DNA from: Trinickia mobilis
GTDB lineage: Bacteria > Pseudomonadota > Gammaproteobacteria > Burkholderiales > Burkholderiaceae
Direction of reading: 5' to 3'
DNA length: 64,000 nt
Assembly (NCBI RefSeq): GCF_017315705.1
Contig: NZ_JAFLRF010000030.1
Span: 1 to 64,000, forward strand
Of the stretch, positions 1 through 64,000 are shown piece by piece (within the stretch, counting starts at the first letter, position 1; each line of letters starts with the position of its first letter). Position numbers and translations under genes: made by a program. The notes beneath the pieces were generated by a model, which worked only from the letters and a program-made list of their open reading frames with translations, was not told where the DNA came from and ran no database searches.

Positions 1-248
1 ACTTGCATCAAGTCGAACGTGAGGAGGTTATCCCGGCCGAGCGGCAACGCCTTCAGAAGCGCGTCGGCCTCGTCGACCGAATCCACGTTCATCAGGAAGA
101 TAACGCCCTTCATCGCGTCCCGTAACCAGAATTGCTCCATCTTCCCATCAAGGTAGAGCTGCAGAGTTGCCGGGACTTCCTTCGGCAAATAGGCCTGCTG
201 TTGCTCGGGGGTAAGCGGCTTGAGTGTGCCAATCGCCATCACTTTCAT
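1..248 (-). CDS. YciI / muconolactone-isomerase-like small protein, partial
   Basis: The gene reads leftwards from an ATG at 248 and runs off the window, leaving about 82 codons. The protein starts MKVMAIGTLKPLTPEQ and continues with a segment rich in hydrophobic strands (GVIFLMNVDSVDEA). This is the layout of small dimeric ferredoxin-like alpha/beta proteins of the YciI/muconolactone-isomerase group. Such proteins are often found next to regulators and oxidoreductases, and a catalytic role is rarely proven. I assign only the fold family. The 3' end lies outside the window. Confidence 0.6.
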   Translation of the reverse strand, partial: MKVMAIGTLKPLTPEQQQAYLPKEVPATLQLYLDGKMEQFWLRDAMKGVIFLMNVDSVDEADALLKALPLGRDNLLTFDLMQ

Positions 249-343
249 CGTCGGCTCCAGTTACAAAGGTTGATCAGGATGTCGTCCGGGCAACGCGGAC
301 AGGTTGCGTTCGGATTGAGGACCACTGTAAGTCAGGAACGCGT

Positions 344-680
344 ATGCGTACTATTGTCGTAAATGACATTTTCGATGTCATTTGCGACTTGAAATTGACG
401 ATTCTCGCTCTCGATGGGGTGTTCGACACGGGGTTTTCCGCGGTGCTTGACGCTTTCACCACCGCGAACGATCTGGCCGCGATCCAGCAGCCCGGCGTCG
501 GCCCGCACTTTGAAATCGACGTGATCGGAATGCGGCGCGATGTGCGGACTGCTTTGGGCGTGCGCGTGCCGGTCAAGCCGGTGAGCGCAATGGACCGGCC
601 GGACTGGCTGGTCGTGCCGGCACTCGCCACAAAAATGCCGGAGCAACGGGTGCCGGCGCTCCAGCGTCGTAACGAACGAT
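344..680 (+). pseudogene. GlxA-family transcription regulator, N-terminal remnant
   Basis: From the ATG at 344 the frame contains a DJ-1/PfpI-like start: LKLTILALDGVFDTG, then a stretch ending DWLVVPALATKMPEQ. This is the usual first third of GlxA-type AraC regulators (amidotransferase-like sensor domain). After about 110 residues similarity stops and the frame drifts into low-complexity arginine- and proline-rich sequence until a stop at 805. The rest of the sensor domain and the AraC DNA-binding domain are missing. A new gene (the GntR regulator at 810) follows at once, so this is a truncated remnant, not a functional regulator. Confidence 0.6.
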
Positions 681-809
681 TTGACTGGCCGCGTGCCGAA
701 CGACGTGGCACCCTTCACGTTGCAGAGCCCGGACGGGCCGTCCAGGTCGGCTCCGTCCGCCTCGTCCGTGCGCGACCGGATGCCCGCACGCCGCCGAAAC
801 CCTAACGAC

Positions 810-1562
810 ATGACCATCGATAAATTCTTCCAACTATATCAATCCAAAGCTGCCGACAATCCGCTCAAGCACGAGTACCTAAAGGCGGTAATGATCGCGG
901 CCATCGAAGACGGCCACTGGCGCGACGGCGACAAGCTGCCGACCGAGCAGATGCTCGCCGCAATCACACCGTTCAGTCTGGGCACGATCCAGAAGGCTGT
1001 CGGTTCACTGGTCAGAGAAGGCTATGTGCAACGCAAGCGTGGCCTCGGCACCTTCATCATTCCGAGGGAGAAGCGCCTGGGAGAGCCGTGGATATTCCAG
1101 ATCCTGTCGACCGACGGCGACCGCTTCATCCCGATGACCAGCTCGGTGTCGCGGCGCGTTGAGGTCGAGTCGGATGCCGCATGGGCCCGCTGGCTGTGCG
1201 GCGGCATTGAGGATCGGCGCATCGTGCGGCTCGACCGCATCATCGTCGCCGAGGACTACACGTTCCTTAGTTTTTTCTACATCGACGCGACGCGCTTCCC
1301 GCACTTCAACGACGCGCCGTTCGATACGTTGCGCAGCGAGAACTTCGTGAAGCTGATCAAGGAGATCTACCAGGTCTCAGCGTCGCGGATCATGCACACG
1401 GTGCGCACCGCGCCGCTGCCCCGCTATGTCGCGGACACGTTGAAACTGCCGCAGAAGACGTACGGTACGCACCTCGAGATCATGGGCAGCAGCGCGGCCG
1501 GCGAGCCTGTGTTCTATCAGCAGCTGTACCTGCCGACCGGCGGCCCGCGCATCTACCTGTGA
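810..1562 (+). CDS. GntR-family transcriptional regulator with UTRA-type sensor domain
   Basis: The 250-residue protein has an N-terminal winged helix with the GntR signature (GDKLPTEQMLAAITPFSLG, then GTIQKAVGSLVREGYV) over residues ~15-80. An effector-binding UTRA-like domain fills the rest (RRIVRLDRIIVAEDYTFLSF, then a C-terminal GEPVFYQQLYLP strand). I chose the ATG at 810; the frame is open upstream to 681, but that part is proline/arginine-rich and unlike GntR proteins. The gene ends 36 bp before the convergent monooxygenase gene. It may regulate that gene or the divergent SDR/MFS genes; this is inferred from position only. Confidence 0.8.
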   Translation: MTIDKFFQLYQSKAADNPLKHEYLKAVMIAAIEDGHWRDGDKLPTEQMLAAITPFSLGTIQKAVGSLVREGYVQRKRGLGTFIIPREKRLGEPWIFQILSTDGDRFIPMTSSVSRRVEVESDAAWARWLCGGIEDRRIVRLDRIIVAEDYTFLSFFYIDATRFPHFNDAPFDTLRSENFVKLIKEIYQVSASRIMHTVRTAPLPRYVADTLKLPQKTYGTHLEIMGSSAAGEPVFYQQLYLPTGGPRIYL

Positions 1563-1598
1563 CACGGCGGCATCGGGCGCGACACAGGAGCAGACGAG

Positions 1599-3227
1599 TC
1601 AGCTGATCAAAAAGCCTTCGTAGCCTTTGCCCGCCACTTCGCCGCAGATCTTTTCGTAACGGGCCATACCACCGGCATAGGGCATGAATACTCGCGGCTT
1701 GCCGGGCACGTTCGCACCGAGATACCAGGACGAACTCGCCATCGGCAGCAACGTCGCTTGCGCGGTCTCATTGACATGCTGCACCCACTTCTCGGCGGCC
1801 GTGGGCGTCGGTTCGATGCGTGTAGCCCCCCTGTTGCGCATCTCCGCAATGCATCGGGTGATCCATTCGACATGCTGCTCGATGGCGATAGGCATATTCG
1901 TTAGTACAGACGGACTGCCCGGACCCGTGATCGTGAACAGGTTGGGAAAGCCCGGCGACTGAAGTCCCAGATAAGTCCGGGGCCCGTGAGCCCACGCGTC
2001 CTTCAATTGCAACCCGCCGCGCCCCTCGATATTCAGCGCCAGCAGAGGTCCCGTCAGCGCGTCGAATCCCGTGGCGAACACGATTACGTCGAGCGGAATG
2101 AAGGCATCGCTGGTTCGAATCCCCTCCGGCACGATCTCGACGATCGGCGTGGCCTTGATATCCACTAACTCGACGTTGTCCCGATTGAATGTCTCGAAGT
2201 AGTGGGTGTCGATCGGTGGCCGCTTGGTCGCGTACAAATGATCACGGGGAGTCAGTTTTTCCGCGGTGGCGGGGTCCTTGACGATATTGTGGATTTTCTC
2301 GCGAATGAACTGGGACGCCGTCTCGTTCGCGGCCTCGTCGGTCAGCAAGTCCTTGAAGGTCGCCCGAAAACGCAGTCCGCCTCGTTCCCAGGCGGCTTGA
2401 TAAGCCTGTTCGCGCTCCTCGTCAGAGACCTCCAGCGCGGATCGATCCGACACGTCGAACGGGTGGCCGTTCACCGAGCTGCGGGATTTTGCACGGATCG
2501 CCTCGCGATTTGTGGTCGCCCAGTCGCGGAAGCTCTGGTCGACAGGGCCGTTACGCGCCGGAACGCTGTAGTTGGCTGTTCTCTGGAACACCGTTAGCTT
2601 CCCGGCCTGCTCCGCGATGACCGGTGCCGCCTGAATGCCCGTAGAGCCGGTGCCGATCAGCCCGACGCGCTTGCCTTCGAAAACGACGCCGTTATCCGGC
2701 CAACGTCCCGTGTGGTAGTGCTCGCCGGCGAACGTCTCCAGTCCGGGAATCGACGGCACGTTCGCCGTGGACAGACAGCCGACCGCTGTCACCAGAAACT
2801 GAGCCTCAAAACGCTGGCCGTTACCGGTCGAGACGAGCCAGCTGTTTTTCAAGTCGTCGTAGGTAGCCTGGGTCACCCTGGTGCCCAGTTGGATGTTCGG
2901 TCGTAGCTCGAGCCGGTCCGCAACGTGGTTCAGATAACGGCGAATCTCATTGTGGTCCGGGTATCGCTCGCTCCACTGCCATTGGTCCTGAAGCTCGTCG
3001 GAGAATGTGTAGCAGTAGTAGTAGCTCTCGGAGTCGCAGCGTGCGCCTGGGTAACGATTCCAGTACCACGTCCCGCCAACGCCATCACCGGCTTCCAGCA
3101 GCCGTACGTCGAGCCCGAGTCGATCGCGGAGCATATGAAGCTGGTACAGGCCGGAGAATCCGGCGCCGACAATGATGGCGTCGTATCGACGACCCGGTTC
3201 GGCGTTGACGGCTCGTGTGTGACTCAT
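1599..3227 (-). CDS. Flavin-containing Baeyer-Villiger monooxygenase
   Basis: The 542-residue protein has the two dinucleotide-binding folds of class B flavoprotein monooxygenases. GAGFSG near residue 20 binds FAD and GTGSTG near residue 185 binds NADPH. Between them lies the Baeyer-Villiger fingerprint FAGEHYHTGRWP (FxGxxxHxxxW). These enzymes insert oxygen next to a ketone to give an ester or lactone, using NADPH and O2. I chose the ATG at 3227 because GAGAGAGG stands just before it; the frame extends 21 codons further up without such a site. It is transcribed away from two SDR genes and an MFS carrier, which fits an alcohol-to-ketone-to-ester route. The substrate cannot be read from sequence. 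Confidence 0.9.
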   Translation of the reverse strand: MSHTRAVNAEPGRRYDAIIVGAGFSGLYQLHMLRDRLGLDVRLLEAGDGVGGTWYWNRYPGARCDSESYYYCYTFSDELQDQWQWSERYPDHNEIRRYLNHVADRLELRPNIQLGTRVTQATYDDLKNSWLVSTGNGQRFEAQFLVTAVGCLSTANVPSIPGLETFAGEHYHTGRWPDNGVVFEGKRVGLIGTGSTGIQAAPVIAEQAGKLTVFQRTANYSVPARNGPVDQSFRDWATTNREAIRAKSRSSVNGHPFDVSDRSALEVSDEEREQAYQAAWERGGLRFRATFKDLLTDEAANETASQFIREKIHNIVKDPATAEKLTPRDHLYATKRPPIDTHYFETFNRDNVELVDIKATPIVEIVPEGIRTSDAFIPLDVIVFATGFDALTGPLLALNIEGRGGLQLKDAWAHGPRTYLGLQSPGFPNLFTITGPGSPSVLTNMPIAIEQHVEWITRCIAEMRNRGATRIEPTPTAAEKWVQHVNETAQATLLPMASSSWYLGANVPGKPRVFMPYAGGMARYEKICGEVAGKGYEGFLIS

Positions 3228-3578
3228 GACCTCTCTCCATGTTCGGTTCCGCAACAGTTTGATCTTTGAAGCTTTACTGCATAGTAACAATGAACGTCAG
3301 AACGGAGCGATAGTGTTTTCCCCGATTCTCCACGGCCCCTCACAGCGCAACACTGACGCAATATGCTGGATGAAATCGGAGGGTAGGAGCGGCGTATCCG
3401 AGGTAGGGAAAAGGGTGCGACCAGGTGAAATAGCTCATCCATTTACTACATAGTTTATCGATTACTCAGGACCCGCGGGCGGCGCACCCGAGTCCTGTGC
3501 GCGGCGCGCCGCAGAGCGGTCCGACATTCCGCCGTCGTTGCTGCGCGACGGCTCGCTGCGCCGGAGGAATGGTTCGTC
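3228..3578. promoter_or_regulatory. Divergent intergenic region between monooxygenase and SDR genes
   Basis: This 351-bp gap must hold the promoters of the leftward monooxygenase gene and the rightward SDR/SDR/MFS genes. A hairpin-forming stretch with CAGGAC and GTCCTG arms is visible at about 3468-3498. I find no coding sequence and no convincing regulator site. Confidence 0.4.
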
Positions 3579-4427
3579 ATGAACTCGAATTCCGCTTCGA
3601 CTCCGCTTTCCGTCGTCGTGACTGGCGGCGGCGGCGGCATTGGCCTTGCAACCGTCCAGCTGATCCTTGAACGTGGCGGGAGCGTGGTGATCGTCGACCT
3701 GGACGCGACGCGCGCCGACGAACTCGCGCGTCAGTACCCACGGCGATTACAGCGCTTTGCCGGCAGCGTGACCGACGAGGCACGGCTACTGGAAATCCGC
3801 GAACTCGCGTCGCGCGCGGCCGAAGTGCCGCTGAACGGGCTCGTCAACTGCGCCGGGATTGCGCCCATTCCGACGCCGATCGAGGACTACCCGGTCGAAC
3901 AGTGGTCGCGTGTGCTCGAGTCGCATCTGACCGGCACCTACATCGCGTGCAAGGTGTTCGGCGCCGCATTCGCGCAGTCAGGCGCGCCCGGATCGATCGT
4001 CAACCTCGCGTCGGTGCTCGCGCATCGCCCGGGGCCCGTGCTCGCATACGGCGCAGCGAAAAGCGGGGTCGTCAGCCTGACCGAGGCGCTGGCCGCGCAC
4101 TGGGCGTCCCGCCGGGTGCGTGTCAACGCGGTCGCGCCCGGCTGGACCGACACGCCGTTCGTGCGCCGCAAGGGCCGAACCGACAAGGACTTCCGGTCGA
4201 TCGTCGATGCCACGCCGCAAGGCCGTCTGCTCGATCCGGCCGAGATCGCCGAGGTGATCCTGTTCCTGCTGTCACCGGCAGCCAGTGCGGTGACCGGCTC
4301 GACCATCAACTGCGACGGCGGTTACGTCGCCGGTTCCGGCTGGGCGCCGTACGGCAGCTTTCCGCGCGCACCGAGCGACGCGCCGGACCGATACGCAACG
4401 ACTCATCCACCTCGGGAGACGCCATGA
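3579..4427 (+). CDS. Short-chain dehydrogenase/reductase
   Basis: The 282-residue classical SDR has the cofactor loop TGGGGGIG near residue 15, the NCAG element (VNCAGIAP), and the catalytic Tyr-x3-Lys as YGAAK. The ending AVTGSTINCDGGY is the usual SDR C-terminal signature. It probably oxidises an alcohol or reduces a ketone with NAD(P). GGAGGAATGG stands before the ATG. The stop codon overlaps the start of the next SDR by ATGA, so the two are translationally coupled. The last ~30 residues, rich in Pro and Arg, go beyond the usual length of the family. Confidence 0.85.
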   Translation: MNSNSASTPLSVVVTGGGGGIGLATVQLILERGGSVVIVDLDATRADELARQYPRRLQRFAGSVTDEARLLEIRELASRAAEVPLNGLVNCAGIAPIPTPIEDYPVEQWSRVLESHLTGTYIACKVFGAAFAQSGAPGSIVNLASVLAHRPGPVLAYGAAKSGVVSLTEALAAHWASRRVRVNAVAPGWTDTPFVRRKGRTDKDFRSIVDATPQGRLLDPAEIAEVILFLLSPAASAVTGSTINCDGGYVAGSGWAPYGSFPRAPSDAPDRYATTHPPRETP

Positions 4428-5143
4428 GGGACTTCGCCAACCAGCAGGTCGTGATCGCCGGCGCGGCCGGGGGCATCGGCCAGCAGATCGCCGCGCTGCT
4501 CGCCGACGCCGGCGCGACACTGCACCTGCTCGACATTCGTGACCCCGTGCAGACTCGCGAGGTGAGCACAGCGTGCGCCCGCATCGGGTCGGTGCATCGC
4601 TGCAACGTCGCGCGCCGCGCTGAGGTCGAAGCGATCGCCGCGCAGGTCGGCCCGGTAGACGTGCTGGTCGACGCGGCCGGGATCTGGCCGCACGACGACT
4701 GGATGTCGCCCGACTGGGATGAGGCGTTCGATCGCGTGATCGATGTCAACTTGCGTGGGCCGATCAACTTGGTGCGCGCGTTCCTGCCGGGGATGATCGA
4801 GCGCCGCTACGGCCGGATCGTGCTCTGCGGATCGATTGCCGGCTGGGCCGGCGGAATGATGTCGAGCCCGCACTATGTCGCCAGCAAGGGCGGCATTCAT
4901 GCGTTGGTGCGCTGGTTCGCGCAGTTGGCGGTGGCGCACGGGGTCTGCGTGAACGGAGTCGCGCCGGGACCGGTCGTCACGCCGATGACGCACGGCGCGA
5001 ATCACGATCTGAGCAGGTTCCCCCTGGGCCGGCTCGCCGAACCGCGGGAAGTCGCACACGCGATGCGCTTCCTGTGCAGCCGCGATGCGAGCTATGTGTC
5101 GGGCACTGTGGTCGATGTGAACGGCGGCATCTACATGCGCTGA
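4424..5143 (+). CDS. Short-chain dehydrogenase/reductase, second of coupled pair
   Basis: The 239-residue SDR has the cofactor loop GAAGGIG at residues ~11-17, a DAAGIW element in the NAG position, the catalytic YVASK and the C-terminal VSGTVVDVNGGIYMR. It starts inside the stop of the preceding SDR (ATGA). Two different SDRs coupled this way suggest two successive alcohol/ketone steps, or one enzyme per stereoisomer. It is followed after 72 bp by an MFS carrier. Confidence 0.85.
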   Translation: MRDFANQQVVIAGAAGGIGQQIAALLADAGATLHLLDIRDPVQTREVSTACARIGSVHRCNVARRAEVEAIAAQVGPVDVLVDAAGIWPHDDWMSPDWDEAFDRVIDVNLRGPINLVRAFLPGMIERRYGRIVLCGSIAGWAGGMMSSPHYVASKGGIHALVRWFAQLAVAHGVCVNGVAPGPVVTPMTHGANHDLSRFPLGRLAEPREVAHAMRFLCSRDASYVSGTVVDVNGGIYMR

Positions 5144-5215
5144 GCGATAGCCGCCTATCGAGGCCGCCAGATCATCGTGGCGGTCCGTTCCGGACAAGAG
5201 AGGAGACACAAAACC

Positions 5216-6550
5216 ATGCAATCGAATCACACATCTTTGTCGTCGCCGATTACGCTGACGACTGCCGCGTCCTGGCTGATCACGCTCGCGGCCGGCTTCG
5301 GCCTGTTCTTCGACGCATTCGCGTCCGTCATCTATACGGTCACGGTGCCGCTGGTGGCCAAGGAATTCAATGTCTCGCCGCACCTGTTGGCCGGCACCTT
5401 TGGCTCGGTGTTCCTGATCGGCTATACCTTCGGCACGATCCTGTTCGGCGTGCTTGCCGATCGGCTCGGCAGGCGCCTGACGCTCGGGATCTCGATCGTC
5501 GGCTACGGCGTCTCGACCGCGCTGACCGGGCTGTCGAATAATCTGCTGATGCTCGGCGGCCTGCGCTGCGTGACCGGCATCGGGGGGGCAGGCGAGTTCT
5601 CGGTCGGCTTCCCGTACGTGTCGGAAGTCTGGTCACGCAAGAAGATGGCGCGCGCGATCGGATTGACCTACGCGTTCTGGGGACTCGGGTATTTTTTCAC
5701 CATCTTCGTGTTCGAGACGCTGGTGCCGCGATTCGGCTGGCGCGCTTCGTACTTCTTCGCGCTGATCCCCACGGTGCTGATCCTGATCGCACGGCTGCGC
5801 CTCGAGGAGTCGCCGCGCTTCGTCCACGTGCTCGAGGCGCTGAAGAAGCTCAACGCAAAGAAGACCACGCTCGGCCAGGCGTGGCGCGTGCCGAAGTACC
5901 GGCGCCGGTTGATCGCCGCGATCCTGATCGCGACCGCGATCACCTACGGCTACTACGCGCTCGCGTTCTACCTGTCGGCGTTCGTGGTCGGCACGTACCA
6001 CATGACACCGACCAATGCCGGCTGGTTCACGATGCTGTTCGTCGCCGGCGACATGTTCGGGATCCCGCTCGCGGTGTTCTCCGCGAATCGTTTCGGACGC
6101 CGAAAGTCGGCGCTGGTCGCCGGCGTGATCGGCATGATCGTGACCTTCCTGTGGTGGCAGGGCAATCTGTCGCTGCAGTGGTTCGGCGGGCTCGAGTTTC
6201 TCGGCTCGACCTTCATCGGCTTCGAATGGACCGTCGCGCTGATCGTGCTGTGCGAAATTTTCCCGACCGAGATCCGCGCGTCGGCGTTCGGCTGGTCGCT
6301 CGGCATTGGGCGGATCATCTCGATCGCCGCGCCGACGGTGACCGAACTGCTCGCTCATTACATCGGTCTTGAACGTGCGATCCAGTCGTCGGTGTTGATC
6401 TATCTGTGCCTGCTGGCCGGCTTCATCCTGCTGCCGGAGTCAAAAGCGATGGAGTCGGGCGAGTTCGTGCTGTCGCCTGGCGCACTCGACACCGACGCGG
6501 CGTTATCCGGGGCTGGCGTGCCTGCCCAAACGAAACTGGACACTTACTGA
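5216..6550 (+). CDS. MFS transporter, probable organic or aromatic acid proton symporter
   Basis: The 444-residue membrane protein has about twelve hydrophobic segments and the MFS loop motif GVLADRLGRRLTLG after segment 2, with a related FGRRKSALVAGV in the second half. It resembles the sugar/organic-acid symporter branch and probably imports the substrate of the neighbouring SDR/monooxygenase genes. GAGAGGAGA stands about 10 bp before the ATG at 5216, which I prefer to an upstream start at 5177. Confidence 0.85.
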   Translation: MQSNHTSLSSPITLTTAASWLITLAAGFGLFFDAFASVIYTVTVPLVAKEFNVSPHLLAGTFGSVFLIGYTFGTILFGVLADRLGRRLTLGISIVGYGVSTALTGLSNNLLMLGGLRCVTGIGGAGEFSVGFPYVSEVWSRKKMARAIGLTYAFWGLGYFFTIFVFETLVPRFGWRASYFFALIPTVLILIARLRLEESPRFVHVLEALKKLNAKKTTLGQAWRVPKYRRRLIAAILIATAITYGYYALAFYLSAFVVGTYHMTPTNAGWFTMLFVAGDMFGIPLAVFSANRFGRRKSALVAGVIGMIVTFLWWQGNLSLQWFGGLEFLGSTFIGFEWTVALIVLCEIFPTEIRASAFGWSLGIGRIISIAAPTVTELLAHYIGLERAIQSSVLIYLCLLAGFILLPESKAMESGEFVLSPGALDTDAALSGAGVPAQTKLDTY

Positions 6551-6590
6551 GCGTACCGAATGCACTGGGCGAGTGGCGCCGGATGTAAAG

Positions 6591-6616
6591 CGCCCGAGCA
6601 TGGCTTGGGCGTTTTC
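6591..6616 (+). terminator. Rho-independent terminator after the SDR/MFS genes
   Basis: CGCCCGAGC and GCTTGGGCG form a 9-bp stem (one G-T pair) around a 3-nt ATG loop, followed by TTTTC. It stands 40 bp after the MFS stop codon, closing the operon before the esterase gene. Confidence 0.75.
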
Positions 6617-6676
6617 GGTTAATAATTGCGCCTGCAGGTCTTTGCGCAGATCGCGCCCATCGACGAAGGAGACTTC

Positions 6677-7597
6677 ATGCCACTGGATCAGGAAATCGCG
6701 CAGGTGCTGCAAGCGCTTGAAGGCGCGCCGCCGATGGAGAGCCTGCCGGTCGATGCGCTGCGCGCGAGTATCGCCTATCCGCCGCTCGAGAGCCGCACAC
6801 CCGTCGGCAGCCTCGAAGACCTGACGATCCCCACGCAAGGCCATGCGTTGCGCGCGCGTCTCTATCGGCCCGCCGAGCCGCGCAGCCCTGGTCTGATGGT
6901 GTTTTTTCACGGCGGCGGCTTCGTGTTCGGCAACCTCGAGACGCACGATCACGTGTGCCGCGATCTATGCGTGGGCGCGGGATGCGCGTTGCTCGCCATC
7001 GATTACCGGCTCGCGCCCGAGCATCGCTTTCCGCTGCCGGCTGACGACTGTCTGAACGCGACGCGCTGGGCGGGCGAGCATGCCGCATCGCTCGGCTTCG
7101 ACGCGACGCGGATCGTGCTGGTCGGCGATAGCGCGGGCGGCAATCTCGCGACGGTAACGTCGCTGCGGTTGCGTGACGAGGGCGGTCCCACGGTGCGCGC
7201 GCAGGCGCTCATCTATCCGGTCACCGACTATCACACGCCGGCCACGCGCTCGTACCTCGAGAATGGGACAGGCTACTCGCTGACGCGCGCGGCGATGATC
7301 CGCTTCTGGGGCGACTACCTCGAAGAGGCAGAGCACGCGCTGCATCCGCATGCGTCGCCGTTGCGCGCGCCCGATCTGTCGCGGTTGCCGCCGACGCTCG
7401 TGCAGACTGCGGAGTTCGATCCGCTGCGCGACGAAGGCGAGGCGTTTGCGCATCGGCTGCTCGATGCGGGCGTGACGGTCACGCTGTGGCGCGAAGCAGG
7501 GCTCATTCATGGCTTTGCGCGCATGGGGCTCGCGTCGGCTGCCGCAAGGCGTGCGAGCGCGCGCTGCGCGCAGTGGATCGCCGCGGCGCTCTGCTGA
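6677..7597 (+). CDS. Alpha/beta hydrolase, hormone-sensitive-lipase-type esterase
   Basis: The 306-residue enzyme carries the HSL-family elements in order: oxyanion-hole HGGG at ~78-81, nucleophile GDSAGG with Ser152, catalytic Asp248 in the DPLRDE motif and His278 in LIHGF. It should hydrolyse short-chain esters in the cytoplasm. The start at 6677 is supported by GAAGGAGA just upstream. It lies behind the terminator of the SDR/MFS operon. An esterase could cleave the product of the Baeyer-Villiger enzyme, which would fit the locus, but this is inference. Confidence 0.88.
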   Translation: MPLDQEIAQVLQALEGAPPMESLPVDALRASIAYPPLESRTPVGSLEDLTIPTQGHALRARLYRPAEPRSPGLMVFFHGGGFVFGNLETHDHVCRDLCVGAGCALLAIDYRLAPEHRFPLPADDCLNATRWAGEHAASLGFDATRIVLVGDSAGGNLATVTSLRLRDEGGPTVRAQALIYPVTDYHTPATRSYLENGTGYSLTRAAMIRFWGDYLEEAEHALHPHASPLRAPDLSRLPPTLVQTAEFDPLRDEGEAFAHRLLDAGVTVTLWREAGLIHGFARMGLASAAARRASARCAQWIAAALC

Positions 7598-7861
7598 ATC
7601 GGGGCTGGCGCAGTTCGGAATTCCTGGGGGCCACGGCAAGGACCTGGGAGGACGATTGAGCCCGCATCATCATAGCGGCGCAGCGCGCCCACCCGGAAAA
7701 CCGGTCGTCTAGGGCGAGGGGCTTGCGGCTGGGGCGGCGGCGCCGTGCGGGAGCGCGCCGCCGAATCCCGTAATGGCGCCCGTGTTAAAGCGCCAGAATA
7801 AATACGGCAGTTTGCGTTGCGCGATCTTTGTTTCGAACCGCCGTTTGTAGCGCGCCCGGCG

Positions 7862-8122
7862 TTATTGCGCGGAGCGCTGCGCACGCTGTTGCGCGACGAT
7901 GCGTCCGGCGCGCTGCGCATTGCATGGGTAGTTGAGCCAGTCGAGCGGGTCGTAACCGGCCGCGCGCCAGGCGACGAGATCGGCGATGACTTCCGCGCGT
8001 GTCTTGGGGGCGGCGGGGTCGTACCGCGATGTCGCGGTCTGGCTGAGCGCGGATGATGCCGACGCAAGGCACGCTGTACCCAGTACGATCCCGAGCGTCA
8101 GACGGGCAAGGTTTTTTTTCAT
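7862..8122 (-). CDS. DUF4148-type small secreted protein
   Basis: The 86-residue product begins with a clear signal peptide (MKKNLARLTLGIVLGTACLA, then SASSALSQ). It continues with KTRAEVIADLVAWRAAGYDP, the pattern of DUF4148 proteins common in Burkholderia and relatives. GGAGGAGG stands about 7 bp before the ATG at 8122. Function is unknown; a periplasmic location is expected. The 264 bp between the esterase stop and this gene hold nothing I can identify. Confidence 0.75.
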   Translation of the reverse strand: MKKNLARLTLGIVLGTACLASASSALSQTATSRYDPAAPKTRAEVIADLVAWRAAGYDPLDWLNYPCNAQRAGRIVAQQRAQRSAQ

Positions 8123-8743
8123 GAGGAATCCTCCTCCAGGTCGAGGACGAGTCTTCATTGTAGGCTCGCTCACGTGAGCAGGTCGGCCGGCGTATGGGCG
8201 TTTTGCGCGATGAAGGTCGACGGCGGGCATCCCGCGCTGCTGCGCATGTGGGAACGTCGCCAGTGCGGCTACCGGGCGACGGGATACCGCGTTCGCACCC
8301 CCGAGGATGAGCTCCAGCTGGAGCTCGCCTGAAAGCCAGCAGCCAACCCGCAGGCTCGTCGCGCTCCTGCGCTAAGTTGCTATTTGAACGGACCTAGTTG
8401 ATGCAGCGCTCAAGTTGTATCCTTAGCAAAGGATTCGGGGGAGTCGAGCATCATGCGTAGGGTAGTCGTCCGGCGGTCGCCGGTTCATGGAAGAGGCGTG
8501 TTTGCAATGCGTCCGCTGGGCGTGCCGTTGTGAAGGCAGGACCTGCGCCGGGTCGATGTTGGCCGGCGCGACGTGATGCCCTTCAGTGTCGTGCGCGCCC
8601 GTCACGTCTCAACAATCTCAAGCCCGTTTTCGGCACACCATTGCCTCAGCGCTCTTTCGACAGAATGGGAGCAGCGCGATTTCTGAACGGCCGGGTTCAA
8701 GGCGGAATTTTCCGCTTACTTGGCCGTGCCCTTCAAGCGCTGA
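8123..8743. other. Intergenic region with an 18-bp palindrome
   Basis: I find no intact gene here. A short open stretch on the + strand at about 8220-8332 reads ...HPALLRMWERRQCGYRATG... and ends TPEDELQLELA-stop; it looks like the tail of a lost gene, family unknown. Within it, 8309-8326 is the perfect palindrome GAGCTCCAGCTGGAGCTC, which may simply be coding sequence for ELQLEL. Confidence 0.3.
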
Positions 8744-10303
8744 TTAAGCGATGCGCAGCGCCTGCAATATCGGTAGATGGACCTGAGCAAAGCGGTTCGC
8801 TTTCGCGACCAGTTCAGCCAGAGAAACCGCTGCGCCCGATGGCAGTCCCGCTGTTGCGCGCGCAGACTGGGATGCCCCGCGCAGGATAGGCTCTGCGAAT
8901 TCAGCCCATTGCGCCGGTTGCTGCATTTGATGCAGTCTCGCCAATAGAAAGAGTTGCGGCACGCGCGGCATAAAAACCCCAGAACCCGACACCGGGCTCG
9001 CCAGAAACTGCACTTCGTCATAATGGCGCGCGTGTTCGCAGATCGCCGCGTTCAGCTTCTCTGTCGACGGTTGGGCGGCACTGATTTGCTCGTCGTTCTG
9101 GGCATTCAGCAACACGCCCGTGCTGATCAGCAGCGTCACGGCTTTGACGATCTGCGCCAGTGTGATGCCCCGTCCGAGAACGCTGTTTTCGATATCGGAC
9201 AGGGTCGCGGGGCGATGGCTGGAAAGCGCGTCGAGAATAGGGCCGTATAGCGCTTCCGGCAACATCGTTTCGCCGAGCGCGCCGCGCACCTTCAGCACCA
9301 CGGAAGCTCTCGGCAGGGCCAAGATGACCCGATGGGCGCGCAGTGCCGCCTCCCGCTCGTCGTTACTGAGCGTCAGTGGCTCCTTGACCCAATAATCGCG
9401 CCGAAACGACCGGTTCACGCAGAAATCGCGCACAGTCTCTCGCAAACCACTATCAGCAACGTCCGCTAACAAAGCGCGCTGCGCAGGGGTGAGGTTGATT
9501 TCATCGACGTGATCGCGGTAGTCCGCGGATCCCCCATAAGTCAGACCAGCCGCAACAAGCGATGATGCGAGCTGCACGAAAGACAGGGGTTGCCAGTCAG
9601 GAGCGAAATACTCATGCGCGAGATAATTCGGATTCTCCCCGGATAGCGTGTTGACGCGCTCAGCAAGCAGTGGATTGACCAGTGCATAGCCCGGCTGTGT
9701 CGCAAATACGGCCTGTGCAAAATCGACTGCTGCTTTAACGCGCACCTGGATGCGCTCTTCGGCGAGTATGCCGTTGTGCGGTTCGGATATCACACCGGCA
9801 TGGAAATGTCGTTGCATCAATTCACGCACGGGCAGCATCGCGGTCCACCCGGGCTGGGTGTTGTAGCTCAGATACAGCACACCGCCGGCCTTGAGCTTGC
9901 GGCGTATGAATTCGACGATCAGGGCACGATTCTCGTCGGAGATCCAGCTCCAGACGCCGTGCATGCCGATGAAATCAAAGTCCGGCAAATCGTCGCGCCG
10001 GCAGAACTCAGAAAATCGCTCGCCGAACAATTGCGCCTGCGATCCTGCGCTGTCTGCGAGTCTCCGAGCAAAGTTCGCATGAGCCGGGTGAAAGTCTGTG
10101 CCATACCATCGCGTAGTCGACCCGGCTGCGTGAATATTTACGCTCACGCCGTGGCCAAAACCCAGCTCGCAAGCGGTATGCATAGCTGGCGAAGCGAGCC
10201 CGGCGTGCAGCAAAGGAAGGCTCAGCCGCAGCGGATTCAGCTCGTCGCAATAGCCAAATGTATATGCAATCTCATCAACGAAAACTGCGTCCAACTCACC
10301 CAC
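8744..10303 (-). CDS. Class I SAM-dependent methyltransferase with methyltransferase regulatory domain
   Basis: The 519-residue protein begins with a Rossmann methyltransferase domain (ACELGFGHGVSVNIHAA as SAM motif I at ~45-60; DFDFIGMHGVWSW as motif II/III region). A regulatory-domain segment follows from about residue 200, and there is an alpha-helical C-terminal third. This domain order is typical of proteins annotated as methyltransferase regulatory domain proteins; the methyl acceptor is unknown. It stands alone, with 195 bp to the MFS gene upstream. Confidence 0.8.
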   Translation of the reverse strand: MGELDAVFVDEIAYTFGYCDELNPLRLSLPLLHAGLASPAMHTACELGFGHGVSVNIHAAGSTTRWYGTDFHPAHANFARRLADSAGSQAQLFGERFSEFCRRDDLPDFDFIGMHGVWSWISDENRALIVEFIRRKLKAGGVLYLSYNTQPGWTAMLPVRELMQRHFHAGVISEPHNGILAEERIQVRVKAAVDFAQAVFATQPGYALVNPLLAERVNTLSGENPNYLAHEYFAPDWQPLSFVQLASSLVAAGLTYGGSADYRDHVDEINLTPAQRALLADVADSGLRETVRDFCVNRSFRRDYWVKEPLTLSNDEREAALRAHRVILALPRASVVLKVRGALGETMLPEALYGPILDALSSHRPATLSDIENSVLGRGITLAQIVKAVTLLISTGVLLNAQNDEQISAAQPSTEKLNAAICEHARHYDEVQFLASPVSGSGVFMPRVPQLFLLARLHQMQQPAQWAEFAEPILRGASQSARATAGLPSGAAVSLAELVAKANRFAQVHLPILQALRIA

Positions 10304-10498
10304 GTTTTAACTCTCGTTCTTTGCGCGGGCGCCCGTATTGACTCCGCAGGTTGCCGAACCAGCCGTCCGGCGAAGCCCGTTACGATACCGTCGGGTGACA
10401 TGGAATGCAAAACTTCTTGATGCGGGCATGAGCCTCCGATTTCACGAGACTGGTGGCATGCTGGTCCGGGCGTTCGCCGACGGCCTCGGGCGGCAACG

Positions 10499-11812
10499 CT
10501 ACGCGGCGTCGAGATCCACGCCCGTCGTGTGTTTCACCAGCGAGACCGCGATCAAGGAAATTACCGACAGTCCTGCCAGATAGACGCCGATCGTCCACGA
10601 CCGCCCGAAGCTGGTGATCAACGATTGCGCGATCGCAGGCGCGAAAGCGCCGCCGAGGATCGCTCCCAGCGCGTACCCGACCGATACTCCCGAATAGCGC
10701 ACCCGGGCCGGAAACATCTCGGCATACAACGCCGCTTGCGGCCCGTAGGACAACCCGAGCGCGGCGGTCAGCACCAGCGCGGCGAGCAGAAACAGCGCCG
10801 GATTGCCCGAATCGATCAGGAACCACATCGGAATCGTCCACACTGCCATCAGCCCGTAGCCCACCTGAAACGTCCGCACCCGGCCCAGCCGGTCGCCCAG
10901 CCAACCGCCGAGCAGCGTAAACACAAACCAGCCGCCCGCCGACAGCGTGGCGATCAGCAGCATGGTGTCCGGCGGCATATGAAGGGTCTTCTGGCCATAG
11001 CTGATGAAGAAGGCGATCACGATGTAGCCCACCGCGTTGTTGGCCATGAAAATCAGCGCCGCACTGATGACCTGGCCGCCGTGGCTGCGCATCAGCTCGC
11101 CCAGCGGCGCGGAAGATTGCCTGCGGCGGGCCCGCATCGCTTCGTACACCGGCGATTCTTCGAGGGTGCGGCGAATGATCGCGCCGATGAAGATCAGCGC
11201 GATGGACAACAGGAAGGGCAGTCGCCAGCCCCACGCGGCCATCGCCGGCTTGCCGAGCATCTCGTTGAGAAACCACAGCACGCCGGTCGAGATGATCATG
11301 CCCAGCGGCGTACCGATCTGCGGCGCGGCGCCGAATAGGCTGCGCTTTTGCCTGGGGGCATGTTCGACCGACATCAGCGCCGCGCCACCCCATTCGCCGC
11401 CGGCGGAGAAGCCTTGCAGGATCCGCAGTGCGATCAGCAGCATCGGCGCCCATGCGCCGATCTGCGCGTAGGTCGGCAGCACGCCGATCAGCGCGGTCGC
11501 CGCGCCCATCATGATCAACGTGAAAACGAGGACGATGCGCCTGCCGAAGCGGTCGCCAAGATGCCCGCAGATCGCCGCGCCAAGCGGGCGGAACAGGAAC
11601 GAGATGCCGATGGTGGCAAATGACAGGATCTGCGCTAGCCCGGGACTGTGCTTCTCGATCGGGGCGAAGAAGGCCGGCCCGAGCACCAGGCCGGCGGCCT
11701 GCGCGTAGACGAAGAAGTCATACCACTCGATCGTGGTGCCGACCAGCGTCGCGGCCAATACGCGTTTCTGTTCCTGTGTGCCGTCGGCGACAGCAAGTTC
11801 GACAGTATCCAT
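10499..11812 (-). CDS. MFS transporter, metabolite:H+ symporter (MHS) family
   Basis: The 437-residue membrane protein opens with GTTIEWYDFFVYAQAAGLVL, the signature of MHS-family carriers (ProP/ShiA/KgtP type). It contains CGHLGDRFGRRIVLVFTLIM between segments 2 and 3. It should import an organic acid with protons. It is the last gene of a leftward operon behind the SDR, dehydratase and reductase genes, so its substrate is probably the sugar acid those enzymes act on. Confidence 0.88.
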   Translation of the reverse strand: MDTVELAVADGTQEQKRVLAATLVGTTIEWYDFFVYAQAAGLVLGPAFFAPIEKHSPGLAQILSFATIGISFLFRPLGAAICGHLGDRFGRRIVLVFTLIMMGAATALIGVLPTYAQIGAWAPMLLIALRILQGFSAGGEWGGAALMSVEHAPRQKRSLFGAAPQIGTPLGMIISTGVLWFLNEMLGKPAMAAWGWRLPFLLSIALIFIGAIIRRTLEESPVYEAMRARRRQSSAPLGELMRSHGGQVISAALIFMANNAVGYIVIAFFISYGQKTLHMPPDTMLLIATLSAGGWFVFTLLGGWLGDRLGRVRTFQVGYGLMAVWTIPMWFLIDSGNPALFLLAALVLTAALGLSYGPQAALYAEMFPARVRYSGVSVGYALGAILGGAFAPAIAQSLITSFGRSWTIGVYLAGLSVISLIAVSLVKHTTGVDLDAA

Positions 11813-11930
11813 TTCTCTCTTCCGTCTGTTGGGTTGCGGGCGACATCAGTGAATGCACGGGCGCGTGGTCTTTCGAGAGTCTGGTACGCATCGCCCGTGC
11901 GGATCGATTGCGACCAGCGGTTCCAAGCCG

Positions 11931-12824
11931 TCAACCGCTGATCGGTACTTGCACGATCTGCGAAATATCCGCGTCGCCGTAGCCGGCCTCGACCGCGCGT
12001 ACCAACCACTGCCGCACCATGCCGGCAAGCGGCAAGGCCGCGCCGGTTTCACGCACCAGCGCTTGAATCGCGTCGAAATCCTTGAGCATCGTGCGGATCG
12101 TTCCCGTCGCCTGCGCGGGCGGCGCCAGCATGCGCGGCTGCAGCGTTTGCAGCAGCACCGAGTCGGCCCAGCCGCCCCGCAGCGCTTCGGGGATCCTCGC
12201 CGCGTCGATGCCGGCGTGCCGCGCCAGCAGCGTCGCCTCCGCGAGTGCGGCGATGGTGGTGGCGACAATCGTCTGGTTGGCGAGCTTGGTCGCCTGCCCC
12301 GCGCCGGTCTCGCCCATGCGGGTCACGCGCGCCGCGTAGCGAGCGGCTACCGGTTCCATCAAGCCAACGGCGTCTTCGTCGCCGCCGGCCATGATCGCCA
12401 GCGTGCCGGACACTGCGCCGGCGGTCCCCCCGGACACCGGCGCGTCGACCCACGCTCCGCCGGCCGCCGCGTGCCAGCGCGCCGCCAAGGTCCGCGTCAG
12501 CGACGGCGCCACGCTCGAATGGTCGACGATGAGCGGCGCCGCGCCCGCTTTGCCTGCCCCATCCACCAGCCCCTCGGCGCCGAAGACGACTGCATCGACC
12601 GCCGTGCCGTCGGTCAGGCACAACACGACGAGGTCCGCCTTTCGCGCCACCTCGGCCGGCGTCGCACAGACCGTGCAGTTCGCTCGACACCCTGCCGCCA
12701 GCGCCCGCGCCTTGTCCGGCGACCGGTTCCAGACGCGCAGCGCCACGCCGGCGTCGAGCAGGCGGCGCGCCATCGGTGCGCCCATCAGCCCCAGCCCGCA
12801 AAAACCCACCCGCATCGCTTTCAT
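11931..12824 (-). CDS. 3-hydroxyisobutyrate dehydrogenase-family NAD(P) reductase
   Basis: The 297-residue protein has the N-terminal [17 protein letters not shown] nucleotide-binding signature, the substrate motif [11 protein letters not shown] and the catalytic-lysine segment [11 protein letters not shown]. This is the beta-hydroxyacid dehydrogenase family (3-hydroxyisobutyrate, tartronate-semialdehyde or threonate-type substrates). Its ATG overlaps the dehydratase stop by ATGA, so the two are coupled. In this operon it most likely reduces or oxidises a hydroxyacid arising from sugar-acid breakdown; the exact substrate is open. Confidence 0.88.
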
Positions 12825-14572
12825 GCCAAGTCCCCCGGCGTGGGCGCCTCGTAGGGCCAGGGGACGCCGCCCGAGTGCGTGACCGCCCCGAGGTGCGCGG
12901 GCTGCACCAGCGCCTGATATTTTTCGAGCACGCCGCCCAGGCGCTCGCGCACGAACGGCACGGCAGCGGCGTGGCGGCGCGCCAATTCTTCTTCGGAGAG
13001 TTCGACGCGCAAGGTGCCCGCGCGCGCGTCGATGTGAATGCGGTCGCCATCGCGCAGCAAGGCGATCGGCCCGCCCGCAGCTGCTTCCGGGCCGACGTAG
13101 CCGATGCACATGCCGCGCGTGGCGCCGGAGAACCGGCCATCGGTCAGCAGCGCCACTTTCTCGCCCATCCCTTGACCGTAGATGGCGGCCGTCACGCTCA
13201 GCATCTCGCGCATGCCCGGTCCACCCTTCGGCCCCTCGTTGCGGATCACCAGCACCTCGCCCGGCTCGTACGCGTGCCGTGCCACCACCGCCATGCAGTC
13301 CTCCTCGCATTCGAAGATGCGCGCGGTGCCCGAGAACACCAGAGACTTGAGCCCGGCCGTCTTCAGGCACGCGCCGTCCGGTGCGAGGTTGCCCCGCAGG
13401 ATGACGAGACCGCCGCTGTCGCTCAGCGGTTCGCTGCACGCGCGCACCACCGTTCCGTCCGGGCCGCCGAAGCCGCACAACGCCTCTTCAAGCGATACGC
13501 CCTCGAGTGTCGGTACGTCGCCGTGCAGATGGCCGCCCGCCAGCAACGCGTTGAGCACGGCGGGCACGCCGCCGGCATGATGCAGATCCTGCGCGAGATA
13601 GCGTCCGCCCGGCTGCAGGTCGCCGATCAGCGGAATCCGCTCGAACACGCGTTGCACGTCGTCGAGCGTGAAGCGCAGGCCCGCTTCGTGGGCAATCGCC
13701 GGGATGTGCAGCGCGGCGTTGGTCGAGCCGCCCGTGGCCGCCACCGCCGCACAGGCATTCTCAAGGCTCTTGCGCGTGACCAGATCGCGCGGCAGCGGCC
13801 CGCCCGCGTGCAGCATGCGCATGACGGTCTCGCCCGCGCGCCGCGCAATCGCCAGGCGCTCGCTGTAGACCGCCGGCACCATCGCCGAACCGAGCGGCGC
13901 GAGACCGAGTGTCTCGGCGACCATCGCCATGGTGTTCGCCGTAAACTGCCCGGGGCAGGCGCCCGCGCCCGGCGTGCATTGCCTCTCGATCGCATCGAGC
14001 GTCTCACGCGACATGTCGCCGCGCTGCGTCGTGCCCACCGCCTCGATGGTGGTGAGAATCGTCGACTGCCGCTGCGATGCGGCGTCGCCGGGAATCCGGC
14101 CGGGTGCGACACCCGGCAGCATCGCGCCGCCGAACAAGAACACGCCGGGCAGATTGACGCGCACCATCCCCATCAGAATGCCTGGTAGCGACTTGTCGCA
14201 ACCGGCCACGCCGACGAGCGCGTCATAGCCGTGCGCGCGCACGAACACCTCGACGCTGTCCGCGACGATCTCGCGCGACACCAGACTCATGCGCATGCCG
14301 GCATGATTCATCGACGTGCCGTCGGTGACTGAAATCGCCGAACCGCGGATCGGCACGCCGCCGCCGGCGGCCACGCCGAGCCGCACATTGTCCGAAACCT
14401 GGTTCAATGACATCGAGCACGGCGAGTTCTCGCCAAACGTGTCGACGATCGCCACGAACGACTTTTGCATGGATGCCTCGTCCATGCCGGTGGCGCGCAG
14501 AAACGCGCGGTGCGGCGCCCGCGTCACGCCGTCGACGATGGCGCGCGAACGATGCTTGTGCAAATCGGCCAT
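12821..14572 (-). CDS. IlvD/Edd-family dehydratase, probable sugar-acid dehydratase
   Basis: The 583-residue enzyme carries the Fe-S and metal motifs of the IlvD/Edd family: [25 protein letters not shown] and [12 protein letters not shown] near the C-terminus. Family members remove water from dihydroxy acids or aldonic acids to give 2-keto acids. The partner genes (hydroxyacid dehydrogenase, SDR, organic-acid carrier) and the absence of branched-chain genes favour a sugar acid over isoleucine/valine synthesis; this is inference. Confidence 0.9.
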
Positions 14573-14603
14573 GATGGGCTTCCTTTGTCTGAATGTCCTG
14601 CGG

Positions 14604-15395
14604 CTACCCGCCGGCGAGCAGCAGGCCGTTTTCCATGGCGATCACCTGACCGGTGATCGCGGGTGCCTGCGCGGCGAGGAACCAGACTAGATCGGCCACT
14701 TCGGTGGGCTGCGAGACGCGCCTGAGCGGTGCCGCCTCGGTCATCCGCGCGACGACGCGCTCATACGCCTGCGTGTCGAGAACGTTCTGCAGCAGACCGT
14801 CGTCGACCATGCCCGGCGCGATCGCATTCACGCGAATGTGCGGCGCGAGGCTGCGCGCCAGCGACAACGTCAGCGTATTGGCCGCCCCTTTCGATGCCGC
14901 GTAGGCGACCGACGAACCCGTCCCATTGAGTCCGGCTAGCGACGAAATGTTGATGACGCTGGAGGCGCGCTCCCGCGTGGCGGTCTCGCGCAACAGAGGC
15001 ACGGCCGCGCGCGTCATCTGGAACATACCGATCAGGTTGACGCGGTAGACGCGCTCGAACTCCGCGTCGTCGATCTCCGCGAGGTTCGCATGCGGCACGA
15101 CGCGGGTGGTCCCCGCGCTGTTGATCAGCGCATCGACGCGTCCCCAGTGAGCGGCGACTTCGTCGGCAGCGCGGCGGCAATCGTCGTTCGCGCCGACGTC
15201 GGCGTCGAACACGAATGTCGGGGCCCCTTCGGCGCGACACGCGGCCGCGACCGCCGACGCCCCGGCGCGCGTGTCGTCGTTGAAGTTGCCGATCGCGACC
15301 GCCCAACCGGCGCGCGCGAAACGCCGCGCGCAAGCTGAACCAATGCCGCTAGCGGCGCCCGTGATCATGCAGACGGGCAGCTCGGAATACGCCAT
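14604..15395 (-). CDS. Short-chain dehydrogenase/reductase, first gene of the sugar-acid operon
   Basis: The 263-residue SDR has TGAASGIG at ~12-19, LINSAG, a serine at ISSLAG, the catalytic YAASK and [19 protein letters not shown] precedes the ATG at 15395. It ends 31 bp before the dehydratase gene and opens the leftward operon SDR-dehydratase-reductase-MHS carrier. It probably oxidises a sugar or sugar lactone or interconverts a keto acid. Confidence 0.87.
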
Positions 15396-15424
15396 ATTGG
15401 CTTCCTCTCGGGTTTTCAGTGAAG

Positions 15425-15571
15425 TCATGGGCGTGGCCCACTCGCCGGGTTCGCGCAGGAGATGCCCGCCACCACGCCGAGCGGCACGTGCCCGGCCGCG
15501 TCTCGCGGCGGACCGACTGTGACGGTGGGCGCGGGGGCCGACCAGTGGCCGGTGCAAGAGCTGTCGCTCAT
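15425..15571 (-). pseudogene. Truncated 48-codon gene with a strong ribosome binding site
   Basis: An ATG at 15571 is preceded by TTAGGAGACAAGC, a very good ribosome binding site, yet the frame stops after 48 codons. The peptide ends VPLGVVAGISCANPASG; the PLGVVAGIS part faintly recalls aldehyde dehydrogenases, but this is too short to assign. It may be the head of a gene deleted when the SDR moved next to this promoter, or a leader peptide for the operon. Confidence 0.35.
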
Positions 15572-15691
15572 GCTTGTCTCCTAATTTACGTGTTGCGAGC
15601 CCGATCGTCGGACGGCCGCTGCCTCGTGAAGAGGCTCGCATCACGCTTGTTATACTAATTGGGTAATGCCTGGTAACGGGTGCGCATTGCA

Positions 15692-15775
15692 CAAACAATT
15701 GTTTGCAGAGGTTAGCTAGACCCGGCAAAGTACGGCAAATCACTTTTTCGGCGCAAGTTATAACCATTTAGTTAT
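15692..15775. promoter_or_regulatory. Two palindromes in the LysR/SDR divergent control region
   Basis: 15692-15705 is the perfect 14-bp palindrome CAAACAATTGTTTG. 15760-15775 is ATAAC-N6-GTTAT, which fits the T-N11-A style of LysR sites and lies 17 bp before the LysR start codon. Both are good candidates for binding by the adjacent LysR protein, the second for autoregulation. Confidence 0.5.
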
Positions 15776-15791
15776 TCCGCTAGAGGGACAC

Positions 15792-16766
15792 ATGTCGGCT
15801 CCGAGCAGCGGTGCGATTGAACGGTTCTTTCGCAGCGGCTTGAAATTGCCGCACCTGCGCATTCTCGTCAGCTTGGCCGAACTGGGCCAGGTGACGCGCG
15901 TGGCTGCCGCCTTTCACGTGACGCAACCCGCCATTTCCAAACAGATCGCGGAAATCGAGGAATCGCTTGGCGTGCAGATTGTCCAGCGCATCGGCAACGC
16001 TGTCGAATTGACGGGCATCGGCAGAGTGATCGTCGACCATGGCCGCGCGGTTCTGCGGCAACTCGAGCTTGCCCGGCGCGACGTCAGCGCGCTCGCTGCC
16101 GGCACCGGCGGGCACGTGCGCGTGGGCGCGGTCGTGACCATCCCCGAGCCGATCATCGCCAATGCCGTGCGCCTGTTCATGCGGCGCGCACCCGCGGCGT
16201 CCTTTTCGTTCATCGAGGCCACGCTCGACCGCCTGATCAGACAGCTCGATGACGGCGAGCTCGACATTGCGTTAGGCCGCAACCATCTGCCCGGCGTGCA
16301 GATGCGATTAAGACAGGAAACCCTTCATCGCGAGCCGTTCGTCTTCGTGGTCGGCGCCGGCCACCCCCTGGCCAATCCTGAGCGCGTGGTCTGCTGGGAA
16401 GATCTGCGGCAATGCCGTTGGATTGTGCCGCTACGCGGCGCGCCGGCTTTTGCGACGCTCGCGGAAACGTTGAGCGCGCACGATATCGTCCTCGCGGGCG
16501 CCGACGTGGAGTCGAGTTCTCTTGCTTTGAACATCGCGCTGATCAAGACCGGGGATTTCGTGTCGATCCTGCCGCTCTCCGTAGCGCGCAGCCATATGGT
16601 GCGCGGCACCATGCGCGTGCTGCCGCTGCCGCCGCTGGAGCCGCTCGGCGAAGTCGTCGTCTATTGGCGCACCGATTCGACCGCGCCGGCCACGTCGCTG
16701 TTCAACGAATGCCTGCGGGAGGCGTCGGCGGAGCCATATGACGAGCCATTCCCGGGAGCTGGATAG
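15792..16766 (+). CDS. LysR-family transcriptional regulator of the sugar-acid operon
   Basis: The 324-residue protein has an N-terminal winged helix (LVSLAELGQVTRVAAAFHVT, then QPAISKQIAEIEESLGV) and a periplasmic-binding-like effector domain (HVRVGAVVTIPEP onward). It is divergent from the SDR-dehydratase-reductase-MHS operon and is its likely regulator, activated by a pathway metabolite as usual for the family. A terminator-like hairpin follows 5 bp after its stop. Confidence 0.88.
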   Translation: MSAPSSGAIERFFRSGLKLPHLRILVSLAELGQVTRVAAAFHVTQPAISKQIAEIEESLGVQIVQRIGNAVELTGIGRVIVDHGRAVLRQLELARRDVSALAAGTGGHVRVGAVVTIPEPIIANAVRLFMRRAPAASFSFIEATLDRLIRQLDDGELDIALGRNHLPGVQMRLRQETLHREPFVFVVGAGHPLANPERVVCWEDLRQCRWIVPLRGAPAFATLAETLSAHDIVLAGADVESSSLALNIALIKTGDFVSILPLSVARSHMVRGTMRVLPLPPLEPLGEVVVYWRTDSTAPATSLFNECLREASAEPYDEPFPGAG

Positions 16767-16770
16767 ACCA

Positions 16771-16806
16771 CGCAAAACGCCCAACCATGGCGGTTGGCTG
16801 TTTGCG
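16771..16806 (+). terminator. Hairpin terminator after the LysR gene
   Basis: CGCAAA/TTTGCG and GCCCAACC/GGTTGGC arms form a nested stem around ATGGC, directly after the LysR stop codon. There is only a short T-run (TTTGCGTTG), so it may be a weak or bidirectional terminator. Confidence 0.5.
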
Positions 16807-16860
16807 TTGTGACGGCTTTCCCGGCGCGCGGAGGCCATCACACGATCGCGCTGCATAGAC

Positions 16861-17274
16861 CTATCTCACGCAAAAACGATCGAGGCTTTCGATCGCTTCG
16901 TCGAGTGGCGATATAGGCGTGGAGACGGCGCGTCGTTGGACCGGCGAGAGTATCGCGGCCTCATGCCTCGCACGAAGTTGATCCTTACGCAGAAGGGCGG
17001 ACCGTTTGAGCCAAGCGTAAAGCATCGCGTCAGCTTTGACGGCAGCCCCGTGGAGTATTTAGCGGCCGATAGTCTCCAGAGCTACGTGACGAGCCTGTAC
17101 CGAGCCGCTGGCCTTGGCGCCGGTTGCAGTAGTCACTCTGGTCGTCGGACGTTGGTGCCGCCGCACGTCGCGGGGTGGGGTGCCGTCATCGGTGCCGGCC
17201 AATCCAGCCCTTGCGGACTTCGTGGGAAATCCCATATCATCTCTGAAACAACAATTCGATATAGTATGAATTGA
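16861..17274 (+). pseudogene. Tyrosine recombinase / phage-type integrase remnant
   Basis: One frame opens at 16861 with LSHAKTIEAFDRFVEWRYRR, continues SLDRREYRGLMPRTKLILTQ and reaches LYRAAGL...CSSHSGRRT, the His-x-x-Arg box of tyrosine recombinases. After GRRT the sequence no longer matches the family: the second active-site His and the Tyr nucleophile are missing, and there is no proper start. This is a decayed C-terminal half of an integrase, marking an old mobile-element boundary at the left edge of the catabolic regulon. Confidence 0.65.
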
Positions 17275-17503
17275 TGGAGTATGATTAGCGATAAAATCAT
17301 ATGAGTCAAGCGCGCGTTGTTTCGATCGAGATTGCTGATGTCATGTTGGTGACTGGGTGGGGCGTGTGCCGAAGCGCATTACCGGCGTTCACGCATTCAC
17401 CTGGCGGTCGACAAGCCGTGGCGCACCTGGGGCGCTTCGTGCAGGCAACGCTTCAGATCGGCAATTGCGATGGACCGGATCATCAACAAGGAGACGATTC
17501 ACC

Positions 17504-17887
17504 ATGACGTTTGCGCAAACACCTACCGCAGCAAGCGAGTTTGTTTCAAAGGTTAATGAAACGATTGATTCGATGGACGAACAGGGGTTCGCTCACTTTC
17601 TGACGGAAAACTGTACCTTCGTCTATGCGAACAGCGAGCCTGTCATCGGTCGCGCAAACGCTGCTGCTGCTTCACAGAATTTCCTGAAGCAGCTCGCGGG
17701 CATCAAGCATCACATCCTCAACGTATGGGCGTTCGAGGATGTCGTCGTTTCGCAACTATCCGTGACTTACACACGCAAGGACGGTTCGACAGTGACGATT
17801 CCGGCCGTGACGATCTGGAAGTTGCAGGACATGTTGATCGATGAATGCCGCATCTACGTCGATATCTCTCCGCTGTTCGAGCGTTGA
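17504..17887 (+). CDS. SnoaL/NTF2-like protein
   Basis: The 127-residue protein has the cone-shaped NTF2-like pattern: a first helix (SEFVSKVNETIDSMDEQGF), a short strand (CTFVYANSEPVIGR) and three long C-terminal strands ending DECRIYVDISPLFER. Such proteins act as isomerases, cyclases or hydrolases on small ring compounds, or only bind ligands. AAGGAGA stands 9 bp before the ATG. It is followed 18 bp later by a broken SDR gene that was probably its operon partner. Confidence 0.7.
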   Translation: MTFAQTPTAASEFVSKVNETIDSMDEQGFAHFLTENCTFVYANSEPVIGRANAAAASQNFLKQLAGIKHHILNVWAFEDVVVSQLSVTYTRKDGSTVTIPAVTIWKLQDMLIDECRIYVDISPLFER

Positions 17888-17905
17888 TCATCAGGAAACA
17901 AAGCT

Positions 17906-18028
17906 ATGAGCCGCGATCTTGAAGGCAAGACCGTCATCGTCACTGGTGGTGGTTCGGGTATCGGGCGTGCGGCGGCGCTGGCGTGCTCAGTGGCGGGGGC
18001 ACTGCCGGCGGGCGAGTCTGGAAACTGA
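17906..18028 (+). pseudogene. Truncated SDR gene (first 40 codons only)
   Basis: MSRDLEGKTVIVTGGGSGIG is a perfect SDR cofactor-binding start, but the frame leaves the family after about residue 27 and stops at codon 41. The catalytic Tyr/Lys region is gone. The DNA after the break leads into the leader of the first MarR gene, so a deletion between an SDR gene and the MarR region probably made this. Confidence 0.7.
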
Positions 18029-18195
18029 CGCGCCGCGCTTTCCAGGGGGGGCTGCGGCACGGGCTAAAGGCGGAGGGCGTCCGCCTGCCATCCATAGAGG
18101 CCATGCAAATACTGCTGTATCATTTCCTTTTGGCCGAATCAATTTGCACGGATAGGACCGACCGATGGCCCGGTCCCATGCCAAGGAATGAGTGA

Positions 18196-18735
18196 ATGCC
18201 CAAACCCAATTCGTCTGCAGCCAAGGCAGCCACTACCGCTCCGAAGTTAGTCGAGGCAACAGCGCAGAGGCTTTCCGATGTATTCGATGATCGCGGCAGA
18301 ACCGTTCCGTGGATCGCGCGAACCCTACACCGACTCTACGATGCACAGGGGCAGAAGCTCCTCGACAGGGAGAGCATTCCGATTTCGTATTGGTACTACC
18401 TTCGCGTGCTGGCCGAACGCGGCGAGATCAATCAACTCGAGCTCAGTAAGCGCGTGGGCATCGCGTCGACGACCGCGGTACCCGCGCTCGACTATCTGGA
18501 AAAGCGCGGCCTGGTGAAAAGGGTGCGCGATCCAAACGACAGGCGAAAGTATTTCGTCCAGCTACAGGATGAAGGCCGGCGCCTCGTCGACGAAATGCTT
18601 CCCGATCTTACTGACATGATTTCGGCGTCACTCGACGGAATCTCGCAGAAGGACATGCGCGTCTTCTGGAAGGTCATGCACCAGATCGAAACCAACCTGA
18701 TGCAGATGGCCCAGGGCGACACGGTCGTCGACTGA
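18196..18735 (+). CDS. MarR-family regulator, first of three paralogs
   Basis: This 179-residue winged-helix protein shares a distinctive core with the genes at 20856 and 39910: DDRGRTVPWIARTLHRLYD, RVLAERGEINQLELSKRVG, ASTTAVPALDYLEKRGLV and the wing RDPNDRRKYFVQL. All three end in a conserved dimerisation helix (DMRVFWKVMHQIETNL). AAGGAATGAGTGA precedes the ATG. It converges on the flavoprotein gene. Family members usually repress until a phenolic ligand binds; the three paralogs are likely regulators of the repeated promoters described here. Confidence 0.85.
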   Translation: MPKPNSSAAKAATTAPKLVEATAQRLSDVFDDRGRTVPWIARTLHRLYDAQGQKLLDRESIPISYWYYLRVLAERGEINQLELSKRVGIASTTAVPALDYLEKRGLVKRVRDPNDRRKYFVQLQDEGRRLVDEMLPDLTDMISASLDGISQKDMRVFWKVMHQIETNLMQMAQGDTVVD

Positions 18736-18794
18736 CTGATCGCGAGCGTCGACGACTGAGTCCGTTCGTGCTCGCGACCTTGCGCGTTCACCTA

Positions 18795-20543
18795 TCAGGC
18801 TTGATCGATATTCTGAGCCGTCGAAGAAGCGGCCACGGAAGCAAGAACGACCTGTGACTGACCACTACGCTTTGCCAGCGCCATAGCCGCCAGGTAACCA
18901 AACGTGATCGCCGGTCCCAGCGTGATGCCTGCGCCGATGTAGTGACCGCCAACAGGCGAGTTCATGTCGTTGCCGCATGCAAAGATGCCGGGAATCGGAC
19001 GGTCGTTGCTGTCCAGGACTTCGCCGTTGGGGCCCGTCACGAGACCGCGGCTGGTGCCGAAGTCTCCCGGCATCAGCTTGACTGCATAGAACGGCCCGTG
19101 CTTGATGGGGCCGAGGCAGGGATTCGGCGCGTGAGACGGATCGCCCTTGTAGGTGTTATAGGCCGATGAGCCCTTGCCGAAATCCTCGTCGACGCCAGTT
19201 TGCGCGAAGTGGTTGTTGCGTGAGACGCTGCGCTCGAGTCCGGCGGCATCGATGCCTGCCTTGGCGGCGAGCTCCGCGAGTGTCTCGCCGCTATAGAGAT
19301 AGCCCGACTCCTCATAGCGACGCAGCGACATGCCCGGCAGGATGACGCCAATGCCGTACTTCTTCACGGCTGCTGCGTCGACGACCAGAAACGCGGGGAT
19401 TGCGCCGGCGTCGAACATCCCCTGAGTGAAGGCGTGATACGACGCGGCTTCATTGGTGAAGCGGTTGCCTTCCTTGTTCACGGCAATGAAACCCGGCTTG
19501 GGCCGATCGAGCATGAAGTGGCCCCACAGCGTATTGCCTTTTTCGTTCTTGTATTGCGAGATCGGCACGTAGTAGCCCGTGTCGCGCGCGTTGTGATCGA
19601 GCCGGCCGCCGACTGAAAGGCCGAGTCGAATGCCTTCACCCACGTTGCTCGGCAAGCCGAGGCCGAGTTCGACCGTCGGCTGACGGGAATGCTCGCGTCG
19701 CATTTCGAGGTTACCGCTGTAGCCGCCGGTCGCGATAACGACACCGCGGTGTGCGCGTATGCGAGACGTGCGGCCATCGCGCGTGACTTCGGCACCGATC
19801 ACGGCACCATTGTTGGTGATGAGCCGCGTTGCGTGAGCGCCTCGCCAAACCGGAATCTGCTCATCGAGGATCGTCTTGTACAGGCGCGCGATGAGTGCAT
19901 TGCCGCCCACGAGGCGGGTGCCGCGATGATAGCTCAGGCGGTCTTTGCCGTAGCGCAGGAAGCGCTTCACGACATGCGCGAACGACTTGAACGAGCGCGT
20001 GAACGACAAGAAGTGATTCAAGTCCAGAAGGTCGAGCATCATGCCGCCAAATGGCGCGAATGCCGGCAGCGGTGCCCGCAGGTCCTTGAAGTGCGCACCG
20101 AGTTCACGCCCGTCGAACTCGAGCGGGGCGTGAGCCCGTCCGAACATGCCGCCATTGGACTCCGGATAATAGTCTGGATAATGGACCGCCATGACCTTGA
20201 GTTCGGAATGGCGGACCAGGTAGTCGAGTGCAACCCGGCCCTGGGTGATGTAGCTTTCCTGGAGCGGGCTACCCACGGTGGTGCCAACCGTTGCCGCAAA
20301 GTATCGACGCGCTTTCTCGAAGGAATCCTGGAAGCCCGCCTCCTGCATCGGTGCGCTATCGACAAACCACATCATGCCGACCGACCAGGCGGAGGTGCCG
20401 CCGACCTGATCCGTCTTTTCGAGCAGGAGCGGCTTGAGTCCTTCGTTCTTCGACACAATGGCCGCCGACATGCCGCCTGCACCCGCCCCAAGAATAATGA
20501 CATCGACCTCGAGATCCCAGCTTGCCGTCGTATCAGTACTCAT
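18795..20543 (-). CDS. FAD-dependent oxidoreductase, 3-ketosteroid-dehydrogenase / fumarate-reductase flavoprotein type
   Basis: The 582-residue flavoprotein has the FAD-binding start DVIILGAGAGGMSAAIV and the closing FAD loop GGHYIGAGITLGPAITFGYL typical of the KstD/fumarate-reductase group. GVVIATGGYSGNLEMR lies in between. Members remove or add hydrogen next to a carbonyl in a ring or at a C=C bond. It has its own regulon promoter (20736-20784) and is divergent from the second MarR gene. A second copy of its last ~30 codons survives at 35495-35582 behind the Fe-S subunit gene. It probably acts on a ring intermediate; the substrate is unknown. Confidence 0.85.
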   Translation of the reverse strand: MSTDTTASWDLEVDVIILGAGAGGMSAAIVSKNEGLKPLLLEKTDQVGGTSAWSVGMMWFVDSAPMQEAGFQDSFEKARRYFAATVGTTVGSPLQESYITQGRVALDYLVRHSELKVMAVHYPDYYPESNGGMFGRAHAPLEFDGRELGAHFKDLRAPLPAFAPFGGMMLDLLDLNHFLSFTRSFKSFAHVVKRFLRYGKDRLSYHRGTRLVGGNALIARLYKTILDEQIPVWRGAHATRLITNNGAVIGAEVTRDGRTSRIRAHRGVVIATGGYSGNLEMRREHSRQPTVELGLGLPSNVGEGIRLGLSVGGRLDHNARDTGYYVPISQYKNEKGNTLWGHFMLDRPKPGFIAVNKEGNRFTNEAASYHAFTQGMFDAGAIPAFLVVDAAAVKKYGIGVILPGMSLRRYEESGYLYSGETLAELAAKAGIDAAGLERSVSRNNHFAQTGVDEDFGKGSSAYNTYKGDPSHAPNPCLGPIKHGPFYAVKLMPGDFGTSRGLVTGPNGEVLDSNDRPIPGIFACGNDMNSPVGGHYIGAGITLGPAITFGYLAAMALAKRSGQSQVVLASVAASSTAQNIDQA

Positions 20544-20711
20544 AGCGCTTGTCCTGTTTGAGAAGTCCGGGAAGGTAAGTCGGGAATGGCAGCTCTGACT
20601 CGCAAAAATTCCAGTTGCCCCTGCGTGGTTCCGGCCAGCGGAGAGCTTGCACATCCGTTTTGCACATGCTGTATGATCATCACGAAACGGATTATCTTCA
20701 AAGAGATAATG

Positions 20712-20784
20712 CCATATAACATCGATTTATATGGGATGATGTGTTCTGGGGTAAACAAAGTCAAGAGATCCAGGGAATTCCCTG
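20712..20784 (-). promoter_or_regulatory. Regulon promoter A (flavoprotein gene)
   Basis: Read on the - strand: the perfect palindrome CAGGGAATTCCCTG (20771-20784), then TTGACT (20759-20764), a 17-bp spacer and CATCAT (20736-20741). Just beyond lies a perfect inverted repeat CCATATAA-N7-TTATATGG (20712-20734) at the expected transcription start. The upstream palindrome is centred 13.5 bp from the -35, as in sites B and E. Confidence 0.75.
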
Positions 20785-20855
20785 CATCGAGAGCATGACG
20801 CTTGCCGCCCGGCACGTACGTTGACGGCGGTGTGAACCCAGTTGAGGAATGGCCA

Positions 20856-21386
20856 ATGTCAAAGTCGAGTTCGAATGAAGTGGACGAAGCGCTCGAGGGG
20901 CCGGAAGCGGCGGCCGGTCGCCGCACAGTCGTTTTTGACGACCGCGGCCGAACCGTGCCATGGATGGCACGCACGCTGTACCGCCTCTATGAGAACCAAG
21001 CCCAGAAGGTGCTGGACAAGGAGGGGGTTTCGGCTGCGCACTGGTTCTATCTTCGGGTTCTGGCCGAACGTGGCGAGATGAACCAGCTCGAACTCAGCAA
21101 GCGGGTCGGCATTGCGTCGACCACGGCCGTACCAGCGCTCGACAGCATGGAAAAGCGCAAACTCGTGCAACGCACGCGCGACCCCATGGACAGAAGAAAA
21201 TACTACGTCAGCCTGCAGGATGAAGGACGACGCGTTGTCGACGCATTGCTGCCCGAGCTCACCGAGATGATTGCGGCTTCGCTCGAAGGCGTCTCGGCGA
21301 AAGACCTCCGGGTGTTCTGGAAAGTCATGCACCAGATCGAAGCCAACCTGACTCTGATGTCTCAGGGCGATTCCGCGATCGACTAG
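20856..21386 (+). CDS. MarR-family regulator, second paralog
   Basis: The 176-residue protein shares the whole DNA-binding core with the paralogs at 18196 and 39910 (RVLAERGEMNQLELSKRVG, ASTTAVPALDSMEKRKLV, DRRKYYVSLQDEGRR). It differs mostly at the N-terminus. GAGGAATGG stands before the ATG at 20856. It is divergent from the flavoprotein gene, so both share promoter region A; control of that gene and of itself is likely. Confidence 0.85.
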   Translation: MSKSSSNEVDEALEGPEAAAGRRTVVFDDRGRTVPWMARTLYRLYENQAQKVLDKEGVSAAHWFYLRVLAERGEMNQLELSKRVGIASTTAVPALDSMEKRKLVQRTRDPMDRRKYYVSLQDEGRRVVDALLPELTEMIAASLEGVSAKDLRVFWKVMHQIEANLTLMSQGDSAID

Positions 21387-21469
21387 CCGCCGGCCGGTCA
21401 CTGGCACGACGACGATGGTGGGGGGGCGTTGCTGACCGGTGTGCGCAGAACACCGGCGCGCGGTCGCGC

Positions 21470-21706
21470 TCACACGACGCGCATGGTCGGGCGGTCCCGG
21501 CCCGGCGGGAAAATACACCAGAGTCCGTCCCTGTGGCCAAAGAAGAACATGGCTGCGGTTCCGGCGGCCGTGCATGCTTCGACGCACACGTAACACTGCC
21601 GCCTCGCACGCTGGTTCTTGAATTCGACCACATGCACCGTGCCCATCGAGGTGGGAGCAAGCCAGTGCTCCACCGTCGAGCGCAACGACTTTCCTGCGCT
21701 AGCCAT
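21470..21706 (-). CDS. Conserved-looking small hypothetical protein
   Basis: The 78-residue basic protein has a well-formed ribosome binding site (AAGGAGAAGAGA before the ATG). It contains FKNQRARRQCYVCVEACTAA, then AAMFFFGHRDGLWCIFPP. The alternating aromatic and charged strands suggest a small beta-rich fold. I do not recognise a family. It faces the MarR gene and stands apart from the oxidoreductase operon to its right. Confidence 0.5.
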   Translation of the reverse strand: MASAGKSLRSTVEHWLAPTSMGTVHVVEFKNQRARRQCYVCVEACTAAGTAAMFFFGHRDGLWCIFPPGRDRPTMRVV

Positions 21707-21939
21707 TCTCTTCTCCTTACCACGCTCGCCTTGATCGCGTGACGACAACCAGCTGACCGGCCTCGCTCACCAAAAGGACGTTCGCGTCCGCCGTGAGGCC
21801 AGTCGGGACCCTGACCTGCTACCTGCTTGCAGCGCTCCGCTCCTAGCCCCGGCCGACTATGGGCAGGATGGGGCGCTGCATACTCATATCTACGCGCTTC
21901 AATTACGTGTGCGGCGCATACGAGAGCCGCACACGCTTG

Positions 21940-23052
21940 CTACTTGCTCACCTTGATCCGTTTGCCCGTTTGACTCGACTGCTCGATTGCGTGGAGCACT
22001 TCGTGAAGCGCGCGTGCGTGATCGAAGCTGGGCGCCGTGCGGGTGCCATGGCGCAGGTCATCGGCCATCAACCGGTAAACGCCGGCGACATTGCGCGCTG
22101 CAACGGCATCCCCGGCGTCGATCGGGAACGGATCCGGGATGTCGAGCTCCTCGTAGCCGTCCTGGCCTTTGCGTCCGAACTCGACGCGCAAGGGCGAGAT
22201 GTTGATCGCCGGGACGTATTCATTCCTCGCGGTGACGCGCAGATCGCCCTCGCTTCCGTTGATCTCCCATAGCAGCTTCGTCCCGCGCGGCATGCCACCG
22301 CGGAGTTGCAACGACAGCGGCGCCCCGGAGGACAGAATCGCGTTCGCCATGAGATGGTCGGGCGTTTTCATCTCGACGGTTTCGCCCGTCTCGATGACGC
22401 GCACGGTTTGCCTGCGTTGCGAGAGTACCGCGCCGATCTGTTCGATATTGCCGAGGACGGCATCGATCGCCGCAATCGCGTGCCCCCCGATCACGGAAAG
22501 CAGTGTGGCGCCGTTCCGGTTGTCCATGGCGTAGGCGTCACCCTGCAGGACGTCGTCGCCCCAGCTGAAACCCGAACCGACGTACGTCGAAGACAGGACA
22601 TTGCCGATCTTGCCGTCCGCGACGAGCTTGCGCATGAACTGCACTTCGGGGGAGGCGATTGCCTGCGCGCCCACGACGGCCAATGCCTTTTTCTCGCGCG
22701 CGAGTTCGGCAAGCGCGATGGTTTCTTCGAGCCCGTTGCCGAGCGGCCATTCGCTGTAGACGCTCTTGCCCGCCTGCAGGGCCGCCGTGACGACTTCCTT
22801 GTGGTGCTGAACCTTGACGGTGACGACGACGATGTCGATGTCCGGCGATGCGGCCAGCGCAGCGGCACTTTCGAATGCCCGCGGGATGTCGAACGCGGCG
22901 GCCGCGGCCTGCGCGCTCGCGTGGCTCGTATTCGCCACGCCGGCGAGCTCGAAGACGTCGGACAAGGCCAGCAAGGCCGGCATGTGGGCTGTCGCCGCCC
23001 AACCGCGTTCCGGGCTCAGGCCGACGATACCGACACGATATTTTCTTTCCAT
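21940..23052 (-). CDS. Gfo/Idh/MocA-family oxidoreductase, first paralog
   Basis: The 370-residue protein has the N-terminal NAD(P) fold (YRVGIVGLSPERGW), then VYSEWPLGNGLEETIALAEL where the family has its EKP-type catalytic lysine motif. Here the motif reads EWPLG, with no lysine. The C-terminal half is the usual open beta-sheet dimerisation domain. It is closely similar along its length to the protein at 41784, which also has EWPLG. Family members oxidise or reduce sugars, inositols and related hydroxy compounds. It is the last gene behind BKACE and the SnoaL-like gene. Confidence 0.85.
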   Translation of the reverse strand: MERKYRVGIVGLSPERGWAATAHMPALLALSDVFELAGVANTSHASAQAAAAAFDIPRAFESAAALAASPDIDIVVVTVKVQHHKEVVTAALQAGKSVYSEWPLGNGLEETIALAELAREKKALAVVGAQAIASPEVQFMRKLVADGKIGNVLSSTYVGSGFSWGDDVLQGDAYAMDNRNGATLLSVIGGHAIAAIDAVLGNIEQIGAVLSQRRQTVRVIETGETVEMKTPDHLMANAILSSGAPLSLQLRGGMPRGTKLLWEINGSEGDLRVTARNEYVPAINISPLRVEFGRKGQDGYEELDIPDPFPIDAGDAVAARNVAGVYRLMADDLRHGTRTAPSFDHARALHEVLHAIEQSSQTGKRIKVSK

Positions 23053-23147
23053 GGCTTCCTCTAACCTTTAGGTAACTGCCGTAACCACGAGCGCCCGATC
23101 TCAAAGGTTGGCCCTCTGGAGTCGGCCACCGGCACCGGCCGCTCCCG

Positions 23148-23657
23148 TCATACGATCTGGTATTTGTACGACGAGTCTTCCTTGTCACGGCGCCCGACAG
23201 TGAAATTTTCGAGCGGTGCCAGATCTTCGGGAACCGGGTCCGATCGCTGGGAGTCGAGCACGACCACCCGATCGGCAATGCGCCATTCACCGTTTCGCCG
23301 CTCCATGCGGTCCACGTAGCGAATGTTCACCACCCAATCCATCGCGGGCTTGTCGCCGTTGGGTTTCGTGCGGTGGATTGCCTGCGCATAGTGTTCCGCA
23401 AACGCCACATCGCCGCGGACCTCGACATACTGATTGCCGGTGAAGTGCTGCGTCGATTCGAAGGTCGGCAACAACTCGGCTGCCCAGTCGATGAAACCTT
23501 CGATACTTCCGTTGTACGCGCCGTGCCTGTCGACCGCATCCGGGTGATAGCACGAGCGCACGAGATCCCAGTCCATCCGATCGATGCCGCGGCAATAGCG
23601 GATATGAACGCGGCGAATCTCCGCTTCATCCAGTAGCTGCTGAAGTTTCGCTTCCAA
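23148..23657 (-). CDS. SnoaL-like / NTF2-family protein with a TTG start
   Basis: The 169-residue protein begins EAKLQQLLDEAEIRRVHIRY, then CRGIDRMDWDLVRSCYHPDA: the nuclear-transport-factor-2-like family related to ring-hydroxylating dioxygenase small subunits and to dehydratases with an acidic residue and a histidine in the pocket. I set the start at TTG 23657 because AAGGAGA precedes it at a correct distance; no ATG fits. It lies between the BKACE and Gfo/Idh/MocA genes in one leftward operon. Confidence 0.75.
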   Translation of the reverse strand: MEAKLQQLLDEAEIRRVHIRYCRGIDRMDWDLVRSCYHPDAVDRHGAYNGSIEGFIDWAAELLPTFESTQHFTGNQYVEVRGDVAFAEHYAQAIHRTKPNGDKPAMDWVVNIRYVDRMERRNGEWRIADRVVVLDSQRSDPVPEDLAPLENFTVGRRDKEDSSYKYQIV

Positions 23658-23882
23658 CTTCGGTCTCCTTGATTGAATCGTCGCGGCTGAAGCAAATCGA
23701 TGCCACGCCGCTGGTGGGGAGTGGATTAAAACCGATCGCGAGCGCAATCCACTTGCGAATCCGGAACGTGACCTGACGACAGGCGGAGCGGGCTTCGTCT
23801 GCGCTGATCTGCGCATCCGATCGCCCACTCCCGCAGCGCCTGCGCCGCTGCCCGCTTGCGCGGCATGGCTGCGCGAACCGTT

Positions 23883-24830
23883 TTAAGTGCGGGCCGGCTT
23901 GCCGACCAGCGCCCGGTACTCATTGGCCGAGGCTGGCTTGCGTCCGAGCAGGCCGGCGATGTCGCGCGCCATGTTGAACATCTCCAGATTGTCCTTGAGG
24001 CGCTCGTCGCTGTTCGGATACTTCCACGGCGTATCTTCGGTGCCGATCCGGATATGCAGGCCCATCATCGTGGCGAGGGTCGTCATATAGAGCGTCGCGC
24101 GACCGGCCGCACAGACGCTGATGACCGACGTCGGATCGATCTGGCGGATCTGGTCGACCATCAGGAACATGTGGTGCGTCATGTCCTGGGCATTGCTCAC
24201 CCACGTGCCGGACACCAGCGTGCGGCCGACGTTGAACGGCAGGCCATAGAGAATCAGCCAGTTGTAGGGCTTCTTGAGGATGCCGGTATCGATCAGTTTG
24301 CGCTTCGCGAGCTCGATCTCGCCGGAGCTGTGGACGGCCAGTTCCGGCTTGACGCCGGTAGCCTCGAGCTCCGCGATAGCGGGCACCATGAACGCTTCCG
24401 GATGACCCGGCGCGCACGGTGCGACTTCGGTCAGACCCGCGCGCGCGGGACTCACGCACTCATCGAATGTCGAGCCGTTGAGGACGTTCAGATTCGGCAC
24501 GAAGTCGTTGCCAAAGCGCGAGCGCAGCGGCTCGAGAACGGCGGAATATGCCTCAACTGGCGGGATGTCGCGGTCGAGCCGCCGCCCCTTCTCGTCGGTC
24601 ATGAACGAGAAGTCGATGTGCACGCCGCAGGCGCCGGCTTCGATGACGCTCGACGCCGCATCCACGTACTCCGCGAGCGACGTCGTGCTCTCGAAGCGCC
24701 CCGATACGGCGGCATTGATCGCAATCTTTTCCGACACGTCCCATTTGGGTTGCAGCTCGGCGCCGGCAATGAACTGGTACTCCTCCATTTCGCGTTTGGC
24801 GGCTTCCCAGAGTGACAACTTTTCGACCAT
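23883..24830 (-). CDS. BKACE-like protein (beta-keto acid cleavage enzyme family), divergent metal site
   Basis: The 315-residue TIM-barrel protein matches the 3-keto-5-aminohexanoate cleavage (DUF849) layout: a glycine-rich strand leading to GVHIDFSF, later PELAVHSSGEIELAKR and the C-terminal IRIGTEDTPWKYPNSDERLK. Known BKACE enzymes hold zinc with His-x-His and a Glu near the C-terminus and exchange a beta-keto acid with acetyl-CoA. Here the first pair reads His-x-Asp, while the Glu in RIGTED is kept. The reaction may therefore differ. GAGGATC precedes the ATG; regulon promoter B drives the gene, followed by the SnoaL-like and Gfo/Idh/MocA genes. Confidence 0.75.
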   Translation of the reverse strand: MVEKLSLWEAAKREMEEYQFIAGAELQPKWDVSEKIAINAAVSGRFESTTSLAEYVDAASSVIEAGACGVHIDFSFMTDEKGRRLDRDIPPVEAYSAVLEPLRSRFGNDFVPNLNVLNGSTFDECVSPARAGLTEVAPCAPGHPEAFMVPAIAELEATGVKPELAVHSSGEIELAKRKLIDTGILKKPYNWLILYGLPFNVGRTLVSGTWVSNAQDMTHHMFLMVDQIRQIDPTSVISVCAAGRATLYMTTLATMMGLHIRIGTEDTPWKYPNSDERLKDNLEMFNMARDIAGLLGRKPASANEYRALVGKPART

Positions 24831-24919
24831 GATGATCCTCGACACAGGTAGTGAATTTAGGTTCGCAAATCTTCCGAACCCACGGCAATCCGGTTGCACT
24901 AAGATGATTACGTGCAAGA

Positions 24920-24983
24920 TCGATGTCCATCGAATAATGCTGGGTGGAATTAATAAAGTCAAGGAACCCAGGGAATGCCCTGG
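24920..24983 (-). promoter_or_regulatory. Regulon promoter B (BKACE operon)
   Basis: On the - strand: CCAGGG-AATG-CCCTGG type palindrome (24968-24983), TTGACT (24957-24962), a 17-bp spacer, CATTAT (24934-24939), and directly after it the perfect inverted repeat TCGATG-N2-CATCGA (24920-24933). Same order and spacing as promoters A and E. Confidence 0.75.
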
Positions 24984-25185
24984 TGAATGGCGCGTGAGCG
25001 ACGGTCCTGTGCCGCCTGTCGGTCACCATTTGTCGAGGAATGAGCGAATGGCCAGGTCCTGGCCAACTTTGATCGATCCACTGGATCACTTTGACGAGCC
25101 GGCTGGGGACGCGGCTACTGGCGCTATCGCGAGCGGGGCCTGTCTTTACGACACAAGCCGACAGAAGCGGCCCAGGCGAAACAGG
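24984..25185 (+). other. Vestige of a marR leader beside promoter B
   Basis: At 25032-25051 the text ...CGAGGAATGAGCGAATGGCC copies the leader and start of the MarR genes (AAGGAATGAGTGAATGCCC at 18196). CACCATTTG nearby matches the leader of the gene at 39910. The frame that follows does not encode a MarR protein. A fourth marR probably stood here, divergent from BKACE, and was deleted together with most of the adjoining ABC ATPase gene. Confidence 0.45.
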
Positions 25186-25335
25186 TCAAAAGGTGGATTT
25201 GCCGGCGCCGTTTGCTCCGGCGCGACTGTGGACTTCGCCCGCAGGCACCGAGAACGTCGTGTTCTCAGGTGCCCGCACGCCTGGAAAGGTCTTCGCGACC
25301 CAATCGATTTGTAGAACTGAGTCCTGTTTGTTCGT
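25186..25335 (-). pseudogene. ABC-importer ATPase gene remnant (50 codons)
   Basis: The - strand reads ...VLQIDWVAKTFPGVRAPENT, then FSVPAGEVHSRAGANGAGKS and stops right after the Walker A motif. It lines up with the start of the intact ATPase at 44732 (VTKIFPGVRALDN; GENGAGKST). The start codon is ACG where the other copy has ATG, and it lies 16 bp after the binding-protein stop, as in the intact operon. It is a deletion relic of a second importer operon. Confidence 0.85.
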
Positions 25336-25351
25336 GACTCGTCTTCAGCTA

Positions 25352-26566
25352 TCAATGCTCGAACACGGCCTTCAGCTTTTCCGGCGGGAGCGCGGAGGTG
25401 AGGTCGGCATCAGGCGGAGCGGACGGATCGCACTTCGGATAGAGGCCCTTGGTACTGTCCGCGTAGGCAAAGGGAAGAATCGACGGCGATTCCTTATCTG
25501 CCGTTCCCTGATAGGCCGCTACACCCTGGCGCACGGCAAAGCGCACGTAAGTCGTCGTGCCGTCGAGCGTGTAATAGGGATAGGGCTTGCCCGACTGCTT
25601 CGCCGCGAGAAAATGGCAGTTCACCTGGTTGTCGCTTGCAATCGTCGCGATGGCGGGGACCGGAAGGTGCGCCTGCTCGAATGCCTTTACGGCGGCCAGC
25701 GCGGTTTCGCCGCCGTCCGTCACGATGGCGTCAATCTTCGGATACTGCGCGATGAGACCGACCGTGGCCTTCTGGGCGTCGACGGGATTCCAGTTCGTCA
25801 CGATGTACTGCTGGTTGAGCAACTTCAGCTCCGGATATTTCTTGAGTCCCTCTCTCAGACCATCCATGAAGTTTTGGGAGGTGGTCGCTCCGGGCGATCC
25901 CCCCATGAACACGACATTTCCCTTCTTGACTGTCGTTCCGAGCCAGTCGGCCCACAGGACACCGATCTGCTTCGTGTCGCCCACCACGTTGACGACGTAG
26001 TCACGGCCAGGTGTGCCAGCCATCTGAGCCGAGTACGGGACGACCGCGACGCCCGCCTTCATGGCCGCCCGCATGGCGGGAAGCTGCACCGCGCCGAAGT
26101 CGGGAAGCAGAATGAGGACGTTGATGCCCTGCGCGACCATGCTGTTGATGTCGGAATTCGCCTTCTGCGGATCGCCGTTGGCATTGCTGTAGATGACCCG
26201 CGTGACGTTCTTGCAGCGACTGAGCTCGTCCTTGACTTCCGCGAGTCCGGTCTTGCGCCACGTATTGCCGCCGTAGCCGTCCGACACGCCGACGATCATC
26301 GGTTTCGTGCCGCACAACGGCGTGATGTCGCCTTGATGGTTCGTGATGGAATCTTGCGCCGCGTGAACGGCGGTACAGGTGAAACCCGCGGAAAGAAGCA
26401 GGCTGGCGCATATTTGCATAGCCGAGACGAGCATCTTCGCTCGCCGGTATCGAAGATCGCGCCAGTTCTTGAGGCCGCATTGATGAGCGGTCGCAATCTC
26501 TTGCGCAAAGAACGGACTTTGCAGCTTTTGCACTGCAGCTTGCGATACGCGAAGCTTGAAGAACAT
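25352..26566 (-). CDS. Sugar-type ABC transporter substrate-binding protein
   Basis: The 404-residue protein has a long basic N-terminal part, a hydrophobic export segment (SAMQICASLLLSAGFTCTA, ending AVHA) and a mature part starting AQDSITNHQGDITP. The pattern that follows (VGVSDGYGGNTWRKTGLAEV, later IDAIVTDGGETALAAV) is the type I periplasmic binding fold of ribose/galactose-type importers. The export signal sits unusually far in, at about residues 50-72. Its own ATPase gene is only a relic; the intact ATPase-permease genes at 44.7 kb, whose binding protein is broken, are its likely partners. Promoter C precedes it. Confidence 0.82.
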   Translation of the reverse strand: MFFKLRVSQAAVQKLQSPFFAQEIATAHQCGLKNWRDLRYRRAKMLVSAMQICASLLLSAGFTCTAVHAAQDSITNHQGDITPLCGTKPMIVGVSDGYGGNTWRKTGLAEVKDELSRCKNVTRVIYSNANGDPQKANSDINSMVAQGINVLILLPDFGAVQLPAMRAAMKAGVAVVPYSAQMAGTPGRDYVVNVVGDTKQIGVLWADWLGTTVKKGNVVFMGGSPGATTSQNFMDGLREGLKKYPELKLLNQQYIVTNWNPVDAQKATVGLIAQYPKIDAIVTDGGETALAAVKAFEQAHLPVPAIATIASDNQVNCHFLAAKQSGKPYPYYTLDGTTTYVRFAVRQGVAAYQGTADKESPSILPFAYADSTKGLYPKCDPSAPPDADLTSALPPEKLKAVFEH

Positions 26567-26694
26567 GGTGATCCTCGCCGTGGATGGTGGATGAGTAATG
26601 GACAGGGGCCGATCAGGAAAATGGAGCTTTCCTGCAGCGGCATTGTCACGCGATCCTAAGTGAAACAATGCGTTGCAAGATCAATTTATATAGA

Positions 26695-26745
26695 ATAATG
26701 GGTTTCGGAATGAGTGAAGTCAAGGCCCCTAGGGAAAGTCCCTGG
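26695..26745 (-). promoter_or_regulatory. Regulon promoter C (ABC binding-protein gene)
   Basis: On the - strand: AGGGA-N3-TCCCT palindrome (26731-26743), TTGACT (26718-26723), a 17-bp spacer and CATTAT (26695-26700), followed by an AT-rich stretch (TCTATATAAATTGA). The palindrome centre is 14 bp from the -35. The ~260 bp to the right, up to 27009, hold no recognisable gene. Confidence 0.7.
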
Positions 26746-27009
26746 CGAGGGGGCAGTGAACGCGCCGGGGGCGGCCGAATGCGCTTCGCGTGCAAGGGTA
26801 AGGAAGGGGCGGGAGCTGCGCAGCTGTCCGCAGGCTGAAAATGAGAGGGGGGAGGCGGGATCAAGATGATTCGCTTCCCCAGGCGCGCCTATTGCGGTGC
26901 CTGGGCCGGCGAGCTCATTTGGGGTCGACTGACGCATTCGCGCGGCGTTCACCGATTTCCTGCGTCAAGGCGCCGAGTTCGTCGCCCCCGTACTTCAATC
27001 GCGTTGTTG

Positions 27010-28467
27010 TCAGGGCACCCGGCTGGCCTGCGACACGAACTTGGTGACGAGGTAGCCATCGAACGTCTCAATGCCTCCTTCACTGCCCATACCGCTCTCC
27101 TTCACACCGCCCAACGGCGTTTCGGCCAGCGCCAGGCCGGAATGGTTGATGCCAACCATTCCGGCTTCGATACGGCCAGCAACGTATTCGGCGGTCGCGA
27201 TCGAATTGGTGAACACATAGGAAGCCAGGCCGTATGGCAGCGCGTTGGCACGTGCCAATGCCTCTTCAGTGGTACTGAATTTTGTGATTGGCACAACGGG
27301 GCCGAACGGTTCCTCGACCATCAGGCGCGCGTCGTCGGGCACGCCGGTGAGGATGGTAGGGGGGAAGAAGCAACCTGTTTCAGACAGACGACTGCCGCCA
27401 CACACCAGCGATGCCCCGCGCTCCCGCGCGTCCGTCACCAGGGACAGCATTGCGTCCACGCGTCGCTCGTGGGCCAGCGGCCCCATCTGGGTCTGCGGAT
27501 CGAGGCCGTCTCCGACCCGTAGCGGTGCGTATTCGGCGGTGAAGGCATCCACGAACCGCTCATAGGCTCTTTCGTGCACGAAGAAGCGGCTCGGTGCCAT
27601 GCAGACCTGACCGGCATTGCGTGTCTTGGTACGCGCCAGAAAACGCGCGGCCTGTTCCACGTCGGAATCGTCGAACACCAGCACCGGCGAGTGGCCACCC
27701 AGTTCCATCGTCATGCGCTTCATCTGCGCGCCGGCCATCGAAGCCAGCTGTTTGCCGACAGTGGCGGAGCCCGTGAACGAAATCTTTCGCACCGCCGGAG
27801 CGTTGATCAGATGCGTGGAAACCTCGGACGGCACGCCCCAGACGACGTTCAGGCATCCCGCCGGCAAACCCGCATCGTGAAATATACGCGCCATCGCCAC
27901 CACTGCGCTTGGCGAATCCTCCGGGCCCTTGAGCACCAGCGTGCAGCCCGCGCCCAAGGCAGCGAGCACCTTGCGTAGCGACAGGTTGAAGGGAAAGTTC
28001 CAGGGTGTGAATGCAGCGCAAACACCTATGGGATCACGGGAGACCGTCTGCTGCACGCCCGGCGTGCGCGCCGGGATCACGCGCCCATAAATACGCCGGC
28101 ACTCCTCAGCATGCCATTCAGCGTGCTCAGCGCAGCTTTGTACTTCCAGAATGGCTTCGGCCAAGGGCTTGCCCTGGTCGAGCGTAATGTTACGGGCGAT
28201 CTGTGGGGCGCGCTCCCGGATCAACGAGGCGACGCGGCGCAGCAATGCTGAGCGTTCGATCGCCGGTGTGTGTCGCCAGACCTGGAATGCATCCGCCGCT
28301 GCGTTCACGGCATCATCCAGATCCTGGGGCGTAGCGTGCGGCAAGCGGGCGAACGCCTTGCCAGTCGCAGGGTTAATCACATCCTGTTCGGGCCGCCCAT
28401 CGGCGCTCAGGAAACGGCCACCGATGTAGAGGGCAAGTGCTTCGTATTGTGCGGTTGTGGTGTCCAT
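27010..28467 (-). CDS. NAD(P)-dependent aldehyde dehydrogenase, succinate-semialdehyde-dehydrogenase type
   Basis: The ~485-residue enzyme has the ALDH landmarks: [20 protein letters not shown], the catalytic Glu in MELGGHSP and the nucleophile Cys in [24 protein letters not shown] and the final [13 protein letters not shown] complete the set. It should oxidise a semialdehyde or aldehyde to the acid. I take ATG 28467 as start; a TTG at 28482 overlapping the SDR stop is possible and would add five residues. It forms a leftward pair with the SDR upstream. Confidence 0.9.
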
Positions 28468-28478
28468 GGCGGTCTGAC

Positions 28479-29237
28479 TCAAAGAAATACACTACCGCCG
28501 TCCACGGCGAGGGTTTGGCCGGTGACAAAGCCCGCACCATCACTAACCAGGTAAGCCAGTGCCGCTACGAGGTCGCTTGGCACCTGATCGCGCTGGATAC
28601 AGCGGCCGGCAGTACGAGCGTTTTCGCCAATACGGTCTTGCAGATCGGTCTGCAGCACGCCATCGCTTAGCGTGAAGCCCGGAGCAATCGCATTGACCGT
28701 AATGCTGTCCTTCGCCAGTTCCCGCGCAAGGGCGCGCGTGAAGGCAATGACGGCCCCCTTGCTGGCCACGTAGTGCGCCATATTCACCGGCCCCTTGATT
28801 GGCACAGTGGAAGCGATGTTGACCAAGCGCCCCCGACCGCTCTGGCGCAGATGTGGCAACACCGCTTTGGCGCAGTTGAATGGGCCCATCGTGTTGACTT
28901 CCATCACCCGCATCCATTCCTGATTGGTGATCTGCTCAAACGGCTTGAGCGTCAGAGTGGTAAACAGTGCGGCGTTATTGACGAGGCCATCGATTCCGCC
29001 GAACTCCGAGACTGCTGCGGCCGCCATGTCAGCGGCATCTGCCTCGCTGACAACGTCCGTGCGCACGCCAATGACTTGATGTCCGGACTCACGAAGACGT
29101 GCTGCTGCATCGTGCGCGCCACGCAGGTCGGCGATGACGACACGATGCCCCAGCTGTGCAAGGTGTTCGCTGAAAGCGTAGCCAATGCCGCTGGCACCAC
29201 CAGTGACAATAATGCGCTTGGGTAATTCAGGTTTCAT
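28479..29237 (-). CDS. Short-chain dehydrogenase/reductase
   Basis: The 252-residue SDR shows [15 protein letters not shown], the catalytic YVASKGAV and the closing [17 protein letters not shown]. It is followed with almost no gap by the aldehyde dehydrogenase gene, suggesting an alcohol-to-aldehyde-to-acid sequence. It is divergent from an IclR regulator whose control region holds two strong palindromes. Confidence 0.88.
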
Positions 29238-29366
29238 GGTTTCCTTCGCACGTCAGAAGACTTCAGGTGACAATGAGTGGTCTATGTTCCTGTGGGGCGC
29301 TTGCCCTGTGGTATGTAGCGCAATATCGGCAAAGGCTGATCGGGTGTCAACGAACCCGGCTCCAAT

Positions 29367-29404
29367 GTCCGGATACCGGACTTTTGTACGAAATTCGAAT
29401 TTCG
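29367..29404. promoter_or_regulatory. Two palindromic operators before the IclR gene
   Basis: 29367-29381 is GTCCGGATACCGGAC (6-bp arms) and 29389-29404 is the perfect 16-bp palindrome CGAAATTCGAATTTCG, 9 bp before the IclR start codon. IclR-family proteins bind short palindromes of this kind; here they could block the regulator's own promoter and control the divergent SDR/ALDH genes. Confidence 0.6.
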
Positions 29405-29413
29405 CGAGGGTCT

Positions 29414-30199
29414 ATGGCGTCTCATGCGGGCGAGAAAGAATCACGGGAAAACGAACCCGAATACGTGATGGGGCTCGAAAAAGGGCTGTCCATCATCGAA
29501 GCATTCGGTATGAAAAGAGGGCCGTTGACCGTGACACAGGCGGCGGAGATAACCGGCCATACAAAGGGTTCGGTACGACGCAGTTTGCTGACGCTGTGCA
29601 GGCTGGGCTATGCCGCGCAGAACGGTCACAGTTTTGTCCTGGCACCACGCGCACTGAGGCTGGGCTACGCATATGTAGCCTCTGATCCGTTGACCAAGGT
29701 CGCGCAACCTATCCTGGAGATCACCAGCGAACGCACGCAAGAGTCTGCCTCGATCGCTGTGCTGGATTTGCAGGATGCAGTCTTCGTAGCGCGCTCAACG
29801 CATCGGCGCAGCCTGTCGAGCGGTTTGGGTGTTGGCTCGCGCTTGCCTGCTTACTGTAGTGCCACAGGGCGCGTTCTGCTGTCGGGGCGGCCGCCGGCCG
29901 AGGTGAGATTCATGCTGAACAGAATGGCACGTCCCGCTCTGACGCCTCACACCCTCACTACGACCTCCAGCATCATGAAAGAGATCGAGTTTGTGGGCAG
30001 ACACGGGTACGCCATCATCGATGAAGAACTGGAGATTGGAATTCGCTCAATCGCCGTTCCGATCCGCAACGCGCGTGGCGAAATGATTGCGGCCATGAGT
30101 CTTTCGGTGGCCACAAGCCGCATGACGCGCGAAGGCGTAGTGGAACACCTGCTGCCAGAACTTGAGATCGCACGCCGCCACCTTGCCGCCCTGTTGTAG
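29414..30199 (+). CDS. IclR-family transcriptional regulator, divergent from SDR/ALDH
   Basis: The 261-residue protein has an N-terminal winged helix (GLEKGLSIIEAFGMKRGPLT, later GSVRRSLLTLCRLGY) and the IclR effector domain with its signature [18 protein letters not shown] and the C-terminal DEELEIGIRSIAVPIRN. The pair [14 protein letters not shown] is typical of PcaR/PobR-type regulators of aromatic catabolism. I chose ATG 29414 (GCGAGGG upstream); the frame is open further up. Confidence 0.85.
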   Translation: MASHAGEKESRENEPEYVMGLEKGLSIIEAFGMKRGPLTVTQAAEITGHTKGSVRRSLLTLCRLGYAAQNGHSFVLAPRALRLGYAYVASDPLTKVAQPILEITSERTQESASIAVLDLQDAVFVARSTHRRSLSSGLGVGSRLPAYCSATGRVLLSGRPPAEVRFMLNRMARPALTPHTLTTTSSIMKEIEFVGRHGYAIIDEELEIGIRSIAVPIRNARGEMIAAMSLSVATSRMTREGVVEHLLPELEIARRHLAALL

Positions 30200-30338
30200 C
30201 GCTCCGCCTGTCCGGCCATGCATCGTCAGCGAGCCTGTGTGGCTCGCAGTCGTGCGGTGAGTGGCGTGCACCATACGTCAGGAAACGCCGGTAGTCGGGC
30301 GCACTTCTCGCGGCCGAATACGCGAATCGCCAGCCGGC

Positions 30339-31127
30339 CTATAGCGAGCGTTGCAGACGCCCGGCGGTTTCACGCAGCGCCGGCAGGAAGCTTTCCCGCA
30401 AGGTATCGATGGACACGCGCCCTGAAAATACGCTCACGCTCAGCGCCGCCTCGATCTGGCCGGCGCTGTTCTTCACCGGCACCGCCATCGCCGACATGCC
30501 GATTTCCAGCTCTTCGTCGCTGATCGCGTAGCCGTCCTCTGCCGCGCGCCGGATCGCCTTCAGCACCCCCTCGAGATTGGCCACTGTGCGAACGGTGAAC
30601 CGTTTCATGGGCACGCTTTCGAGGTGCGCGCGCGCCTGCTCTTCAGGCAGGCCGGCGAGCAGCACGCGTCCCGTGGCTGAGCAATAGGCGGGCAGGCGGC
30701 CGCCGAGCTTCACGCCCGTCGACACGATACGGACCGCCTCCGCACGTGCGATGAAAACCGCATAACCCTCGTCCAGCACGGCCAGCGAGACGGACTCCTG
30801 TAGCTTGTCGCGCGTGCTCGCCAGCAGGGGTTGCGCAATCTGCGGCAGCGACGACGTGCTGAGGTAGGCGCTACCCAGCCGGAGCATGCGCGGCAGCGGC
30901 GTGAAGAACTTGCCGTCGTGGGCGAGATAGCCGTGCTCGACGAGCGTCAGCAGGCAGCGCCGCGCTGCGGGGCGGCTCAGGTCAGCCAGATGCGCCGCGT
31001 CCGAAACGGTCATGCGCGTGGTGTTCGGACCGAACGCCTCGATGATGGCCAGCCCCTTGGCCAGCCCCCCCATGCCTTCCTTCGCGTGGGCCTGGGTTGT
31101 CCCGGCCTCATCCTTGACGGGCGACAT
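30339..31127 (-). CDS. IclR-family transcriptional regulator, divergent from the dioxygenase genes
   Basis: The 262-residue protein has the winged helix [20 protein letters not shown] and the effector motif [18 protein letters not shown] with [17 protein letters not shown]. It is close to the IclR protein at 29414. AGAGGAG precedes the ATG at 31127; starts at 31169 or 31208 are also open. It is divergent from the ring-hydroxylating dioxygenase and is its likely regulator. Confidence 0.85.
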
Positions 31128-31179
31128 AGCGCGCTCCTCTGTATTGACAGGGCTTTTGATGGGTGTCATATTGGGTCGT

Positions 31180-31200
31180 ATATCGAACAATGTCCGATAT
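31180..31200. promoter_or_regulatory. Inverted repeat between IclR and dioxygenase genes
   Basis: ATATCG-N9-CGATAT lies in the divergent control region, 53 bp before the IclR start and 91 bp before the dioxygenase start. It is a plausible IclR site or shared operator. Confidence 0.45.
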
Positions 31201-31290
31201 TCGAACACACCTGGGAGGGGCTGTCAACTGCAGTCCCGCCGAGGCCCCGGTAATCGGCGTTCGGCAAACGCCCTCTACGGAGTCAGCAAC

Positions 31291-32562
31291 TTGAACATCA
31301 TCCCCATCCAGCCGGCGCGCCGCGCCAGCATCGAGTGGCCCGCCGAGGGCGTCACGCGCGTGCCCTATGTGCTGTTCCAGAGTGACGAAGTCTATGCGGA
31401 CGAGCAGGAAGCGATATTTCGTGGTCCGAACTGGAGCTATCTGTGCCTCGAAGCGGAGCTGCCGAATCCGGGTGACTTCCGCAGCACGTTCATCGGCGAT
31501 GCTCCCGTGGTGGTCACGCGCGACACGGACGGCGAGCTCTATGCGTTCGAAAACCGCTGCGCGCATCGCGGCGCGATGGTTTGCCTGGAAAACGCGGGCA
31601 ACGCGAAGGACTTCAATTGCGTCTACCATGCCTGGACGTACAGCCTGCAGGGCGATCTGCTCGGCGTCGCGTTCCGGGACGGCATCAACGGCCAGGGCGG
31701 CATGAAGGAAGACTTCTGTCTCGGCGATCACGGCTTGCGCAAGCTGCGCGTTGCGACGCTGCACGGTTTGGTGTTCGGCAGCTTCTCCGACGACGTGCCG
31801 CCGCTCGACGAATACCTTGGCGAGGAGATCGTCGAACGCATTGCGCGCGTGCTCGAAAACCGCACGTCCGTCGTACTCGGCCGCTTCACGCAAATGCTGC
31901 CGAACAACTGGAAACTTTATTTCGAGAACATTAAGGATTCCTATCATGCTAGCATCCTGCATCTGTTCTTCACGACTTTCCAGTTGAACAAGCTGTCGCA
32001 GCGCGGCGGCATCATCGTCGACCCCAGCGGCGGGCATCACGTCAGTTATTCAGCAGTCGATCACGCGGCTGAAGCGGCGACGCAGACGGCCACGAAGGAC
32101 TACGCGGCCCAGAACATCCGCTCGGAGAGCGGCCACCGCCTCGAAGATACCTCGGTGCTCGCGGGCACCGACGAGTTCGGCGACGGCATCACCCTGCAGA
32201 TTCTTTCAGTCTTTCCTGGCTTCGTGCTCCAGCAGATCCAGAACGCCATCGCGGTGCGCCAGATCCTGCCGCGCGGCGCGCGCCGGACCGAACTGAACTG
32301 GATCTATCTCGGCTTCGAGGACGATACGCCCGAGTTGCGGGAAATGCGTCTGCGCCAGGCGAACCTCGTGGGCCCGGCCGGGTACGTCTCGATGGAGGAC
32401 GGCTGCGTAGGTGGCTTCGTGCAGCGCGGCATCGACGGGGCAAGCGATGCACGCTCGGTGATCGAGATGGGCGGCGATGGCACGACCAGCAGCGCGAGCC
32501 GCGTGACGGAAGCCTCGATTCGCGGCTTCTGGAAGGCCTACCGTAACGCAATGGGATATTGA
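31291..32562 (+). CDS. Aromatic ring-hydroxylating dioxygenase, alpha (Rieske) subunit
   Basis: The 423-residue protein binds a Rieske cluster through Cys90-x-His92 (CAHRG) and Cys110-x2-His113 (CVYHAW), with 17 residues between. It holds mononuclear iron through [13 protein letters not shown] (Asp216, His219, His224). It adds O2 to an aromatic ring with electrons from the reductase. I place the start at TTG 31291, with GGAG at 31279 as its ribosome site; upstream sequence in this frame lies inside the divergent IclR gene. The beta subunit follows after 2 bp. The benzoate/anthranilate-type arrangement alpha-beta-reductase is clear; the substrate is not. Confidence 0.9.
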
Positions 32563-32564
32563 CG

Positions 32565-33035
32565 ATGACGCAGGACATCCACCAACTGATCGCCCGTGCG
32601 CAGGCCGAATACGTGCGCTGCATCGACGACGGCGACCTCGGGCAGTGGCCCGAGTTCTTCACCACGTCGTGCGTCTACAGGGTCACGACCGCCGACAACC
32701 ATCGCCGCGGCCTCGTGGGCAGCATGATCTACGCGGCCTCGCACGGCATGCTGGTCGACCGGGTCGCGTCGCTGCGCGACGCCAATATCTATGAACGGCA
32801 CGCCTACCGCCATCTGCTCGGGCAACCGTACGTGATCAGTGACGACGGCACCGAGGCGCGCAGCGAAACCTCGTTCATGGTCGCGCGCATCATGCGCGAC
32901 GGGACCACTGACCTGTTCGCGACGGGCCGCTATTGCGACGTGTACGTGCGCGACGAGGCAGGCGTGCGGTTGCGCGAGCGGGTCGTCGTGTCCGACAGCT
33001 CGCGTATCGACACGTTGCTCGCGTTGCCGCTATGA
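32565..33035 (+). CDS. Aromatic ring-hydroxylating dioxygenase, beta subunit
   Basis: The 156-residue protein has the cystatin/NTF2-like form of dioxygenase small subunits: DIHQLIARAQAEYVRCIDDG, then WPEFFTTSCVYRVTT, and the C-terminal strand VRLRERVVVSDSSRIDTLL. It packs against the alpha subunit in a hexamer. It starts 2 bp after the alpha stop. The reductase gene follows after 55 bp. Confidence 0.88.
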   Translation: MTQDIHQLIARAQAEYVRCIDDGDLGQWPEFFTTSCVYRVTTADNHRRGLVGSMIYAASHGMLVDRVASLRDANIYERHAYRHLLGQPYVISDDGTEARSETSFMVARIMRDGTTDLFATGRYCDVYVRDEAGVRLRERVVVSDSSRIDTLLALPL

Positions 33036-33090
33036 CGCCCGCGAACCTGCCTTCGACCGACATCTGCTGACAACGCATCGAGGTGATATC

Positions 33091-34077
33091 GTGGATTTTC
33101 GCATTTCCGTCGCTGACAGCGACATAACGTTCCCATGCACGGCCGGTGAAACCGTGCTCGACGCGGCCGAACGCGCCGGCTATGCGGTGCCGTACTCGTG
33201 CCGCAAGGGCGTCTGCGCGTCCTGCGAAGGACGCCTCGTGGCGGGCGAGGGGCGTTCTCCGGTGCAGGGCGCAGTGGCGGCGCCGGTCGAGCGCGCGCTG
33301 CTGTGCTGCCTGCGCCCCGACACGGACCTGACGATCGCGCCGCGTCGCATCGAGAAGCGCGACCCCATCGCGCGCAAGACGCTCGAGGCCTCCGTGTATC
33401 GCATCACGCAGCCGGCCGGCGATGTCAGCACCCTGCAGTTGCGGCTGCCCGTGGGCGTGCGCGCGAAGTTCAGTGCCGGCCAGTATCTGCAGATCGAGCT
33501 GGAGGACGGCACGCGGCGCAACTATTCGATGGCGAATGCGCCGCACGAAAACGACAGCGTGCAGCTGCACGTGCGCCACGTGCCCGGCGGCCGGTTTTCC
33601 GAAGCCGTGCTGGGCCGCCTCGCGAAGGGCGACAGGCTGCGCATTGAGCTGCCGTTCGGAGAGTTCATGCTGCGCGAAGGGTCGAACAGGCCTGCCGTGC
33701 TGCTCGCGACAGGCACCGGGTTCGCGCCGGTGAAGTCGATCGTCGAGGATGCCATCAAGCGCAAGCTCGAGCGGCCGTTGCATCTGTACTGGGGCGCGCG
33801 CCGCGCCGAAGACCTCTACCTCGCGTCACTCGCGCAGAAATGGCACGACAGTGGCCGCGTAAAGTTCGTGCCGGTGCTGTCCGAAGCCGACGAGGCGTGG
33901 ACGGGCCGGCGCGGCTTCGTGCACGAGGCCGTGCTCGAAGACTTCGGTTCGCTCGCGGGATATGAGGTGTACGCATGCGGCAATCCGTCGATGACGAGCG
34001 CCGCGCGCGACACCTTCGTGAAGGCCGGCTTGCCAGAAGACGACTTCTTCAGCGACGCGTTCGTTCACACCGGCTGA
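33091..34077 (+). CDS. Dioxygenase reductase: 2Fe-2S ferredoxin, FAD and NAD domains
   Basis: The 328-residue electron-transfer protein has a plant-type ferredoxin domain first (Cys37-x4-Cys42-x2-Cys45 ... Cys72), then the FAD motif RRNYSMAN near 143 and the NAD-binding ATGTGFAPVKSI near 207. This order is that of BenC-like reductases, which pass electrons from NADH to the Rieske centre of the alpha subunit. The start is GTG 33091, with GAGGTG just upstream; a longer frame exists but only shadows the beta subunit. Confidence 0.9.
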   Translation: MDFRISVADSDITFPCTAGETVLDAAERAGYAVPYSCRKGVCASCEGRLVAGEGRSPVQGAVAAPVERALLCCLRPDTDLTIAPRRIEKRDPIARKTLEASVYRITQPAGDVSTLQLRLPVGVRAKFSAGQYLQIELEDGTRRNYSMANAPHENDSVQLHVRHVPGGRFSEAVLGRLAKGDRLRIELPFGEFMLREGSNRPAVLLATGTGFAPVKSIVEDAIKRKLERPLHLYWGARRAEDLYLASLAQKWHDSGRVKFVPVLSEADEAWTGRRGFVHEAVLEDFGSLAGYEVYACGNPSMTSAARDTFVKAGLPEDDFFSDAFVHTG

Positions 34078-34188
34078 CGCGCATGGCAAGGTTTGAACGA
34101 ACGCAGTCGTTTCCGATGCTGGCGATGGGGTGCCGTTCGACCATAAGTGATGGCGTTACCGGCAGCGCGGCACGCCGATCAATGGCCC

Positions 34189-34226
34189 CATGATCCTTGA
34201 CTTATGTAATGCTTAGTAGGATCATG
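34189..34226. promoter_or_regulatory. Long inverted repeat framing a possible promoter
   Basis: CATGATCCT (34189-34197) and AGGATCATG (34218-34226) are perfect 9-bp arms with a 20-bp spacer. TTGACT (34197-34202) begins at the end of the left arm. This fits an operator around the promoter of the decarboxylase-like gene at 34331. Confidence 0.45.
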
Positions 34227-34330
34227 CGACATAGGATAACGTGAGGTAGATCTGATCGGCCTCCCAGTCTGCCTGGCTGGCTCGGGCTGACGCTTTCGTT
34301 TCTATCGTTCCGCAACAAGGAGAAGAGGTA

Positions 34331-35329
34331 ATGGGAAATCACAAACTCCGGCTGTCTATCGCCGTTGGCAACTATGACCGCATGCGGCCGCTCATCGATG
34401 GGGATGTTCAGATCGACGGCGTAGATCCGGTCTTCATGCTGCAGGAACCCGAGGAGATCTTCTTTCGCGCATTTCGGCACGCCGACTACGACATCTGCGA
34501 GCTGTCGCTCAGCAGCTATTCTGTCAAGGTGGCTGCGGGCACGTCGCCCTATACCGCCGTGCCGGTCTTTCCGTCGCGGGCGTTCCGGCATACGTCGATC
34601 TACGTGCGTGCGGACCGGGGGATCAACAAACCTGAAGACCTGAAGGGCAAGCGCATTGGGGTACCCGAGTACCAGCTCACCGCCAATGTCTGGGTCCGGC
34701 TTCTCCTCGAAGAAGAGTATGGGGTGAAAGCGTCGGATGTGACCTGGGTGCGCGGCGGTTACGAAGATCCAACCCGAGTCGAGAAAATTTCGCTGAACCT
34801 GCCGGACGACATCAAGCTGGAAGACGCCCCCGAAGGTGAAACCATCTCCAGCCTTCTGGCGGAGGGGAAGATCGATGCCGTCATCGGTCCGCGCGCGCCG
34901 TCCTGCTTTGACCAGGGCCATCCGCAGGTTCGGTATCTCTTCGACGATCCACATAAGACTGCGGCCGATTGGTATGCACGCACCAAGCTGTTTCCGATCA
35001 TGCACACGCTCGGTGTCAGAAAGACGCTCACCGATCAGCATCCGTGGCTGCCGGCTGCACTCGTCAAGGCATTCGAGAAATCGAAGGCCCTCGCGCTCGC
35101 GCGCCTCAGCGAGACCGGTGCGACCAAGGTTACTTTGCCGTTCGTCGAAGACCAGTTGCGGGCGGCGCGCAAGCTGATGGGCTTCGACTTCTGGCCGTAC
35201 GGCTTCAAGGAAAACGAGCAGACTATCGACCGCTTCCTTGCACGCCATCATGCCGAGGGATTGTCCAGCCGTCGGCTTGAGGCGCGTGAGTTGTTCCATC
35301 CTGCCAGCCTCGAAAGCTTCAAGATCTGA
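34331..35329 (+). CDS. 4,5-dihydroxyphthalate decarboxylase-like protein
   Basis: The 332-residue protein has no signal peptide and matches the length and motifs of the Pht5 decarboxylase group, which shares the fold of type II periplasmic binding proteins: LRLSIAVGNYDRMRPLIDG, later DYDICELSLSSY and KGKRIGVPEYQLTANVW. AAGGAGAAGAGG precedes the ATG. The family removes a carboxyl group from 4,5-dihydroxyphthalate to give protocatechuate. Lying downstream of the dioxygenase genes, it may act on a dihydroxylated product of that enzyme. The family also contains many uncharacterised members, so the substrate is open. Confidence 0.75.
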   Translation: MGNHKLRLSIAVGNYDRMRPLIDGDVQIDGVDPVFMLQEPEEIFFRAFRHADYDICELSLSSYSVKVAAGTSPYTAVPVFPSRAFRHTSIYVRADRGINKPEDLKGKRIGVPEYQLTANVWVRLLLEEEYGVKASDVTWVRGGYEDPTRVEKISLNLPDDIKLEDAPEGETISSLLAEGKIDAVIGPRAPSCFDQGHPQVRYLFDDPHKTAADWYARTKLFPIMHTLGVRKTLTDQHPWLPAALVKAFEKSKALALARLSETGATKVTLPFVEDQLRAARKLMGFDFWPYGFKENEQTIDRFLARHHAEGLSSRRLEARELFHPASLESFKI

Positions 35330-35494
35330 TTCCAGCGGAATATCGCATGTCCGCCAACGAACAGGCGGACGTGCGAACATGATTCAAGATTCAACCTCCG
35401 TGCCACGTGATTTTCCGGGCAAGCCAACCCCACGACGTGTCAAGCGAAGGCCGATATGGGTTGCGATTGGTCGCGCTTATACGGCCGGGCTGCT

Positions 35495-35582
35495 GCGGTA
35501 AGCGCCATCGCCGTGAGGTGGCCAAAAGTCAACGCTGGGCCCGGCGTGATTCCCGCGCCGATCTATTGGCCACTCACGGGCT
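35495..35582 (-). pseudogene. C-terminal remnant of a second flavoprotein gene
   Basis: Directly after the Fe-S subunit stop, the - strand reads KPVSGQ-stop-IGAGITPGPALTFGHLTAMAL. It aligns with the end of the flavoprotein at 18795 (GGHYIGAGITLGPAITFGYL). It has a stop where the intact copy has Tyr, and no gene upstream. A second flavoprotein gene once followed the Mo/Fe-S genes and has been deleted except for this tail. Confidence 0.75.
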
Positions 35583-36455
35583 TCAGTAGAGTAGTGTGCC
35601 GAGGTTAACGCTGCCAGTGCGGTCTCTTGTAGCGATAACCTTTTCCGTTCCGCCCTTTCTCACCCGCAGCTCGATACGCGAGGACGGCGCAATCAGCCCA
35701 GAGAATCGGAAGTCGCCAAAATGATCGGTCCTGGTTGTGCGCTCGCTTCCGTCGGAGGAGTCGTGCAGGACAACTTCGGCGCCCTCCAGATTGCGCAGTT
35801 GACCGCCACCCAGGTCCTCACAGACGTTGCCCGCCACCAGATGGCTGAGTGCGTCCTCCAGATTCTTGTAGAAGACGCGCGGCTTGGTGCCGAACTCGGG
35901 GCGAATGACTGACAGATGGTCTTTCTCGACCATCTCCGCCAATTGGGCGTCCGCGATATTCAACGCACGGATCGCCTTGGTGGGGCAGGCTTGCGCGCAG
36001 CGCGGCTCTTTCCAGCCGGCGTCGAGCAGGTGAGCGTCGAAGTTCCAGTTCTGCGGCACCTGTTCCTGTTCGTTCCATTCGATCATGCCGTAAGGGCATG
36101 TCTCGACCAGATCGCGCCGGCCATGCGACTTGACCGGGTCGATCACGACGACACCGTCCGGACGCTTGTAGATCGCACCGTCCGACGCCGCTTTGACGCA
36201 AGGCGCGTTGTCACAGTGATTACAGGTCTTCGGGATATAGGTGACATCGACGAGCGAGCCCTCTGCGCGAACGTGACGTTCGATCCGGATCGTTTCCAGG
36301 CCTTCCGGCGGATGAGGCGCGGAATAACCCGGAAAGGCATTGCCGCTGTACTCGTCCTTGGTCGCGAGGACGCAATTTCTGCAATTGATGCAGAGTGAAA
36401 CGTCAACGACCAGCGCCCAGCCGCTCACGCTGCTTTCTCGAGTTTCGAGTCCCAT
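35583..36455 (-). CDS. Fe-S (electron-transfer) subunit of a molybdenum hydroxytransferase-like enzyme
   Basis: The 290-residue protein has ferredoxin-type cysteine groups: CINCRNC (22, 25, 28), CNHCDNAPC (78, 81, 86), Cys120 in ETCPYGMIEW, and CAQACPTKAI (153, 157). After about residue 215 comes a beta-rich transthyretin/Cna-B-like domain (LEGAEVVLHDSSDG, DHFGDFRFSGL). This combination is that of the small subunit of pyrogallol-phloroglucinol transhydroxylase. GGAGGTGG precedes the ATG, which lies inside the large-subunit gene (31-bp overlap). Confidence 0.82.
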   Translation of the reverse strand: MGLETRESSVSGWALVVDVSLCINCRNCVLATKDEYSGNAFPGYSAPHPPEGLETIRIERHVRAEGSLVDVTYIPKTCNHCDNAPCVKAASDGAIYKRPDGVVVIDPVKSHGRRDLVETCPYGMIEWNEQEQVPQNWNFDAHLLDAGWKEPRCAQACPTKAIRALNIADAQLAEMVEKDHLSVIRPEFGTKPRVFYKNLEDALSHLVAGNVCEDLGGGQLRNLEGAEVVLHDSSDGSERTTRTDHFGDFRFSGLIAPSSRIELRVRKGGTEKVIATRDRTGSVNLGTLLY

Positions 36456-39382
36456 TTTTCCACCTCCACCCAGCAAGTATTAGGCATGATCCCATCTGCG
36501 GTCGGACTCATTTTTCCTCCTGGCGTCAGGAGATTGAGACAGCCTCCGCGATCGACCAGGCCCACCGAAGTCTCGATCAGGTCGAGCTCGGCACACGACT
36601 CGTTGCCGCGCGCCACTCCCGCCTTGACGAGCTGAGAAACGTCCACGGCGCAGATGACCGACGCCTGCGCGTTGTGGACCCGAACCAGATCGCCACGCTG
36701 TATGCCTCGAGTCTCGGCATCCCGGGCATTCATTCGCAAAACCCAATATCGATATCCGCCGACCTTCATCCGGTGTTCGTCGATCGTGCTGACGTGACTG
36801 TTCTTGCCATCCGCATGCGTATGGAAGCTGTAGACCGGATGGTTGGTCACGAGCTGCAGCGGAAACGGTTGTTTCGCGGTGCTGGCGCGGTTTATGTATC
36901 GGTTGACGGCCGGCCTTGCGGGATCGATCTGTTCGATGCGACGCAGGCTCGACGGCACGAACTCGAACTTGCCTGACTGCGTCGGCAGACCGTCGCCGAA
37001 GCCGGTCGAATACGTGCCCGGTAGCGGATTCGCTTCCGGCAGATCCTTCGGCCGTCCTTGCGCAAACCAGCGCATGTCGACAGGCGGCTGGTCGTCGTCC
37101 TTCGGCGGAGGCACGACGTGATAGCCCTTTTGCAGGAACTTCTTCCAGGTAGTCTGCTTGGGCAAGTCGGTTGAATTGAACGTCCGCTCGCACCAGGCCA
37201 ATTCGGAGCAACCGCCTTCCGAGAACATCCCGCCGTATCCGAGCCTTGTCATGATCTCCAGAAAGATCTGATAGTCCGACTTCGATTCGCCGAGGGGCTC
37301 GATGCATTTGTGCTGCATGATCACCATACGGTGATTGAGCTGGGTCTGTGCATGCTGGATGTAGCCGCCGCAGTTCGCCCATTCGGCGATGTCATCACGT
37401 TCGAGCGAGGTGCACGCAGGCAGGATGATGTCGGCAAACTGCGCCTCGTTCTCCATCCAGATCGACTGGTTGACGATAAATTCGAGCGATGAATGACGAT
37501 ACGCTTCAACGAGCCTGTGTGATCCGGGAGTTGTGCCGAACGATGACGAGCCGTAGCGGTACAGCATGTGAATGCGGGAATGGCCCGGTCTCGGATACGA
37601 GTATTGGGCAAATTGTCCCTCGACCGAGAAGCCGTCCCACGCGTAGCCCTCCGAGTGTCCCTGCACGATGGCTTCGGCCAGCCGTTGCCGGGGAACGGAC
37701 TGCTTCACCGGGTTGATCGTGATGATGTGAGGCATGCGGCAGTAGTTGTTGGCCGCGCTCGCAGTGTTGTTCAGATCGCCTGAGATTCCGCCCTCGGCGT
37801 ACCCGGGAAAGTAAAAATTGAGGTCCTGCGGTGCACCGATCTGCAAATTGCCGAAGTTGATCCCCGGTTTTCCCCACCCCTGCATTGCCATCATCATGAC
37901 GACGCTTCGCGCCCACTGCGCACCCGTCTCGGTTCGGCATGCACCACCAAAGCCTGCGCCCAGGCCGCCAGCCGCGAGATAAGTCTTCTTTGACGCCCAC
38001 AACCGCGCCAGACTGCGGACATCCTTCGCGGGCACACCGGTCTCCGCTTCTTGCCACTCCGGCGTCTTCGCTACGCCGTCCTCTTTCCCGAGGACGTACG
38101 CGCTCCATTCGTCAAAGCCCGTCGTATTCGATGCCACGTACTCCTTATCGTAGCTGCCGATAATCATCCATTCGTGCATGATGGCGATCGCGAGCGCCGA
38201 GTCGGAGCCGGGTTTGATCGGCAGCCATTTCCCGCCGAGGAACTGAGCGGAATGCGTCAGATACGGATCGATATGCACGAACTCGATGCCGAGCTGTTTG
38301 GCCCACAGCCGGCGCTCGGTGCCTTCGAAGCCGCCATAAACGCCGTTGGTCGATTCGGGATCGCTCGACCAGAACACGATGACCTCGGCATGCTGAAGGC
38401 AGTCCTCGGTCGTGCCGTAAAAGCTCGGCGTGCCCAGGCGCAGGCTGTTGCCGTAGTGATGCATGGCCCCCCAGTACCATCCTTCCCAACTGATCGGACT
38501 CGGTTCGACGCGGGTAAAGCCGATCAGGTTGCCGAAGCGCAGCATCGCGCTCAGGTAGTAGTTGATGTTCCCCCACTGGTGGTGTGCGCCCGTGACCATG
38601 GCTATGGCCCCGGGGCCGTAGTCCTTCTTCATGCGGCGGATTTCTCCGGCGACGATATCGAGCGCTTCGTCCCAGCTGATGCGTTCATAGCCCGAGATCC
38701 CGCGATTCTGGGGATTGCGTTCGCCATTGGGATCGAAGTCGACGCGCTTCATCGGATAGAGGAGGCGCTTTTCGGAGTACACGAGCGATTTGAGGGAGAG
38801 CGCGTGCGGGCTGACCGTCGCGCGCCGTGCCGGCGAAAGCCGGCGACCTCTTGCAGTGATACTCCAGCTCGGTCCGTCATCCTCTTCGAGATCGATGGGC
38901 GTGGTGCGAACGATCTTGTCGTCCTTGACGAAGACGAACACTGGGCCGCCATTGGTGAGTGTGACGTAACGCGTGGTTCCGTCCTTCATCGGCATGCCCT
39001 TGCGCCACGCAGCCGTCTTCATCGCGTTGACGATTTGGCCGAACCACACAAGCTTCTGGTCGCTTCCGCCCTGCGTGATTTTGAAATTTTTGAGCGCATC
39101 GATCAGGAACGCATGATCGGTTTTCGGCGCGAGCATCTTGTGCGCTGTCGCAACGTCCATGAAGACAAGCTCTGCGTCGGGCTCGGGGCACACTCCCCAG
39201 CGTCCGGACACGCTGCCGTCCTTGAAATGAAGCTGCCTCGCGAGACTGTTGTCTCTGAGCCGTAGCTGGATGACTCCGCTTCCTGTGGCGAGATGCGCGC
39301 GCACGGACGGAAACTTGCGGGCCGCAATACGCAGGACGGTCGGCATGAGCCAGAGGATAAGTACAAGGATTTTTCGCTGCAT
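36425..39382 (-). CDS. Molybdopterin oxidoreductase, pyrogallol hydroxytransferase (transhydroxylase)-like large subunit with extra N-terminal domain
   Basis: From about residue 200 the 985-residue protein follows DMSO-reductase-family transhydroxylases: RLLYPMKRVDFDPNGERNPQ, then RGISGYERISWDEALDIV, VFWSSDPESTNGVYGG and a C-terminal dinucleotide domain (RMNARDAETRGIQRGDLVRV). As in that group, the usual N-terminal 4Fe-4S cysteines are absent. Known members move a hydroxyl between phenols (pyrogallol to phloroglucinol) or hydroxylate resorcinol, mostly in anaerobes. The first ~115 residues are extra, with a hydrophobic start (ILVLILWLMP) and an SCP2-like pattern. Promoter D drives it; the Fe-S subunit gene overlaps its end. 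Confidence 0.82.
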   Translation of the reverse strand: MQRKILVLILWLMPTVLRIAARKFPSVRAHLATGSGVIQLRLRDNSLARQLHFKDGSVSGRWGVCPEPDAELVFMDVATAHKMLAPKTDHAFLIDALKNFKITQGGSDQKLVWFGQIVNAMKTAAWRKGMPMKDGTTRYVTLTNGGPVFVFVKDDKIVRTTPIDLEEDDGPSWSITARGRRLSPARRATVSPHALSLKSLVYSEKRLLYPMKRVDFDPNGERNPQNRGISGYERISWDEALDIVAGEIRRMKKDYGPGAIAMVTGAHHQWGNINYYLSAMLRFGNLIGFTRVEPSPISWEGWYWGAMHHYGNSLRLGTPSFYGTTEDCLQHAEVIVFWSSDPESTNGVYGGFEGTERRLWAKQLGIEFVHIDPYLTHSAQFLGGKWLPIKPGSDSALAIAIMHEWMIIGSYDKEYVASNTTGFDEWSAYVLGKEDGVAKTPEWQEAETGVPAKDVRSLARLWASKKTYLAAGGLGAGFGGACRTETGAQWARSVVMMMAMQGWGKPGINFGNLQIGAPQDLNFYFPGYAEGGISGDLNNTASAANNYCRMPHIITINPVKQSVPRQRLAEAIVQGHSEGYAWDGFSVEGQFAQYSYPRPGHSRIHMLYRYGSSSFGTTPGSHRLVEAYRHSSLEFIVNQSIWMENEAQFADIILPACTSLERDDIAEWANCGGYIQHAQTQLNHRMVIMQHKCIEPLGESKSDYQIFLEIMTRLGYGGMFSEGGCSELAWCERTFNSTDLPKQTTWKKFLQKGYHVVPPPKDDDQPPVDMRWFAQGRPKDLPEANPLPGTYSTGFGDGLPTQSGKFEFVPSSLRRIEQIDPARPAVNRYINRASTAKQPFPLQLVTNHPVYSFHTHADGKNSHVSTIDEHRMKVGGYRYWVLRMNARDAETRGIQRGDLVRVHNAQASVICAVDVSQLVKAGVARGNESCAELDLIETSVGLVDRGGCLNLLTPGGKMSPTADGIMPNTCWVEVEKWDSKLEKAA

Positions 39383-39793
39383 GAGAATGTCATCCCTGAG
39401 CAGAACTGCACTTTGATTGGAAGCAACGACTGCCCGTCAGACATCGGTCGACTCTGGTCCGGGGCGTCGTTGCGGCCAGGTAAAGATTTGCTTGCGCGCA
39501 TATGCGTTCGCGGATCACCCCGTACAGGCCTGTTTCAGGCGGCCACGGCATCGCGCGGCCTTTCGGTTCCCGACTATGCCTCGAGAATTTGGCGATCGTT
39601 CTCATTTTTAGATCTCCCTGTGTCTCCGTGTTTCCGGAACGATCCGCGACATCGGTACAGGCTGTTCCGAATTGCGCCCTAATGAGCGAATGTGGCGGAG
39701 CAGCACGACGCAGCGGTCGATCACGCTGTATGATCTTACTTTCAATGGATCATTTGTAAGGCAATGATACCACTAAAAATCAACCTGTATCGA

Positions 39794-39822
39794 ATGATGT
39801 TGTATAGTGTAAACAAAGTCAA
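39794..39822 (-). promoter_or_regulatory. Regulon promoter D (Mo enzyme genes)
   Basis: On the - strand: TTGACT (39817-39822), a 17-bp spacer and CATCAT (39794-39799), followed by TCGATACAGGTTGA, a weak inverted repeat. Unlike the other five, the upstream GGGAATTCCC-type palindrome is not recognisable here (ACTCCCGGCTGAGG in its place), so this copy may be regulated differently. Confidence 0.65.
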
Positions 39823-39909
39823 GGACTCCCGGCTGAGGTGTGCCCTGACTACCATTTGCTCGTGGCCCGGAAATCTGCCCGGTTTGCCCATACATGGAGG
39901 AATAAGGGA

Positions 39910-40449
39910 ATGCCCAAATCGAATCCCGGCGTCGCCAAAGTAACTTTGGATCGCGAGCCACCAGCCGAGGCAGCCGCGAAGCTGTCGCCCGAACTATTTG
40001 ATGAGCGTGGCCGAACGGTGCCGTGGATGGCCAGGACGGTGCGACGGCTCTATGATGCGCTGGGCCAGAAAGTTCTCGATAGGGAAAACCTTGCCATTGC
40101 GTATTGGTATTACTTGCGCGTACTGGCCGAGCGCGGCGAGTTGAATCAGCTCGAATTAAGTAAGCGCGTGGGGATTGCCTCGACGACCGCAGTGCCGGCA
40201 CTAGACAACCTGGAAAAGCGCGGGCTGGTGCAAAGAGTCCGGGATCCTAAAGACCGAAGAAAATATTACGTCAGTCTTAAGGAGGAGGGTAGGCGCCTGG
40301 TCGACGACATCATGCCGGAGATCGCGGACTTGCATTCGACCTCGCTCGACGGAATTTCCCCGCGGGACATGCGGGTGTTCTGGAAGGTCGCGCACCAGAT
40401 CGAGAAAAACCTGATTGAGATGTCCAAGGACGATGCGGCCCTGGACTGA
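39910..40449 (+). CDS. MarR-family regulator, third paralog
   Basis: The 179-residue protein shares FDERGRTVPWMARTVRRLYD, RVLAERGELNQLELSKRVG, ASTTAVPALDNLEKRGLV and the wing DPKDRRKYYVSL with the two other MarR genes. GGAGGAATAAGG stands before the ATG. It is divergent from the Mo enzyme (promoter D) and upstream of the cupin promoter E, so it sits between two targets. Confidence 0.85.
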   Translation: MPKSNPGVAKVTLDREPPAEAAAKLSPELFDERGRTVPWMARTVRRLYDALGQKVLDRENLAIAYWYYLRVLAERGELNQLELSKRVGIASTTAVPALDNLEKRGLVQRVRDPKDRRKYYVSLKEEGRRLVDDIMPEIADLHSTSLDGISPRDMRVFWKVAHQIEKNLIEMSKDDAALD

Positions 40450-40542
40450 CTTCGAACGGGTGACACCGTCAAAACACACTGTCGCGAGGGCAGAACTTGG
40501 GAGATGTCGCGCCGCACAAGCACGCAGCGAGAGATCGGCTTG

Positions 40543-40602
40543 GGGAATTCCCTGGCGCTCTTGACTTGGTTTATTCTATTGCACATCATGCGATATCAAT
40601 CG
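40543..40602 (+). promoter_or_regulatory. Regulon promoter E (cupin and Gfo/Idh/MocA genes)
   Basis: Perfect GGGAATTCCC (40543-40552), TTGACT (40561-40566), a 17-bp spacer, CATCAT (40584-40589), then CGAT-N4-ATCG (40591-40602). The start codon of the cupin gene is 45 bp further on. Confidence 0.75.
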
Positions 40603-40646
40603 ATCGTTTGTGCGATGAACAACCTCGAAACCAAGGAGGTGGACAA

Positions 40647-41693
40647 ATGAGTGCCAAGCCGCAAGATGCGGGCTCGCCCCCGGTGCAACTCTGGAGCCGT
40701 GACGGATTCCAGGGGGCGCTGTCAGTTGTGACCCGCCAGACCTACGCGCCTGATTATCTTTCCGTGCAGGGGCCGCACGCGCCGCGGCGAGCCGTCCTTG
40801 ACCGCTTGACGCCTGACGATCTGGACGACCCTGAGGCGCTTCCGACCACCGTGGCGACTTCCAGGCTCGGCGTCAAACTGCATGTGTCGGGGCGGCGCAA
40901 GCCCATGCCGTACGTGGTGCGCAATGTCGAAGCGGACGAGATTCATTTCATCCAATCCGGCACGGTCAGGTTCGAAACGGACGTGGGCTGTCTCACCGCA
41001 ACGGAAGGGGACTTCGTCTGCATTCCCCGGGCCGTCGCGTATCGCTATGCGCCAGCGGGCGATGCCATGCGAAGCATCATCGTCGAGAGTCCTTCGGCCC
41101 TGAAGCTCGCGCCGCCTGCGCCAAGCGGCCTGCTCAACGTTGCGCGGGATCTGAAGTATGCCGAGATCGACTCCAGCATGCCGGCCGGCGGCCCGACGCG
41201 ACTGGTGCTGAAAACCCTCGACCCCGAGAACACGGTCTTCACGATGCCGCATGATCCGCTTGCGCTTGGCGTGCACTTGTCGGAGTCCGTTCCGGTGTGG
41301 AAGCTGAATCTGGCCAATATCCAGGTTCACGCCTACCTGCCTGAGGGTGGTCCGCCCAGCCAGTTTCTGTCATCGAGCACGGGCGACCTGCTGATGTTCA
41401 ACCTCAGCGCGCGTCCCGGCGGGCGGCCACCGGTTCACATCAACGCCGACTTCGACGAAGTGATTTGCTACGCGCGGGGACCCGGCGCCTGGGGCGGGTG
41501 TGTGGAACCCGGCACGTTGACCTGTGTGCCAAAGGGGGTCATCCACCACGGGCCATCGGAGGACGTTCCCGAGGGCTATCAGGCCTGGTTGCTGGAAACA
41601 CGCGCGACGCTGCGTTGGACACCGAACGCCATTGCCGCTTCGGAGCTGATGGAGACGGGCCAATACAGGCCGCATCCGAGCGTGGGCAAATGA
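40647..41693 (+). CDS. Cupin dioxygenase-like protein, homogentisate 1,2-dioxygenase family
   Basis: The 348-residue protein is a two-cupin protein: a first barrel with ADEIHFIQSGTVRFETDVG and EGDFVCIPRAVAYRY, and a C-terminal barrel with PPVHINADFDEVICYARG and GTLTCVPKGVIHHGP. The spacing resembles homogentisate dioxygenase, where His and Glu of the second barrel hold the iron that opens a dihydroxylated ring. It is shorter than HmgA (~430 residues), so another hydroquinone-like substrate is possible. AAGGAGGTGG precedes the ATG. It is followed by the second Gfo/Idh/MocA gene. Confidence 0.72.
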   Translation: MSAKPQDAGSPPVQLWSRDGFQGALSVVTRQTYAPDYLSVQGPHAPRRAVLDRLTPDDLDDPEALPTTVATSRLGVKLHVSGRRKPMPYVVRNVEADEIHFIQSGTVRFETDVGCLTATEGDFVCIPRAVAYRYAPAGDAMRSIIVESPSALKLAPPAPSGLLNVARDLKYAEIDSSMPAGGPTRLVLKTLDPENTVFTMPHDPLALGVHLSESVPVWKLNLANIQVHAYLPEGGPPSQFLSSSTGDLLMFNLSARPGGRPPVHINADFDEVICYARGPGAWGGCVEPGTLTCVPKGVIHHGPSEDVPEGYQAWLLETRATLRWTPNAIAASELMETGQYRPHPSVGK

Positions 41694-41783
41694 CGTGACC
41701 CGCTGTTTCCGGGCCGTACCTGGGCCGTGCCTTAAAAAAGGCGGCGGCCTGGATACCAATGACCCAATGGTTTCGAGGATGCA

Positions 41784-42887
41784 ATGAATAAACGCTTTCG
41801 AGTGGGAATCGTGGGAGTGAGCACGGAGCGCCGCGGTTGGGGTACGACAGCGCATATTCCTGCATTGCGTGCGCTGTCCGACGTATTCGAGACCGCTGGG
41901 GTGGCAAACACGAGTCTCGCGAGCGCAAAGGCGGCCGCCGCTGCCTTTAGCATTCCGCGCGCGTTCGAGAACGTGGCGGAGCTCGTGGCCTCCCCGGATA
42001 TCGACGTCGTGGCCGTAACGGTCAAGGTTCCCCACCATCGTGAAGTTGTCGCGGCGGCTTTGGCGGCGGGCAAGCATGTCTACTGTGAGTGGCCGCTCGG
42101 CAACGGCCTTGCGGAAGCGATCGAGCTTGCAGGCCTCGCGAGGCTGAGCAAGGCACGGGCAGTGGTGGGCACCCAGGCCACCGCGTCGCCCGAAGTCGAA
42201 CTCGTGCGCAAGCTCGTGGCTGACGGATACGTGGGCGAAGTGTTGTCATCGACCTACCTTGGCAGCGGTCCTACCTGGAATGACGAAGTCACGCGGGGCG
42301 ACTCCTACGTCATGGATTCGCGCACCGGCGCAACCCTGCTGTCGATCATTGGCGGGCATGCACTTGCTGCGGTGCAAAGTGTGCTCGGCCCCGTCGACGA
42401 GGTGCAGGGCGTGCTGTCGCAGCGCCGCAAGACCGTGCGCATCGTCGAGACGGGCGACACAATCCCGATGCAAACACCCGATCATGTGATGGTCAATGCC
42501 GTTTTGAAGTCGGGTGCACCGTTGTCGCTGGAGCTTCGCGGTGGCCTGCCGCGCGGCACGCAACTGCTGTGGGAGATCAACGGAACGCTGGGCGATCTGC
42601 GCATTACCGCGGCGCATGACCAGTTTCCCGTGATCAATATCGCGCCATTGCGCGTGGAGGCTGGCCGCAAGGGTGAGCAGGGGTATCGCGAGGTTGAGGC
42701 AGCGAAGTCCGATTTCGTGGATACGGTCATAGCGCGAAATGTGGCGGCCATCTATCGGCAGATGGCCCGGGACCTGGTTCACGGAACCCGCACTGCCCCT
42801 GATTTTGATGACGCGGTAGCCCTTCATAGGGTGATTGATGCCATTGAGCGGTCAGATCAGACACGCAAGCGGGTGCGAATCGACTAA
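41784..42887 (+). CDS. Gfo/Idh/MocA-family oxidoreductase, second paralog
   Basis: The 367-residue protein has FRVGIVGVSTERRGWGTTAH as its NAD(P)-binding start and VYCEWPLGNGLAEAIELAGL in the EKP position, like its paralog at 21940. The two align along nearly their whole length, including TPDHVMVNAVLKSGAPLSL against TPDHLMANAILSSGAPLSL. It lies 90 bp after the cupin gene in the promoter E operon. The missing catalytic lysine in both copies points to a shared, unusual chemistry or to a related subfamily. Confidence 0.85.
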   Translation: MNKRFRVGIVGVSTERRGWGTTAHIPALRALSDVFETAGVANTSLASAKAAAAAFSIPRAFENVAELVASPDIDVVAVTVKVPHHREVVAAALAAGKHVYCEWPLGNGLAEAIELAGLARLSKARAVVGTQATASPEVELVRKLVADGYVGEVLSSTYLGSGPTWNDEVTRGDSYVMDSRTGATLLSIIGGHALAAVQSVLGPVDEVQGVLSQRRKTVRIVETGDTIPMQTPDHVMVNAVLKSGAPLSLELRGGLPRGTQLLWEINGTLGDLRITAAHDQFPVINIAPLRVEAGRKGEQGYREVEAAKSDFVDTVIARNVAAIYRQMARDLVHGTRTAPDFDDAVALHRVIDAIERSDQTRKRVRID

Positions 42888-43349
42888 TCAAAACAAGTGG
42901 CGAATGCCCACCGCGGAGCCTAAGGTCGTCCCCGCTGCGCCGAACAGCGCGCCGTTCGTCGACAGCCCGGTATTCATCTTGCCGCGGTTGTCGACGAACC
43001 CGCATTGGCCATAGAGCAGCGTCGCCTTCGACAAGCTGTACGTCAGACCGGTGGCAGCCATGTTCGAATGGTCGTTCGTATCGTTGCCGTCGCTCGTATG
43101 CCAGACGCCCGCATCGACGTTCGTCACAGGCGTGAACCGGTAGCTCAATCCGCCGCCGTACACGCGGCTGTCGAACGATCCCGCGACCTTGTAATTGACG
43201 AACACGGCGCCGGTGTGGATCGGCACGCCGCTGCCGAAGTAGGACGCGCTGCACGGATCCGACGCGATCAGCGACGGCACGAGCGGCGGTAGCTGCACGC
43301 CGGCTTTGACGGTGCCGAAGCCGCCATCGATTCCGACCCATGCCTCCAT
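42888..43349 (-). pseudogene. Porin fragment (start segment joined to the C-terminal end)
   Basis: The 153-residue frame holds EAWVGIDGGFGTVKAGVQLP from the first third of a Gram-negative trimeric porin, then TLLYGQCGFVDNRGKMNTGL and the final strand LGSAVGIRHLF with the C-terminal Phe that the outer-membrane assembly machinery recognises. It lacks a signal peptide and most strands, so it is a deletion remnant. It converges on the Gfo/Idh/MocA gene with no gap. Confidence 0.75.
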
Positions 43350-43720
43350 GGGAGCAGGCGGTAGCTTTGTCTACTGTGTTGCCGGGCGTCGCGACAGATT
43401 CTGAAGCGGGGCGTCAGAATCCCTCGTTGCGCTGGAAACCCGAAGCGCTTTTAATCGCCGCGCCCTCGGCGAACGACTAGAACGATCCCGCGAGCGTGTC
43501 CAGTTACGATTTGCGCGACTTCCCCGATCTGCGCGTTGACCCGTGGGTCATACTGCTGGCGAACTCGTCCGTCTTTGCATCGCACCATGCTCAAGAAGAA
43601 CCAGGCGATCACGGATTGCAGCGAAGAAGCGTCATGCCGTCAGTTGAGGCATCGCCGTTCGCAGCCGCGGCTGCTTTGAGACGACACCCATGTGACATCC
43701 GTGGCCCGCGGGACAGGGGT
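43350..43720. other. Intergenic region without a recognisable gene
   Basis: About 370 bp between the porin remnant and promoter F. Short open frames exist (for example from 43496), but none has a ribosome binding site or family pattern that I can see. Confidence 0.3.
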
Positions 43721-43786
43721 AGGGAGATTCCCTAGGGCTCTTGACTTTGTTCATTCCACAACACATCATTCGATATACATCAATCG
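43721..43786 (+). promoter_or_regulatory. Regulon promoter F (ABC importer operon)
   Basis: AGGGA-N3-TCCCT (43721-43733), TTGACT (43741-43746), a 17-bp spacer, CATCAT (43764-43769), then CGAT-N8-ATCG (43771-43786). It stands ~550 bp before the broken binding-protein gene, a long leader in which I see no other gene. Confidence 0.72.
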
Positions 43787-44324
43787 TGTATAGCATCATC
43801 GTATTTGAATGATGTACCCCAGAGCACGGATGGGGTGCTTCGATCTCGATGCTGTCTCATTGATCAACTGCCGTCGGTCCCCTTATGTGACGGTACTGCT
43901 AGTTAATTCTTTGTATTCCTGCGAGCGATCCGTCGTGCAGACAAGAATTCAGGCTGACTGTTGAGCCGCAGTGGATTCGTGCTTTGTCGAATGGCGCGAA
44001 TGGAGGACGGCTTGGCCGGTCTCCCTGCATGCAGGGCTTCTGGTGGAGTCAAAGGCAATGCAATCCAGCAATCGAATCCTGGGCTCTGCCGGAAAGTCGC
44101 ACCTCGACTGGCATTCCTCTGTTTATTTTCGATCTATCGCATTCCGCTGTCGAGGCTATCAATCCGCATTCACTGCGGGAATTTAAATTCTATTTAATAA
44201 ATCTGGATGCAGATAGATAGAACAAGAAATCGGGTGGCACATTCATTTCTCAATATTTCGTACAACATATCAATGCAGACAATCGGCGAATTGTTCATAT
44301 TTAACAACGGCATCGATGATCAAC

Positions 44325-44715
44325 ATGTTCGACTCGCTTAAGTCCTGGCTGACTGGCACGCGAAACACGGAAGACCTGCGCGAATTCACGAAGGCCGCCT
44401 TCGAAAGGAATGAGGCCCGTGCAGCGTGCCGATCCGGCGGCGCATTCGCGAAGATTGCCACGGTATTTGGTGCCTGCGCCATCGGCACGGCCGCCTATGC
44501 GGCCGGCGACTCCGTGACCAACCATCAAGGCGACATCACGCCGATTAGCGGCCTATCAGGGAACGGCAGACAAGGAGTCGCCGTCGATTCTGCCCGTCGT
44601 CTAGGCAGACGGCGCCACGGGCCTCGATCCGAAGTGCGATTCGTCCGCTTCGCCCGCCGCCGACCTCACCCCCGCACTTCCTTCCAAGAAGCTCAAGGAA
44701 GTATTTGCACAGTAA
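44325..44715 (+). pseudogene. ABC substrate-binding protein gene with internal deletion
   Basis: The start encodes an export region (KIATVFGACAIGTAAYAAGD) and SVTNHQGDITPI, matching the mature start of the binding protein at 25352 (SITNHQGDITPL). At about 44545 it jumps, in another frame, to AAYQGTADKESPSILP, and after an in-frame stop to GLDPKCDSSASPAADLTPAL, then KKLKEVFAQ: the C-terminus of the same protein. About 300 codons are missing. The stop is 16 bp before the ATPase gene. It cannot make a working binding protein. Confidence 0.85.
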
Positions 44716-44731
44716 CTCTTCGAGACGAATC

Positions 44732-47209
44732 ATGAATGACCAGAAAACGCTGCTGCAGGTCGACGGTGTCACCAAGATCTTCCCCGGAGTCCGGGCGCTC
44801 GATAATGTGACGTTCTCGGTGGTCGAGGGCGAGGTACACGGTCTCGTCGGCGAGAACGGGGCAGGCAAATCCACGCTCATGGCCGTCGCGTCCGGCGCCC
44901 TGGTTCCGGAGAAAGGGCGCGTCGTGATCGACGGCACGGAAACACGAGGCGACACGGAGCAGGCACGCCGGTTGGGGTTGGCTATCGTCCGGCAGGAACC
45001 AGCGCTCATGCCGGACCTGACCGTAGCTGAAAACCTGTATCTCGGCGTGCCTGCCGAGCAGCGTCCGTCCTTGATGGAGGTTGCGCGATGGGCGCGAGGG
45101 CTTCTGAAGCAATGGAGCGACGATGTTTCGATCAATGCGAACGACCGCGTGGTGAGCTTGGGCCCCGAGCAGCGGTTCATCGTCGAAATCGTCAAAGCGC
45201 TTGCTGCAAAGCCCAAGGTTCTGGTTCTCGACGAACCGACCGAACACCTGTTGACGGAAGACGTCGATCGGCTGTTCGAGCGCATCCGCAAGATAACGGC
45301 TTCGGGTTGTTCGGTCGTCTATATCTCTCACCGGATCCGCGAGGTGCAAAGAATTGCACATCGCCTGACGGTTCTTCGCGACGGTCAGGGCCAGGGCACC
45401 TATGAGGCCGCGGGCCTCAGCGAACAGGAAATCGTCGAACTGATCGTTGGCGGTGCGCTCGACCGCGATTTCCCGGCCAAGGGTAACAAGGGCGGTGCGA
45501 GCGTCATTCTCGACGTGACGAAGCTGCGCGGTGCCGGCTTTACCGACATATCGGTTCGGGTCGAGAAAGGCGAGATAGTCGGCCTCGCGGGGATCGACGG
45601 CAACGGCCAGCGGGAGTTCATGCGGGCCCTCGCGGGACAGACACGAAGTCGCGGTAGCGTCACGGTGGCCGGCATTCCCGCGAAGCTTCACAACTCGCAG
45701 GCTGCCGCCGGTTCGGGCATCCGCTATCTGCCGGGCGACCGTCATCGTGAGGGCATTTTCGGCGAATTGTCGGTGCGCGAGAATTTTTCGATCCGCAGTC
45801 TCCCATTCGATTCCATCAAGGGATGGGTAAGCCAGCGCAGCGAAGCAAAGCGCGCCAGGGACGCCGTGACGCGATTCGCTGTCAAGACGCCGTCCGTCGA
45901 CACGCCCATTCGTACCCTGTCGGGCGGTAACCAGCAGAAGCTTGTGCTGGCGAGTGTGCTCGCCAGTCATCCCAAGGTGCTGCTGGTCGACGAGCCGACC
46001 CAGGGCGTGGACATCGGCGCACGGATGGAAATCTACAAGGTGCTTCGCGAGGCCGCAGCTGCGGGCGCCGCCGTGATCGTCGTTTCGTCGGATGCGCACG
46101 AGGTGGCGGGACTCTGTGACCGCGTGTTCATCTTCTCACGCGGCCATGTCGTCAAGGAATTGGGCGAAAACGCCGTCAGTGAGAACAACATCACGTCTGC
46201 CGTCCTGACCGCAACGACTGAGCGGGAGAAGGGCGCTTCCCGGACCTCCGGGCTCTGGAAGTGGGCTGCTGGGGATTGGGCGCCGCTCATGATGCTTGCC
46301 GTTGCAGTCTGTGCGCTCGGCCTGTATGCGGCGCACGTCAATCCGGCCTATCTTTCTGCGCGGAACCTCAGCGGCATGCTGGCGCTCGTGGCGACACTGG
46401 CCATCGTCGCGTACGGGCAGCAGATGATCATGCTGGTCGGCGGGATCGATCTTTCGGTCGGGCCGCTCATGGGGCTGATCGTCGTCATACAGTCGTTTTT
46501 CCTGAATGATGGCGCCTCGTTGGGCCATCAGATCTCGGGATGGGTGATCGTGTTGCTCGTCGTCCTCGGCGTCGGACTCGTGAACTGGATGCTTGTCGGC
46601 CCGTTCCGGTTGCATCCGATGGTGGCGACGCTCGCGACGTACATGGTGCTGCAAGCGGTGTCACTGCTCCTGCGCCCGGTTCCGGGTGGCCTGATCGCGG
46701 ATTCCATTGCTGAGTCGATCGGTGCCCAGATCGGTGTCATGCCCATAGTCGCGATAGCGGCAATCGTGATTGCCGTGGTGCTCGAAATCGCGTTGTTCAA
46801 GTCGAGGGCCGGTCTCACGCTGCGCGGCGTGGGCTCCCGCGCCGAAGCGGCGCGTATGTCCGGCGCCCGCCCGCAACTGACGTCGCTCGCCGCGTACATG
46901 GGGTGTTCGTTCCTTGCGGGCCTCGCCGCCGTGCCCATGATGGCGCAGGTCGGCTCTGGCGACCCCAACGCCGGTATCAACTACACACTCGGAAGCGTCG
47001 CAGCGGTGGTGATCGGCGGCGCAAGCCTGTTTGGCGGACGCGGCTCCTTCGTCGGTTCGCTGCTGGGTGCACTCCTCATCATTCAGGTGAATGTCGTCAC
47101 CTCATTCCTCGATATCGGGGACTCTTGGCAGTCGTACCTCTTGGGCGGAATGATCCTCACGTCAGTCGCGCTCTATTCCAAGAGCAGAGAAATGGTGGTG
47201 GCGAAATGA
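44732..47209 (+). CDS. ABC importer: double ATPase fused to permease (RbsA-RbsC type)
   Basis: The 825-residue protein joins what are usually two proteins. Residues 1-495 are a sugar-type double ATPase: Walker A GENGAGKST at 40, Walker B LVLDEPT near 164, degenerate second P-loop GIDGNGQRE near 287, signature LSGGNQQK at 396 and second Walker B LLVDEPT near 417. From ~517 follows an RbsC-like permease (MIMLVGGIDLSVGPLMGL, later VVIGGASLFGGRGSFVGS). It should power uptake of a sugar-like or polyol compound. Its stop overlaps the second permease gene by ATGA. Confidence 0.9.
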   Translation: MNDQKTLLQVDGVTKIFPGVRALDNVTFSVVEGEVHGLVGENGAGKSTLMAVASGALVPEKGRVVIDGTETRGDTEQARRLGLAIVRQEPALMPDLTVAENLYLGVPAEQRPSLMEVARWARGLLKQWSDDVSINANDRVVSLGPEQRFIVEIVKALAAKPKVLVLDEPTEHLLTEDVDRLFERIRKITASGCSVVYISHRIREVQRIAHRLTVLRDGQGQGTYEAAGLSEQEIVELIVGGALDRDFPAKGNKGGASVILDVTKLRGAGFTDISVRVEKGEIVGLAGIDGNGQREFMRALAGQTRSRGSVTVAGIPAKLHNSQAAAGSGIRYLPGDRHREGIFGELSVRENFSIRSLPFDSIKGWVSQRSEAKRARDAVTRFAVKTPSVDTPIRTLSGGNQQKLVLASVLASHPKVLLVDEPTQGVDIGARMEIYKVLREAAAAGAAVIVVSSDAHEVAGLCDRVFIFSRGHVVKELGENAVSENNITSAVLTATTEREKGASRTSGLWKWAAGDWAPLMMLAVAVCALGLYAAHVNPAYLSARNLSGMLALVATLAIVAYGQQMIMLVGGIDLSVGPLMGLIVVIQSFFLNDGASLGHQISGWVIVLLVVLGVGLVNWMLVGPFRLHPMVATLATYMVLQAVSLLLRPVPGGLIADSIAESIGAQIGVMPIVAIAAIVIAVVLEIALFKSRAGLTLRGVGSRAEAARMSGARPQLTSLAAYMGCSFLAGLAAVPMMAQVGSGDPNAGINYTLGSVAAVVIGGASLFGGRGSFVGSLLGALLIIQVNVVTSFLDIGDSWQSYLLGGMILTSVALYSKSREMVVAK

Positions 47210-48243
47210 GAAACGCAATGCACAATCAGAATCAGGCGGAAGTCATGTCGGAATTCCTCGATCCCTCGAAGTCGAAATCAAAAGCAAAGCCGGCACGGCT
47301 ACCCGCAGTTGATGAATTCTCATGGATCTGGGTCGGGCTGATCCTGCTCTTCGTGTGCAGCTCCATCGTCGCACCGGGCACGATGACGCGAGGCTCGATC
47401 CTGGCCATGCTTCCGTTCGCCGGCATTCTTGCGATCGTCGCGACGGGTCAAACGCTGGTCATCCAGCAGCGCGGACTGGACATGTCGGCAATCGGTATGG
47501 TTTCGCTCGCGGGCATTGTCATGGCCAGAACAGGATTCGCGTTCAATTCCATCGTCCTTGCCGTCATTTTTTCCGTCTGCATCGGCGGGATCGTCGGAAT
47601 CATCAATGGTGCGCTCATCTCGAGGGTCGCGATTACGCCGCTGGTGGCGACGCTTGCAGTCAACGCGCTGCTGATTGGCTGCGCACGCTCGTTGACCGGC
47701 AACGTTCCGGTTGACGTTCCGACCGTCATGCAAACCATTTCGCACGCCCAGTTCCTTGGGCTTCCGGCCAACGTCTGGTTCGCCTTCGCGTTCGTGACGA
47801 CCGCGTGGATCATTACCCGCAAGACCACGGTAGGGCGCAGGTTCGTCGCCGTCGGAGTGAACCCGCGCGCGGCCGAAGCCGCAGGCGTCAACGTGCTGAA
47901 GTACCGGGTCGGGGCGTACCTCGCCTCCGCCATTTGCTTTTCCGCGGCGGGCATGCTGCTCGCCGGATTCATCGGAAGCGCGTCGCAGACTTCGGGTAAC
48001 GACTATCTCCTGCCGGCGATCGCGGCCGTGGTGGTCGGAGGCACGCCGTTCACGGGCGGCAGAGGCAGTGTCGTCGCGAGTGCCGTGGCCGCACTGTTCA
48101 TGGCGCAACTCGGTCAGCTCGTACTGGCGCTTGGCGCAGGCCCCGCTGTTCAGCTTCTCGTTCAGGCCTGCGCGATTCTGCTGGCGACGACGGTACGTCA
48201 TCTTCCGGAACTTCTGCGGACAATTCGCAAGTCGAGGGGGTAG
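47206..48243 (+). CDS. ABC importer permease, RbsC/BPD_transp_2 type
   Basis: The 345-residue membrane protein has eight to ten hydrophobic segments, the motif QTLVIQQRGLDMSAIGMVSL in the position of the family's GGIDLSVG loop, and AVVVGGTPFTGGRGSVV near the end. With the fused permease of the preceding gene it would form a heterodimeric channel. Its start lies in the stop of that gene (ATGA). The N-terminal 35 residues are hydrophilic and lysine-rich. Confidence 0.88.
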   Translation: MRNAMHNQNQAEVMSEFLDPSKSKSKAKPARLPAVDEFSWIWVGLILLFVCSSIVAPGTMTRGSILAMLPFAGILAIVATGQTLVIQQRGLDMSAIGMVSLAGIVMARTGFAFNSIVLAVIFSVCIGGIVGIINGALISRVAITPLVATLAVNALLIGCARSLTGNVPVDVPTVMQTISHAQFLGLPANVWFAFAFVTTAWIITRKTTVGRRFVAVGVNPRAAEAAGVNVLKYRVGAYLASAICFSAAGMLLAGFIGSASQTSGNDYLLPAIAAVVVGGTPFTGGRGSVVASAVAALFMAQLGQLVLALGAGPAVQLLVQACAILLATTVRHLPELLRTIRKSRG

Positions 48244-48254
48244 TCGTTTTGCAC

Positions 48255-48282
48255 CGCGTCCGCCATGCCGCTGGCGGACGCG
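48255..48282 (+). terminator. Strong hairpin after the importer operon
   Basis: CGCGTCCGCCA and TGGCGGACGCG form a perfect 11-bp stem with a 6-nt loop, 12 bp after the permease stop. No T-run follows, so it may act as a Rho-dependent pause, an mRNA-stabilising hairpin or an intergenic repeat. Confidence 0.55.
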
Positions 48283-48497
48283 AATAGATCAGATCTTGAA
48301 AATGTCGATTTGTAATTAGTAGTGCGATTGTTAGACGTGTTCGCTTCTGGCTTGCACCAGAGGCAGAGCCAGGCCATTGAAATTCCCTACGGTCTATCTG
48401 TGCTAATCAGCGACAGGACCGCGGATTCTGTACGGTGTGGCCCGGAAAGAGGCCTCCGTTTATCCATGGAAATTACTTTTTCGTTCAGGATTGCAAA

Positions 48498-49568
48498 ATG
48501 AAAAAATTGGCATTATTTGCGGCATTGACAGCCATGGGGATCTGCAGTGCAAACGCACAGAGCGCTGTGACCCTGTACGGGCGCGTTGCGGCTGGCCTCG
48601 ACTTCGTGACAAATGTGGCGACCCCGAACGGCCAGTCCAAGCACAATTTCCGATTCGGCAGCAATCAGTACGGGTACAGCTGGTTTGGCCTGAAAGGCGA
48701 TGAAGACCTCGGCGGCGGCCTGCATGCGGTCTTTAAACTCGAAAGCCTGTTTTCGTCCGGAACCGGCCAGATTTTTACCAACGAGCTCTTTATCCGCGAT
48801 GCGTACGTGGGCCTGGCCGCCGAAAAATACGGAAGTATCTGGTTCGGCGAGACCCTGAGTCTGGCCGACGAAACCGGCTGGTACATTGACCCACTGGGAG
48901 AGCAGGTTGGGACAGGTGTTGCCAACTTCGCCTTCGGAAGAGCGTGGGGGCCACGATCAAACGTGGTCACCTACAATTCACCTAACTGGGCCGGCTTCTC
49001 CTTCCGCCTTCAGGATGGTTTCGGCAACCAAGCTGGCAACTTTCGCGGCGGTCGCGAGTTCAGTGCGAGCGTTCAATACACGGGCGCCAGCTTCGCTGCG
49101 TACGGCGTATATGAAGAACTCCGCGACTCCAATGGGAAATTTTCAGACCTGTACGCCGCGTCCCGGGTATACATGGCCGGTGCCACCTACACGTTCGGCC
49201 AGGTCAAGTTCTACACGGGATATCAGCAACTGGTCTCGTCCGGACAGGACACGGTCGCCACTACGTTTAACCCGTACGCAGCCACACGCAGCCAGCAGGA
49301 GTGGGTCGGCGCCTCGTATCAGGCTACCCCTGCGCTGGCGCTCCAGGCCGGCTGGTATCACGGTAACGTGAATCATGGCGGTGGAGTGGGCAATCTCGGT
49401 GCCATCGGCACCACCTACAACCTGTCAAAACGGACATTCCTCTACCTGACCCTCGGAGCAATGTTCAACGGCAAGCAGTCCGCGTTCCCGGTTGAAGCGA
49501 CAGACTCCTTGCCGTTGCCGGGCCACAACCAGCAAGGTGGCTACTTCGGCATCATGCACTACTTCTGA
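48498..49568 (+). CDS. Gram-negative trimeric porin
   Basis: The 356-residue outer-membrane protein starts with a signal peptide (MKKLALFAALTAMGICSANA). It continues QSAVTLYGRVAAGLDF, the classic mature start of Burkholderiales porins, and GLKGDEDLGGGLHAVFKLES; it ends GYFGIMHYF with a C-terminal Phe. It should let the importer substrate cross the outer membrane, since it directly follows the ABC genes. The leader of ~215 bp before it holds a weak half of the regulon operator at most. Confidence 0.9.
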   Translation: MKKLALFAALTAMGICSANAQSAVTLYGRVAAGLDFVTNVATPNGQSKHNFRFGSNQYGYSWFGLKGDEDLGGGLHAVFKLESLFSSGTGQIFTNELFIRDAYVGLAAEKYGSIWFGETLSLADETGWYIDPLGEQVGTGVANFAFGRAWGPRSNVVTYNSPNWAGFSFRLQDGFGNQAGNFRGGREFSASVQYTGASFAAYGVYEELRDSNGKFSDLYAASRVYMAGATYTFGQVKFYTGYQQLVSSGQDTVATTFNPYAATRSQQEWVGASYQATPALALQAGWYHGNVNHGGGVGNLGAIGTTYNLSKRTFLYLTLGAMFNGKQSAFPVEATDSLPLPGHNQQGGYFGIMHYF

Positions 49569-49698
49569 ACGCAATTGATGACCTTGACGCGCGACCGGCG
49601 GTCAATCGGCGCGACGTTCGCGAGGTCACGATCCGGGGCGCCGACATGGTCTGTCATGTGGCGGCGTCCCCGGTCGATCAGTCCACGCGGGTGCCGGT

Positions 49699-50664
49699 TC
49701 ACGAACCGCCACCCGACTGCAGTCTCTCCATAAGAAACGTGCCGATGTCATCGAGAGCCTGTGTCGAAGCCTTCAGGATCCCGACACTGCCATAGAATCC
49801 GTGTGGCATGCCCATCCATACATCGACTCGTGCATCGACGCCCGCGGCGACAGCGCGCTGGACGTATAGACGCGAATCGTCCAGGAGTACTTCGTCGTCT
49901 CCCACGTGAACACGGACGGGCGGCAAGCCGGTCACGGGCGCGTGGAGCGGCGAAGCCAGTGGATGTTTGGGGTGAGCGTCGCGCAAGTAGGTATGGACGA
50001 GCTCCGATGCCTGCGCGCGCGTGAAAATTGGATCGGCATCCGCGCGCGATTCGTACGTCGGGCCGGAGAGCGTCAAATCCGTAACGGGTGACAACGCGAC
50101 CGCGCCCACAAGTGTCGCCTTCGCGGCGACTTCTCCGCTGGCGATGCGCGAGGCGAGGATCAGGGCAAGATTGCCGCCCGCCGAGTCGCCCGTAACCGCG
50201 ATCCGGGAAATACCGCTCTCGTCGAGCCCAAGAAAGCAGGACCGCACGTCATCAACTGCAGCGGGGAAAGGTTGTTCGGGCGCCAAACGATAATCCGCGA
50301 CGAAGGCCTTTACGCCGCTCCTCGCGGCGATGTGGGCGACGAGGTGACGGAATGCGTTGGCGGATCCAAAGTGGAACCAACCGCCGTGCAGATGGAGTAT
50401 TGCTTCGTCAGGCCGGCTATTTTCAGGTTTGACCCAGATCCCGGGAATGCCGCCGACCGAGCCGGATTCGAACGTCACGCCCTCGTGGGGCGGTACGCGT
50501 TCCATGATCGCATCGAACGCGCCACGCCACTCGACTCCCTGCCGCATGCCTTTGGCGGAACGGGTCATGGCGCGCATTGCCTCGGTGATTTTCCCGTCTT
50601 CAGGATCAAGCGGGTGTGTCACGACGAAGGTGCTCGACAGATCGCCCGTGGATGAATTTTGCAT
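49699..50664 (-). CDS. Alpha/beta hydrolase, hormone-sensitive-lipase-type esterase
   Basis: The 321-residue enzyme has HLHGGWFHFGSA (oxyanion hole), FVADYRLAPEQPFPAAVDDV, the nucleophile GDSAGGNLALILASR and a C-terminal GMPHGFYGS with the catalytic His. It belongs to the same broad family as the esterase at 6677 but is not a close copy. HGGW in place of HGGG is a common variant. It converges on the porin gene and has no obvious operon partner. Confidence 0.87.
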   Translation of the reverse strand: MQNSSTGDLSSTFVVTHPLDPEDGKITEAMRAMTRSAKGMRQGVEWRGAFDAIMERVPPHEGVTFESGSVGGIPGIWVKPENSRPDEAILHLHGGWFHFGSANAFRHLVAHIAARSGVKAFVADYRLAPEQPFPAAVDDVRSCFLGLDESGISRIAVTGDSAGGNLALILASRIASGEVAAKATLVGAVALSPVTDLTLSGPTYESRADADPIFTRAQASELVHTYLRDAHPKHPLASPLHAPVTGLPPVRVHVGDDEVLLDDSRLYVQRAVAAGVDARVDVWMGMPHGFYGSVGILKASTQALDDIGTFLMERLQSGGGS

Positions 50665-51103
50665 CGTCAGTTCCTATAGCCAGATCTCTATTGATCGTCC
50701 TGCCGATTACCACCGCTGCGCTTTGGCGTTTTCCCTCAACTAGCCATCGTCAGGACCGCATACGCGGAATTTCGGGTGCGAACCCAGGACAACCTCTGCG
50801 TTCCTTTTCAGTCCGATCGCCCCATTGCGGTCAGCGAGTTGGCGCGACGCGCTCGCATCGACAAGGGCACTCATCGGCGGCAGCGGATTCATTGAAATCA
50901 CAGACGTCATTTGATCATTGGGGCTGCCAGGTAACAAGTCGCGAAAATGCGAAGCTTCGTTTCGCGCATAGAACGATTTGCATTTGTCAGGAGGCGGTGC
51001 TTTGCGGCAAGGGGGTACGCACGGCGATAGTCTCGTGAACCTTCGGGGCGTGCGTGGTTGGCTTCGCAAGTTCGTGTGGTCGAGCGCCTGGATACTATGG
51101 TCG
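50665..51103. other. Region without an intact gene
   Basis: About 440 bp. An open stretch on the - strand (MTSVISMNPLPPMSALVD... to a stop at 50740) has no family pattern I recognise. The right end leads into the IS110 remnant. Confidence 0.3.
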
Positions 51104-51347
51104 CGCTGGCCGACAGTGAAGCACTTCACATCCTGGTTGTGCCTTGCGCCTGGCAACAAGATCTCGGGCGGCAAGGCCAAGGCCGTCACGGCTACCGCGC
51201 GCAAGATTGCCGTGCTGTTCTACAACACGCTGCGCTACGGAATGGACTACGTCGATCCGGGCGCCGCCTACTATGAGGAGCGCTACCGGCAGCGAGTTCT
51301 CAGCAACCTCACACGCCGGGCAGACTCAATGGGCTATGTGCTGCAAC
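51104..51347 (+). mobile_element. IS110-family transposase remnant with internal deletion
   Basis: The + strand reads SRWPTVKHFTSWLCLAPGNK, ISGGK, then at once KAVTATARKIAVLFYNTLRY and GMDYVDPGAAYYEERYRQRV: two blocks of the C-terminal transposase domain of IS110-type elements. The ~45 residues normally between the blocks are missing and no N-terminal DEDD catalytic domain is present. A dead fragment. Confidence 0.65.
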
Positions 51348-51578
51348 CGAAAGCGGGCCGATGCGAGGGAGTTTCTCAGGAAGGGCCGTGCGAGGCGTAT
51401 CCATTTGCGCACTCCTCTCGGAAAACGGGTGTTGGAATCCTCGTGTACTCCTTGAGACTTACTTCCTCGGCCGTTCCATAGTATCCAGGCTAAGCCCAAA
51501 GATTGATTGCGCTTCGCCGCGTAATTCGAACCGGGGCCATGACTGCTCGCAAGTTCAGAAACGGCGCGCGGCGATGCA

Positions 51579-52628
51579 TCATGGCCATGTGCGCCGCGTA
51601 CCCCATGGAGTGGTGCCACTCGCAGATTGCAACTCGATCGACGGCAGCATTTCGCCGTGGCAGGCCAATGCGTATGGCCTGCGCGAACGAGCGCTGCCGT
51701 CGGCGCTCGCGATCGTGTCGACGATTCTCGCCGATGTGGACCGCATCGTTGCCGGCGAACTGCGTATCGACGAACTGGTCGATGGCATCAGCGACAACGC
51801 CGACGAAAGCGAAATGACGCTCGCGTCCGCATCTGAAGACGACGCTGGCGCCGACACCCGGTTGTTGTTCACGCCGGTCGACGGCGCGGTGACCAGTGCG
51901 CCGGTGGCCGTCTGCATGGTGGGGTTGGTGTCGTGCCCGTTGTAGTAGACGGCAGCAAGGTTCAGGCCGTAGTTCGAGTACTTGAGCACGGCCGACTCGC
52001 GCGTGCCGCCCTGGAACTTGCCGGGGACGCCGCCCGGCGCATACTCGAGCGCGAGCGAGGCGCCGTAGAACTTGGGCGACTGGTAGACGATGGCGTTGTC
52101 GCCATGGAGGGCGCCGATCGGGCCGTTCGTGCTGAGGCCCTGCCAGTTCGCGGCCTGGTTCAGGCCGAGCCAGGCGGTCGGAATAGAGCCGAAGTACTGC
52201 GCGTTGCGGACGTCGGTATCGGCCATCGCATAGATCATCGGCACGATCTGGCGGCCCGCGTCGATCGAGCCGAACGGGCCGGAGACGCCCAAGGTCGTCT
52301 GCTGGTTGAACATCGCGGTGGCGCCCGGTGTGTCGGCCAGTCCAGTCTTGCCGTTGCTGCTGTTGAAGGACCCCTGCAGCTTGAAGTTGGCCTTGTAGCC
52401 GCCCCCGAGGTCCTCGCTGCCCTTCAAGCCCCAGATGCTCGAATAGATGCCGCCATCCTTGAGCTCGTAGACATGCCCGAGATTGATCTTGGACTGGAAA
52501 TTCGCGGCGTTCGCGCTCTGATACAGGAAACCGGTATCGATGACGCCATACAGCGTTACCGATGACTGCGCACTCGCTGCACTGGCGAACAGGACGAGCG
52601 CAGCTGCGCCGCTCAACTTCAATCTCAT
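51579..52628 (-). pseudogene. Porin gene fused to unrelated antisense sequence
   Basis: The first ~233 codons encode a normal Burkholderiales porin: signal peptide MRLKLSGAAALVLFASAASA, then QSSVTLYGVIDTGFLY and GLKGSEDLGGGYKANFKL. AGGGGAGA precedes the ATG. Then the frame runs into serine-rich text (SAPASSSDADASVISLSSAL) that is the antisense of a + strand coding-like fragment. The C-terminal strands and final aromatic residue are missing, so a functional porin is unlikely. Confidence 0.75.
51650..51835 (+). pseudogene. Possible sigma-70 (RpoD-like) gene fragment
   Basis: The + strand reads ALPSALAIVSTILADVDRIV, then AGELRIDELVDGISDNADES. This resembles the stretch between region 1.2 and the non-conserved region of primary sigma factors (helix ending in E-x-R-x-x-E-x-V-D-G-x-x-D). 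It has no start or downstream regions and lies antisense to the tail of the fused porin frame. The match is from memory of the family only. Confidence 0.3.
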
Positions 52629-52715
52629 TGCGTCTCCCCTTATGGGTTGTAGTGGCCGGGCGAACCGACATATGTTCAGCGAACGATAAAGCGGACCATG
52701 GCAATACTGCGTTCG

Positions 52716-54304
52716 TCAGGCAGACAGGTAGTAATCCGTATATTCATCGCGAAGACGGTTTTTGAGCACCTTGCCAGTCGCACCAAGCGGCACATCGTCG
52801 ACAAATAGCACGGCGTCTGGCTTCCAACAGCTTGCGAGCTTACCTTCGAAGAATGCGAGCAATCCGTCGCCGGTCAGTGCGCTGCCAGGCTTCTTCACGA
52901 CCAGCAGCAGCGGACGCTCGTCCCACTTCGGGTGCTTGGCCGCAATGCATACGGCGCTAGCCACCTCAGGGTGCAAACCCGCAACATTCTCGATGTCGAT
53001 CGAACTGATCCACTCACCGCCGGACTTGATCACGTCCTTGCTGCGGTCCGTGATCTGCATGAAGCCGTCCGCGTCGATCGTCGCGATGTCACCGGTCGGG
53101 AACCAGCCATGGGCGTCGGCATCAATACGCAGCGGGTTTCCGCCTTCGTTGCGGAAGTAATCGCGCACCACCCATGGGCCGCGCACCAACAGCTCGCCTG
53201 CGCTCACGCCGTCCCACGGCAGTTCCTGACCGTGCGCGCCTACGACTTTCATGTCGACGCCAAACACTGCACGACCCTGTTTCGATTGCGTGGCACAACG
53301 CCCTTCCGAGCTCATCGCCAGGTGTTTGTGTTTCAGTGCGCCGAGCGTCCCGGGCGGACTCAGTTCGGTCATACCCCACGCGTGCAGTATCTCGGCGCCA
53401 TATTTGTCCTGAAACGTGCTCAGCATGGCTGGCGGGCTGCGCCGCCGATGACGGTACGCTGCAAGCTGGAGAATTTCCGGCCTTCCTGTTCGAGCGCGCC
53501 AAGCAGAACCTGCCATACCGTGGGCACACCGGCGGCGAACGTGACCTGCTCCGCTTCAAGGAGTTCATGCAGCGACTTGCCGTCCAGCCGCGGCCCCGGG
53601 AACACCAGCTTGGCGCCAACCATGCACGCGACGTGCGGGATGGCCCACGCATTGACATGGAACATAGGCACTACCGGCAGGATCACGTCGCGCGCCGAGC
53701 AGTTCAGCGCATCCGGCAAGGCTGCGGCCCCAGTGTGCAGCAGCGTCGAGCGATGGGAATACAACACGCCTTTCGGGTTGCCCGTCGTGCCCGACGTGTA
53801 GCACAGCGTGCACGCGTTTTCCTCGTCGAAGGTCGGCCACACGTAAGTTGGCGAGCTCCCCTCGATCAGATCCTCGTAGCACAGCAGGTTGGTCATGCCG
53901 GTATCCTGCGGCATGTGCGCGCGGTCAGTCATTGCGATAAACGCCCTGACGTTGCCGCAGCGGCCGGCAATGCTCCTGACCAGGGGCAGGAAAGTCAGAT
54001 CGAAGAAGATGTACTGATCTTCCGCATGATCGGCTATGTAGACGATCTGATCGGCATGCAGGCGCGGATTGATCGTATGCATCACCGCGCCCATGCCGGA
54101 TATGGCGTAGTACAGCTCCATGTGGCGATAGCCGTTCCACGCCAGCGTGCCAACGCGGTCGGAGGCTTTCACGCACAGATTGGTGAGCGCATTCTCGCGA
54201 GGCGTCAGCATCTGGTGGCGGCCCCGCGCGTCGACGAGTCGAGTAGCGTTGCTAGGATTGCGTCGCGCGACGTTGCCGGAATTGCCTAGGGCAACCGCGC
54301 GCAA
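52716..54304 (-). pseudogene. Acyl-CoA synthetase (AMP-forming), frameshifted and truncated at the N-terminus
   Basis: The upstream frame (53420-54304) holds CTLCYTSGTTGNPKGVLYSH, the AMP-binding P-loop, and GPRLDGKSLHELLEAEQVTF. Near 53430, at a run of GCGGC repeats, the coding frame shifts to that of 52716-53516, which continues [36 protein letters not shown] and SGGEWISSIDIEN with the final GATGKVLKNRLRDEY. The N-terminal ~60 residues are degenerate (only DRVGTLAWNGYRHMELYYAI is clear). The enzyme would have activated a medium- or long-chain fatty acid. Confidence 0.75.
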
Positions 54305-54436
54305 GGCTTATACTCCCCAGGGGCTCCGAGTGGTAGTTGCGGACGTGTTACAGCAGGTGAGCGGCCATGTGGTGCCGCTTGCGGCGAGTTCAGGCACTGC
54401 CGCGGCCGCTACCTGAGCGTGTCATTCGAGACCATC

Positions 54437-54574
54437 ATGATTATGCTAGCTAGGGCAGAGAAGTCGGGCAGACGCAGCGCGCCGATCATGGCAGGTCGAT
54501 TACGCGCCCCCGTCGTGATCGTGATCCTCGCGGTGCTTGCGGCATTGGCAGTATTCCTCAGGCACTACAAGTGA
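54437..54574 (+). CDS. Possible small single-pass membrane peptide
   Basis: A 45-codon frame MIMLARAEKSGRRS... ends RAPVVIVILAVLAALAVFLR, then HYK: a basic N-terminus followed by one clear transmembrane helix. No good ribosome binding site is visible. It could be a toxin-like or regulatory membrane peptide, or the end of a lost gene. Confidence 0.25.
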   Translation: MIMLARAEKSGRRSAPIMAGRLRAPVVIVILAVLAALAVFLRHYK

Positions 54575-54737
54575 CGCCAGCAGGCCTGCGGTGTGCGGGT
54601 GCTGCACGGGGCGGTACTTAAACAACGTGCCGATTCCGCGCACACCGCGACTCCGTGCGCTCCGCGTATTTCCATGACATCCGCGCAAGCACGGCGCCAG
54701 AATGGTTCTTCGTCCACCTGTCAGCATAGGAGGATGT

Positions 54738-55196
54738 ATGCGCATACTGGTCATCGGAGCGACAGGACTCCTCGGAAAGGAAATCGTCGGCCTACTTTCG
54801 GCGGATCACGACGTGATTGGTGCGAGCCGCAAAGGGTCGGCTATTGCCGTTGATATCTCTGACAAGAAGTCGATCGTCGCGATGTACAGGCAGGCGGCGC
54901 CGTTGGATGCAGTGGTTTGCGTTGCCGGCATCGCAAGATTCGTGCCGCTCGATACGCTCGCCGACGGCGACTTCGCGTTCAGCATCGCGAACAAGCTAAT
55001 GGGGCAGGTGAATCTGGTGCGCTGCGGCGTGGCGAACGTCACGCGGGGCGGCTCGAGCACGTTGACGAGCGCGCTGGTGGACAGCAACCCGCGCGGCTCC
55101 CGTGCCGGCAATAACCGCCGTGCTCTCAATTACCGGCACTTCATCAAGGGCCTCGAGCGCAATTGCCTGGACGCAGATGTTTCGGCCCAGGCCTAA
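54738..55196 (+). pseudogene. SDR of the short (about 200-residue) type, degraded C-terminus
   Basis: The start is well preserved (AGGAGG before the ATG; MRILVIGATGLLGKEIVGLL, VDISDKKSIVAMYRQ, DAVVCVAGIARFVPL, NKLMGQVNLVRCGV, GGSSTLTSAL). After about residue 115 the frame becomes low in family character (NNRRALNYRHFIKGLERNCL) and ends at 152, about 45 residues short. The catalytic region seems lost. Confidence 0.65.
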
Positions 55197-55232
55197 ACCT
55201 TCAATTGAGAAGAGGATGGGGAACGGGCGACT

Positions 55233-55538
55233 TTAACCGCCGAACAGATGGGTGGCGTGAGTGACCGCGGCACCTGCACGCATCGCCGCGGCCACCAGGG
55301 CAGTCTCGGCCAGCTGTGCGTCGGTGGCGCCGGCATCGCGCGCGGCCTTGGTGTGCAATTCGAGGCAGTACGGACATTGTGTCGTCAGCGCCACGGCCAG
55401 GGCCATCAATTGCTTCTGCTGTACGGTCAACGCGCCCTCGGTGAAGGCCGCCTTATCGAACGCCCGAAAGCTTTTCATGGCCTCCGGTGCATTTTCATCG
55501 AGCTTCTTCAGGCGATTGAGATTCTTCATGTCAAACAT
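55233..55538 (-). CDS. AhpD/carboxymuconolactone-decarboxylase-family protein
   Basis: The 101-residue protein has the CxxC-x3-H signature CPYCLELHTKAARDAGATDA of the AhpD-like family (peroxidase adaptor or decarboxylase fold, usually hexameric). The two cysteines and the histidine suggest a thiol-dependent peroxide or electrophile defence role. AGGAGAATTCC precedes the ATG. It stands alone. The ~300 bp to its right hold no gene I can support. Confidence 0.82.
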   Translation of the reverse strand: MFDMKNLNRLKKLDENAPEAMKSFRAFDKAAFTEGALTVQQKQLMALAVALTTQCPYCLELHTKAARDAGATDAQLAETALVAAAMRAGAAVTHATHLFGG

Positions 55539-55846
55539 GGAATTCTCCTAAAAAAACAATGAAACTACGAACCCATGATATTTGTGGTCGAGTTCCATTT
55601 TGTCCTGGTTTGGTTCTAAATGATCCAAACCAGAAGCGCCGCCTCCCAGGGGCATCTTACGCTTGATCATCTGCTTGCTGCACTCGTCGTCGGCGTAACC
55701 GACTTCACCATCTGTGACGTGCGCGCCGGATGGCGCGTGAGTTTCGATGCGTGCACAATCGACGCAACGCAACAGTGCTGCGGCCAGTTTCGGTCACTTA
55801 TCGTCCGCGGGCGAGCGGCCGCTTTCGACCTTGTGTGAGACGTAGC

Positions 55847-56494
55847 TCAATAGATGCCTCCCAGCTTCAATGCATCTATGGTCATGTTTGCGCCGAGGGC
55901 AACCAGAATAACTCCCATAGTCAAGCGTTGAGCCTGTAGGAGTCCCGGGCGACTGGAGAGGAACGTCGCCATGCTGCCGGAGCAGACCGCCACGAAGCCA
56001 TTGACCGATGCGAACGCGACAATCAGCGACGAACCGAGCACAAGCGTTTGCCTGAGAACGCTGCCGTCCTGATAGTTGATGAACTGTGGCAGGAGTGACA
56101 AAAAGATCATCGCGAGCTTGGGATTCAACAGACTAGTCGTCGCGCCCATCGCGAAGAGCCGGCGAGGCTGTTCGCGAGGCAGATCGTGAACCTCCAGGGG
56201 AGAACGGCCACCAGGCTTCACAGCCTGCCACGCCAGATAGAACAGATACACAGCGCCCCCCGCACCCAAAACGCTGCCTGCATAAGGCACGCTAAGGAAA
56301 AACGCCGTGATGCCGAACGCTGCCCCAAACATATAGAAGAGGTATCCGAGTATAACGCCCGCAAGCGATATCAGCCCGGCCGTGCGTCCTTGCGAAATCG
56401 AGCGCGACATCACGTAGACCATGTTTGGGCCCGGTGTCACAGCAAGCATTCCGCCGACCGCCAGAAATTCGTAAATCGATACCGTACCATGCAC
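55847..56494 (-). CDS. LysE/RhtB-family amino-acid or metabolite exporter
   Basis: The 215-residue membrane protein opens with FLAVGGMLAVTPGPNMVYVM, the LysE-family motif, and has GATTSLLNPKLAMIFLSLLP in the middle; six hydrophobic segments are visible. Family members export amino acids or homoserine lactones. It is divergent from the LysR gene at 56597, which is its likely regulator (ArgP/LysG-like arrangement). Confidence 0.87.
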   Translation of the reverse strand: MHGTVSIYEFLAVGGMLAVTPGPNMVYVMSRSISQGRTAGLISLAGVILGYLFYMFGAAFGITAFFLSVPYAGSVLGAGGAVYLFYLAWQAVKPGGRSPLEVHDLPREQPRRLFAMGATTSLLNPKLAMIFLSLLPQFINYQDGSVLRQTLVLGSSLIVAFASVNGFVAVCSGSMATFLSSRPGLLQAQRLTMGVILVALGANMTIDALKLGGIY

Positions 56495-56596
56495 TTTCGC
56501 GGGCTCCCCAAGCGGTCGTCGATCGTAGTATCGGTTTGATGCATACTCTAGTAAAACGAATTAAACTGAATTTATTGCTCAGAATTTCTGACTAAA

Positions 56597-57445
56597 ATGA
56601 AGAAGCTCGATCTGGACGTGCTTGAAATGTTGGTGGCGGTTGCCGATACGGGATCGTTTGTTCGAGGTGCGGAGTCCGTGCATCGCTCGCCGTCGGCAGT
56701 GAGCATGCAGATCAAGGCGCTTGAAGAAGCGCTGGGAAAACCGCTTTTCGTGCGAAGCACCCGTAACGTAGCGATTACCACAGAAGGCAAGACTCTTCTG
56801 GACTATGGCCGTCGAATGCTTGCAATGCGGGAGGAAGCATGGGCGTCGGTAGTTCGCCCCGAGATGAAGGGCCGCGTCACCATCGGGGTTCCTGACGACT
56901 ACGCCTCATCGTTGTTGCCACAGGTTCTGGGAAAGTTCGCGGTTGCTCATCCGCGTGTCGAAATTCGGGTAATCGGCCTGCCTAGCAGTGCGCTCGCTCC
57001 ATTGCTCAAAGACAACACGCTGGACCTGGCCTGCATCACGAAAACGAGGGGTGTTGCGGGCGAATTCATCCGGTTCGAGCCGATGGTGTGGGCCGGGTCG
57101 CCCGCAAGAAAAGTGTGGAAAGAGCGCCCGCTTCCAATCGCCGTTTTTGCACATGGCAGTACTGCACGTGCCTATGCCATCAGCGCGCTTCAGCGGGAAA
57201 ATATCAAATATCGGATGTCCTACGAAAGCCCGAGTCTGTTGGGCCTTATCAGCATGGTCGAAGCAGGGCTCGCGATAGCACCCCTCGCAAGATGCAGCGT
57301 ACCGGGACACCTTGTTCAGCTATCGCAGAACGAAGGGTTGCCGCTACTGGATGAACTCGAAGTCGTCCTTGCCCGCAGTGCCCGGTCCGGCCGACCGCCC
57401 TGTGATTTTCTCGCTGAACAGATTCTGGTTGAAATGAGGGTTTGA
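56597..57445 (+). CDS. LysR-family regulator divergent from the LysE exporter
   Basis: The 282-residue protein begins LDLDVLEMLVAVADTGSFVR with PSAVSMQIKALEEALGKPLF as recognition helix, followed by an effector domain (GRVTIGVPDDYASSLLPQVL). The 102-bp gap to lysE contains GAATTAAACTGAATTT-like AT-rich sequence where it may bind. It probably activates export when an amino acid accumulates. Confidence 0.87.
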   Translation: MKKLDLDVLEMLVAVADTGSFVRGAESVHRSPSAVSMQIKALEEALGKPLFVRSTRNVAITTEGKTLLDYGRRMLAMREEAWASVVRPEMKGRVTIGVPDDYASSLLPQVLGKFAVAHPRVEIRVIGLPSSALAPLLKDNTLDLACITKTRGVAGEFIRFEPMVWAGSPARKVWKERPLPIAVFAHGSTARAYAISALQRENIKYRMSYESPSLLGLISMVEAGLAIAPLARCSVPGHLVQLSQNEGLPLLDELEVVLARSARSGRPPCDFLAEQILVEMRV

Positions 57446-57700
57446 GCCGGTCGCTCAATGGCCGACCATCACCTGACGGACGGTCGTTTAGAGCGTCCGA
57501 CTGCCTCTTGTGGGTCGAACTGAGCCGAACGCGTCAGGCAGAGTTCCGGACATCGGCAAATATGGCAATTGCGCCGTTCGAATGTCTCATCCGCAACCGG
57601 GAAGCCGACTTTCGCTGCACTCCATCGATCGTCGGGTATGAAATTGTGTCCGGGACTGAGGCGGTCGAGCGCATCCACTTGGCTCGAGGCCTGCAGGACG
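57446..57700. other. Gap between two LysR genes
   Basis: About 255 bp with no gene I can support. The stretch CGGACGGTCGTTTAGAGCGTCCG near 57477-57499 could form a hairpin that ends transcription of the LysR gene on its left. Confidence 0.3.
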
Positions 57701-58687
57701 TCAAGTGCGCGACATTCTTCCGCGCGTCACAATACTCTTATTGCGCTTCGCATCGGATTTACTTCGATGCCCTATCAGATTTTGCAGGCGTTCCAGAGCC
57801 CCATCCTGCATGGCCGAAATGCGGCCGAATTCGTCGGCGATGAAATCCATGAACACGATTGCCCGGCGTGGCACTAGTCGCTTGGCAGAGTAGATGACGT
57901 TAATCGGGGAAGACGCCACAACATAATCTTCCAGAACGAGCTGCAACTGGTGTTTGGACAGGGCGTCTTCGAACAGCCAAAGCGGTCCGTAACCAATCCC
58001 GAGACCACCTGCGGCGGCACTGAAGATGCCGTCAGTTGTATTGACGCGGAAGCGGCCGTTTACTGCGACCTCACCGTCGCGGAATGGCCAATGATCTCCC
58101 TCTGCGGAGAGCATGTAGGTGACGCAGTTATGATTTTCCAGTTCTTTCGGATGATGTGGTATGCCGTTCCGAGCGAGATAATCCGGGCTCGCAACACAGA
58201 CCCGCTCCGATACCCCGATTGTTCTCGCTCTCAATGAACTATCGGCGAGATGGCCGATTCGGATTGCCAAGTCCAGACCTTCTTCGACGAGGTCAACGTA
58301 ACGGTCGCTGATCTGAAGATCTACTTCCAGTTCGGGATAGCGTTCCAACAGTGCCTGGACGCATGGCAGCAAGTGGACACGTCCAAGAGACGTAGGGCAT
58401 GCCAATCGCAGTAACCCTTTGGGCTTGTCTATTCCTCTTGCGTTGCACTCGGCCCCGGCTACCGCGTCGAGTATGTCTCTCACCTCACCGTAGTAACGCG
58501 CTCCCTCTGGAGTCAAGGTCAGTTTCCGCGTGGAACGATGCAAAAGCCGGGTGCCCAGGTGCTCCTCTAACACGGCAACGTACCGGCTCACACTCGGTTG
58601 CGAGGTGCGAAGTTCGCGTGCCACCGCCGAAAAGCTGCCGGTTTCCACGACACGTGCGAAGCAGTTCATTAACAGAAATCGATCCAT
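57701..58687 (-). CDS. LysR-family regulator (CrgA/DsdC-like group)
   Basis: The 328-residue protein has FLLMNCFARVVETGSFSAVA, then TSQPSVSRYVAVLEEHLGTR and RSTRKLTLTPEGARYYGEVR. This is the pattern of the large LysR subgroup often found divergent from SDR or NAD(P)H reductase genes. It faces away from the SDR at 58863 and is its likely regulator. The C-terminal ~25 residues are a basic tail (RSKSDAKRNKS) beyond the usual length. Confidence 0.87.
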   Translation of the reverse strand: MDRFLLMNCFARVVETGSFSAVARELRTSQPSVSRYVAVLEEHLGTRLLHRSTRKLTLTPEGARYYGEVRDILDAVAGAECNARGIDKPKGLLRLACPTSLGRVHLLPCVQALLERYPELEVDLQISDRYVDLVEEGLDLAIRIGHLADSSLRARTIGVSERVCVASPDYLARNGIPHHPKELENHNCVTYMLSAEGDHWPFRDGEVAVNGRFRVNTTDGIFSAAAGGLGIGYGPLWLFEDALSKHQLQLVLEDYVVASSPINVIYSAKRLVPRRAIVFMDFIADEFGRISAMQDGALERLQNLIGHRSKSDAKRNKSIVTRGRMSRT

Positions 58688-58862
58688 CGCCTTGCCCCAG
58701 TCAGTCGATTCATACCGCCACTGTATGGATCATATGCGTTCTCGCGTCCTTATCAAGTTCCGGCGATTGGAGAACACTGCGCATGTCGCAGCGCAAGCGA
58801 CGGTCGGCTGTTCGCCCCTGTGGCGGACGAGCTTTTTGCCAAGACTCACTGGAGAAAGCACT

Positions 58863-59612
58863 ATGGGTAAGCTGCAGGGCAAAGTTGCGGTCATCACCGG
58901 CGGTAGCAGTGGCATTGGCCTTGCTGCCGCCAAACTGTTCGTGGAGGAAGGCGCTTACGTCTTCATCACTGGCCGCCGCGAGGCAGAGTTGGACAAGGCT
59001 AAGGCGGCCATCGGTCGGAACGTCTCGACAATACAAGGCGATGTCTCGAAACTCGAAGACCTCGATCGGCTCTTCGCGCAGGTGAAAACGGAGAAGGGCG
59101 GCCTCGACGTGCTTGTCGTCAGCGCCGGCTTCGTGGAAATGGCGCCAATGGCAGCAGTGACCCCGGAGCATTTCGACAAGACTTTCGCCACCAACGCGCG
59201 CGGCGCCTTCTTCACCGTACAAAAAGCTTCTCCGCTGATGCACGACGGCGGTGCGATCGTGCTGGTGTCCTCAGGCGTGCATCTGAAAGGCATCCCGTTC
59301 TATCAAACCTACGGCGCTACCAAGGCGGCGCTGCGTTTCTGGGCCAGAAGCATGGCGGCGGAGCTGAAGGATCGCGGCATTCGCGTGAACACGCTGTCGC
59401 CCGGCGCGACCGACACGCCGATCATCGACGGCCAGTTCAAGACCAAGGAAGAGGCCGACGCCCGCAAGGAGATGTTTAAGCAAATGACGCCACTAGGTCG
59501 AATCGGCCGGCCCGAAGAAATGGCTAAGGCCATCCTGTTCCTCGGCTCCGAGGACAGGAGCTACACAACGGGTGCCGATCTTGTCGCCGACGGCGGCTTA
59601 ACCCAGATTTGA
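58863..59612 (+). CDS. Short-chain dehydrogenase/reductase
   Basis: The 249-residue SDR has GGSSGIGLAAAKLF at the cofactor site, VVSAGF in the NAG position, a serine at LVSSGV, catalytic YGATKAAL and RVNTLSPGATDTP. It ends GADLVADGGLTQI. GGAGAAAG precedes the ATG. It is divergent from the LysR gene at 57701, a frequent pairing for inducible quinone or aldehyde reductases. Confidence 0.88.
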   Translation: MGKLQGKVAVITGGSSGIGLAAAKLFVEEGAYVFITGRREAELDKAKAAIGRNVSTIQGDVSKLEDLDRLFAQVKTEKGGLDVLVVSAGFVEMAPMAAVTPEHFDKTFATNARGAFFTVQKASPLMHDGGAIVLVSSGVHLKGIPFYQTYGATKAALRFWARSMAAELKDRGIRVNTLSPGATDTPIIDGQFKTKEEADARKEMFKQMTPLGRIGRPEEMAKAILFLGSEDRSYTTGADLVADGGLTQI

Positions 59613-59818
59613 AACTCGGGACTGGCGCGCATGTGATGTGACGAGGAGTTTCCACAGCGGGTGCTGCGGCCGTGATTTTGGCCGCGGTTGCCGCTGTATA
59701 GCGGCTGCTGAGGTAAGACGAAGTGGAGTCAATCCAGGAAACGGCGCACAGGTTACCCGCGGAAGATCGAATAGGCAAAGTCTGGGGATTGCCGATTGAG
59801 CAAGCCGTGTACGGCGCG

Positions 59819-60050
59819 CTAAAGGACTAATTGGAACGTTTCAGCATACCGCATGCAACGTCGACTGAGTGAAAAAAAGAGCTTCGGCTTGTGGTTCTTG
59901 AGATGTTCCTCGAGCGCCACAAGATTCGGGCCATCGGTTTCCCGTGGCACGCCGGCGATATGGGCTCCGCTCAACTTCAACTTGCCGAATCCGCGGATGT
60001 CCAGTGAGCGTCGAATGAGTGTTTGCAGCGCCGCGGACTCGACGACGTGA
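59819..60050 (-). pseudogene. Fragment of a PLP-dependent (MocR-type) aminotransferase
   Basis: The - strand reads HVVESAALQTLIRRSLDIRG, AHIAGVPRETDGPNLVALEE, HLKNHKPKLFFSLS. The second and third blocks match the large-domain segment of class I/II aminotransferases fused to GntR regulators, just before their NPTG motif. Neither end is present and the frame has stops on both sides, so only this piece remains. Confidence 0.45.
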
Positions 60051-60161
60051 TCCCGCCGGAACACCAATTTAGTATCCGAAGAATTCCCCGCCGCGGATAT
60101 CGATCAGGATTGCAGATGATATTGACGTGACGCTTCATGGTGCTCGTACCGGTGCTGATCG

Positions 60162-61026
60162 TCAGCCGTAGTGCCGCAGGTTGATCATCGCGTAAGCGAT
60201 GGTCTTGAATGCATAGTGAACCGGGCTCAGACGCTCGAAGCGAAGCAGCAGGCGGCGGAACTTGTCCTCCCAGAAAGACCCGCTCGATGGTTCTGAAGCG
60301 CTCCTCGAAAATGGCTGGATCAAAGCGCTGTTTGCAGCCCCGCTTCGGCGCTTTACGTCCACGGGGATTTTCGGGAATCATGTCCCGGTTGAAAATCGCC
60401 TTGCGGTTGGCCCGGCAGTCGTAGACGCCGTCCAGGCTGACCGTTGAGCCTTGCAGGTCCATGCCAATGGCGCGGGCCATGTGGTTCAGTCTGGGCAGCG
60501 CGTCACGCAGCAGCGGCGATTCGTTGCGGTTACCCGGGGCAGAAACGAATGGCGCGATCACGTTGCAGCGGCGATCGCAGAAGGCGACCACCTTGTCGCC
60601 CTTGAGGTGCTTGTGTGCGCTGTACCCCAGGTTGTCGCCGCCCTTCTTCGCGGCAGTAGTCGTGCCGTCGCCGTGAATGACCGTGAGGTCGAGCAGCCCG
60701 CCCGGGTGAAGCTTGCACACCGAGCCGGCAAATATCCTGTCGATGCAGCCATCGGCCTGCCACCGCCGCAGTGCCCGATAGATGCGCGTGTAGTGGATTA
60801 CAGGACGACCTTCGTCATTCCTTTCGATCGGCAGCGCCTTCCACTGACAGCCCATGTACAGCAGCTGAAGGATGTAGTTGAAGATCTTGTGCAACCAGAG
60901 CGTCGGTGCCGGACCGCGCCGATCCGTGCTCAGATGCGGCAAGACAAATTGCTCGAACTGCTCAACGCTCAAATTCGTTGGAATCGCTTGCCCGCTTCGA
61001 CTTCCAGTCATCCGTAACATCCGCAA
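60162..61026 (-). mobile_element. IS5-family transposase, frameshifted near the end
   Basis: The frame from 61026 encodes a DDE transposase: LSVEQFEQFVLPHLSTDRRG, VIHGDGTTTAAKKGGDNLGY (first Asp), VSLDGVYDCRANRKAIFNRD (second Asp) and FEERFRTIERVF (Glu). At about 60275 a one-base insertion shifts the frame; the other frame continues WEDKFRRLLLRFERLSPVHY and ends AYAMINLRHYG at 60162. It is probably inactive. It lies against a broken DUF1016 gene at 61065. I could not define its terminal inverted repeats. Confidence 0.75.
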
Positions 61027-61065
61027 ATCCGGACTTTAACCGATCCGGCCGCGCAGACCCCCAAA

Positions 61066-61201
61066 CCCAGATCTCTCGGTAGGTCGCCGTCATCAACGCC
61101 TTGACGCCGCGGGCGGCCGCCGCCCGCGTGGATTCCACCACGTCCGCGATTTCACGGTGCAGACCCACATAGGCGGCCTGCGCAATGTCGCGCTTCGTCA
61201 C
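61066..61201 (-). pseudogene. DUF1016 (YhcG-type nuclease) N-terminal remnant
   Basis: Starting from GTG 61201 the frame reads [40 protein letters not shown] and REI, the first helices of DUF1016/PDDEXK proteins, and then leaves the family at the IS5 boundary. Its GTG overlaps the HU stop (GTGA), so it was once the second gene of an HU-DUF1016 operon. Confidence 0.6.
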
Positions 61202-61476
61202 GGTGCGTTCACCGCGTCCTTGAACGCCTTGCCCGCCGTGAACTTGACTGTCTTCGCTGCCGAAATCTGCATTTCGGCGCCGGTGGCCGGATTGCGGCCC
61301 GTACGTGCAGCGCGCTGCCCCCGCGAAAACGAACCGAAGCCGACCAGTTGCACGGTCTCGCCCTCGGCCACCGCGCGGGTGATGACGGCGAGCACGGCAT
61401 GGATCGTTTCGCCGGTGACGGCCTTGCTCTCGCCAATGTCCGCCGCGACCGCGTCGATGAGTTCCTGTTTATTCAT
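61198..61476 (-). CDS. HU/IHF-family DNA-binding protein
   Basis: The 92-residue protein is a complete [22 protein letters not shown], then [40 protein letters not shown] and [12 protein letters not shown]. The beta-arm with RNPATG intercalates into bent DNA. An accessory-replicon HU coupled to a DUF1016 gene is unusual compared with chromosomal hupB. The start is ATG 61476. Confidence 0.92.
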
Positions 61477-61994
61477 GGGGCAATCGGGTTCAGTGACTGA
61501 AACCCGCACCCTACCGCATCGCAGGCCTGACAGGCAAACCCGCGGCAAACGTGCGAAGGCCGACGGCCGCACAACGCGCGCGCAGGCTATTCCTTCCCAC
61601 AGCATTCGAACTGACCCAGCACGGCACCTGGCCAAGCTGGCTCTGAAGTCCGAAGAACCGCTTTGCCCGAGCGGCAGATCCAAATGCATCTTTCCGCGAT
61701 TGTTTTATATAGGTTCGAACACTATTCAACCGCGATAAGTCGTATTGGTACTGTGGGATTTAATGTGCCCCTGGCCATTACGGTGTCGCGCGGTCACTAG
61801 CACCCGCCACATCGCCTCGGTCTGGCTGCGCTCCTGCGCGAGCGCCTTTTCCGCTACCCCGACGCGCCTTTCGTCAGTCGGCACCTAATGCGTCATCGTC
61901 GCGGCGCAGCGCGCGTCGGGCTGCATTCTCAGACGCCGCTCCATTACTGCAACCCGGTCGGCTGCGGCGGCGAACGCCGCGCGCTGCGCTTCCT
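61477..61994. other. Region with small open frames of uncertain reality
   Basis: No recognised gene. On the - strand a frame ends SLEEAQRAAFAAAADRVAVM ... ATMTH at 61885. A second begins GTG at 61884 right after that stop (VPTDERRVGVAEKALAQERS); both have an alanine/glutamate-rich helical character. They could be small plasmid-type genes downstream of the one at 61995. Confidence 0.3.
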
Positions 61995-62279
61995 CTAGCG
62001 AGGTCCCGGCGGGAACGCCTCCGCACGAGGCGCGACCGTCAGGGCATGGCCAAGCGGACTCTGCATTACGCGCGCCTTCGTCCAGACCGCAAAGGCAATG
62101 TGTTGGGCGATTTGGGCGCAGTCCGCTGGCGACAGGCCCGGATGCCGGTTCTGCAGGGTCAGCTTGATCACGGCAGGTGTCGCTCGATAGATGCGCCGCT
62201 CCCGGGCGCGCGCCGACAAAGGAAGCCAAATCAGAATGGCAGCCGGGCGTGGCGAGGTCGCAGATTGGGTGCTCTTCAT
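61995..62279 (-). CDS. Hypothetical protein, plasmid-like
   Basis: A 94-codon frame from ATG 62279 reads MKSTQSATSPRPAAILIWLP, later AVIKLTLQNRHPGLSPADCA and QIAQHIAFAVWTKARVMQSP. The regular helices and hydrophobic spacing look protein-like, and it is divergent from the gene at 62356 across a 14-bp palindrome. I do not recognise a family. Confidence 0.4.
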   Translation of the reverse strand: MKSTQSATSPRPAAILIWLPLSARARERRIYRATPAVIKLTLQNRHPGLSPADCAQIAQHIAFAVWTKARVMQSPLGHALTVAPRAEAFPPGPR

Positions 62280-62310
62280 TCGACGCCCGCCTTGAAAACG
62301 CCTCAATTAC

Positions 62311-62324
62311 TGTATATATATACA
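62311..62324. promoter_or_regulatory. Perfect AT-rich palindrome between two divergent small genes
   Basis: TGTATATATATACA is a 14-bp perfect palindrome, 31 bp before the gene at 62356 and 31 bp before the one ending at 62279. Its position midway between the two start codons suggests a shared operator. Confidence 0.5.
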
Positions 62325-62355
62325 TGGTGTGTTTTTATACAGCATCGGAGGCGAG

Positions 62356-62646
62356 ATGGAACATCTGGTCCGTGTACAGAACGAACGGGACCGACGCACG
62401 TTGGCGTGGCTGCGGGCGCAGGTCGGCGACATCGCCATTGCGGATGCGGTGCAGTGCTGCGCCGGCCCGTCGAAGCCGTACCTGTCGTCCGTTTGCCGCC
62501 AGCTCGGGGTGGCAGCGCCCCGGTTCAGTGCGCCGCACCGACTGGCGCCGAGCGCGGCCGCGGAGCAGTCGCTGGCCACGATCCGCCAGATCCTGGCTTC
62601 CCGGAATGCGGCTGGAGCCAACGCCTCGTTGGGGCCCCGCGGCTAA
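62356..62646 (+). CDS. Hypothetical protein, plasmid-like
   Basis: The 96-residue protein starts MEHLVRVQNERDRRTLAWLR, AQVGDIAIADAVQCCAGPSK and PYLSSVCRQLGV. The middle (VGDIAIADAV...KPYLSSVCRQLGV) has the spacing of a helix-turn-helix, so it may be a small DNA-binding protein acting on the palindrome upstream. GGAGGCGAG precedes the ATG. Family unknown. A GC-rich stem (GGCG-type arms) follows its stop. Confidence 0.55.
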   Translation: MEHLVRVQNERDRRTLAWLRAQVGDIAIADAVQCCAGPSKPYLSSVCRQLGVAAPRFSAPHRLAPSAAAEQSLATIRQILASRNAAGANASLGPRG

Positions 62647-62879
62647 AAAAGCGCCGCCACGCCCGGCGCAATGACTATGATGTATACGTGGTCCGTGTTA
62701 ACGGCACGTGACCGCAACACGGGGCAAAGGCGGGATTGGCCAAGAGGTTTCGCCGTCTGTCTTTGCTCCGCCACGACTGGGCTCGCGATGCGCGGGCCGT
62801 TTTTTTGCGCCCTTTTGTTAGGGTGCAACCGTATGCAATACCGATAATCGGTATTATCACCGTTGCGTTTAATACATTA

Positions 62880-63210
62880 AATGCCGCCGAGGGGTTCGTG
62901 CTGCGGGTGGTGCTGCGCCGCCTGCAATGCATGACCGAGCCGCTTGTGCTCGATCACCGCACCCTGGTCAATCTCAGACAGCCGGTCGTGCCGGCCGTAG
63001 GGCAGGGCAGCGGCATCGGCCCGAATCTCGATGTGGCCATCGGAATACTCGTAGACATCCACGTAATGGTGGATCAGCGCACGCATTTCCTCCGTCTTGT
63101 TAGATCAGCCGGTCGTCCTGCACGGTCAGCGTATTCGACACGCGGCGCGGCTGGCGCCACGTCAGGATCAGGTCGAGATCCAGCGGGAGGACGACTACCA
63201 TTGAACCGCC
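62880..63210 (-). mobile_element. ISNCY-family transposase remnant
   Basis: Two blocks in different frames match the C-terminal part of ISNCY (IS1202-type) transposases. These are DLDLILTWRQPRRVSNTLTV, QDDR (ending ~63105), then MRALIHHYVDVYEYSDGHIE, IRADAAALPYGRHDRLSEID and QGAVIEHKRLGHALQAAQ (63086-62880). About ten residues and a frame are lost between them, and the catalytic part is absent. Confidence 0.6.
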
Positions 63211-63857
63211 TGCCGTTGGTTTGCAGAATTTTGTTCCCAGCCAGCGACGGGCTGATCGGGCTTCGCGATGCGACCGGGAACAGAATTCCTTCAGAAAGTT
63301 GTTCCTCCGGCGATCGCTTGTGACGGTCTTGTAGTCGCGGCAACACCTCACGCCATATTGGACCCGCTATGGCGATGCTCCGCGGCCTCGTGGAATGGGG
63401 GAGCACGCGTCAAAGAACAGTCTCCTGCAGAACGCATTTACGCAAACCAACGCCAATGTCGGCGACCGACATAACGCAACTAACCGTCTAGCTTTCACCA
63501 AACCACCCTGGCGACTTCGTCGCTACTCTGCTCGCAGTAGCGTCTGGTCCCGGCTGCGGAAGCCAATGCTGTCGATTTCGCGATAGCCTGAGTCGGACTG
63601 AACGTTGAAGAATCACGGCAGGCGTCGACCTCGGCGCCGTGCGAGGGCTAAAGGATTTTGAGATTGCGGACCTTTCCGATTGTCGGTGAACGCGCCGCAA
63701 TGAGACCGGCGATGAACTCCGGAAGCAACGCACGAGGTACGTTGGCGGATACGTCGGTGATTATCTGGGATTCTGATTCTCCGATTCCCCTTACGCGTTT
63801 TATGACAGTACGTCCTTGATTTAATTAAATATTTCTCTTTTCGTGAAAACATAGGAT
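63211..63857. other. Region without a recognisable gene
   Basis: About 650 bp. Short arginine-rich open frames on both strands show no ribosome binding sites or family motifs. The GC content falls sharply after about 63780, where AT-rich DNA begins, suggesting a control region or a segment of different origin. Confidence 0.3.
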
Positions 63858-63893
63858 GGAGAATTGGAGAACTCTGTGGTTCTCCAAATCTCC
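63858..63893. repeat. Long stem-loop in AT-rich DNA
   Basis: GGAGAATTGGAGAAC and GTTCTCCAAATCTCC form a 15-bp stem with one mismatch and a 6-nt loop (TCTGTG). It stands ~30 bp before an 18-bp palindrome. No T-run follows, so a terminator is unlikely; an operator, replication-related site or mobile-element end is possible. Confidence 0.5.
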
Positions 63894-63924
63894 TTACTCC
63901 GCCGACAAATTCGCGAAATCTCCG

Positions 63925-63942
63925 TACCGCCTCGAGGCGGTA
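63925..63942. promoter_or_regulatory. 18-bp perfect palindrome near the window end
   Basis: TACCGCCTCGAGGCGGTA is fully symmetric. Together with the stem-loop at 63858 it marks a probable control region for a gene beyond the window. Confidence 0.45.
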
Positions 63943-64000
63943 ACTTCTACAAAACAGTTTGTCGCATCGTCGGGAATCTCAAGACTGCGGACGGGCAACG

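Follow-up and report, generated by a model that had tools for sequence, protein, structure and literature searches.

The 64,000-nucleotide stretch of the Trinickia mobilis contig NZ_JAFLRF010000030.1 analysed here (the window) carries on its minus strand a gene pair for the large and small subunits of a molybdenum enzyme related to pyrogallol(-phloroglucinol) transhydroxylase (TH) and to the resorcinol hydroxylase large subunit (RhL). The gene pair and the surrounding features are listed below, clade A being the clade to which the window protein belongs.

18795-20654, minus strand: FAD dehydrogenase, 3-ketosteroid-dehydrogenase-like; 8 of 16 clade A loci have a relative within the stretch fetched
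20736-20764, minus strand: copy of a 29-bp promoter-like motif, in the stretch separating the FAD dehydrogenase gene from the MarR gene
24934-24962, minus strand: weaker match to the motif, with 2 mismatches to its R form and 3 to its G form, upstream of a BKACE/SnoaL/Gfo-Idh run
31012-34077, plus strand: Rieske oxygenase alpha, beta and reductase genes, anthranilate-dioxygenase-like, below the curated NCBIfam cut-offs
34331-35329, plus strand: relative of 4,5-dihydroxyphthalate decarboxylase (PDB 9jp7, E 1.7e-131); its gene and that of the small subunit are convergent
35583-36476, minus strand: small Fe-S subunit, ORF from TTG, likely ATG start at 36455
36425-39382, minus strand: Mo-bisPGD large subunit of the RhL/TH family, clade A, 985 aa (the Mo gene)
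38489-38494, minus strand: Ile297-Ser298, corresponding to TH Asp174-Ser175; Mo-ligand Ser retained, acidic neighbour replaced by Ile
38582-38584, minus strand: His267, corresponding to TH His144 and retained; the preceding TH Ser143 is Ala266 here
38972-39382, minus strand: predicted SCP2-fold N-terminal domain, residues 1-137; amphipathic helix 2-23, then β-sheet and helices
39794-39822, minus strand: the 29-bp motif upstream of the Mo gene
39838-40449, plus strand: MarR-family regulator, divergent from the Mo gene and adjacent to it in 14 of 16 clade A loci
40497-41693, plus strand: two-cupin protein with a likely start at 40647 and a weak resemblance to homogentisate 1,2-dioxygenase (3zds, E 5e-4)
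40561-40589, plus strand: motif copy upstream of the cupin gene
41784-42887, plus strand: Gfo/Idh/MocA dehydrogenase
43741-43769, plus strand: motif copy upstream of ABC transporter genes

The large-subunit ORF was confirmed with an ATG start and one stop, and its product matched PF21423 (AhtL-like_1st, 96.4 bits, cut-off 27), PF00384 (Molybdopterin, 118.9 bits, cut-off 24) and PF01568 (dinucleotide-binding, 48.6 bits, cut-off 26.8). The best solved structure was 4v4c_A, the TH large subunit (E 9.9e-275, residues 138-979), and the core (residues 138-985) shared 50% identity with TH and 66% with the RhL of locus L046. We take L046 to be the RhLS locus of Aromatoleum (Azoarcus) anaerobium LuFRes1, an anaerobic host that degrades resorcinol, and its gene neighbours presumably correspond to the published arrangement of the resorcinol locus. 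The Pfam domains, the Mo-ligand serine and the adjacent TH-type Fe-S small subunit identify the window protein, at the level of sequence, as a member of the RhL/TH family of the DMSO reductase superfamily. The kinship of the core with TH and RhL, first proposed from the DNA letters, was upheld by the domains, the structure match and the tree placement, and the core did not group with another molybdopterin family.

For the tree, 27 of 111 rows had been dropped as duplicate, fragmentary or near-identical. The 61 long forms in it constitute one clade, within which those of the Desulfobacterota type branch first, while TH and the other short forms, which lack the N-terminal domain, stand apart, TH being part of the group sister to the long forms. 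The window protein lies on a branch separate from the RhL group (L045, L046, L074). On these sequence characters the enzyme is neither of the TH type (short form, 12 cysteines) nor a member of the RhL tree group. The homologues had been chosen with the window large subunit as query (best 80 of 264), which biases the share of long forms among them; a PF21423 search of the phylum of the Desulfobacula locus, independent of the N-terminus, recovered frames of both kinds, long ones of 989-1028 aa and short ones of 849-923 aa, plus three fragments. Relatives of the enzyme occurred in at least 42 of 398 sampled genomes of the host's family, this genome counted; the first pass of the genome surveys scored at most 16 candidates per genome in one survey and at most 2 in two others, the family survey among them, so that such counts are lower bounds.

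The N-terminal region could be aligned in 40 rows (39 of the best 80 loci and the window), with K98, G106, G129, G135 and R138 invariant. A start-codon artefact was rejected, since the start region is kept across loci and residues 1-137 show a dN/dS of 0.08-0.20 in comparisons with 9 of the 16 loci of clade A, indicating purifying selection. The extra N-terminal part is therefore real, with a length of about 137 residues instead of the 115 or so originally estimated. Pfam SCP2 remained sub-threshold in the window protein (E 0.16, 12.7 bits against a gathering score of 21.3) and appeared at E≤10 in 7 of the 40 members (best 0.0018), and a sequence profile of the 40 N-terminal rows matched no SCP2 structure. 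The AF2 model of the domain, predicted for the window protein alone (pLDDT 84, pTM 0.73), returned solely SCP2-type matches in Foldseek at E≤1e-3 and aligned to human SCP2 in VIA-align with Z 13.0 and an rmsd of 2.7 over 115 residues, and also to the SCP2 domains of human MFE-2 (1ikt, Z 12.7), alkylsulfatases (2cfu, Z 11.2) and UbiJ (6h6p, Z 10.6). Identity to the last three is just 9-14%, and unlike the domain described here they are not fused to a molybdenum enzyme. From this model we confidently assign residues 1-137 to the SCP2 fold; the original prediction of an SCP2-like N-terminal part that folds as a domain was thereby borne out at the level of fold. The full-length AF2 model was too poor (pLDDT 68.7) to place the SCP2 domain relative to the active site.

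The view of the domain as something added to this enzyme found no support, and a domain unique to this gene was rejected: the L046 RhL-type protein has the region as well, and each of the 61 long rows, which form one clade in the tree, aligns over 130 or more of the 137 N-terminal residues.

The small subunit matched 4v4c_B at E 2.5e-55, with 40% identity to the TH small subunit, and its C-terminus gave a CarboxypepD_reg-like match below that family's cut-off. Where the TH small subunit has Cys4, Cys9 and Cys10, the window protein has Thr, Trp and Asp. Small-subunit rows were recovered in 100 cases (none from L050, L077, L086, L088, L102 or L153; some repeat one gene, as in L104/L166 and L106/L151), and the three cysteines were jointly lost in 75/75 Pseudomonadota rows and kept in 25/25 Desulfobacterota-type/TH rows. 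This joint loss suggests that the small subunit has probably lost one [4Fe-4S] cluster. TH thus resembles the window enzyme in its core, its Mo-ligand Ser/His and its small subunit, and differs in lacking the SCP2 domain, in having Asp174 and in retaining all 12 cluster cysteines. In the open-access literature searched, outside which the original RhL/TH papers lie, we found no SCP2 domain in such a molybdenum enzyme, and both the domain and the cluster loss may already be in print in those papers.

At the active site, the Mo-ligand serine (presumably Ser175 in TH) and His144 are retained in 107/107 family rows of the alignment, which contains three duplicate rows. The acidic residue at position 174, Asp in both TH and the RhL of L046, is absent from the window protein, whose branch has Ile, and relative to L046 this branch also carries the changes Asn172 to Ser and Ser143 to Ala. 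Residue names for the TH active site were not found in the open-access literature on TH searched. The gene pair appears, by sequence, to be a variant of the RhL/TH family whose altered active site points to a substrate other than the known ones. Serine is given as the type of Mo ligand for the family in PMC10100899.

The 29-bp motif has 5 sites in the 8.0-Mb genome, every one inside the window (reversed control, 0), and the units bearing it are the Mo gene, the cupin/dehydrogenase pair, the transporter, the FAD dehydrogenase and the beta-keto-acid enzyme. The pattern was built from four window sites, so that the shuffle count (0 expected) overstates its significance in the window; the other loci are a better test, though their Mo-gene promoters share descent. 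The clade A loci (292 kb) contained 36 sites and the 64 loci outside the clade (1,058 kb) none; a site lay upstream of the Mo gene in 14/16 clade A loci, whereas L033 and L084 had none within 600 bp upstream of it. The motif-bearing genes may constitute a regulon. A riboswitch such as the Moco motif was dropped as a candidate, since no Rfam match in the window reached the gathering score, and no inverted repeats were found upstream of the Mo gene at the settings used.

Among the neighbours, the decarboxylase relative, whose activity is predicted from sequence, occurs near the Mo gene in 14/16 clade A loci compared to 1/56 other loci; clade A loci are closely related, and these are not 14 independent cases. 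The site upstream of the decarboxylase gene itself has a loose likeness to the motif. In Salipiger, which shares Ile174, neither a decarboxylase relative nor a motif site was present in the 39 kb fetched. Neighbour counts refer to E≤1e-15 for window genes, or 1e-20 for L046 and L167 genes, at half coverage, and miss more distant relatives. Dioxygenase-type genes do lie nearby, as first noted, namely the Rieske set and the two-cupin protein; the Rieske genes neighbour the Mo gene in 5/16 clade A loci, on differing sides from locus to locus and without a motif copy.

The genome has three COX1 matches over the cut-off and none for NarG, the sole marker of anaerobic respiration looked for, in agreement with an apparently aerobic host. 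A second copy of the enzyme in this genome belongs to clade B and lies next to an extradiol dioxygenase relative, in company with OmpW porin and acyl-CoA ligase genes. Extradiol dioxygenase relatives were present in 33 of the 56 loci outside clade A that span 12 kb or more, in 25 of these at ≥60% identity. The proposal that an O2-free hydroxylation feeds an O2-dependent ring opening is plausible from gene context, and is stronger for the clade B copy, because of its extradiol neighbour, than for the motif-free Rieske genes here.

Taken together, we favour, with a probability of roughly 0.5, an O2-independent hydroxylase of an aromatic, probably carboxylated, phenol, acting with a decarboxylase and a ring-cleaving cupin and holding its substrate through the SCP2 domain. 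The enzyme would be a water-dependent molybdenum hydroxylase, probably cytoplasmic, with a small subunit probably one [4Fe-4S] cluster short, that adds a hydroxyl group to the phenol and hands the electrons on; the linked decarboxylase relative would then remove a carboxyl group, and the cupin protein sharing the promoter-like motif of the Mo gene would open the ring with O2. The SCP2 domain would hold the substrate, or its hydrophobic part, near the core. This reading draws on the core identity to TH and L046, the retained Ser and His144, the decarboxylase linkage and the shared motif. In its favour, Thauera aromatica AR-1 reportedly hydroxylates 3,5-dihydroxybenzoate before decarboxylating it. 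The loose motif of the decarboxylase gene, the motif-free L033 and L084 and the Salipiger locus count against it. A further point against it is that a glycoside or a cyclitol, too, would be compatible as substrate with the two Gfo/Idh genes and the sugar-type ABC transporter of the putative regulon.

It is unlikely, in our view, that the SCP2 domain is structural or binds an electron acceptor such as a quinone instead of the substrate, even if UbiJ-SCP2 is among the matches to the modelled fold and the putative cluster loss raises the question of how electrons leave the enzyme. We are more doubtful still that the enzyme is another resorcinol hydroxylase, converting resorcinol and water to hydroxyhydroquinone ahead of aerobic cleavage. 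The two-subunit build, the 66% core identity, an N-terminal region 36% identical to that of L046 and the likewise lost cysteines 4, 9 and 10 would suit it, whereas the separate branch and the three active-site replacements would not; moreover, L046 lies beside E1/E2/E3 dehydrogenase and sigma54 regulator genes, relatives of E1, E2 and E3 are absent in 16/16 clade A loci, and the conserved decarboxylase relative would be superfluous for resorcinol.

Phenolic lipids such as alkylresorcinols seem similarly improbable as substrates of the family in aerobes, with their tail gripped by the SCP2 domain while the core hydroxylates the ring. The modelled fold, nearest by Z to the human SCP2 and MFE-2 domains, the amphipathic N-terminal helix and the OmpW porin and acyl-CoA ligase beside the clade B copy are consistent with this, but relatives of those two genes occur in 0/16 clade A loci, and RhL, whose substrate resorcinol is small and soluble in water, has the same region, so that the SCP2 domain need not bind lipid. 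Least probable is that the enzyme works as a reductase, or as a transhydroxylase that is redox-neutral and, like TH, takes a second polyphenol as its co-substrate: TH does belong to the group sister to the long forms, and a redox-neutral enzyme would be less affected by a shortage of Fe-S cysteines, but the window enzyme falls on the RhL side, whose characterised member is listed in PMC10100899 as oxidising its substrate as electron donor.

Concerning the substrate of the favoured hydroxylase, Mimosa root-exudate transcriptomes were dropped as a lead, no such gene being found in the portions of those sources covered, and the titles and abstract openings searched on sorgoleone and alkylresorcinol catabolism contained nothing on this enzyme. 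The catechin degrader Paraburkholderia oxyphila (L031) may offer a lead.

RhL/TH enzymes have been described as anaerobe chemistry. Tentatively, and with less confidence than the reading for this gene pair, these loci could represent a large, unrecognised subfamily of SCP2-containing molybdenum hydroxylases with a reduced Fe-S chain, by which aerobes hydroxylate aromatic rings with water, in place of O2, ahead of an O2-dependent cleavage, a hydrophobic substrate being presented by the SCP2 domain and the Ile174 branch acting on a substrate class new to molybdenum enzymes. The SCP2 domain and the coordinated cysteine loss raise two questions, namely what cargo the domain carries and by which route the electrons leave. 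If the enzyme is active in air, water-dependent ring hydroxylation would be an alternative to monooxygenases in such bacteria.

The 985-residue large subunit of Trinickia mobilis was confirmed as a molybdenum enzyme resembling pyrogallol-phloroglucinol transhydroxylase (TH) and the resorcinol hydroxylase large subunit (RhL), as stated in the original prediction. The domain search returned PF21423, Molybdopterin and Molydop_binding, the closest solved structure was the TH large subunit (E 9.9e-275, residues 138-979), and the core was 50.3% identical to TH and 65.9% identical to the protein of L046, a locus on plasmid pLuFRes1 of Aromatoleum anaerobium LuFRes1. The L046 large-subunit gene is adjoined by a sigma54 regulator gene and by dehydrogenase genes of E1, E2 and E3 type, an arrangement in keeping with the published resorcinol locus; we take L046 as RhL. 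The window enzyme is a variant within the RhL/TH family. A passage of PMC10100899 describes RhL as a cytoplasmic, electron-donating hydroxylase of anaerobic respiration with a Ser ligand. The two subunit genes are:

36425-39382, minus strand, molybdenum enzyme large subunit, 985 residues
35583-36476, small Fe-S subunit ORF overlapping the large-subunit end, matching the TH small subunit (E 2.5e-55)

TH has no counterpart of residues 1-137. At E≤10 this N-terminus matched a single family, Pfam SCP2, with a sub-threshold E of 0.16; of 40 family members, 7 matched it (best E 0.0018), and a sequence profile built from these 40 members found no SCP2 structure. The AF2 model of the domain (pTM 0.73, pLDDT 84.2) gave 37 Foldseek matches at E≤1e-3, which were sterol carrier proteins (including 3cnu, titled merely AF_1534, the protein of 3bn8), UbiJ-SCP2, and alkylsulfatases or YjcS. 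In the VIA-align listing the part of the alkylsulfatase/YjcS structures matching the model is their C-terminus, a known SCP2-like domain, and human SCP2 aligned over 115 residues with rmsd 2.7 and Z 13.0. The same elements recur in the full-length model, with block pLDDT values of 68-93 over residues 1-120 in a model that is poor overall (68.7). The modelled fold of residues 1-137 is clearly that of SCP2, as had been guessed from the sequence.

The domain had also been regarded as an addition to this enzyme, but in 79 of the 80 kept loci (the best 80 of 264 relatives), L046 among them, the match begins at residue 1-8; the one exception, L109, is cut by a contig edge. The forms carrying the region (n=61) are monophyletic in a tree of 84 rows built from the core alone (local support 0.90), and their sister group comprises TH and two short forms of Desulfobacterota-type genomes; 130-137 residues align to the 137 of the window in long rows and 0-5 in the sister group. 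A PF21423 search, which does not depend on the N-terminus, matched 10 of 297 genomes in the phylum of the Desulfobacula locus, with long and short open frames both found, at times in the same genome. The simplest reading is that the domain was gained once, before the spread into Pseudomonadota. The surveys of distribution scored few candidates per genome, so that their counts are lower bounds. PF21423 is rare, with matches at E≤1e-3 in at least 2 of 398 phylum-level genomes (Trinickia mobilis and one below the cut-off). Relatives of the large subunit at E≤1e-100 occur in at least 42 of 398 family-level genomes, Trinickia mobilis included, and in at least 9 of 385 genomes sampled from the class around a Novosphingobium locus, including the genome of that locus. 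Thirteen of the 42 carry a copy at least 85% identical (clade A), seven of them together with a second copy.

Ser175 and His144 (TH numbers), active-site residues of TH, are invariant in 107/107 family rows. At position 174, 88 rows have Asp, one has Glu and 18 have Ile, these last being the window, L054 (a Sphingobium MAG locus) and the 16 further loci of clade A; the Ile174 rows are monophyletic in the core tree (support 0.96), and Asn172Ser and Ser143Ala also occur in 18 rows each, in clade A and L054. Ile174 is likewise present in Salipiger abyssi (L168, 68% identical). Since Asp174 of TH touches the substrate, the Ile174 branch probably has a different one, and a carboxylate could be tolerated by the neutral side chain. 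The MAG of L054 (G485) encodes two PF21423 enzymes, L119 with Asp174 and L122 with Ile174, the latter with the same motif as L054.

Clade A, the set of close relatives (84-95% identity), accounts for 16 of the 80 named loci. A relative of 4,5-dihydroxyphthalate decarboxylase (PDB 9jp7, E 1.7e-131) lies in 14 of these 16 loci, one of the other two (L031) being a 7.2-kb contig, and, at the same cut, in 1 of the 56 loci outside clade A that span at least 12 kb. A passage of PMC13040137 assigns the enzyme named by 9jp7 to a step in the 4,5-dioxygenase route of phthalate. MarR occurs in 16/16 clade A loci (in 14 of them divergent from and adjacent to the molybdenum gene). A cupin is found in 9 of these loci, Gfo/Idh and FAD dehydrogenases in 8 each, and 5 have a Rieske oxygenase; relatives of these five, MarR included, were found in 0 of the 56 other loci at that cut. 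Further genes of the window are:

40497-41693, two-cupin protein, weak match to homogentisate dioxygenase, nothing in NCBIfam at E≤1e-8; co-located with the molybdenum gene and sharing its 29-bp motif
18795-20654, FAD dehydrogenase, 3-ketosteroid/4-oxocyclohexene-carboxylate dehydrogenase-like below their cut-offs, adjoined by a second MarR gene
44705-47209, single ORF, ABC ATPase (two domains) and ribose-type permease

A ring-desaturating step by the FAD dehydrogenase may belong to the pathway.

The motif TTGACTTNGTTNANNCNANNNNACATCAT has four exact copies in the window, the sites from which the pattern was derived, and one copy with three mismatches, zero being expected from shuffles. A wider form (R at position 9, ≤3 mismatches) found only these five sites in the whole 8.0-Mb genome, all on the contig of the window, and the reversed control pattern found 0. 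The motif precedes the molybdenum gene, the cupin-Gfo/Idh pair, the ABC transporter and porin genes, the FAD dehydrogenase (divergent from the second MarR) and a BKACE/SnoaL/Gfo-Idh run; the Rieske genes of the window have no copy, and the decarboxylase gene shows a loose likeness only. Of the 16 other clade A loci, 14 have it upstream of the molybdenum gene at a distance of 139-342 bp. At ≤4 mismatches, the clade A loci (292 kb) hold 36 sites and 64 other loci (1,058 kb) hold 0. Its ends look like -35 and -10 boxes spaced by 17 bp, and we read it as a putative promoter/operator of a MarR-controlled pathway. The five copies of the 29-bp motif, at 20736-43769, look like the marks of one catabolic regulon.

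The TH small subunit has three ferredoxin-like motifs with 12 cysteines (the printed stretch contains 13). Cysteines 4, 9 and 10 are jointly missing in 75/75 Pseudomonadota rows, including the window and L046, and retained in 25/25 rows from Desulfobacterota-type genomes and TH, the same gene being repeated in a few rows; cysteines 1-3, 5-8 and 12 are retained in 100/100, and in 6 of the 75 cysteine 11 has drifted. Under the standard ferredoxin pattern, cysteines 4, 9, 10 and 11 would ligate one cluster, and on this ground we infer that one [4Fe-4S] cluster was lost from the Pseudomonadota small subunits. In the core tree the 55 rows of this lineage group as a single clade (support 1.0). Because L046 and L074 come from anaerobic or selenate-respiring isolates, the cysteine loss is tied to lineage and not strictly to aerobes.

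A second RhL relative in the genome (C36:455413-458355, 60%), with Asp174, has neighbours of extradiol-dioxygenase, FAA-hydrolase, acyl-CoA-ligase and OmpW types, relatives of which lie near 33, 42, 35 and 22, respectively, of the 56 loci outside clade A (25, 26, 22 and 22 at ≥60% identity). Parts of the arrangement at 8402-12266 of this locus (L167, contig C36) recur in many loci of Burkholderia, Pseudomonas and Rhizobium. Given the extradiol-type relatives near 33/56 loci, a molybdenum hydroxylase next to a relative of an O2-dependent ring-cleavage gene is a recurring arrangement, and the proposal that oxygen-independent hydroxylation feeds oxygen-dependent ring opening finds its best support at this second copy. 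In the proposed mechanism the molybdenum centre would probably place a water-derived hydroxyl on the aromatic ring, with the small subunit as the probable exit path of electrons; the decarboxylase relative would then probably take off the carboxyl group, and an oxygenase probably open the ring. Hydroxylation of 3,5-dihydroxybenzoate with decarboxylation after it, reportedly found in Thauera aromatica AR-1, is a precedent.

Taken as a whole, the gene and its observed features stood as predicted, and their interpretation was borne out in part only. The N-terminal domain is less striking for the window enzyme, being common to RhL; added weight comes from the branch with Ile174, the joint loss of three cysteines and the local motif.
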